DNA from: Crambe crambe
Taxonomy: Eukaryota; Porifera; Demospongiae; Poecilosclerida; Crambeidae
DNA: 64,000 nt
Direction: 5' to 3'
Assembly: GCA_963924555.1 (NCBI GenBank)
Contig: OZ004590.1
Coordinates: forward strand, 3,566,501 to 3,630,500
Program-made: the position numbers and the translations under genes
Part shown: positions 1 to 64,000 of the stretch, piece by piece
Layout of the letters: the number at the start of each line of letters is the position of its first letter
Numbering within the stretch: the first letter of the stretch is position 1
Notes under the pieces: generated by a model
The model's database searches: none
Told to the model about the DNA's origin: nothing
The model's input: only the letters and a program-made list of their open reading frames with translations

Positions 1-47
1 CGCGGTAGTGTTTGTGGTTAATTAGTGCTAGTACTAGCGCATGCCTT

Positions 48-692
48 GGTTACTATCAAGGACGTATCGACCCGCCGAAGGCGGGGAGAGGGCATGCAAC
101 TCCTATACAGGCTGTATAGCCACCGAAATGCTGGAGGTTACTAAAAATAGATTGCGGTTTGGCGTCACATTTCATCACTAAGTATACCGCACACGCGCGC
201 GCAAACAGCTAGCCGGCCGGCCGGCTTTCAACTCCAAAGCCACAGTCCTTTGAAAGCATGCATGGCTGAGGCAAATTTCGAATTAGACCAGGAATTGATA
301 ACTAAAAGATTGAGCTTAACGAGCCTACTTCCGCCGTTGAGGCTACAGCTGGAGAAGCAAACTTAGTCAGCAACTTCTGACGAACAGATTGAAGTACAAA
401 TAGGTTCTACAGTCCTTCTACTTCTTCAACACATTCCTTGCGGAGTTCTGGTGACTCCATCTCGATCTGTAGGGCTACACTATAGTACTTGTAGTGCTAG
501 CTGGTGTAGCTACGTCATATGATAATGGTCAGCTGATTTAATTCATGAGCTCACCACGCGTCATCGCATGAGCGCGTATAGCGCACTGAAATCTATTTTT
601 AGTAACCTGCAGCATTTCGGTGGCTATACAGCCTGTATGGGAGTTGCATGCCCTCTCCCGGCCTTCGGCGGGTCGATACGCCCTTGTTACTA
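48..692. mobile_element. Foldback element with ~100-bp inverted arms
   Basis: The left arm (about 48-156) and right arm (about 585-692) are inverted copies with few mismatches; both contain the block around GTATCGACCCGCCGAAGG. The roughly 430-bp interior has no coding capacity that I can see. This fits a non-autonomous foldback transposon. Confidence 0.7.
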
Positions 693-714
693 TGTGCCTG
701 CACCCTTAAGCTAC

Positions 715-1075
715 ATGTAGAGCCTTAGTCAAAACTAGTACCAAAAGATCAGCTTCTAGGTGCCGCTCCAACAGATGGCCAAAACAGAATTTTAATGACT
801 ATAGCCAGTAAGTCAGGGCATTGATCTTATATTTATTATCCTTAACAGAACAAATTTAAGTCAACTTTAGACATGTTTTTTTCTTATGTTAGCGAATGAC
901 TTCTTGGTTGTTGAACATTCTCCTCTCTTCTTTGTAGATGTAATACTTCACTGTAGCCTTCTGAGAACCTGTAGAGCAAGGGTAGAAGAGAAAGAAGAGT
1001 TTTTAGTTTATACAGTCTTATGACCTTTGACCTGCCATCCCTACTTAGAGAGTGCTAGCGCACTCTGATATAATA
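715..1075. repeat. Partial interspersed repeat, copy of part of 36275-37195
   Basis: This is the reverse complement of roughly 36280-36640 with scattered mismatches. It shares the block for 'GTAGTCAAAACTA' and 'TAGGTGCCGCTC' and ends in the palindrome TTAGAGAGTGCTAGCGCACTC near 1048-1068. Parts of the same family recur at 3636-3900 and 16915-17035. Confidence 0.65.
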
Positions 1076-1671
1076 TATTTACAATTTCAATGAGTCATGA
1101 CCTGAGAGTCAGCTTGCTCGCTGCATGCCCTTGCTGCAATTACGTATATTAGGTTAATCAGCCATTCTGGCACTGAGCCATTTCAGCACGCTACAATTTT
1201 TAAAGGTGTGGATGTTTTTTTATGGAAGGTGAATTTCATGTCAGTGAGTCAGAATTGAGTAGCTATATCAGTCACTGCGGATAAAAGCAAATGCACACTG
1301 CTGTTGACTCTGATCCAATAAGTATGGGTGAAACATTGCAAATCCCCATGTCAAACACATCTCATGCTGTTCAGTGTGCTTGGGAATGATCCGTAGATCC
1401 TGCTTTAGGTAATGGTCCAAGGAGTTATTATGTTATCCATATGAACATAAACCTGCATAGTAGCAGTAGCTAGTGTATCATACGTATTTGGCCATTACAT
1501 GAACGATCCTGTGCTATTATTCCCTCAGTCCTATATCAGTTGGTAAAAGAGGAGGCACAAGGAGAAATCCAAGTGAGGCAAGAGAAGTACCAAGATAAAT
1601 GATCTCCAGCCATTTTGAAGTCTTTGTGGTCTCTAAAAACATGCACAGTCATATTTCTGGTGCTCTACTGT

Positions 1672-2722
1672 ATCAGAGAGTGCGGTAGCACTCTCTATGT
1701 AGGGATGACTCGGACGGCCGCGCGCGCCGCCTATAGACTAATACAAAAGTGAAATTCTAGTTCCCCCACTTAGACCTAACAAAAGCTACTGTGAATGATT
1801 ATCCAGCCTACTACATCCTACTACAATGTGCAGACCAAGTTTCAGGACCAGAGAGCTTACCGTTTCAGAAATACGGCAAGCAGGTAAATCGCTGGATTCT
1901 TCTTCTTCTCTATTACTATTCTTCTTCTTAGACAACCATATCTCTCGAACCACTCAAGCTACAGCTATGATTTCTGGATAAATCCACTCCAAATTCTACG
2001 AACTACGATCTTTTCTACTCGTTGATCCTTGAAAGAGTCGATGAAAAAGGAGACACTACGGAGCACAGCACTCCACTAATTCGATTAGGAAGCCATCTTT
2101 TCTATAATACGCATGCGCATGTATTTGATATCCAAAATATTACTCAGCTGTCTCTAGCTAGCTAGCTAGCTAGATAATGATGATAGACTACTGTATCGAC
2201 TCGGGGATTTAGATTCACCACGGTAGACTCTATTTCAGCATCTTCGACCTCCAAGTATACGTAGCTCAACAATAACACAACACCATGACTCGTTGATAAT
2301 GGTATGCTGGAGAACTATTGGAGAACTATTCTTCTTTCCTGTCCCTGCATACACATAGAAGAATGAACTCTATACATAGCTAAAACCATAAAAGAGAGGA
2401 AAAAAAGACCAGGAACAAGTAAGGGAAAAAGCATTTCGTGAAATGAAAAAAAGATGTAGGGATGACCACTGCTCAAAAAAGTAAGGAAACAAGAAGGATG
2501 GAAATGGGATCAATCTTTGTTCTGTATATCCAGCCAACAATCCCTACATATACGTCGGGTAGCTTCAGATTATAGTGTAGTAATGTACGTATATGTAGGG
2601 ATTGTTGGCTGGATATACAGAACAAAGATTGATCCCATTTCCATCCTTTTTGTTTCCTTACTTTTTTGAGCAGTGGTCATCCCTACATCTTTTTTTCATT
2701 TCACGAAATGCTTTTTCCCTTA
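1672..2722. mobile_element. 1-kb element with palindromic end and 136-bp-arm hairpin
   Basis: One end carries the palindrome AGAGAGTGCGGTAGCACTCT (about 1677-1696). The other end is a hairpin with arms 2420-2555 and 2587-2722, nearly perfect over about 136 bp. The whole unit recurs inverted at 46710-47686, which shows it is a mobile unit. No open reading frame of note; probably non-autonomous. Confidence 0.75.
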
Positions 2723-2984
2723 TACTAATTATAAGCACCACATAAAATATTAGCATGGCTTGACTTGTTAATTTAAAAGTGACCTCATGACAACTTTTAC
2801 TACAGGACAGGTTTTGACTATAATAGGTACTAATAGGGTTGCACGAATCAAGTTTCTTAATCATGATCTTTGAAATTAGCAGGGATTGATACAGAGGTTG
2901 TGAAAACCTGGGATTTCCCCCCCCCCCCCCCCCCCCAAAAAAAAACAACAACAAAAAACAAATGAAGAAAAAGAAATCCCAGCC

Positions 2985-3900
2985 AAATTTTATACTTCAC
3001 TTTGAAATTTTTTGCGCTCACTTGTTTCCATTCTTTTTCTTTGTAATTAGATATAGAAATTCACTCTATCTTTTATCTTCCTCTTTTGTAGGTATGTACG
3101 TAGCACTGGTGATTAAAGATTAGCTATTTATGACAAAATTGTGTATTATTCTATATCAAACTTTAATACTGATTCCTCAATATTTTTATTGGAATTTTCA
3201 ATAAATATAGGTAAACTTAATAGCTAGCTAACAAAATAGCTGAAATTCATGGTATTAAGATGGGCTGAAATCAGGTTAGAGGCACGCACACTGGCATGGT
3301 GAAGTGAGCAGACTATATACAGCAATGTAGGATGAGCATCTACTGAGGAGTGGCTGGAACACCATCTGACCAATAGCTAGCTAAACGATTAAACTGAAGA
3401 GCTGGCTTAGCTAATGAAAATGGGAGCCTGAAGTCAAAGTTCACACTCTTCACAGGTTGGAGACACTGGTATGGTGAAGAATCTGTACTGAGAAAAGAAA
3501 ATAGCTAAGCTAAACAGCTCTAACTTGCACGCACCTGATTTCTACGTGGCCCCGCCCCTTCCGAAATAAATGACGAAGAAAGATTACTAGTGTTCTGAGT
3601 GCTGCCGATATTACTGAATTGTGAAATCGAACTGTAGTCAAAACTAATAGCAAAAGATCACCCTCTAGGTGCCGCTCTAATGGATGGCCCAAACAGAATT
3701 TGATAACTATAGCCAGTAAGTCAGGGCATCGATCTTATTTATTATTATTATTATATTAAATAATCAAAACAAAAGTCAATTTTAGATATCATTTTTTTGC
3801 GAATGAATTGTAGATCTTTGAACATTCTTCTCTCTTCTATGTAGATGTAATGATTCACTGTTACACAGTACATTTACAATAAACTCAACTGGTCTGTGCA
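2985..3900. repeat. Degraded interspersed repeat, inverted copy of 36275-37195 family
   Basis: Several blocks match the reverse complement of 36280-37190 and 61900-62560: the CACTTGTTTCCAT end, the GTAGGATGAGCATCTACTGAG block near 3330 and the TAGGTGCCGCTC block near 3667. Insertions and deletions separate the copies. Confidence 0.5.
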
Positions 3901-3940
3901 TGCCCACATGATCTACTCTGTCAAACTAGGATTTACTCAC

Positions 3941-4536
3941 CACATTGAAGTGGGATGTCAGTGTCGAAGAATAATGGCATTCCATTAATTGAGGCCTAAA
4001 ATAATACATACATATTATTGTAAATTATCATAAGAAACTATTTGTGTCCATAGTTGGTGAGCAAAGCAGTCATACTATATATACTTTCATGTCTTTATAA
4101 CATCTTGTTGTTTTAAGTAGCTAGCTGCTTCACCAACCCAACTATTACTGTGATCAAATCTGTTAATAGTAGACTTATTATGAAATTATGACCTAGTTGC
4201 TTACTCCAAAGTCTATTCCTGTAGCTGTTTGGGTCAAATTGATCATAACAACATCCGATGAAAATGGTTCGAGTAAGGAAACATTTCTATTCTCCGTAAA
4301 AGCTTCATTGAGCAGTGTCATTGAATGTGCAGTGACAACAATTTTGATACCAGTGGGTTCAGCACAGGGGAGCAGTGTCGCCACACCCACCGCATTCGAT
4401 AAACTAGCGGAAAAGAAGCAAGTAAACACTGTGCAGAGTGCATTCTTCCTACATGCTGTAATAAGATCCGTATTGCGATTAGCTATTATCTCATCCAAAG
4501 TGTTGCAAGTCTCATTCGACTGCTGTTGACAGAATG
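3941..4536 (-). CDS. Cysteine-rich exon pair, 3' part of the minus-strand FN3 gene
   Basis: Exon 4536-4205 follows a CAG acceptor in phase 1 and ends at a GTAAG donor in phase 0. The next exon, 3995-3941, starts in phase 0 and ends CAATGTG before GTGAG. The 128-residue product has cysteines in CQQQSNETC, TACRKNALC and TCFFSAS, then an LLPCAEPTG segment. I do not recognise the domain. Its phase-1 start matches the phase-1 end of the last FN3 exon (6200), so I place it in the same gene. It could instead belong to a separate gene. The stop codon lies further left and was not found. Confidence 0.5.
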
Positions 4537-6199
4537 CTGTGAAAAAAACATTAAGACAATTAAAACACCCTGTATACATAACAGGTAGCCATAGCTGATT
4601 AGCTAATTATAATAGCATAAACCATACAATTCTTGATAGCTGTGAGTCATAATAATAAAATTATCAGGGTACTATAATACTATCAGAGAGAGTAGTAGCT
4701 CTCTCTATGTAGGGATGATGCAGATGCTGTATATACAAAAGTGGAATTCCAGTTCCCCTACTTTGCATTTTCTTTCATAACTCCAGAATACTTCTCTCCT
4801 ATACTGTCAGCAACTCCTAACATGAAGACGGAACACCTTCAATGTGCTAGGACTCAATACAAGTATGAAGAGCAGAAGATGAAGCAGTATCACTTTATAG
4901 CGACTTCCTAAATTGCCATTTTTAACTGGTCATTCATCATCATCATCACTGTACCTTGAAGCACCTAAACAGCCAAGTTAATTATAACACAACTCACTGA
5001 ACTGGTGCACTGGTGAACCATGAGCAGAGTCTTAGGACTTCACAGCAAGATAAGATACTGGACTAAAACACCTCTTCAATAACACAATACAGGACTAACT
5101 TCAAACTACCACTTTTTTCCACTTAGCAAGCAGCTGACATGTAGTAGGAAGCTAGTTTGAAATGGGGCAGCCATTGGAAAGAGAGGAAACATTACATATC
5201 TTCAGCATGCAGTACATTAAGACGTGTTATTTACATGATCACTTCCCGTCTGGTGGCTCCAATGGAGTGGAATTGTGTGCACGCGCAGCGAAGATAATTA
5301 TAATCATAAGTAAAGGTCATTAATAACTAAACATGAGTTGATATAGTAAGTATAAAAAGTAAAGAAGCAAGTGAAGGGAAAAAAATTTATGGCCATGTAG
5401 GGTTAGTCTGTATTTTTACCTGTTGTGAACAAACATGCTGCCTTCAATAATATTCTGCCTCAACCAAGCAGAACACTTTTACACTGACATGAATTTAAGC
5501 AGCTTGGTGGGAGGCAGTGATGTAGGGATTATTATTGAAGGCAGCATAGTTTTGATGTTTGTTCACAACAGGTAAAAGTACAGACTAACCCTACATGGCC
5601 TTTTTATTTAGCATAACCTTCATAATGCATAAACTCCCACTCTTTTCTATAATATAAAAGCTTGGGGACTGAATGGGCAAGGGCCATGAATCCTGCCTAG
5701 CTGTTTTAGCAACAGGGAGGTGTACCTTTTTTACCAGTACATGTGAATGACTTCACAAGTCCTGAACCAAATTAGCTGCAGTTTCATATGTACGTACAAT
5801 ATAAATCCAGCTCCAAAGCAAAAGACCGTTCCACATTAAATTTAGAAATAAAAAAATAGTTAGCTATGATTTGAAACTTTTTAAAAAACCAGTGGGCCAA
5901 ATTTTATCACCCCAGTGATATTTCATTCCTCATTCCTTCAAGCTTCTGTGATGTTTCTTCTGAGGCTCAATATTGACCTGTCATGCAAATATTGGTCCTC
6001 CCAAAAATGGTTATCCACTTATATATCTTGCTGACGTCAATAGTCCCTATTAGGACCAATTTTGCTGATACAGCTAGATGGTCCATTGGGAAGATAGGCT
6101 ATGTTGGGCTATGCACAGTCTATTGAGGGAGGGGAGCATAATATTATCTGACTCAATTAGTTACATAGCTAATAATAAATATGTTACAATGGATTATAC
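4537..6199. other. Intron of the minus-strand gene with a foldback insertion
   Basis: No exon is supported here. It holds a palindromic transposon end at about 4680-4716, the foldback element 5360-5620, and otherwise unremarkable AT-rich sequence. Confidence 0.5.
5360..5620. mobile_element. Foldback MITE, GGCCATGTAGGGTTAGTCTGT family
   Basis: The element opens with GGCCATGTAGGGTTAGTCTG near 5391 and closes with its inverted copy near 5580-5599. Inner arms around CTGCCTTCAATAAT also pair. Near-complete copies lie at 43388-43715 and 44060-44380, and a partial copy at 17040-17235. No coding capacity. Confidence 0.75.
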
Positions 6200-9100
6200 C
6201 TGTTTCAATGGTTTGGACTATGACTGGGTCACTTGGTTGACCGATACCAGCTCCAGTGAATGCATGTACTATGATGGTGTAGTTTGCGAATGGATCCAAG
6301 CCTGTTAGCTGTCCAGTTCTTCCAAAAGCATCGTTCACTTCCAAAGTGATATTGTTTGAACTTCCATCATCAGTTTCATAATAAGTGATACTGTAACGTC
6401 TGATTTTTCCATTGGGCATGCTTGGTTCTGACCAAGTTACAGTAATAGTATTGCAGGATACAGCTGTTGCCATGACGTTGATAGGAGCTGAAGGTGCTGT
6501 ATCAAATTAATGGTTAAAACAGTAAAAAATCTCAGAAGGAAATGCACTGTAGTCTAAATATCATGACATGAAACTTTCATGGAGTAGATTTTTCATGGAT
6601 TTCATGGTCTTTAAATTTCAATATTATCTTAATAGCTATGGACCGTAAAACCTGAAATTTCACAATTGAAAAAGGTACACGATGAGATTAAGTGATGAAA
6701 CATTAGCTTGTATCACAGATTCATAGTCACCTAATGTACGTACCATCCTGATCAGTTGTAGCATTCGTCACAGCAGCCATTCCTGAACCAGCATCAGTCA
6801 CGGCTACCACTTCAAATCTATACTCGGTAAAGGGTTCCAATGCATCTAAAGTAAGGTTATAGTTCCCATGGTGACGTTTGTAAAATTGATGATTTCCTTT
6901 CTGGTTGTCAGGATATAGTGCCGAATGATTCCATTTCTCTGTGCTGGTTCCATCCATGTCAGAGAGATTGATTATGGACCATTCACTGTAGCAGTGACAC
7001 TCCTAGGAATCCCAGGGGCTGTGAAAGAAAAAGGAAAAGAGAATGAAGTCAGTGAGTCCAGCAACTTAGTTTTATCATAGCAACATAAAACAGTGGAAAC
7101 TGAGTAATACAGGGAGACAGGTTTCACTGGACTCACTCTCTTCCAGAGTAGTGAAATCAACTGGAGAGCTTCTCTCTCCGATGAAACTATTGACAGCATT
7201 AAGAGTCACGGAATAGTTACTAAAGGGTCTCAGCATCTCCATGACATACGAAAGAACAGAAGCACTGATATTGTCATGGAACACTTCACCCCCAGACTGA
7301 TTGGTGAGCAAAAACATGTAAGTTAAGATCTCTCCATTCGGGTTGACGGGTTGGACTGTGGCATTTCTTGAATTGATTTCAGAGACAGTGACATTAATAG
7401 GGGGTGAGGGAACTGCATATAGAAGGTAAGAGTTGCATCAATATCAGCATTAAGAGTATCTCAGAATCAAAAAAAAAATCAGTGAGTATAAGGTCAGTAT
7501 CTACATGTAGTATCTAAGTTAAAGAGTCAGTGTCAAAATCAGAGTTAAAGTCAGTGTCAGAGTTTGGTGAATGTTTTAGTGTCCCAATTATGGGTATCCT
7601 GTAATAAAGGTGTCCTGATTAATACGAGATGTCCTATGTGAGTAAAATCATGTATGCAATACACATCTCTATTGCAATAGGTCACAGAAAAGTGTTCTTA
7701 TTTTGGAGGTTCCTGCATTGATTTCAGAAAGTCCATGAGCATAGAGTCGACTACTCTCTAAGTAGGGATGGCACATGCAGTAATATAATGTACAAGTGAC
7801 ACGTCTTCTACTGACTCACCAGCTTCTGGAGAACGAGCAGAACTGGAAGCCGAACTGCTCCCTCCCCCCGTGGTAGCATTGATTGTCACATTGTAGAACT
7901 GAATAGGTGAGAGCAAGACCACCTCCGATACAGACATGATGGATGGACCAATTGAGTCGTTCTGATGCACAATAGCTCCGAGAGAATCTTGTAGCTCAAG
8001 GGAGAACCCTTGCAGGATCCCATTCAGTTCTCCCGTTATGGCCCATGAAATCCTCACAGAGATTGTTAGCAACTGGGTAGTGGTGTCGAACATCTGTGAG
8101 CTTTCATTGAATATAATATGAATATTTCCAACTGGATCAGGAACTGAATAGTGGAAAGAATTGATCACATTATTATGTTGCATGAAGAAATTGACAATGT
8201 TGCATGACAAACAACAAAAGAAAAACAGTTAAATATGCCTTCCTCTTATCCTGTACTGGTACATATATTGCAGTTCCTCATACAATAGTTGTATCTCCCA
8301 AAAGTAAGCAAAATAATTGTTCTGCTGTTCACAATTACTGCATTGGGCATGCTCAGTTTTAATACCCAAGGTCATCACAATGTTAAAATGTATGTACATA
8401 TGAGATGTATGTAGTGCGTACATGTACAGTAGAAGTCCCTCAGTTGACTCACTACTGTGGGTTCGCCCCAACCAACTATTTACATACCTCCTTGCTCAGT
8501 TTTGTGAGTTAGAAGAACCGGAGTGCTCCGAGCTTCTTCACCAGTTAAATTATAAAGAGCCACTATCGTAAACTGGTATAGTGTGAAGAGATCAAGACCA
8601 GTGACATTATGAGTATAGTCTGTTTGTCTAGTCGACTGAAGTTGTGACGTAAGGAGCAAAGTTGTGTCTGTTGTTGTCCCATTGTACGTGAGCTCAAACT
8701 GGACGGGAGGGACAGCATCGAATGCATTGCTCCACACTAAAGTCACTGCAGGAGAAGATTGATTGGGTATGGATGTCAGGTTGAAGGCTTCCACTGCTGG
8801 AGCAAAGTCTGTAATGGAGATCATAAAACAACAATAACAACAACACATATTGTATGGAATGATAGCAACAACAGAATACATCACATTCCCAAGTTGCTGT
8901 TTGACTGGCCACACCTCTTACAGGCTGTCTTTCACACCTCATATATTTGTCAGCACCTTTAATACTGACCTACATGTACATGCTTGCTACCCAGCACTGA
9001 TACCATAAAACTTCAACTTCATCATGTGTTGGCATATGGAGCCTTTCAGGGAATAAGGAGGGGATCTGATAGATCAGATCCTAATTAGAAATCTTTGTAT

Positions 9101-9214
9101 TATAATAATTGTTTATTTTGGAAATTATGGCAATAAATAACCCCTGAACTCCTAAATTTACAGATCGAGTCAAGGAATCGTTCGTGATAAGAGAAGGTAA
9201 GAGAGTTTAGTTGT

Positions 9215-9486
9215 CATATACTATTGAGAGTAGTGTGGATGGTGGCCTTGGGGCATAGTGGTGAGTATATAGTGTGGATGGTGGCCTTGGGGCATAGTGG
9301 TGAGTAGTGTGGATGGTGGCCTTGGGGCATAGTGGTGAGTATATAGTGTGGATGGTGGCCTTGGGGCATAGTGGTGAGTAGTGTGGATGGTGTGGCCTTG
9401 GGGCATAGTGGTGAGTAGTGTGGATGGTGGCCTTGGGGCATAGTGGTGAGTAGTGTGGATGGTGGCCTTGGGGCGTAGTGGTGATT
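9215..9486. repeat. Minisatellite, seven copies of a ~35-43 bp unit
   Basis: Head-to-tail copies of a unit containing GTGGCCTTGGGGCATAGTGG, with alternating short and long spacers. It lies in an intron of the minus-strand FN3 gene. Confidence 0.85.
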
Positions 9487-9838
9487 ATTTGGACTTACCT
9501 CCTTCTATAATGACTAAAGTCTCAGTTAAATTTGCTCACTCCAAAATCATCCATCACTTGGACTATGATATTGACAGTGACTCCACTCACAATGAAACCA
9601 TCCTCAGAAATCACATATGAGAATTCAGTGGTATTGTCATTGTTAGGGGTTACCGAGTCATTCTCACACAACAGCGTGCGACAGAGATGTTATAGGAGAC
9701 AAGGTAAGTCAAGTTCATAGGGTCATCAGTGTTCATTTCATCTTCCCAGGTGACCAGTGTACTGTTGCTTGAGTTGTTGTAAGTAGCTGAAATGTTCATG
9801 ACTACATCTGCTCTTTCTATAGCTTCATTCTTCCCCAT

Positions 9839-10142
9839 CTCCTCTCACTTCATAATTACGTATTTAGACGTCACGTACCTATTATATCGGCGACCCTTAC
9901 CCAATACACGTCTTCGAATATGGAAGATCACCATCTTCATTTTGTCATAGATATACTACACGGTTCCGTGTAGTATATCTATGATTTTGTTCAGTTGAAA
10001 ACAAAAGGAAAAACCAAAACTATTAGGTAGGCTTGGTAAACCCCGCCCCTTATTATTGGGTTGGTAAAGGGTAGGCCCGCGAGACTAATTAAGGGCGGGG
10101 CTAGGGTGTGCTATAATTGAAATCAAGTCTCTGCGACATGAA
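9839..10142. promoter_or_regulatory. Shared upstream region between the FN3 gene and the uS12m gene
   Basis: This 304-bp interval separates two divergent genes. It holds a perfect inverted repeat with 19-bp arms (9945-9963 and 9966-9984, spacer TT) and GC-rich blocks CCCCGCCCC (10038-10046) and GGGCGGGG (10093-10100), which could bind GC-box factors. A bidirectional promoter is an inference from spacing. Confidence 0.4.
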
Positions 10143-10691
10143 ATGGCAGGTAGACTGTTTTCTCAAGGAATCTGTGGTATCTCCAAATTCATGGTGGGGA
10201 CTCCATTATGGTCAAACAGTTCCAGGTACATAGGTATCAGAGCAAGACAATAGCTAATTCTAATTAATACACACCAATACGTTGATAAAAATTTTTCTCT
10301 CCACGCCAGGTGGTTATTGATGAGACCTTGCTCACAAGCTTACCACACCACTATGTGCCTTCCCAGGACTCTGAATCAGATAATACGTAAAGGCCCTGTC
10401 AAGAAAAAACGAAGAGTAAAGAAGAATATTTTAAGCGGACATCCTCAACTGAAGGGGGTAATTTTACAAGTCCTGACACGAAAACCAAAGAAGCCCAATT
10501 CCGCTCAGCGAAAGTGCTGTAGAGTGCGACTCAGCAATGGGAAAGAGGTCACAGCATATATTCCTAAGGAAGGACACACACTTCAGGAGCATAATGTTGT
10601 GTTGGTGGAGGGAGGGAGAACTCAAGATTTGCCGGGAGTCAATGTGAGGGTGGTCAGGGGAAAGTATGACTGTGGGCACCCTCAAAAGTAA
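10143..10691 (+). CDS. MRPS12: Mitochondrial ribosomal protein S12 (uS12m)
   Basis: This protein belongs to the decoding centre of the mitochondrial small ribosomal subunit. Two exons are supported: 10143-10225 (28 codons with the split codon AG|G) and 10310-10691, with GT-AG borders. Exon 1 codes an [17 protein letters not shown] leader, rich in Arg, Ser and hydrophobic residues and free of acids, as expected of a matrix-targeting peptide. The mature part begins near TLNQIIRKG and carries the uS12 signatures [42 protein letters not shown] and [12 protein letters not shown]. The spliced product is about 154 residues, usual for the family. An upstream ATG at 10138 is in another frame. The gene is intact and divergent from the broken FN3 gene. 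Confidence 0.94.
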
Positions 10692-10787
10692 CTGGACAAA
10701 ATTCATGTCTGTAATTTCGTGTCAATTTGTCTAATATCAATTTCATGAACAACCAGTAAAGGTAACAAAAAGTAATATTGTTATGTT

Positions 10788-10848
10788 GCCTCGTACCCAG
10801 GCCCGCTTTTTTGCGGGGCTACGAAAAAAGCGGGCGTGGGTACGAGGC
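10788..10848. repeat. Short near-perfect hairpin, 25-bp arms
   Basis: GCCTCGTACCCAGGCCCGC pairs with GCGGGCGTGGGTACGAGGC with one mismatch. It lies about 100 bp after the uS12m stop. Confidence 0.75.
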
Positions 10849-10888
10849 TATACTGTTATGTAGTTAGTCTTGCATGCCAACCCCTTTA

Positions 10889-11047
10889 GCGCCGTGTTTA
10901 CATGCACGCCCAACCTGGGTTGAGATTCAATCCAGATTCCAACCCACCTAATTGATGTGGATTGGGCTACCCGGATTGGAATCCGGGTTGGCACCGTTCA
11001 CACGCAAAGCGAATCTTGGTCGAATCCAGGTTCGTGTAAACGGGGCT
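10889..11047. mobile_element. Inverted-repeat MITE, CCGTGTTTACA termini
   Basis: The ends GCCGTGTTTACATGCACGC and TTCGTGTAAACGGGGC are inverted. Inner blocks around AACCTGGGTTGAGATT and GAATCTTGGTCGAATCCAGG, and around GGTTGG, also pair. It has no coding capacity. Confidence 0.6.
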
Positions 11048-13639
11048 TATGTGCATTATAGACATTACCAACTCTTTTTTAAATCAAGTTGAAATGATTT
11101 GTAAGTACTGCCTGGCAGAATCTTTATTCTTCCTCACCATCCTTATCCACTGCAGGTCAGATCAATGGGTGATCATGCAAACTTAATGATTTCATAATGT
11201 ACACAAACCCCTATGAATATGTTGCACTCTGTGAAAACTCTGTCTGATCTGTGAGTAGGCTTAGGTAGCATAATTTTGGGAATAATCGGGACTTTCTGGA
11301 ATCAAGCATAATGCCAGAATAATGGGGCACATTTTGAGCATAATGCAAGCTTGAAACAAAGACTTGACTATCTACTTAATTATCTACATATGTTCAGGGT
11401 TTCTTGCTACACTGTGACAGTGCCTAGCTACCTATCTAAGACCTGAGCTGAGTCATGAGTGATTTTCTCACATTTATGATATGAACAACTACATACTACT
11501 GAGCAACAAACATGCACTCTTCAAGTCTGAAGATTATATTGAATTGTCATTATAGTATTCTGATTAACGATGGGAATAATAGGGAATAATAGATGCATTT
11601 TAGGTAATAATTAGGAGCATTGCTGAATAGAATAATGAGAAACTTTAATCCTAAGCATATCTGTGAGCTAGAACTACCAAAGCAACTACCCTTTACCAGT
11701 TTTCAATGTGGTGATCCTTTACCAATTTTACTGTTAACAACATGCATGTACCAACTTAACTGGGTTGACCACACCCACTGAGCTTATTGGTTGTGATTTG
11801 AGTTATTACACCTGTGTCATCCTTTACCACACCCATTGACCTAAAACACCTGCGTCCACTTCAATATGAAACAGAATTGTTTTTCTTACTGCTTATCTCT
11901 ACATGATGTCCAATGCATTTCATTTCACTGTTTTAGCAGCCTCAAAATCTTCAAAATCCAGCATTAATATTCAGGCCCTTTATTGATGACTTACTCTTAG
12001 TATTTCTGTCTAATTAACAAATTTTCCAGAAACCTTTGAGCCGATAACCCCAGGCTCCACCACAGCTTCCTTACTTCAGAAACCCCAGGCTCCATCCTCA
12101 GTTGCTAAAGGATCAAAGCACACTTTAACTCATGATATGTAGCTACCAGAGTGTAAAAATTTTGGGTGTCTCTCTCCTCTCTGCAAGCTTGCCAATGAGG
12201 TGGAGCCTTTATTTGGTTGTGTTTTGATCATATTGGTCAGGAGTTTAGGCTGTGATCAAACTCAAACACAGGGGGAGTGCATATGTACTTGGTGGTGTGG
12301 CTATGATGTGATGCAATACTAGTGGCAGGCATATATATGTATGGTACGTTCTGTTGTTTCAACATACCCTTGTGAGGCAGCCACTACAAACGTAATGTAA
12401 TAATAGAATGTGTATTAAGTTAATGTAGACCCCCTAAGATAGATATGGCAGTGAATAATTACGTAGCCCCTTGCATCCAAATTGAGGACATCCTCTCGTC
12501 CTAAAAGTGTAGGCAAAGGTGTAATAGTTAGATACTGTATCATACACTTGTATGTTTGTGTACACAGACTGCAAGTATTCCTGTGAGTATGTGCTATGAA
12601 GTGACGGGTACTCAACTGTAAAGTACATGGATTGACATGTTAATTCCTGTATGTATTACCAGAGGAAAGAACCCTGACTGAACCAAGATTTTTTTTTGAT
12701 TTTTTTGATTTTTTTATTTTTTTTTTATGCACTGGCAAGGAAGACAATTTTTTTTTTCTGAGGGTCATGGAATTGGGACAGCATAGGAGGTCGGGCCAGT
12801 CAACCTGACCAATATTTTGAGCTTAAATAAATTAAGTGACTGTCAATCATTAATATTTTAATAACAGAAAAAGATGTCCTGTGATGCAAATTTAGAGTTT
12901 CCATGGTCTGGGGATATACGGGGGCCAACCTTGCTTCCAACACCTCTGAATTGATTATGATTATGTCAAATTCTACAGAAAAATTTATTCATATGGTGCA
13001 TAAGTCCACACACTCTGCCAGGCCACGAACATTTCAGAGTGTGACATACCCTATTGGTTGTTGTACCTTACAAAGTGCTGAGATTGGCAAAACGCTAGCA
13101 GCCATTATGAAACAATATTGTAAAAATGACATGTGGTATAATGTTACATCATTATGCTGTACTCCCACTGGCCGTAAGTATAAACAGGAAGGGCCACGAC
13201 ATGACAGCCAGGGCCATCCTTAGTTTATGGGGATTGAAGATGCAAAACAGTACCCTTATTATGCATTGGCTGATAACATTGGGAGTAGGCCCTATTCGAT
13301 CTCAATGTTCAATACTGTTGCTGGGTGTGTGTCTAGCTAGTAATTGGATGTTCCATATGGTGTGTACTAACGTAGTATGCACACAGCATATCATGTGATA
13401 ACAATTAATCAAGGCAAATACTGAATACAATGTGTAGGGCAGTTCCAAATGTGGAGTAATTTGTAAATTCAGTTTTTTCAAACTGCATACTTCCAAGTTA
13501 GTCTGAGCAGTTTCTCCCGTTACCAAAATGTAGATATGATCAACATCCTGTGATACTTTATTTGTTCACCACACAATTATCTGAACAGGAAATGCTATCA
13601 TTCAAAGGATTACTGTAGACAGGAATCCTGTACCCTCCA

Positions 13640-13731
13640 GGAGAGAGAGAGAGAGAGAGAGAGATTTGGAAGTGATTTCATGTGACTTCATGAGTCGTGT
13701 GTGTGTGTGTGTGTGTGTCTGTGTGTTTGTG
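13640..13731. repeat. Microsatellites (AG)n and (GT)n
   Basis: An AG run (about 13640-13664) is followed by a GT run (about 13697-13731), upstream of RPTP-1. Confidence 0.9.
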
Positions 13732-14034
13732 TTTGCATGACGTGTATGTGTGTATATTTCTTCCAGAATTTCAACATTAAATATCTGGCACAGAGATGTA
13801 CATATAAAGTGCATTACAGCCCTAATCCTAATCTCATGAGGTTGAATAAATAGAATTCATTTTGATCAGCTGTATAACAAACACCGAGAATGCGTGGGCG
13901 TGACTCGGGAGCATGCGCTGACCGGATTTTTAGCTAGCTGGCCGGAAAAAGTGATATTCGAAGAAAGAGAGAGCATTTGATAGAAGCTACTAGTTGTTGC
14001 TGAGTACCGCTGGTTTGCGAGATAAATCACAACT

Positions 14035-34371
<20,337 letters not shown>

Positions 34372-34530
34372 CTAACTTTTTTTTTTGAATTGAAATGGTT
34401 ATAAGCTAGCTAGTCTTTTTAAATATTATTTGTAATAGCTATAACAGCTAATTATACAGGACTTCTATATAATGCACTCAATTTTCTACTGTTATGATTG
34501 TTGACACTGATTCAGAATAATTTTTTTGAG

Positions 34531-34584
34531 CCGCATTATTATAAAATTTAATTAACGCGATGACTACTTGTCAGCGAGAAGAAT
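34531..34584 (+). promoter_or_regulatory. Core promoter of the 34585 cassette, TATA box at 34540
   Basis: TATAAA at 34540-34545 lies 45 bp before the ATG. The surrounding CCGCATTATTATAAA and TTTAATTAACGCGATGACTA are conserved at 60251-60290, 47 bp before the next signal exon. Confidence 0.5.
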
Positions 34585-37500
34585 ATGAAGAAAATGCTAA
34601 ATCTTGATAGTGTGCGTATGAACACAAGAGCAACCCTTTTTGTGGTGCTATTATTTGTCATATCAGTGAAAAGTCAACCATGTGAGTTACATGCTAGCTA
34701 CAATTATGCTATACTCATTTAAGTTGGCTAGTGTGGACTCTTCCTGGAAATTTTTTATAGCTATATATAGTGCTATTTTTATGACTGCAACTAAACTGTC
34801 ATTTGTTTCCAACTGGCCATTTTGATCACATCAGAATTTAGATGGGAATCTAGCTGTACTCTGTGAAGCTGTAAATCTGTAAATCAACTAGCTATGCAGT
34901 GTGCAACATTAGACAGTGAGCAAGTAAAATAGCTATTCCTGAGGCTCCAACTTCTTCAATTATGAATTAAGTGGCTGTTCCAGTCTGGCAGCTGCATAAT
35001 AGGAAGCCACAAAGCACTGGGGTGAGAGCACATGCTCAATTAACCCAAGGTCATCATGAAAGAAGAAGCTGCAATATTTCATTGGATGGCATAGGACCCT
35101 CAGTGCCCACTAAAAGCAATAATAATTATGTGCTTGCAGATATTGAGCAGATCACTGATGAGGAGTAATTATTTTATTTTGAATCATCTATAATGTTGAG
35201 CTAGCTAGCAGTGTCTGTACTACAGAGTCCACATTTTTATTTCGTTCTCATTTTATCAGTGCCTGCATGTAAAAATATACTGCTTGGGGAACTGCACAGA
35301 TATGATTAAGCATGCAGGTAAGAGTGTAGCAGCTAGCTAATGCATAAAGCCGTCATACACCTGATAGCTAGGGTCTTAATGTAGTATGGAGTAGGTAATG
35401 GTTGGCAGCACAGAGTGTGCATTATATGCTATAGTATAGTAGTACGGAGCATCGTGGCCTTCTTTCTGGGAATAAAATTTAAACAGGTAACAGCTTACCA
35501 CACCCAGCAATACACCAGAACAAGGATGACCCTAGCATAGATCCTGGACGTGTTGATAGCACGCACATGCGCATAATAATTTGGCATGTCATGTCGGAGC
35601 TCGATCACTAGCAGCAGTTAAAAGCCTGGCTTTCTGGTGACCAAAAGCTTTATCTAATGATATACTCAATTTCAAAGCTAGAAAATAGCGTCTAGACACT
35701 ATGCACCAATAGTTGAAGTGGTTCCTGCGAGAGGAATGACAAGACAGACAGAAGGACACAACTGAGTACTGTAACCCTCTAGCGCATGCATGCTGAGGGT
35801 TAATGACTGAAAAGAAACGCTGTTATGAAGGCTAATGTAAAAGCTGGGGACAGAAAGTTAGCAAATACTTTGGACAAAAATTGAATATTACAGAAAAGAG
35901 TGATTAGCTAGCTATTGCACCAGATTTTGGCTTCAAAATACAAGTACAGCGTCCAGAAGTGGCAGCTCATTTGAAGACAAAGTTTCTGGCTATTGCTCAG
36001 ATTTCAGAGGTGGCTGGGTTCAAAAGTAATTCCTGCTATATTAGGTGGTAATTATGTCATCACTTCTCCTATTGTTGCAGTTCATCTCAGTAACTAAGCT
36101 TATATGTCTACCATGCAAAATTTTTGAAACCACGCCCACTTTCACATAACCACACCTTTTTCACACCCCCTACATGAAGCATCACTGATAGCTTTAGTAG
36201 TACCTGTCAGCCAACATAATTTGGCCTGTATTCTGCTTACTCTTGGTTGATGGCAGACGTAAAGTGTATCGTAATAATGATCAGAGAGTGTGCTAGCTCT
36301 CTCTAAGTAGGAATGGCAGGTCAAGGGTCATAAGACTGTATAAACTAAAAACTTCTACCCTTATTCTATAGGTTCTCAGAAGGCTACAATGAATCATTAC
36401 ATTTAGAAGAATGTTCAAAAATCTAAATTCATTTGCTAACACGATATCTAAAATTGACTTATTCTGTTTTTTTATAATAATAATGATAATAATAATTATA
36501 ATAATAATAAATAAGATCGATGCCCTGACTTACTGGCTATAGTCATCAAATTCTGTTCGGGCCATCTGTTAGAGCGGCACCTAGAGGCTGATCTTTTGCT
36601 ATTAGTTTTGACTACAGTTCCATTTCACAATTCAGTGATATCGGCAGCACTCAGAACACTAGCTAATCTTTCTTCACAATTTTTTTGAAGCCGCACATAT
36701 GCTCTAAGGGGCAGGGCCACATAGAAGTCAGGCATGAGCTAGAGCAGCTGTTTCAACTTTGTTCTGGTCAGATGGTGTTTCAGTCATTCTTCAGTACAGA
36801 TTCTCATCCTACATGGCCAGTACTTAGCCTGTATGTAGCTAGTTTGCTCACTAGTGCCTCCAACCTGTCAGTGTGAACTTTGATTTCAGGCTCCCATTTT
36901 TGCTAGCTAAGTTAGCTCTTCAGTTTAATCGTTTAGCTAGCTATCTATTCTGGTCAGATAGTCTTCCAGCCACTCCTCAGTATAGATGCTCGTCCTACAT
37001 GGCTGTATGCATGCAGTCTGCTCACTTCAACATGCCAGTGTGCGCGCCTCCAACCTGTGAGTATAAAATAACTATAAAATGTAAATTCTGGACAAGTTTC
37101 AGTAAAAATACTGAGGAATCAGTATAAGGGAAAAAATGGAAACAAGTGAGCACAAAAAATTTCTTCTAAATAAAAAGTAAAGTAGGGATAGCCATAAAAT
37201 TTAGCTGCATTATTACTATTCCTATCACTCCTAGCCTCCTAATTGCAATAATCATACCTATATCTTAAATCCCTTACCCATACCCATCACCAAACTCAAG
37301 AACCACAGCAATATTACAAAAGTACTATTCCTACTTCACTCTCCTAATTTCAATAACCACACCCATATCACCCAACTTATTAATATTCCTACTTCTCTCC
37401 AGCCTCATAGAGGGGATAGTTTGCTTAGGTGTGGTTAATAAGGTTTTACTTCAGTTAAACTAAGTTAATGTTGGAACATTCAGGTGGGTGTGCAATGCAC

Positions 37501-39582
37501 ATGCACATTTGTTTTTGGGGCAATCAAGAGAGCATGTGCACATGTTATCCATGGTTACTTTCAAATTACCACAAACCACCAAGCAACTCTTGTGGTATAA
37601 CTCTCTCTCTCCCTACCCCTTCCATACGAATTTAGTTAGGTCTCCATCTCCTTAGGGAGACGTGATAGTACAGGATCCTGGCACTTCCTCCAATGTGATG
37701 GTGCTCAGGGGCAATTATCTCCAGAGATTTTGATTGGGGGCATGGTTGTGGGGGTGTGTCTTACAAGGGGTGCAAAGTTATCATAGGCCTCATCAATGAT
37801 TCAATTATGGCCAGGATCCTGTACACCCTCCACAGCTACACTCCCCTCATGTGTGGGAGTGGTTAACACGAGTATGGTTGGTATAGTTTAATTGGTCCAG
37901 AGATGAGGACAACATTAATTGGTTGTAGCTAATACACACACAATATATACATTAAGCATGCATGTCATGTGATTCACAGCCATGCCTATTCGGAATCTTA
38001 CGGTATGGTGCTCTGAGCGTGATGACCTAGGGTAAACTGAGCATGCACGATTGTCCCATAATGCTTGCATTTCCCTAGTAACCATGACTAAATATTCTCT
38101 ATATGCAGTGACTGTTTTTTGGCAAGGAAATGACATCACAAACAAACCAACACTGATATATCATGAGGAGGTTGAAACTGTTACATATAGAGATCCACCA
38201 AGACTCAGTAATCCTAATGGTACTGGTGGTCTACTCTGCAGCTCTACAGTCGGCGACATTGGTTGGTATCCAGGAGATGGTAGAATGGAACTCTTTGATA
38301 CTAATAGAAATGAGAGGCAAATCTACCAGATAATACCAAGTGGAAACCTCACAGCCCAAATTGTCCGTGATGGGAGAAATCTAGATATTTCAGGTCCACA
38401 AAATAATTTTCATAATGGATTGTTTACTTGTCGAAGGAATGGTGATATTTCAACAGCAATTCCTGTGGGATTTTATCAGAGAAATGGTGGGACAGGTGAG
38501 TTAATTAGTGTTTACAAGTGACATGAAATTAAAAAATGAAACTGTCATTGGGGCTTGCTTCACTCACTTCTCACTAGGGAGTTGGCTGAGGAATTTCTAC
38601 TACATTATGTATGTATACGTATGTTCTAATGTTGGAATTTCTTTGTGTGATGACCTTGGGTAAAATGAACATGTGCACTCACCCCATTATGCTAGTATAG
38701 AAATTAAGTCTGAATGGAAAGAATCTTGGAAACCTGGTGTTGCATGACCCAGAGGTTGTGAGTGTAGATTTGGGTGCAATGCAGCATGTAGGTATTTTTC
38801 ATTTATGTGGCAGATAGAGTATGGCTTTGCACCACCTGGTAAAGCATTGTGGGATGAGTGCTCATGCTCAGTTTACCCAAGGTCATCATGAAAAGAAGCT
38901 GCAACGTTAGAATGTACATACGAGATAAATATAATAGTAATGCTCCTAAACTTGAAAGCAGAATTGATCATCACCATAATTATGTTGACCTAAAGTTGTA
39001 TGTCACTTCACATCTTTGTGGTCACTTTTTAGCAGCCCCCACCTGCTAAAAAGGGGAGGGCTCTAGCCCCTCCCGCTCCCACCTACAGCCGTCACTGCAG
39101 GTGCCGAAATACAGTAGCTATAGCTATAATGCTGTGCAGACTGTATAGCTAACTATACTGCTATGATTCAGCTACATAACTAGCTAATGTAGTTATAGCA
39201 TTGAGTTTACTACAATTAAAAATTATTTACTCCAGCACGTGGTGTTATAACAAGACCTGTAGTAAGTGTTATATCATCTTCTTTTAATGCTACCCCTCCA
39301 AACTTCACTCTGGCCGGTGATACTGAAGGAGGTCCTCCTGAAAATTACACTTGGACAAGAAATGGTGCACCCATCACTAATGGTGGCTCATTCAGCATTT
39401 CCATTGGAGTAAGTGGTGTGACTGACCCGAGTGCATATGACAATAGTCGTTATCGGAGCACACTGACTGTGACTGGGAGGCTACCTGGAGTGTACCAGTA
39501 CTCTGTCTCCAATAGAGCCACACCCAACACTCTCACCTCCAACATCAATATAGGAAAAGGTCAGTACATTTTCCTTCTTTAG
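34585..39582 (+). CDS. Truncated RPTP cassette: signal peptide plus Ig1 and Ig2
   Basis: Exons 34585-34681, 38109-38495 and 39236-39559 are intact and in phase (all internal borders phase 1). They code MKKMLNLDSV..., a hydrophobic core LFVVLLFVISV, then Ig1 and Ig2 close to those of RPTP-1 and RPTP-2. No FN3, membrane or PTP exon follows before the next promoter at 43932. Two readings are possible. Without splicing at 39559 the frame adds seven residues and stops at TAG 39580-39582, giving a secreted 276-residue protein. Alternatively the phase-1 donor at 39560 (GTCAGT) could join the FN3 exon at 48370 or Ig1 at 45590 of RPTP-2, making a chimeric receptor. A remnant after duplication is the third option; the intact exons argue against long decay. 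Confidence 0.72.
36275..37195. mobile_element. ~0.9-kb interspersed element with palindromic end
   Basis: It begins at the palindrome CAGAGAGTGTGCTAGCTCTCTC (36281-36302) and ends near AAATTTCTTCTAAATAAAAAG. Copies or parts lie at 715-1075, 2985-3900, 16915-17035 and 61822-62590. It lies in intron 1 of the 34585 cassette. Confidence 0.65.
37190..37450. repeat. CCCTACTTCACTCC repeat family copy
   Basis: Blocks such as CATTCCTATCACTCCTA and CACACCCATATCACCCAACTT recur at 56150-56350, 58925-59140 and 62575-62900. Confidence 0.65.
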
Positions 39583-42027
39583 CAGATGAGGGTGTAATTC
39601 TAAATCTATAAAGGAAAAATACTTTTATTCTGAATAAAAAAGAGAAGTAGGGATGGCCATAGGTGGTAAAATAGGTCAGGCCAGTCAGGCCCAGGCCTGA
39701 CCAATATTATCGTTATTGTTATATGTGACCGGCTCCTCCGTCTGGTGAAAAAATCAATTATCAGATACGAGCACTAAAAGCTACAGCTTTGAAATTTGCG
39801 CAATAAAGAGCATACATAATAAATTTTACCATATTTTAATTTTCGCTGGACGGAGGGTTTTCCCAGAGTTGGTCACATATTCAGTGGCTATCAATCAATA
39901 ACAAAAGAAAGAAATTGTAGTGAATTTAGAGCTTCAGTGGTCTGGGGGATTACATTTCAATTTCGGCCTGACCAATTGAATCTTGCTTCCAACACTTCTG
40001 ATGGCTGTGTGTGGTTCAACAAGTTTGTCTTCAAAAAGACTTGTGCCTTGGCACTGGTAGAATATGAGGTCACACTGTTGAAATTCAATTCTAGCTAGGC
40101 TTATGTATAAACATCAAATAAAATTCAAGTTAGTCAGTGCCCTCTGATTGGCTTTTCAAATATTCACTTCCATGCAAGGCCTGTAGTTGATCTCATTGTT
40201 CTTGCCTTTCCTGATATCTGGCATCATCTGACATGACATGTGGTGTCTCTGTTCTTTACTCTCTCTCTCTCTCTCTTTCGGTGGTCTTGGCTTTCCTGTT
40301 GCCAGCTGGCCTGTCTTAAGCTTTCTTCACGATTAGACTGCCGTCTCTCTGTTCTGCTTTCTGGCATGTAGTCTGGTGCTCTTGCCTTTCCTGTAGCCTG
40401 GCTAATCGTGCCAGATGTACACTACCTTGTTGAAATGTTCACTTGTCGATCATAAATTCGCCTAGACTGCCATCTCTGCTGTTTATGTCCGTTACTTTCT
40501 CACTGTCTCCATACCCTCCAAGTTTGCAAAACCGAAATCAGGGACAAATCACACCCACCAATTAATAATGACCATACCCTCCATAAATCAATGAATATGA
40601 ATTATTTTTTTGGCTACAAGTAGGCATGGGGCTAAAATGCTCTATTATTCTATTCTGCAGTGCTCCTCCAGCAGACCCATTATTCTCTTTATATTAGCCT
40701 ATTATTCTCAACTATAAAATATCATGAAAGAGTATACTTTTTGTACTGTGCGTACACTGTAATAAAAACTCACTCAGAATGCACACACCAGTATCAATTT
40801 TGGTGCCAGCACTTGACAATCAGGCAAGGGCTAGGGAGGAGTGAGGTTATAGTAGCTATAATAATGACTGCAGCCTATTATTAGCCTGCTATCCCAGTGA
40901 AGTCCTATTATTCCATTATCATGCTAGCATATTAGCCCCATGCCTATAGCTACAAGTTTGGTGGTGCTTCAGTGCCTTCAGGCTCAGCCATAAAGAAGCA
41001 GTGATAAGATGAAGGATAAGGATACAGATTAGCCTGACAATTCAGTGAGTAATGTGTAAATTTCCAAGCAGTAGGCCTACATCCAATCTTTGTGGCTTGT
41101 AGAAGGCCCCCAGGCATAGACTGGACTAGCATGCAGCCTGTACTTGTGTATACTGTAGCTATTCAAGCCAGTGCTTATGTATACAATGAGCTATTCAGAC
41201 TCTTCCGGGACAAACACCAGCCCTGTACAAATCCGTGCGGGACGCGCGAAACTAAGTGCAAATCAGGGACAGTCCCGGAGGTTCCGGGACACTTGGAGGG
41301 TATGTGTCTCTTGGTCTATTCACGCTTGAATAACAGCTAGTTGTTTGCCTATCTATATCCATAGATAGTATCTACACGTGCAATGTAGATTGCGTGGGTG
41401 TAAGTTACATGTACGTGCTGGTGTGCTACTACTAGGGTATGTTCGTGTAACATATTCAATCGCAGTTGGTGAAGTCATTTGTGCTTTGACTTATTAGGCT
41501 AAGATATTGTGGCAGCTGCGGCTGTACAATGCTTACCACAAGCACTTGGAAAGCCAAGCGCCTACAATCCACTTAGCCCTCTATGACTAAATACTGTAGA
41601 AAGCAATAAGCTCAAGTTTGCTCTAAGTGCTATGGGCATGTTTCATTTGTGGGGTTAAAGGTCAAACGAACTTATGCACATGCGTATTATTAACTTGTCT
41701 GCTAGCTATGACGTACGTACCATAGTCCATATAAAAATATATCGCGAATCTCGATTGACATGACAAGTGTGTGCTCCCTCGCCAATTACGACGTACGTAC
41801 CACCAACACCACCACTAGTCTGGCGTAGCGGCGACCCTTACCAACCCAAGGGAGGGAAAAAGGGTCTGGGGACTAGCATCAACGACTTGTGTCTCACGTC
41901 AAGATTTTGACGCCACCAATCAGATCGCTTGATGGATAATTATTGCATTTTTGTGACGTACACGTGACGTATAATAATGAACGCGTGACCTTTAAGCTTT
42001 TCAATGCTCAAGATTGATTGCAGAGAC

Positions 42028-42225
42028 ATGGAAGATAAGTATTGTATCGGCTGTGGTAAGCTCATACAGAATGGATCTAGAAGAATCATATCTGACTCCA
42101 CAGACATTCTTTCTTTGTAGGAGGAAGCATTGAAGAAAATTTTGAAGAGACAAGGGCCAAGAAGATGATAGATTTATATGTAGAAAATGCTTTAATAGCT
42201 ATGTCAAAGTTAAGAAAAACTAGAG
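42028..42225 (+). CDS. Candidate two-exon gene fragment inside a TIR element
   Basis: ATG at 42028 opens exon 42028-42055, ending at a GTAAG donor in phase 1. A pyrimidine-rich TTCTTTGTAG acceptor leads to exon 42121-42225, which ends in phase 1 before GTATC. The product starts MEDKYCIGCGGSIEENFEE and continues for 25 more residues with a CxxC pair and a helical, charged tail. I recognise no family. No later exon is visible. It may be a gene fragment captured by the element, or chance. Confidence 0.25.
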
Positions 42226-42273
42226 GTATCTAGTCAAAGTTTTAATATAGCTACGTAGCTATCTAGCTAGTTA

Positions 42274-42595
42274 GGCCACTATTTATAGAATCCTAGTTTC
42301 CTGTCCAAGAAAATATCCACAAGTGCTGCGGGCGGGCGGTTATTATAATTATTCTATTACTGCTTCGTTGTTTGTCTCAAGGGTCCTGTCTTCATCATTC
42401 ACTAGTCTCGCGGCCCACGAGACTAGTTATTCACCACAGGCTTTCCCAAAAAGAGCTGCATGTGAAGCCAAATGTGCGCGCTCTACTGCGCGCATGAGCA
42501 ATGGCAGGCGCTGTAGGCAGTAATAATTTTTGATGCGGTGACATTTTCAATACGCGGGCGGTGGACAGGAAACAATTATTCTATTAATAGTGGCC
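42274..42595. mobile_element. Harbinger-like MITE, copy 1 (TTA target duplication)
   Basis: The ends GGCCACTATTTATAGAAT and its complement (ATTCTATTAATAGTGGCC) are inverted, flanked by TTA on both sides. Copies lie at 53328-53659 and 61492-61811. The inside holds the palindrome around CTAGTCTCGCGGCC. TWA target duplications and G-rich short TIRs fit PIF/Harbinger MITEs. Confidence 0.85.
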
Positions 42596-42844
42596 TTATA
42601 TTTAGCAACTTCACTACAGGTCATCCACCAGAATTTGAGCAAGGCTCTTGATACGCGCAAAATTATGATTATACCGCGCACGTGATAATCTTCTTGTAAA
42701 TTAACGTTCCTGGAATTCCAAAGTGATAAGTCGTTGATGCTAATGTCTCCAGACCCTTTTCCTTCCCTTGGGTTGGTAAGGGTCGCCGCTACACCAGACT
42801 ACACCACCACCATAGTTGATCCCGGCACTGTGCCTCGGCACTCC

Positions 42845-43090
42845 GGTGCTGAGGCAAAAAAGTTCAGCAACAAGAGAGTGACAGTCAAATAACCACTTAC
42901 CCATCACCAATATTACCAAACTATGAGCTAATTATTTTTACTTCACTCCCATGACAGGACAAGATGAGATATAAAGGGAGTGAAGTAGGAATAGTTAGTT
43001 CGTAGTTTGGTAGTATTGGTGATGGGCAAGGGGTTACTTGACTGAAGTTCACTGTCTTGCTGCTGAACTTTTTGAACCACACACAGCCAT
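42845..43090. mobile_element. Foldback MITE, CCCATCACCAATATTACCAA family
   Basis: Left arm about 42849-42955 and right arm about 42975-43085 pair across AAAGTTCAGCA, CCCATCACCAATA and TTACTTCACTCCC. It is related to the 37190-37450 repeats. Confidence 0.75.
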
Positions 43091-43387
43091 CCCTACTTCA
43101 CTTTAAAGGTTTTATTTAGAACAAATATTTTTTCCTTTACTTGTTCATCATCTTTTTCGATGTAATGCTCTATTTGTTACAGGCAACTAGATGCTGTGAT
43201 CCTGCTGTATCCAAGTTGAAGTTTACGTATTGTGTAATCAGTCATATCAAACGACTTTTCATTATAAACGATACAACGTCAGCCATTTTAATTAAAATGA
43301 CATCATTTGTGCGAGCGTCTGTTATGATCATGTGTGTGCCAGGCACAGCGCGCGCAGCAAAGATAATCAGGTCATTCATATAGCTAA

Positions 43388-43715
43388 AGAGTAAACAAAC
43401 AAGTGAAGGGAAAAAAATTTATGCTAAATGAAAAGGCCATGTAGGGTTAGTCTGTACTTTTGGCTGTAGCTAACAGTTTCTGTGAGCAGACATCAAACTA
43501 TGCTGCCTTCAATAAATTAATAATCCCCACTGCCTAACAGAACACTTTTACACTGACATGAATTAAAGCAGCTTGGTGGGAGGCAGTGATGTAGGGATTT
43601 ATTATTGAAGGCAACGTAGTTTTGATGTTCACAGAAACTGCTACAGGTAAAAGTACAGACTAACTACCCTACATGGCCTTTTTATTTAGCATAAATTTTT
43701 TTCCCTTCATACTTG
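43388..43715. mobile_element. Foldback MITE, copy upstream of the RPTP-2 first exon
   Basis: Full-length relative of 5360-5620: ends AAGTGAAGGGAAAAAAATTTAT and its complement, with GGCCATGTAGGGTTAGTCTG and its inverse inside. Confidence 0.8.
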
Positions 43716-43931
43716 TGATTAGTATTGCATCAAAGCTTGATTTATAACCAGACTGTACGCTCTGAGCATTGAGAGACCAACATCTTGAGAGAAAGCTAAT
43801 ACAAACCTCATGCATGATCGTCTGAACAGCTAGAGTAAGGCTTAAATAGTGAGTAACAAAGCTACAAAGTCGAGTTAAGACTCTGAGTTATGAGAAAGCA
43901 GAAAGAGAGCCAAGCTGCAAGATCAGGCATG

Positions 43932-43939
43932 TTATAATA
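43932..43939 (+). promoter_or_regulatory. TATA-like box of RPTP-2
   Basis: TTATAATA lies 37 bp before the ATG at 43969, a spacing similar to TATAAA before the 34585 and 60306 starts (45-47 bp). Confidence 0.4.
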
Positions 43940-43968
43940 ACAGAAAGTACACAAGCAAGAAAACCAAC

Positions 43969-45040
43969 ATGAAAGCCATAATAGCGAGTCTGCTGTTACT
44001 TTTTTACTTGTACATGTGGCCAGCTTGTACTTGTAAGGTCAAGGTCATGCCACATGCATACAAGTGAAAGGAAAAAAAAATTATGCTAAATAAAAAGGCC
44101 ATGTAGTGTTAGCCTGTACTTTTACCCAGCTAGCTATAGCAGTTTCTGTGAACAAAATGATCCCTACATCACTGCCTCCCACCAAGCTGCTTTGTCAGTG
44201 TAAAAGTTCTGCTCAGTTTAGGCAGTGATGTAGGGATTATTATTGAAGGCAGCATAATTTTGATGTTTGTTCACAGAAACTGCTATAGCTAGCTAGGTAA
44301 AAGTACAGGCTACACACTACATGGCCTTTTATTTAGCATTAAATTTTTTTCCTTTCACTTGTTTGTTTACTTTTTATATGACCTCATTTTTTATCTAGAG
44401 AGGCTAGCTGCCTCATACCCAGGCTCTAAAATTATGCAGAGGCGTAGCTAGCTCTAGGTACTGGTTGGCATGCGCGTACATGCATGTGATCGTGACAGAC
44501 GCTCGCGTGTGACAAATGATGTCATTAATTTCAAAATGGCTGACAGTATCGTTTGTAATGAAAAATCGTTAGATACAACTGATTATTTTGGAGAAAACCT
44601 GTGTAAATAATGATGGTAAAAGCACATTCTGTGATTATAACTGCACAAGTTGACATGAATTTGATTGTCGTATGTGAAAGGATCATGGAGTTACAGCCGT
44701 CAAAGAAGATGGATCTGATGATGAACGAATCCTAAAAATTTTAAATTTAGACAGCGGCTGGTGCCGATTGTTGACGCTGTTCTGGAGGAGTTTGAGTAGA
44801 CATATCATCTTGAGCCTGTAGCAAGAAGAGATGCAGAGAGTCCAGTTTGTATTATTCTAATGAGAGAAGCCATGCCCATTCCGTGCTAACCCTACATAGA
44901 GAGTGCTCTGATAACTATTTGTGCATGCTACTAATAAGACATACGTACATACCATATCATAGTCACCTTCGGCACTGTGACTCCAGTGCTGAGGCAAAAA
45001 TTATAGCATTTGAATGAAACATTTATGAAATTAGTTGTTC

Positions 45041-45076
<36 letters not shown>

Positions 45077-45473
45077 TGACCAGATGAAAATGGCAATTTT
45101 TGAAGTCACTGTAAAATGATACCGCTTTGTCTTCTGCTTTTCATACGTGAGTCCTAGCACATTGAAGGTGTTCTGTCTTCAAGTTAGGAGTTGCTGACTG
45201 TAGGAGGGAAGTATTCTGGAGTTATGAAAGAATGGGGCAATCTGATTACATTACATTATGACTTTTTTTCTACTTGGTATGCAACCCCTACATTATAATG
45301 AGTTAGCTAGCTGAGAATTTTCTCCTACGTATGTTTTTCATACATACGTACATAGCTAAATTAGTTTCTTTTGCAAAATGACTAGTCTCATGCACTGATC
45401 CTTTACCAACCGCGAGAGAAGCTACCCCTTTCTTGTAACTCATGGATGACATTTAAATTCTAACTCAAAAATG

Positions 45474-45509
<36 letters not shown>

Positions 45510-48500
45510 TGTCATCATCGTCGTCACCATCATCATCATCATCATACATCATTGCATGGATGATTATTATTATGATTCTTTCAATGCAGTAACTATTACT
45601 TGGAGAGGAAATAACATCACAGGCATTCCAACACTGATATATCATGATGAAGTTGAAACAGTTATGTATTCACCTCCACCAACACTCAGTAATCCTAATG
45701 GTCCTGGTGGTCTACTCTGCAATTCTACAGTTGGCCCTATTGCTTGGCATCCAGGAAATGGTTCAACAACAGTCTTTGATGCTAATATAAAAAGGGCCAT
45801 CTACCAGATAATACCAAGTGGAGACCTCATGGCCCAAATTGTCAATGATGGGAGAAATATTGATCTTTCACCATATCCTTATCATAATGGATTGTTTACT
45901 TGTCGACGGGATGGTGATATTTCAACAGCAATTCCTGTGGGATTTTATGATAGAGGTGGTAATGAGGGTGAGTAAATTTGTGTCTACAACGAGACTGAGT
46001 GATAATTGAACTGATAAGATTATGAAAGAAGATTGAACCATCTAAATTTAATGCTCAACAACTGAATGACTAGTTTGTATAGGTATGAGACCCTTTCCAT
46101 TCCCAGTCTGGCCCACAAGACTAAAATTGCCTTATCATAATAATAATTGCAGTTTAGGTTAGGCAAAGTGGGCAATTTGTGTTTATAATTTGTAATTACA
46201 GCTTATTTGTAATGAGCCTTTACACGTAATTAATTTTATTGTGGAAGGTGTCTACAAATATAAACTAGCGACAAAAATTCCCATTTACTAGCTAGTTGGG
46301 TATGATCCATATAATTACATGCATTCTCTGAAATGGTTTGTTTTCTCCCAGTACGTGGTGTTGTTACAAGACCTGTAGTAAGTATCACATCATCGTCATT
46401 CATGGCTGCCTCCCCATCCTTCACTCTGGCTGGTGATACTGAAGAAGGTCCTCCTGAAAATTACACTTGGACAAGAAATGGTGCACCCATCACTAATAAT
46501 GACTCATTCAGCATTTCCATTGGAGTGAATGGTGTGACTGACCCGAGTGCATATGAAAATAGTCGCTATCGGAGCACACTGACTGTGACTGGGAGGCTAC
46601 CTGGAGTGTACCAGTACTCTGTCTCCAATAGAGCCACTAACAACACTCTCACCTCCAATATCACTATAGAAGGTCAGTATTGATATTGAACTACATGATT
46701 TGATTATAATAAGGGGAAAAGCATTTCGTGAAATGAAAAAAAGATGTAGGGATGACCACTGCTCGAAATAAGAAGGATGGAAATGGGATCAATCTTTGTT
46801 CTGTATATCCAGCCAACGATCCCTACATATACGCACTATAATCTGAAGCTACCCGACGTATATGTAGGGATTGCTGGCTGGATACACAGAACAAAGATTG
46901 ATCCCATTTCTATCCTTCTTGTTTCCTTACTTTTTTGAGCAGTGGTCATCCCTACATCTTTTTTCATTTCACGAAATGCTTTTTCCCTTACTTGTTCCTG
47001 GTCTTTTTTTCCCCTCTCTTTTATGGTTTTAGCTATGTATAGAGTTCATTCTTTGTATGTGTATGCAGGGACAGATGAAAGAAGAATAGTTCTCCAATAG
47101 CATACCAGCCCAATGATTATCAACGAGTCAAACGGTGTTGTGTTATTGTTGAGCTATACTTGGAGGTCGAAGATGCTGAAATAGAGTCTACCGGTAGATG
47201 GATTGGTGAATCTAAAATCCCCGAGTCGATAGTGTAGTCCATTATCTAGCTAGCTAGCTAGAGATCGCTGAGTAATATTATAATTTCGAATAATCATGCG
47301 TATTATAGAAAAGATGGCTTCCTAATTGTATTATTCGAGTGCTGTGCTCCGTAGTGTCTCCTTTTTCATCGACTCTTTCGAGGATCAACGAGTAGAAAAG
47401 ATCATAGTTGGTAGAATTTGGAGTGGATTTATCCAGAAATCATAGCTGTAGCTTGAGTGGTTTGAGAGATATGGTTGTCAAAAAAGAATAACGATAACAA
47501 TAGACCTCAAACTTGGTCTGCACTTTGTAGTAGGCTCTAGTAGGCTGGATAATCATTCACAGTAGCTTTTGTTAGGTCTAATAAGTGGGGGAACTAGAAT
47601 TTCACTTTTGTATTAGTCTATAGGCGGCGCATGCGGCCGTCCGAGTCATCCCTACATAGAGAGTGCTACCGCACTCTCTGATAACCAAAGTCTCATATCA
47701 CCAGCAGCAGCAATGACCAATCATACACTTGTACAGCTATTACCTTAACTATCTGCCATGGATCTGAACTAGGCCTGAGGCTATTATGCCGGCATAATTT
47801 TGGGCATAATCGGTACTTCCATTCTGCTGGCATAATGCTGGCATAATGTTGGCATAATAGGTAAAATTTGAGCATAATCATGAAGACTTCTCTGTGTTGA
47901 AGTGGTGGAAGCAAAATGCTCCGCACAAAAAGTCTTACTAGTTTAGCCATCTTCAGCTGCCTCTGAACCTGTATTTTCATTGTTAAAAGCTTCATTTAAT
48001 GTGCAGCAAGACAGTACCCTACAAGATTCATCCCTTATGCTGCAGTACAACAAGCGTTGAACTTGAATTGCACATGTACACACTTTCATAATACTCATTC
48101 GTCAAAAAAGTTTTGAGCATAATAGGTACCTAAATGAGCATAATAGGTAAAATTTTTGGGAATTGCTCAAAAGCATAATAGGCTAAAAAAAGAGCATAAT
48201 AGCCTCAGGCCTAATCTGAACCCTTATAAAGGGTTGCATGCATGCCAATTTAGGAAGTACATATTAGTGATATTAATAGCCTTAGGTTATGGTACCACTT
48301 GGCTTATTGAGGTCTAATTGTTGGTTGCATGCAGTGGCCCGCATTGCTATGTAGTAACTTTTGGTGCAGGTGCTCCTACTAACCTTATGGCCAAACAAAA
48401 TGGGATCTATAGTGTGCTAGTCTCCTGGACTCCACCATCACCTCCACCTAGTATGGACTACCAGATAAAAATTAACTCAACAAATTTCAGTGCTGCAACT

Positions 48501-51500
48501 TCTTCTGCAACTTCACTCACTATATCACTGCAACCAGGTGTGCACAATATTTGTCTGATGGCCCTTTCCCAGCACTATCCTAGTGATGAGTCAGTGGAGG
48601 TCACTGTGAAAGGTAACTACCTCCAGACATGCACTCTATCTTTGTAAAATTTAATGATTGTGATAATTTATTATGAATAGATTTTCTAATGCCAACTGTC
48701 ACTTCATCATTATTAACTAACACATCAGTCAACATATTGTGGTCCCAGCCTGAGGGTAGCCTTACAGCAGATTATTACACCATATCAATACAGCGTAGTG
48801 ATCAACAATTCTGTCTCATATCTCTGGATAAAAGAACGATGAACATCAATGCTACCTTTATGGATTTCTCCAACCTTTTTGGATCTAGTACCTACTCTGT
48901 CATGATCACTGGCCAGGCATATAACAATTCCAGGACATCAACTTACAATTTCAGCACACCTTCAGCTGGTAAGACTGGCTTAGTCTCTTGGTGAGCAACA
49001 TAAGCCCATACACTTATTACTAGGACAATGTGCAACATTTGAGTCATAGCGAGTGAGCGAACAAGCTAGAGCTCATATTGTGTTGAGCTCATTTTGTGCT
49101 TCAACTCCTTGTGCTACTTAGAAGATTTTGCTGTGAGTTATGTAAGTGGCAGGCTGCTGCATACATAGAAAGCTGTAATGCTTATCACAAAGCACTTATA
49201 TAAGCCTAGTGCCTACAATCCACTTAGATAAGTTCCCTTAGACCGTAGAAATCAATCAAGGTGATTACAATTAATTGGAGCATGCTCATTATACACACAG
49301 GGTGCTACTACATATTATACAACATATACTTTAGCCCTAGCCCTACCATACCGTACGTACATACGCCTGTGGCATTTTGGAGTGTAGACCTAGATATACA
49401 TATATATTTTTACAATTTCAATGAGTCATGACCTGAGAGTCAGTTCACTCGCTCTGCTCGCTTGCTGAATTAGTGGAGGAAAACACTGCATGTCATAATT
49501 ACATAATGGTATGTTGGATTGCACATGTGCGGTTCAAGTGGCAGAATATAAGTGTATGCAGAATTCATCCAGGAAGAGAGAGCAGTTAAATACAGTGGGA
49601 CTGGTTTTTCTCATGGAAGAAACAAACAATATCTGAAAAAAAGACAAGCTTGTTGTGCATTGCTGTTATCTTGTTGTTTGAATTTATTTAATACAAGAGG
49701 AGCCTAGGGTATCTAGGAAGGACTGTCCAATCAGGTTACAATGAAGCCAAAGAAATATTTTCCTTGGGAATTATGGCAATAATGAGTCCTCGTCCTTGGG
49801 CTGTGCCCTCAAACTTGGGAATTTACGTATTACCATAATTTCCTTGGCACCATGCAATAACTATTGTACATTTAAATCTTACGTAACTAGGGAAATTATG
49901 AACCAAACATGTATGCTCAGCCATCATATTAATAAAAGTATGTGAAGTGTCCCATGCCCAGGCTTGTCATGTGGCTAAATATGCAGGCAGCAATCCAAAA
50001 TCTTCTTGATGTGCCATGATAATTCTCAAAAGAAGTAACTTATAGACTAGTCCATACATGCACTTTGTTTTGGGTATTCACTTGGAACCAAGAAGTATGT
50101 GTTATGGAATAGAGCAATATAAAGGGCCTCCAGAACCAGCACACAATATTAGTTATCTGATGGTTCTTCCGATTAAGTTAAGTGCCAATTTGAGCTCAAA
50201 TAGATTAGTATTTTAAGTAAAAATTTAATCCAAACTATACAGCCCCCACTGGACCTCCTCAGGCTATTGACTATACAGTGACTGCTAGAAGTGTCAGTTT
50301 GTCCTGGAATGAGATTGAGTGCATTGAACGTAATGGGATGATCTCTAATTACACTGTGGAATTCTTATCATTGGGAGGAAGTGTAATTGCTGGTGTGCTG
50401 ATGGTGAATGAAAGGAGATTCACTGCCAACGGACTCACTCCTTTCACTAACTACACCTTTCGAGTAGCTGGAGTGAATAGCAATGGCGCTGGACCTTTCT
50501 CTGTCCCGACAATTATTGAGACACCTGAAGACAGTACGTTAGATTTAAGTGCGTGTTTACCAAATACGTAGATACTCTCATAATATTTTTGTAGTTCCAG
50601 GACCTGTGCTAAACCTTTCCAGCAACACACAGTTCACTTTTATCAATCTCACTTGGGCTCCCCCTGCTGATCCCAATGGAATCATTTTAGGATATGAAGT
50701 CAACTACAGAGTTACTGATAGACTGGCAATGAATATAGCAAGGACTACCATGTATACCATCTCAGACCTAGCTCCTGGTACTAGAGTGTCTATTTCAGTC
50801 AGTGCCTACACTAATGCAGGTCGAGGAGCTCCTATTCTGACTAATCAGATCACACATACAGGTATATATGAGCTGAAGGATTAATGAGTTTTTAAAAAAC
50901 ATGTAGCGGTGTGGAGGGTTAGCTTCAATGATGGATAATTCCAATAATCAGTCAAGCCACCAAAAATATTGAGCATTGAAAATTATTCTCACAAAGCCAA
51001 TTAATACATATCTTAGACACAGGTACACTTTTTCAATTAATTGAATCAATTAATATTCATACACCCTATAATCCTGGACACTATAATAGCTATCCAGCAT
51101 CTTGATTTTTGTGCAAAAATGGACTTGTATTCCTTGATTTCATCTGGCTTCCTTGATTCTTTTGAAAGACAAAAAAAAAATGATCAGATGTACGGATTTG
51201 ACCATGATCTCTACAGTGGAACCTCTAATAAAGGATATTCTGAATCTAAAGTACTATTGCATATACACTCTATACAAAACCTCCAAAAGATGACAACCTC
51301 TCTACAAAGGACAAAAAGGTGGGTCACAAGTGTGTCCATTATTTGGAGGTTCCACTGCAGACCATGCATTAAGGTGTCCAATATAGACTGCTGCTCAATA
51401 AACTAAATCATACATGCTCTCTTTCAAAGTCTTATCCTCTGAATAAACTTTGTGCATTGTGTATGTTATAAACACAATATGAAAATTATAAGGACTTTCT

Positions 51501-54500
51501 TATAGTGGCATCTCATAGTCTCAAGATATAACTTGCAGCATATGCACATGAGATCTATTGATGTAGCTATGGTGATGAAAGTTCAAGTTCAGAGGTCAAG
51601 TCTTACTTCAGTCAGAGTGTCATGGGATGGAGTCAATATCACGGAAATAACCAGCTACATAGTTTACTACAGTGTTGTTGATGGAAATGGACGACAGAAA
51701 ACAGTTCCCCAAAATCAAACCTCGGTAGTGATTGATAACTTGATGATAGACGAACAGTACCATTTTCAAGTTGTAGCCATAGTAGAGGAAAGAGGTAAAC
51801 TTATCATGGGACAAAGATCAATGGAAATCACTCTTATGCCGATAGAAACAACCAGTTCAGGTATAACTTTGCTTGTCCATTAATTTAACAAATAAGAATG
51901 AGTAGGTACTATTTATACTGATTATTAGATGTTGGTGGAATAATTGGAGGAATAATAGCAGCCATTGCTGTTGTGGCCATCATAGTGGTGATCATCTTAC
52001 TGGTGTTGTGGTCGCAAAGGTAAAATGAATAATTCTGAATAGTTTTTAAAAAACTATTTTCAATTCAGGAAGTATCGTGCTCCTGTTAAGAAGTCTAATG
52101 TGGACACTATACGTTATGGAGTCCCTCTGCTCAGCAATAAAAGGCCTTCAGATTCAGGTATGTTTCTCACTAACTGTTTGAAGCAGGTTCATGGCCTTAA
52201 GTGGCAATATGGCAAGTATTCTAGTAGTTTTCCCTAACTAATGACCATAGTTGAATGATATTTCCACTCTGTTCTCTCAGAGCCATTGATTGAGGAGTTT
52301 CCTGAGGACACTAAAGCCATTGAGGGCAGGGGAGTCTTCTTTAAGGTGGTTGTGAGTGGGAAACCAGTCCCCTCTATTGCTTGGTTCCACGACGAGAGTG
52401 AAATCATGTCAGAGTATTCTGTGGAGATTAAAGGAGATGGCACTCTCTCCATTCTGAGTGTAGAGAAGAAGCATGGAGGGATTTACAAGATGGTGGCCAA
52501 AAACAGTGTAGGGAGTGTTGAGCAGCAAGTGAGGCTACATGTCACTATGGAAGGGGAGGAGACTGCAGATGGGAGGAAAATCATAGAGTTTTCTCCCATC
52601 CCTATGGCAGAGTTCGGGGACTATGTGGTTTTGAATCACAATAACCAGAACCAAGGATTCAGGGATATATTCCAGGTACTAGCTATTGTAGAGAATGCTA
52701 TGTAATATCACTACAATACTATCACAACTGGTAATTTAGGCCCTGGAGAGTGGTGACAAGTACTCCAAGAGTGTAGGACTAAGTCCTGAATACAAAAAGC
52801 TCAACAGATTTGCAAATATCACTGTTTGTAAGTTGCAAACTTCCATCAAAATAGCAAATGACTGCCACGTATTTATGGCTCTACTTTTATTTGTACCTTT
52901 CCAGATGATCACAACAAGATCTTGTTGAATCCCATTTCTGGTCATGATGACTGCAAGGGAGAGTTTGTGAATGCATGCTACATTGATGTGAGTATTATTT
53001 TTGTTTTGCATACAAGAGTATATGTAGTTTCTTTTTGGGCATGATGGGTTTAATATGACTATGAAAGTCTGCATGACAGTCCCTTTACTCTTTGTTATAA
53101 TAAAGATTATGTGCGTGCATGCAATGAATGATTCTTCTTTTACTTCAGGGCTATTTGATTCAAAAGAAATTCATTGCCACTCAAGGTACTGTTGTCATAG
53201 TAGCATATCCATAAATGACCAGGGTTCTACCCAGGATTCTTGAGTGATGGCTGAAATTTATTTTTCCATGCCTATTTTGTTTCATTTAGGTCCCTTTGGC
53301 CATCACTCTGATAATGTACAAGCCTAAGGCCACTATTATTAGAATGATTGTTTCCTGTCCACCGCCCGCGTATTGAAAATGTCACCGCATCAAAAAATAT
53401 TATTACTGCCTAGCGCCTGCCATTGCTCATGCGCGCAGTAGGCGCGCAAATTTTGGCTTCAAATGCAGCTCTTTTGAGAAAGCCCGTGCACCGTAGTGGT
53501 GAATGAGTAGTCTTGCGGGCCGCGAGACTAGTGAATGATGAAGACAGGACCCTTGAGACAAACAAAGAAGCAGTAATAGAATAATTATAATAACCGCCCG
53601 CCCGCAGCACTTGTGGATATCTTCTTGGACAGGAAACTAGGATTCTATAAATAGTGGCCTAAAGTTACTGCAGCTAAGTATAATGAGTGGTGGCCAAAAT
53701 AGCCAAGTGGTGGCCAAAATGGCCACTGTCGACCAGTATGGGCAGAACCCTGAATGACTTATGGTTATCTCCTACCAATAAATAGTAACCATTCCAATCA
53801 TGCAAGATGTTGATTGATATTACGATATTACATGTAATTTACTAAAATATTTCAGGTCCCATTCCAAAGACTCTTGTTGATTTTTGGAGGTTGATCTGGC
53901 AGGAGAAACCCCCCACCATTGTCATGGTGACCAACTTGGAGGAAGGGAGCAAGAAGAAGTGTGAGCAGTATTGGCCAGAGACTGGGAGCACCAATTATGG
54001 TCCCTTCAAGGTCACCATCACTGAAAATCAGAAATTTGCTGACTACTGCATTAGGACATTACAAGTTGCAGTAAGTAGAGAAATATTACACAGAGCTAGT
54101 GTCCAGCAACACAGTAGCTAGCTGGGAAGACAGAATTCAATGAGTAGCAGTGAGTAAATTGACTTGATTCTGTAGTGTGGGGGTGTATCCCCAACAGCGT
54201 CCTATAAATTCTACTTGCGTGCTACCTTGAGTGATTTTAATTGCCCTCTTATTCAGCTTCAAGGAAGTAACTGTCCTCACAAGCTGAGACAATTTCATTT
54301 CACTGCCTGGCCAGATCACGGAGTCCCTGATTATGCCTCACCCATGCTGGGCTTTTATGGGAGGATATGTTCTTCCCACAACCCTCAGAGAGGTCCCATC
54401 CTTGTCCACTGCAGGTCAGATTATAAACAATAAAGCAATAACATTTCAAATACTATTTGTTATCTGAAAACTCATTGTATGTATGCACTAATAACACATG

Positions 54501-57343
54501 CAGTGCTGGTGTTGGACGTACTGGTACTTTTATCTGCATTGACTATGTCCTGGAGCAGATCAAGAAGGAGAATGTAGTGGACATAGCAGGAGCCATCAAC
54601 AAGATGAGACATCAACGCATGAAGATGGTTCAAACACCAGTTAGTTTATAATGATTTATCATAATAATTATAATTTCTTGGGGTGGCTATTTTGGGCACA
54701 GATAAAGTAATAACTAGGTCTGAAATTTGGATTAATGATAGCTAGCTACTTACTGTATTAGTTATTTCATGAAAATAATTAATTCTATGTTATGCAAGAA
54801 TGACTTGAAAATTTCCCAATTTAGGTATCTAACAACTTTCTCTCCATGCATTATTAGCTATAATGACCATTATGCTCTACGTACATAATTTAATTACATC
54901 ACAGGAGCAACTGATTTTCCTCCATGACGCTATTCTGGAGTCGGTGACATGTGGGAACACACAAATCACTGCTGCTGACCTCCGTATGGTGATAGGGAAG
55001 TGTGGGAAAGTGGATCCCTCTACTGGTGTCACACACTTCCAGTCACAGTTCAATGTGAGTGCAGTCCTTTAGGTCGTAGTAAAGCCTGCCCTATTTTGAC
55101 ACTAAGCCCATTTTAATCAGTGTGCTGAAACTTTCAGGTCCAGCCAGAAATATTGCTAATTACTTTTCAATGTGGAACTATTTATTTCCAATTGCACGTG
55201 TCCACTTTACTGATTCGTCATGTCAGTCAGTAGCTATTGTGTCTGTGTCTGCATAGATTCTGGAGAAGGTGTCCCCCAAGGCTAGTGAAGTCTTATGTAC
55301 TGAAGCTAGGAAATATCCTGACCGAAACCGAAGGAGTGATTACTTGCCATGTGAGTTAAACTATTAGTCTTCACTAGTAAGTTATATGCCCACTAACAAA
55401 ATTAATTCGATCTGACACTGAGAGGATATATGTTCTCTACTTCTATAGAGTCATAGCATACCACCTAAAACCATCCCAGCAATAGTAATCCTCTATACAG
55501 AGAGCCTGACACCTGACATTTTCCAGCCAATATTGGCACAATTATGTCTGGTCATTATTTATTTGTAATTGTCAGGACAAGAATATTGGTCGAAATGCAC
55601 GTGTCCAGTTAAATGTTAGGACAAACTATGTATACTTAGTATGGACGTCATGTCCGGTAATAAGCACTGTCTATGTACATGTACTTCATATTACAGCTGA
55701 TCGCTATCGTGTCATCCTGAATGACCATCCTAACTATGTCCATGCTGTATTTGCTCCTGTAAGTGAGACCTATTCATAACTGTATCATTGAGTCACATGC
55801 ATGCAGGCTAACCTCTCTTTTATCATGATTGATAGGGTTACAAGCAGCAAAAGGCATTCATTATAGCCGAGGGGCCCATGGCATCCACTGCTAGGAACAT
55901 ATTGAAGATCCTCTATGACAGGAAGTGTGGGGCTGTAGTCATGCTCTCTGACCTTGTCGAGAATGGAGAAGTAAGATGCTTTCAAAACATACAAACTTTT
56001 GAGTTTAAGTTTGAAGCAGAAAATGATCAGGTTCCATTGTTTACCTTAAGAGAGGTAGAAGTACTTATTTTTAAAAAATGTACAGAGCCAGCAAATAAAT
56101 TTCTGAGGGGTCCAATTTAGTTATAGTTACGAGTGCACAAAATTTCTTCCGAATAAAAAGTGAAGTTGGGGGATAGCCATAAATTTACTACTCATAGCCC
56201 TCCTAATTTCAATATCCACACCCAACTTAAATCCCTACTTCACTCCCCCTTGAGCAACAAGTAGTGAGTCAAGTAACCCCTTACCCGTACCAATCACGAA
56301 CCACAGCAATATTACGAAACTACTATTCCTACTTCACTCCTAGGCCTCCTAATTTTATTGGAAATACATGAGGAGAGGCTGTTCATTTAAACCAAGAGGC
56401 AAAGCTGAGTGGTCTATGTGGACTGCCACAAGTGTATTTCCCCACATAATGTTAACTGGCTTGTGCTTTCAAAACTATATAACTGCATATGGTATAACTA
56501 CAGTTGCCATGTTTCAGCAGTATAAACTGTAGGCAGTGCCTTTGATGTATGGCTTCACCATGGTACAAGCATCTAATTTAAAATAATAACATTCACCATA
56601 GGAGACTAGCATCAAGTACTGGCCAGCCTCTGGACAAGTCGGTCAGTTTGGGGAGTATACAGTGGACTTGATAAGTGAAGAGATCTTGGGAGGATTCACT
56701 ATCAGGACACTCAGTATATTGGAGAAAAAGGTAGCTTACGTAGAATCATACCTTCATGCATATGAATTGATATACATAATGAAATCTTGCAGTCCAAAGT
56801 GGCACATCGAGTGACTCAATTCCACATCACCTGTTGGGATCCATCTGGACAATGCTCCAACCTCAAGAGTGTCGTGGATACTGTTGATGAGGTTGAAAAA
56901 ATCCAGAGGAGAACTGGAAATAAACCCATACTCATACATTGCAGGTTAAATATTAAGGAAAAGAAAAGAGCCTCAAAGTCTTATCATTTTTCATTGCAGT
57001 GACACAGTGACCAGGAGTGGGATGTTCTGTGCCATAGCCACCATCATTGATCGATGCAAAATAGAGGGAGTGGTGGATGTCTTCCAAGTGGTCAAGGCTC
57101 TCCGTGTCCAGAAACCTGGAGCTGTGCCTACTCTGGTAAATGTTTATATTCATTTGTGTTCTTAGCTTATCATGAAAGAAGGTATCCTAAATTCCACAAC
57201 ATTAATGACTCAATAAATCCCTCCCTCCCTCCCTCCCCCCTCCCTTTCTGCTCAATTTTCAGGCAAACTACCAGATGATATTTGATGCCACTCTAACCTT
57301 CTTGGACTCATTTGACACCTATGCTAACTTCCAGAATATGTGA
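43969..57343 (+). CDS. RPTP-2: receptor-type tyrosine phosphatase, Ig2-FN3x5-TM-Ig-PTP-PTP
   Basis: A paralogue of RPTP-1 with the same 25-exon plan. The exons total 4377 nt, giving 1458 residues. The first exon, 43969-44032, codes [20 protein letters not shown], a classic signal peptide unlike those of its paralogues, and ends in phase 1 at GTAAG. Order: Ig1 (to 147), Ig2 (to 254), five FN3 (to 715), membrane helix (about 718-743), linker, cytoplasmic Ig (about 777-877), PTP D1 and D2. D1 keeps D1068, Cys1100 and Arg1106. D2 carries the same WPD-to-WDP swap and [10 protein letters not shown] signature as RPTP-1. The stop TGA is at 57341-57343. Ig1 and Ig2 exons are much closer to RPTP-1 than the FN3 exons are. 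Confidence 0.9.
44060..44380. mobile_element. Foldback MITE, copy downstream of the RPTP-2 first exon
   Basis: Same family as 5360-5620 and 43388-43715. It starts 28 bp after the signal exon donor, in intron 1. Confidence 0.8.
45041..45548. repeat. (GAT)n and (CAT)n tracts before the RPTP-2 Ig1 exon
   Basis: (GAT)n at 45041-45075 and (CAT)n at about 45472-45548; the second ends 42 bp before the Ig1 exon. The two tracts are complementary and could pair in the transcript. Confidence 0.9.
46710..47686. mobile_element. 1-kb element, inverted second copy of 1672-2722
   Basis: The hairpin (46710-46991) comes first and the palindromic end (AGAGAGTGCTACCGCACTCT, about 47657-47676) last. It lies in the RPTP-2 intron between the Ig2 and first FN3 exons. 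Confidence 0.8.
51929..52675 (+). other. RPTP-2 membrane helix, linker and cytoplasmic Ig exons
   Basis: Exon 51929-52019 codes a Gly/Ile/Val helix ending WSQR. Exon 52069-52157 continues KYRAPVKK. Exon 52281-52675 codes the I-set Ig domain ([27 protein letters not shown]) and the PTP entry segment. As in RPTP-1, the disulfide cysteines are replaced (FKVVVSG and YKM). Confidence 0.88.
53328..53659. mobile_element. Harbinger-like MITE, copy 2 (TAA target duplication)
   Basis: Inverted relative to the copies at 42274 and 61492. It ends in GGCCAC and GTGGCC and is flanked by TAA on both sides. It sits in the RPTP-2 intron between the D1 exons ending 53185 and starting 53856. Confidence 0.85.
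56130..56360. repeat. CCCTACTTCACTCC repeat family copy in an RPTP-2 intron
   Basis: It shares AAATTTCTTCCGAATAAAAAG, CCCTCCTAATTTCAATA and CTACTATTCCTACTTCACTC with copies at 37190, 58925 and 62575. Confidence 0.6.
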
Positions 57344-57702
57344 TTAGTTCAAAGTATACTTTTTATATTATTATATTGATAGCCAGGCAATTATTAGCTA
57401 GCTAAGTGAACACTTTCTGTAGCTGTAGTTGACAACTTCAGAATTTTTTTGGAAAAACTTTTTACAACATAGCTATACAGCAATCAAAAGGATAAGGTGA
57501 ATCACAAGGTAGCAGCACACAGACTAATATAGAAACTTCTAGAAGACAAAAGTCATGAGTTACACAGTGGCTATTATAATAATGATAAAGTGATAGGTAC
57601 AACATTACTAACCGTAACAATTCTTGCCTTCTGACCTGGTGGATCATTATTATATAACAACAGGACCTTCCTTTCCCTAGGCTGGTCATCATTAATAATT
57701 AC

Positions 57703-58155
57703 TGATACATCAGTTAACATAATTATTGTGGTCCCTGCCTGAGGGCCTTGCAACAGATAAATACAGTGCAGTAATCAACAATTCTGTAGGTATTCCATAG
57801 CAGCATGCAAGGGATGCGCCAGTATTATGGATACAGTTGATGAGGTGGAAAAAATTCGGAGGAAAACTGGAAGTAAATCCATACTCGTACATTGCAAGTA
57901 ACAAAGATCTCCATAATGAATGAATACCAAACTCTTAACTATAACTGATTTCAAATACCAGAGTATGCATAGCCCCGGGTTTCTGGATACAGAGAGCCTT
58001 GACCACTTGGAAGACATCCACCACTCCTTCTGTCTTGCATTGATCAATAGTCATTGCCACTGAAAATATGTTCTGGAAGTTGGTGTAGATGTCAAATGAG
58101 TCTAAGAAGGCAAGTGCAGCATCATAATTATAGCTATTGTAATGTAGTTTGCCTG
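57703..58155. pseudogene. Scrambled RPTP remnant
   Basis: 57703-57786 (plus) is a decayed FN3-2 exon like 48715-48812. 57822-57897 (plus) is part of the D2 exon like 56870-56944. 57963-58155 (minus) fuses the last exon (DSFDIYTNFQN) directly to the penultimate one ([14 protein letters not shown]). Order and orientation are shuffled and several exons are missing, so it cannot be expressed as a receptor. Confidence 0.8.
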
Positions 58156-58216
58156 AAAAGAAGGGGGAGGATGTAACCCCCGACCACGTAATCACTAGAC
58201 ACTACGTATACATTTA

Positions 58217-58256
58217 GTCTGGCGTCGCCAGCCCAGCTGGGCTGGCGACGCCAGAC
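58217..58256. repeat. Perfect 40-bp palindrome
   Basis: GTCTGGCGTCGCCAGCCCAG is followed at once by its exact reverse complement, with no spacer. It lies 60 bp after the scrambled remnant. Confidence 0.95.
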
Positions 58257-59277
58257 ACGCGCAATGATGCACGTGCATTACTCAGCTAGCTACTAGCTAG
58301 ACGCAAGCTTTACTACAGTACTAAGGACAAAGATCGGACAAACAGACAGACTTAGGCTCAGGCTCGCAGTCGCTGCTGATGCTTCTTTGCCAACAAATCA
58401 AGCCACATCCAGAAAACTGACTAAAAGGCAAAAACAACAGATTGCAGTGTACACGAACTAGTGATCGTTTGAAGTGCCAAAGAGACGAACTAGTGAGTGC
58501 CAAAGAGAGAGCCACGGTGAAGGAGAATCTCAGAATTAAGACTGAGGCTTCCAAACGATGAGAGAATCCAGTACACATAGTTACTTCAATCAAGCTATGC
58601 GTGAGAATAACGGCAGTTTGAAAGCATTGAACAGCAGGAATACTGTGTAAATACAATAAGCCAGTGCGCACTATTTAGAATGTTTAATAAAAAGAAGTGC
58701 CGAGGCATTCCTCTTTTAAAAGACTAACTTGTTAAAAAATAGCTACTAACTTACTTTTTTTTTCATTGCACTGTGCTACTAAATCTCTACAGTAGTACAG
58801 CCCTGCAGAGTTTAATTTTTTATATAACCTCTTTCATTCTACTGTCCACCCATTTAGGTGGGTTATGACTTCATTATAAAGAAAATTTAACCGTAGATAT
58901 ACAAGTGAGCGCAAAAACTAAATAAAAAGTGAAGTAGGGATAGCCATAAAATTTAGCTGCATTCCTATCACTCCTAACCCTCCTAATTTCAATAACCACG
59001 CCCATATATATCACCCTACTTAAATCCCTACTCTTCACTCCCCCTTCAGCAATAAGTGAGTCAAGTAACCCCTTACCCGTACCCTTAAGAATCACGGCAA
59101 TAACAAAACTACTATTCCTACTTCACTCCTAAGGTAGGAGAATGTTACAGTCCAACTAGGCTTGGACTAGTTGGGATAGCTACCCCCCCCCCCCCCCCCC
59201 CCCCCCCCCCAACCCAATCTCTTACTGGTCATACTATAGACACAAGTTAGTCCTTAGCTCCTATAACTGTTAGTAGA
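58257..59277. other. Gene-free spacer with repeats
   Basis: 58257-58880 shows no supported exon. 58900-59140 is a copy of the CCCTACTTCACTCC repeat family. 59183-59210 is a run of 28 C, a likely hard-to-sequence spot. Confidence 0.55.
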
Positions 59278-59721
59278 TGAGAACATTGTGTTGTGGCTTG
59301 CACTAGAGTACTATGTTTATAAAGCACCATGCACTGAGAAGTTATACAAGTGTGTATATTCCTATGGGCTTAATGGTTGTTCCTATGGGCTGTTATAGCT
59401 TAATGGTTATAGAAACTTGTCCTTACTGTATGCATAACCCTGGATATGTTATTTACCTTTTTGATTGCAAGATAACAAAAACAAGTCTTACTTCTAGCCC
59501 TTAAATAGATGTGTCAGTGTTGATGGGGGAAAGGATCTAGCATCTATATTCATATGTATGTATGTATATACATACAGAGGAACCTGGTTCTAATTTAAAC
59601 ACTTTTGGGACCAGTGATGAATGTCCTGGGGTGAGGGAAGTGTAGGGAATAGAGGTCAGGAAGTCACATTTCGACTTTTCATAAGGGACATCATTTCATT
59701 ACAATCCATGTACTTATTTAG

Positions 59722-60110
59722 GGTTACAAGCAGCAGAAGACGTACAGAGTAGCCAAGGGACCCATGGTATCTACTGTTAGGAACATGTTGAAGATCCTCT
59801 ATGACAGGAAGTGTGGAGCTATGATCATGCTCTCTGACCTCATTGAGAATGGAAGTGTATAAGGCTTAGTGTTAGTCCACTAAAGCACAAGAGTCATCAG
59901 AATGTGCCTATACTCTGGTTAGTATAGCCAAAATGACAAGATCATGACAATGTCAATAATTCCCTTACTTTGTATTGTCAAGGTATGATCTTTGACCCTT
60001 TCATTTTTCTCTCTCACAGACAAACTAGCTACAGGACAATATATGATGCCACTCTGACCTTCTTAGTCTTAGACTCATTTGATACCTACGCCAACTTCCA
60101 AAATGTATAA
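59722..60110 (+). pseudogene. Truncated 3' end of an RPTP-1-like gene
   Basis: 59722-59856 is an open copy of the D2 exon 33308-33442 (135 nt), but its donor reads GTATAAG instead of GTAAG. The next two to three exons are deleted; intronic sequence picks up at about 59906. A copy of the last exon (about 60021-60110) ends DTYANFQNV and stop, with small in-frame insertions. The order matches the end of RPTP-1 just upstream of the next signal exon. Confidence 0.85.
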
Positions 60111-60250
60111 CTATAACTCTCTTTTTTTGAATTGAAATGGTTATAAGCTAGCTAGTCTTTTTAAGTTGTAATAGCTATAACAGCTAATTATACAGGACTT
60201 CTATAATGCACTCAATTTTCTACTGTTATGATTATTGACATTGATTAAGC

Positions 60251-60305
60251 CGCATTATTATAAAGTTTAATTAACGCGATGACTATACTTGTCAGCGAGA
60301 AGAAC
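60251..60305 (+). promoter_or_regulatory. Core promoter of the 60306 gene, TATA box at 60259
   Basis: TATAAA at 60259-60264, with flanks conserved with 34531-34584 (CGCATTATTATAAA, TTTAATTAACGCGATGACTA, TTGTCAGCGAGAAGAA). Confidence 0.5.
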
Positions 60306-62945
60306 ATGAAAATGCTTAATCTTGATAGTGTGCGTATGAACACAAGAGCAACCCTTCTTGTAGTGCTATTATTTGTCATATCAGTGAAAAGTCAGCCATG
60401 TAAGTTACATGCTAGCTACAACTATGCTATAGCTAGCTAATTTATTTAAGTTAGCTAGCTGTAGTGTGGACTCTTCCTGGAAAGTTTTTATAGCTATAGC
60501 TACGAAGCGATAGCTATTGATGTCTGCTATTTTTATGACTGCAACTAAACTGTCACTTGTTTCCAACTGGCCATATGCAAACCTGATTTCTGATCACATC
60601 AGAATTTAGATGGGAATCTGGCTGTACTCTGTGAAGCTGTAAATCAACTAGCTAGCTATGCAGCATGCAACATTAGACAGTGAAGAAGGGAGTAAGTAAA
60701 ATAGCTATTCAATGAGCATCTGATCTTGTTGTTGAGGCTCCAACTTTTTCAACTATGGCTGTTTCTGGCAGCTGCATAGGAAGCCACAAAGCACTGGGGT
60801 GAGAGCACATGCTCAATTGACCCAAGGTCATCATGAAAGAAGAAGCTGCAACATTTCATTGGCATAGGAAGATGATTCTGTGATATTCCTGCATATTAAA
60901 ATGATACTTTTAACTGAAAAGAACATGTTATGAAGTCTAATGCAAAAGCTGGGGACAGAAAATTAGCAAATACTTTGGACAAAAATTTCCCAGAACCGAA
61001 TATTACTTCATGAAGTAGCTGTTACTCAAAGAAAGAGATTAGTTATTGCACCAGATTTTGGCTCCAAAATACAAGTACAGCGTCTGAAGAAGCTCATTGA
61101 CGTACTTTCTGCTGCCATGGACATGGCTTTGTAGCCATTATTGGAGTTTTTTTCTCTAGTAGTTGCAAAGTTTCTGGCCATTGCTCAGATTTCGGAAGTG
61201 GCTGCTCTTCAGGGGTTCAAATGGTAAATTGGGTGGTAATTACTATTCATTATGTCATCACTTCTCCTGTTGTTGCAGTTCATCTCAGTAACTATAGGCT
61301 TATATGCACACCATATTATGCATAAGCAAAAATTTTGAAACCAGGCCCACTTTTACATAACCACACCCCTTTTACCACACCCTCTACATGAAGTATCGCT
61401 GATAGCTTTAGTAGTACCTGTCAGCTGCCTGTATTCTGCTTACTCTTTGGCTTCTTAGGTTGATGGCAGACATAGAAATGTATTGTAATAAGGCCACTAT
61501 TTATAGAATCCTAGTTTCCTGTCCAAGAAAACATCCACAAGTGCTGCGGGCGGGCGGTTATTATAATTATTCTATTACTGCTTCGTTGTTTATCTCAAGG
61601 GTCCTGTCTTCATCATTCACTAGTCTCGCGGCCCGCGAGACTAGTCATTCACCACGGGCTTTCCCAAAAAGAGCTGCATGTGAAGCAATGTGGCGCTCCA
61701 CTGCGCGCATGAGCAATGGCAGGCGCTAGGCAGCAATAATATTTTTTGATGCGGTGACATTTTCAATACGCGGGCGGTGGACAGGAAACAATCATTCTAT
61801 AAATAGTGGCCTAATGATCGATCAGAGAGTGCGCTAGCACTCTCTAAGTAGGAATGGCAGGTAAAGTCTTTCTTTGCCATTTTTTTGAAGCTGCGCATGT
61901 GCTCTAAGGGGTAGAAGTTAGGTGTGAAGTAGAGCTATTTAGCTTCAGTTCAATCGTTTAGCTAGCTGTTTCAACTTTGTTCTGGTCAGGTGGTGTTTCA
62001 GTCTACAGATTCTCATCCTACATAGCCAGTACTTAGCTGAATGTAGTTTGCTCACTTCACCATGTTAGTGCTCCAACCTGTCAGTATGAACTTTGATTTC
62101 AGGCTCCCATTTTCGCAGCTCTTCTTTAGGCTAGCTATCTATTCCGGTCAGATTGTCTTCCAGTCACTCCTCAGTATATAGATGCTCATCCTACATGGTT
62201 GTATGTAGCTAGTCTGCTTACTTCACTATGCCCGTGTGCATGCCTCCAACCTGTGAACTTTGATTTCAGTATATAATTAGTATTTTCAGCCTAATGCTAT
62301 ATAAAATGTAAGTTTACCTAAAATTAATTTCTTGAAAATTCTGGACAAATTTCAGTAAGAATACTGAGGAATCAGTATGGTTGGAGGCTCTGCCATGCAC
62401 ATGTCATTTACATTGCTGTCGCTGTAAAGTTTGATACACAAATTTTGTTAATAATCTTCAATCACCAGTGCTATGTACCTACGAAAGAGGAAGATAAAGA
62501 TAGGTTATGTAATTAGCTAATTACAAAGAAAAAGAATAAACAAGTGAGTGTAAAAATTTTCATCTAAATAAAGGGATAGCCATAAAATTTAGCTGCATTA
62601 GCTATTACCATTCCTATCACTCCTAAGCCCTCCTAATTTCAATAACCACACCTATATCACCCAACTTAAATCCCTACTTCACTCCCCCTTCAGCAACAAG
62701 TGAGTCAGGTAACCCCTTACCCATACCCATCACCAAACTCAAGAAACACAGCAATATTACAAAACTACTATTCCTACTTCACTCCTAAGCCTCCTAATTT
62801 CAATAATCACACCCATATCACCCAACTTAAGCAAACTATTCCTACTTCTTTCCGGCCTCATGGAGGGAGTGAAGTTGGGATAGTTTGCATAAGTTGGGTG
62901 ATATGGGTGTGGTTAATAAGGTGTTAAACCCTGATGCGCATGTGC

Positions 62946-62976
<31 letters not shown>

Positions 62977-64000
62977 AGGGTGGGGCAATTGAGAGAGCAT
63001 GTGCACATATTATCCATGGTTACTTTCAAAATTGCCGAAAAAGCCACAAACCACAAAGCTGGGCAGGAAACTCTTGCAGTGCAATTTTCTTCCTCCCTAT
63101 CCCTTCCGTACACATTTAGTTATGTCTCCGTCTCCTTAGGGAGATGTGATAGTATAGGATCCTGGCACTTCCTCCAAGTAGCTAGCATGGTACCCCAAAA
63201 AATGTTATGGTGCTCAGGGGCAATTACCTCCAGAGATTTCGATTGGGAGCACGGTTGTGGGGGCGTGTCTTACAAGGGGTGCAAAGTGCTATCACAGGCC
63301 TCATTAATGATTCAGTTATGGCCAGGATCCTGTACACCCTCCACAGCTACACTCCCCTCATGTGTGGGAGTGGTTAACACGAGTATGGTTGGTATAGTTT
63401 AATTGGTCCAGAGAATGAGGACAACATTAATTGGTTGTAGCTAATACACACACAATATATACATTAAGCATGCATGTCATGTGATTCACAGCCATGCCTA
63501 TTCGGAATCTTACAGTATGGTGCTCTGAGTGTGATAGACCTAGGGTAAACTGAGCATGCACGATTGTCTTACATTTCCCTAGTACGCATGACCAAATATT
63601 CTCTTTATGCAGTGACTGTTTTTTGGAGAGGAAATGACATCACAAACAAACCAACACTGATATATCATGATGAGGTTGAAACTGTTATGTATTCCTCTCC
63701 AACACTCGTTAATCCTAATGGTCCTCGTGGTCTACTCTGCAACTCTACAGTTGGCCCTATTGCTTGGTGGCCAGGAAATGGTTTAACAAACCGACTCTTT
63801 GATACTAATAGAGATAAAAGGATCATCTACCAGATAATACCAAGTGGAAACCTCACGGCCCAAATTGTCCGTGATGGGAGAACTCAAGATATTTCAGGAA
63901 GTCCACAATTTGATTTTCATAATGGATTGTTTACTTGTCGAAGGAATGGTGATATTTCAACAGCAGTTCCTGTGGGATTTTATCAGAGAAATGGTACAAC
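60306..64000 (+). CDS. Next RPTP-family gene or Ig cassette, 5' part only
   Basis: Exon 60306-60399 codes MKMLNLDSVRMNTRATLLVV and a hydrophobic core ending SVKSQP, nearly identical to the 34585 cassette, with a GTAAG donor in phase 1. Exon 63613 to the right edge is an intact Ig1 with GLLC and GLFTC cysteines. The edge cuts it near GFYQRNGT, about where Ig1 exons end. Whether it continues into FN3, membrane and PTP exons, or is a short cassette like 34585-39582, cannot be seen here. Confidence 0.85.
61492..61811. mobile_element. Harbinger-like MITE, copy 3 (TAA target duplication)
   Basis: GGCCACTATTTATAGAATCC at the left and its inverse at the right, flanked by TAA on both sides. It is absent from the matching position of the 34585 cassette, so it inserted after the segmental duplication. 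Confidence 0.85.
61822..62590. repeat. Copy of the 36275-37195 element
   Basis: It starts at the palindrome AGAGAGTGCGCTAGCACTCTC (about 61823-61843) and follows the order of 36281-37190, with a deletion of the middle blocks. Confidence 0.65.
62575..62976. repeat. CCCTACTTCACTCC repeat copy and G homopolymer
   Basis: 62575-62900 matches 37190-37440 in order; 62957-62976 is a run of 20 G. It lies in intron 1 of the 60306 gene. Confidence 0.65.

What the first reader, a model, noticed from the sequence alone, without database searches (positions are those of the whole stretch)
34585..48612. Promoter-bearing Ig cassette that could splice onto RPTP-2
Seen: 34585-39559 has its own TATA-like promoter, signal exon, Ig1 and Ig2, all intact, but no downstream receptor exons. 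It ends in phase 1, the phase at which RPTP-2 Ig1 (45590) and FN3-1 (48370) begin. Inference: it may act as an alternative 5' variable cassette joined to a shared FN3-TM-PTP constant part, in the style of clustered protocadherin or UGT1 genes. The copy at 60306 suggests more cassettes beyond the window.
Basis: partly seen in the sequence, partly recalled or inferred. Interest (0 to 1): 0.8.

Follow-up and report, generated by a model that had tools for sequence, protein, structure and literature searches.

The report
Front half of a four-Ig receptor gene
The 'spare' immunoglobulin cassette is most likely just the start of the neighbouring receptor phosphatase gene of a sponge, not an alternative module, but the gene belongs to a very large receptor family whose outermost domain looks shuffled and highly variable, as one would want for telling self from non-self.

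Summary
What fails is the premise that RPTP-2 has its own start: the supposed one begins inside a dispersed repeat. In 264 kb, eight homologous signal exons serve eight FN3-bearing receptors (broken fragment R6b aside); the three receptors without one (R2, R3, R5) are the three with an extra Ig pair upstream (A, B, C), each pair led by a signal exon. A compact relative on C1 reads signal-Ig1-Ig2-Ig1-Ig2-FN3 with 184 bases between the pairs. So the cassette is best read as the constitutive 5' half of a four-Ig receptor phosphatase gene, 34585-57343 (open model), not a protocadherin- or UGT1-like cassette. RNA is still needed. The wider surprise is the family: 60 listed Ig1-Ig2-FN3 units on one contig of a sponge, a mosaic, hypervariable Ig1 exon (all 70 complete copies distinct), and a mostly different second set in public data: a candidate self/non-self receptor family.

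The parts
34540..34545 (+). TATA-like box of the gene
   Evidence: TATAAA; kept in copies B and R4, changed (TATGAA) in copy C
34585..34681 (+). signal-peptide exon, phase 1 end; the only homologous signal exon of this gene
38109..38495 (+). first Ig1 exon (hypervariable Ig domain), phase 1-1
   Evidence: AlphaFold model at mean pLDDT 88.6, best structural matches are Ig domains at moderate Z
39236..39559 (+). first Ig2 exon, phase 1-1; ends GGA AAA G, not GAA G as FN3-proximal copies do
   Evidence: weak Pfam Ig_3 (E 2.4e-4, below cut-off)
39560..39582 (+). possible read-through tail GQYIFLL-stop if the donor at 39560 is not used (secreted form)
   Evidence: shared by A and C, one residue different in B
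39560..45589 (+). intron joining the two Ig pairs (inferred)
   Evidence: inference
43891..43988 (+). dispersed repeat inside that intron
   Evidence: 39 other listed matches in the genome to this part, up to 95% identity, a lower bound
   Evidence: first 20 bases lie in the repeat; 43987-44049 matches one place on C18 at 87%; chance rate
45590..45967 (+). second Ig1 exon
46352..46672 (+). second Ig2 exon, ends GAA G
48370..48612 (+). FN3-1 exon
   Evidence: Pfam fn3
48681..51860 (+). FN3-2 to FN3-5 exons (48681-48968, 50243-50533, 50595-50861, 51567-51860)
51929..52157 (+). transmembrane exon (51929-52019) and juxtamembrane exon (52069-52157)
   Evidence: hydrophobic run followed by basic residues, read from the sequence
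52281..52675 (+). I-set Ig domain exon, placed after the transmembrane exon, so cytoplasmic
   Evidence: Pfam I-set E 2.6e-18
52740..57343 (+). tandem tyrosine phosphatase domains D1 and D2, stop codon ending at 57343
   Evidence: Pfam Y_phosphatase, 2 stretches, E 8.7e-128
60306..60399 (+). signal exon of copy B, start of the next four-Ig gene (B + R3)
63613..64000 (+). Ig1 exon of copy B (runs past the window; Ig2 follows in L015)

Best explanation
The cassette and 'RPTP-2' are one gene, about 34585-57343, for a receptor tyrosine phosphatase with four extracellular Ig domains (Ig1-Ig2-Ig1'-Ig2'), five FN3 domains, one transmembrane helix, a cytoplasmic I-set domain and tandem phosphatase domains. 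Transcription starts just upstream of 34585; the donor at 39560 is spliced across a 6.0 kb, repeat-containing intron to the second Ig pair at 45590. Shown: exon structure, phases, one homologous signal exon, no homologous second one, the same order in a relative. Inferred: the splice itself, the start site, and that the receptor recognises something on cells or microbes through the variable Ig1 and signals through its phosphatase.
For: (1) Homologous signal exons (ending V-x-[ST]-Q-x, phase 1) stand in front of R1, A, B, R4, C, R6, R7 and R8; none was found in front of R2, R3 or R5, only 1, 1 and 2 unrelated signal-like candidates, about what chance gives. Eight starts for eight FN3-bearing receptors; that the three without are those with an extra pair upstream has a chance of 1 in 56 (my count, 3 of 8; fragment R6b, which has neither Ig1 nor start, left out). 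(2) RPTP-2's candidate start begins in repeat DNA, and 43940-44060 matches only itself in the 264 kb. (3) C1 gene in L070: signal, Ig1, Ig2, 184-base gap, Ig1, Ig2, FN1, with phase-1 borders as I read them. (4) The joined model is open over 1733 residues. (5) The 10 intact FN1-proximal Ig2 exons looked at (R1-R8, 2 on C1) end GAA G; none of the 5 first-position ones does. R4's pair groups with A, B and C in the Ig2 tree (95/95) yet precedes FN1 and ends GAA G. (6) The A-type start leads a single-pair receptor in R4 (FN1 11.5 kb on).
Against: No RNA data. The pair-to-pair gap here is 6.0 kb, not 184 bases, so a second start would fit. A, B and C share a stop as the eighth codon past the donor, and A and C an AATAAA about 50 bases on, which would suit a short secreted product, although the AATAAA stretch is itself dispersed repeat. 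A, B and C are one lineage, so not three independent cases. In the second C1 gene (L071) the first Ig2 matches in two pieces in different frames and may be broken, and its 508-base gap between the pairs holds a signal-like candidate, unrelated in sequence.
Confidence: 0.8

Rival explanations
1. One reading: the cassette is an alternative 5' module with its own promoter, joined to the RPTP-2 FN3-TM-PTP part in place of RPTP-2's own signal and Ig pair.
For: All exons are phase 1-1, so 39559 to 48370 keeps the frame (model open). Own TATA-like box and signal exon. In R4 a pair of the same lineage is followed by FN1 with no second pair found between.
Against: RPTP-2 lacks a homologous start of its own; the cassette's Ig2 lacks the GAA G ending of all 10 intact FN1-proximal copies looked at; most listed receptors carry one pair with one body.
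Confidence: 0.1
2. The cassette is a separate small gene for a secreted two-Ig protein (a soluble decoy), ending by reading through its donor.
For: Signal exon, two Ig domains, shared in-frame stop eight codons after the donor in A, B and C; AATAAA about 50 bases on in A and C.
Against: It would leave R2, R3 and R5 without a homologous signal exon; the AATAAA stretch is dispersed repeat and not at that place in B; the donor stays intact in all three.
Confidence: 0.06
3. The cassette is a dead fragment left by unequal crossing-over between tandem receptor genes.
For: The array is full of partial copies: phosphatase pieces at 57806-58093 and 59728, an isolated D2 set at 85883-86794 beyond the window, and a copy (R6b) with an in-frame stop in Ig2.
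Against: Signal exon, both Ig exons and their splice sites are intact in A, B and C, the TATA-like box in A and B; A and B both stay open although their Ig1 exons differ at about 48 sites.
Confidence: 0.04

Closest known systems
LAR-type (type IIa) receptor tyrosine phosphatases: LAR, PTP-sigma, PTP-delta
   Different: Four Ig domains in two repeated pairs; an I-set domain on the cytoplasmic side; dozens of tandem paralogs with a hypervariable Ig1. Orthology not tested.
Clustered protocadherins and UGT1 (recalled)
   Same: Tandem copies of 5' coding units, some with promoter-bearing first exons
   Different: 60 of 67 listed units have an FN1 of their own; no shared constant exons
Hydractinia allorecognition complex (Alr genes; passages of PMC11067881 seen)
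   Same: Clustered genes for single-pass Ig-type membrane proteins; alleles there so divergent that they stayed on separate scaffolds, a mostly different second contig here
   Different: Other phylum and a tandem phosphatase as cytoplasmic part; no genetic link to fusion or rejection is known here

Membership tests
receptor-type protein tyrosine phosphatase | extracellular Ig/FN3 part, one transmembrane helix, cytoplasmic tyrosine phosphatase domains | tested here: met
   (fn3 5 stretches, Y_phosphatase 2 stretches, both above cut-off); transmembrane helix read from the sequence
LAR (type IIa) RPTP | three N-terminal Ig domains followed by FN3 domains and D1-D2, with no Ig domain behind the membrane (definition recalled) | tested here: not met
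   four Ig domains in the joined model and an I-set exon after the transmembrane exon; the number four rests on the inferred splice, the I-set place does not
protocadherin/UGT1-type variable-cassette gene | several promoter-bearing variable first exons share one constant 3' exon set | tested here: not met
   60 of 67 listed Ig1 units on C13 have an FN1 before the next Ig1; among the listed matches only A, B and C are complete Ig pairs without
protocadherin/UGT1-type variable-cassette gene | alternative first exons spliced to the same acceptor | not testable with these tools
   no RNA data
four-Ig receptor with one start | one signal exon in front of two Ig pairs and none between them | tested here: met
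   no homologous start between the pairs in A-R2, B-R3, C-R5 or in the C1 gene of L070; unrelated signal-like candidates do lie between the pairs in R2, R3, R5 and L071
allorecognition receptor family | extreme polymorphism between individuals or haplotypes | tested here: inconclusive
   a 3.47 Mb ENA contig carries 45 Ig1 cluster representatives, 38 of them under 97% identical to any of 70 here, but its source is unnamed and cluster representatives over-state the difference
allorecognition receptor family | genotype controls fusion or rejection | not testable with these tools
   needs grafting and genotyping

The most novel reading that the evidence does not exclude
The array (60 listed Ig1-Ig2-FN3 units on one contig) is a diversity-generating receptor system of a sponge: short gene-conversion tracts shuffle segments of the Ig1 exon between tandem receptor phosphatases, haplotypes differ in most members, and the receptors tell self from non-self or recognise microbes. 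Doubling of the Ig pair, as in the window, would be one more way to combine variable domains in one receptor.
Probability: 0.35. Interest if true: 0.88.

Novelty: new variant of a known kind. Interest (0 to 1): 0.5.

Why it matters
For the finding itself: it removes a supposed alternative-cassette system and gives one clean, testable gene model. For the family: a passage of PMC12065747 calls the mechanisms of invertebrate allorecognition a complete mystery and says that the candidate proteins of sponges, cnidarians and ascidians are not conserved; a tandem family of receptor phosphatases with a mosaic, hypervariable outermost Ig domain is a concrete new candidate in a sponge that grafting plus genotyping could test. 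None of the ten searches of the held library (one search was aimed at Hydractinia) listed a paper whose title or abstract start describes such a sponge family; I saw passages of four papers only, and a word search in a fifth gave nothing. Most subscription papers are not in that library.

Tried and rejected
Tried without use: folding Ig1 from three sequences (mean pLDDT 39.1; not searched). A full-length protein search (the 7992 candidates sharing most words were scored) gave 24 proteins, none a close relative; the best has 33% identity over 28% of the query. The first promoter alignment used wrong locus coordinates for R4 and C and is void; one search replaces it. A first translation of the COX1 locus was out of frame and was repeated. 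The COX1 search gave 90% best identity to an unnamed record and 87% to a cluster named Demospongiae, so I say demosponge and no more. A paper on sponge aggregation factors was not held.

Considered and weakened: positive selection on Ig1. Among the 11 Ig pairs of the studied C13 stretch (55 comparisons) mean dN is 0.190 and dS 0.128 for Ig1, against 0.102 and 0.126 for Ig2. Over all 70 Ig1 sequences pN is 0.170 and pS 0.160, pN above pS in 1545 of 2415 pairs, and alignment inside the variable stretches is doubtful. I therefore claim shuffling and relaxed or diversifying constraint, not proven positive selection. The variable stretches lie between predicted strands, not in the loops that correspond to antibody CDR1 and CDR3 (my reading), so I do not call them CDRs. 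The 70 Ig1 sequences are the complete ones of 79 matches; 9 partial matches were dropped first, so 'no stop in 70' is partly by selection. A, B and C are alike in start, signal exon and Ig2 tail, but C's intron between Ig1 and Ig2 is not alignable over much of its length (298 of 534 aligned bases identical to A), so the three are not simple recent copies.

Rejected: the minus-strand Ig1 units without FN1 (4 of 44) as further cassettes, because their Ig1 is partial or no Ig2 was listed with them.
Full report
What was checked. The window is C13:3566501-3630500 (+) of a 143 Mb genome in 119 contigs. The mitochondrial COX1 on contig C119 places it among demosponges (90% to an unnamed record, 87% to a cluster named Demospongiae). 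I fetched the flanks and studied 264 kb of C13. Positions below are window coordinates unless marked.

TATAAA lies at 34540-34545; the signal exon is 34585-34681; Ig1 is 38109-38495; Ig2 is 39236-39559. All borders are AG/GT, all phases are 1, and tblastn found no FN3, I-set or phosphatase exon between 39559 and the RPTP-2 Ig1 at 45590. The preceding receptor gene ends at 34371, 213 bases before the ATG.

The premise that RPTP-2 has its own start does not hold. The candidate signal exon is 43969-44032. The stretch 43891-43988, which holds what would be its promoter and its first 20 bases, is repeated across many contigs at up to 95% identity (39 other listed matches, a lower bound), and 43987-44049 matches one more place on C18 at 87%. 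The candidate has no match at the sister genes (43940-44060 matches only itself in the 264 kb). By contrast, promoter plus signal exon of the cassette recurs at B, C and R4, and in part at R1, all in this cluster.

Counting starts. A scan for signal-like exons with a phase-1 donor found one homologous exon (ending V-x-[ST]-Q-x) in front of each of R1, A, B, R4, C, R6, R7 and R8 and none in front of R2, R3 or R5, which have one, one and two unrelated candidates. The stretch holds eight FN3-bearing receptors R1-R8. One of them (R6) seems cut short, R8 runs to the end of the stretch, and a broken copy R6b (Ig2 with a stop, FN1, no Ig1) is left out of the count. So there are eight starts for eight receptors, and the three without one are those with an extra Ig pair upstream. 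If starts had been lost at random this would be 1 chance in 56 (my count). The scan gives 12 candidates in 92.6 kb of the opposite strand, so about 0.77 is expected in RPTP-2's upstream interval; one such hit there is no surprise.

A relative elsewhere shows the order. On C1 (L070, minus strand) one gene reads signal exon, Ig1, Ig2, a 184-base gap, Ig1, Ig2, FN1, FN2, with a similar signal exon (ending VQSQP) and phase-1 borders from signal to FN1 as I read them. There is hardly room for a promoter and signal exon in 184 bases, and the scan found none there. A second C1 gene (L071) has the same order, but its first Ig2 matches in two pieces in different frames and may be broken, and its 508-base gap holds an unrelated signal-like candidate.

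A small supporting sign. The 10 intact FN1-proximal Ig2 exons that I looked at (R1-R8 and the two on C1) end GAA G, which gives Glu-Gly when joined to FN1; none of the five first-position Ig2 exons does (A, B, C end Gly-Lys, the two on C1 Leu-His-Tyr). R4's pair groups with A, B and C (95/95), yet it precedes FN1 and has the GAA G ending. The ending thus goes with position. A, B and C are related copies, so these are not five independent cases.

Gene model. Joined, the exons give an open reading frame of 1733 residues: signal, Ig1, Ig2, Ig1', Ig2', five FN3, membrane helix, I-set domain, phosphatase D1 and D2. Two shorter arrangements are also open, because the Ig and FN3 exons are symmetrical, so skipping cannot be excluded. 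The I-set exon lies behind the membrane exon and recurs in the sister genes R1, R3, R4, R5, R7 and R8, which is unusual for a receptor phosphatase as far as I recall.

Genome-wide layout. On C13 there are 67 Ig1 units (23 plus, 44 minus strand) in the listed matches; 60 have Ig2 and FN1 before the next Ig1 (20 of 23 and 40 of 44; in two of the 60 the Ig1 match is partial). For Ig2 and FN1 only 150 of 151 and of 201 candidates were scored, so counts are lower bounds. The complete Ig pairs without FN1 are A, B and C. Among the 40 scored of 330 candidates, the coding 3' tail of the cassette Ig2 was matched only at A, B and C. A protocadherin-like or UGT1-like design would need many variable units before one constant part; that is not what is seen.

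The wider surprise. Ig1 exons of this family are hypervariable mosaics. A and B share 728 of 735 aligned bases in the Ig1-Ig2 intron but differ in Ig1 at about 48 sites (38 nonsynonymous, 10 synonymous); the drop in identity lies in the Ig1 exon, with a smaller dip in Ig2 and lower identity again further upstream. Copy C's Ig1 shares 139 identical bases with a gene about 550 kb away (L040) and another 146 with B. The 70 complete Ig1 sequences are all distinct and none has a stop (9 partial matches dropped first), and association between variable columns falls with distance (r -0.209, 0 of 500 permutations as low). This is what short-tract gene conversion would leave. Evidence for positive selection is only moderate.

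A second version of the locus. A profile search returned 95 Ig1 cluster representatives. The 43 on two contigs (2423547 and 546146 bases) are identical over the aligned part to copies here; 45 lie on a 3471111-base contig, and of these 4 are identical, 3 are at 97% or more and 38 are lower (72-97%) to the best of the 70 here; the other 7 are on five further contigs. The likeliest reading is the other haplotype or another individual, hence extreme allelic diversity; the record is unnamed and representatives at 90% identity over-state differences, so this is a lead.

Verdict. The cassette is most likely the constitutive 5' half of a four-Ig receptor phosphatase gene (0.8). The interest lies in the family.

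Noticed in passing
Ig1 exons, window 38109-38495, 45590-45967, 63613-64000 and 67 others (L030-L086 and the stitched C13 stretch): Ig1 is a hypervariable mosaic exon within otherwise similar genes; A and B introns are 99% identical while their Ig1 exons differ at about 48 sites.
   Followed up: partly
contig of 3471111 bases behind P0147, P0150 and others: A contig that this assembly does not seem to hold carries 45 Ig1 representatives, mostly different from those here: probably another haplotype or individual.
   Followed up: partly
52281-52675: An I-set Ig domain sits between the membrane helix and the phosphatase domains, on the cytoplasmic side, and recurs in sister genes.
   Followed up: partly
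57806-58093 and 59728-59853: Broken phosphatase D2 pieces between RPTP-2 and copy B, one of them inverted: debris of tandem duplication.
   Followed up: no
L017:1883-2794 (window numbering 85883-86794): A lone D2 phosphatase exon set directly before R4's start, the same layout as the end of RPTP-1 before the cassette.
   Followed up: no
L012-L014 and window 6204-6494, minus strand: 29 FN3-like matches in tandem on the opposite strand upstream, several with the same identity value: another large FN3-repeat gene.
   Followed up: no
43399-43716 and 44057-44376: A self-complementary repeat of about 320 bases, two copies flanking the supposed RPTP-2 signal exon, with relatives elsewhere in the cluster.
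   Followed up: partly
G000 contigs C9 (2.6-3.4 Mb) and C12 (0.07-0.38 and 2.5-3.2 Mb): Further large clusters of phosphatase-domain exons: 183 matches genome-wide, a lower bound.
   Followed up: no
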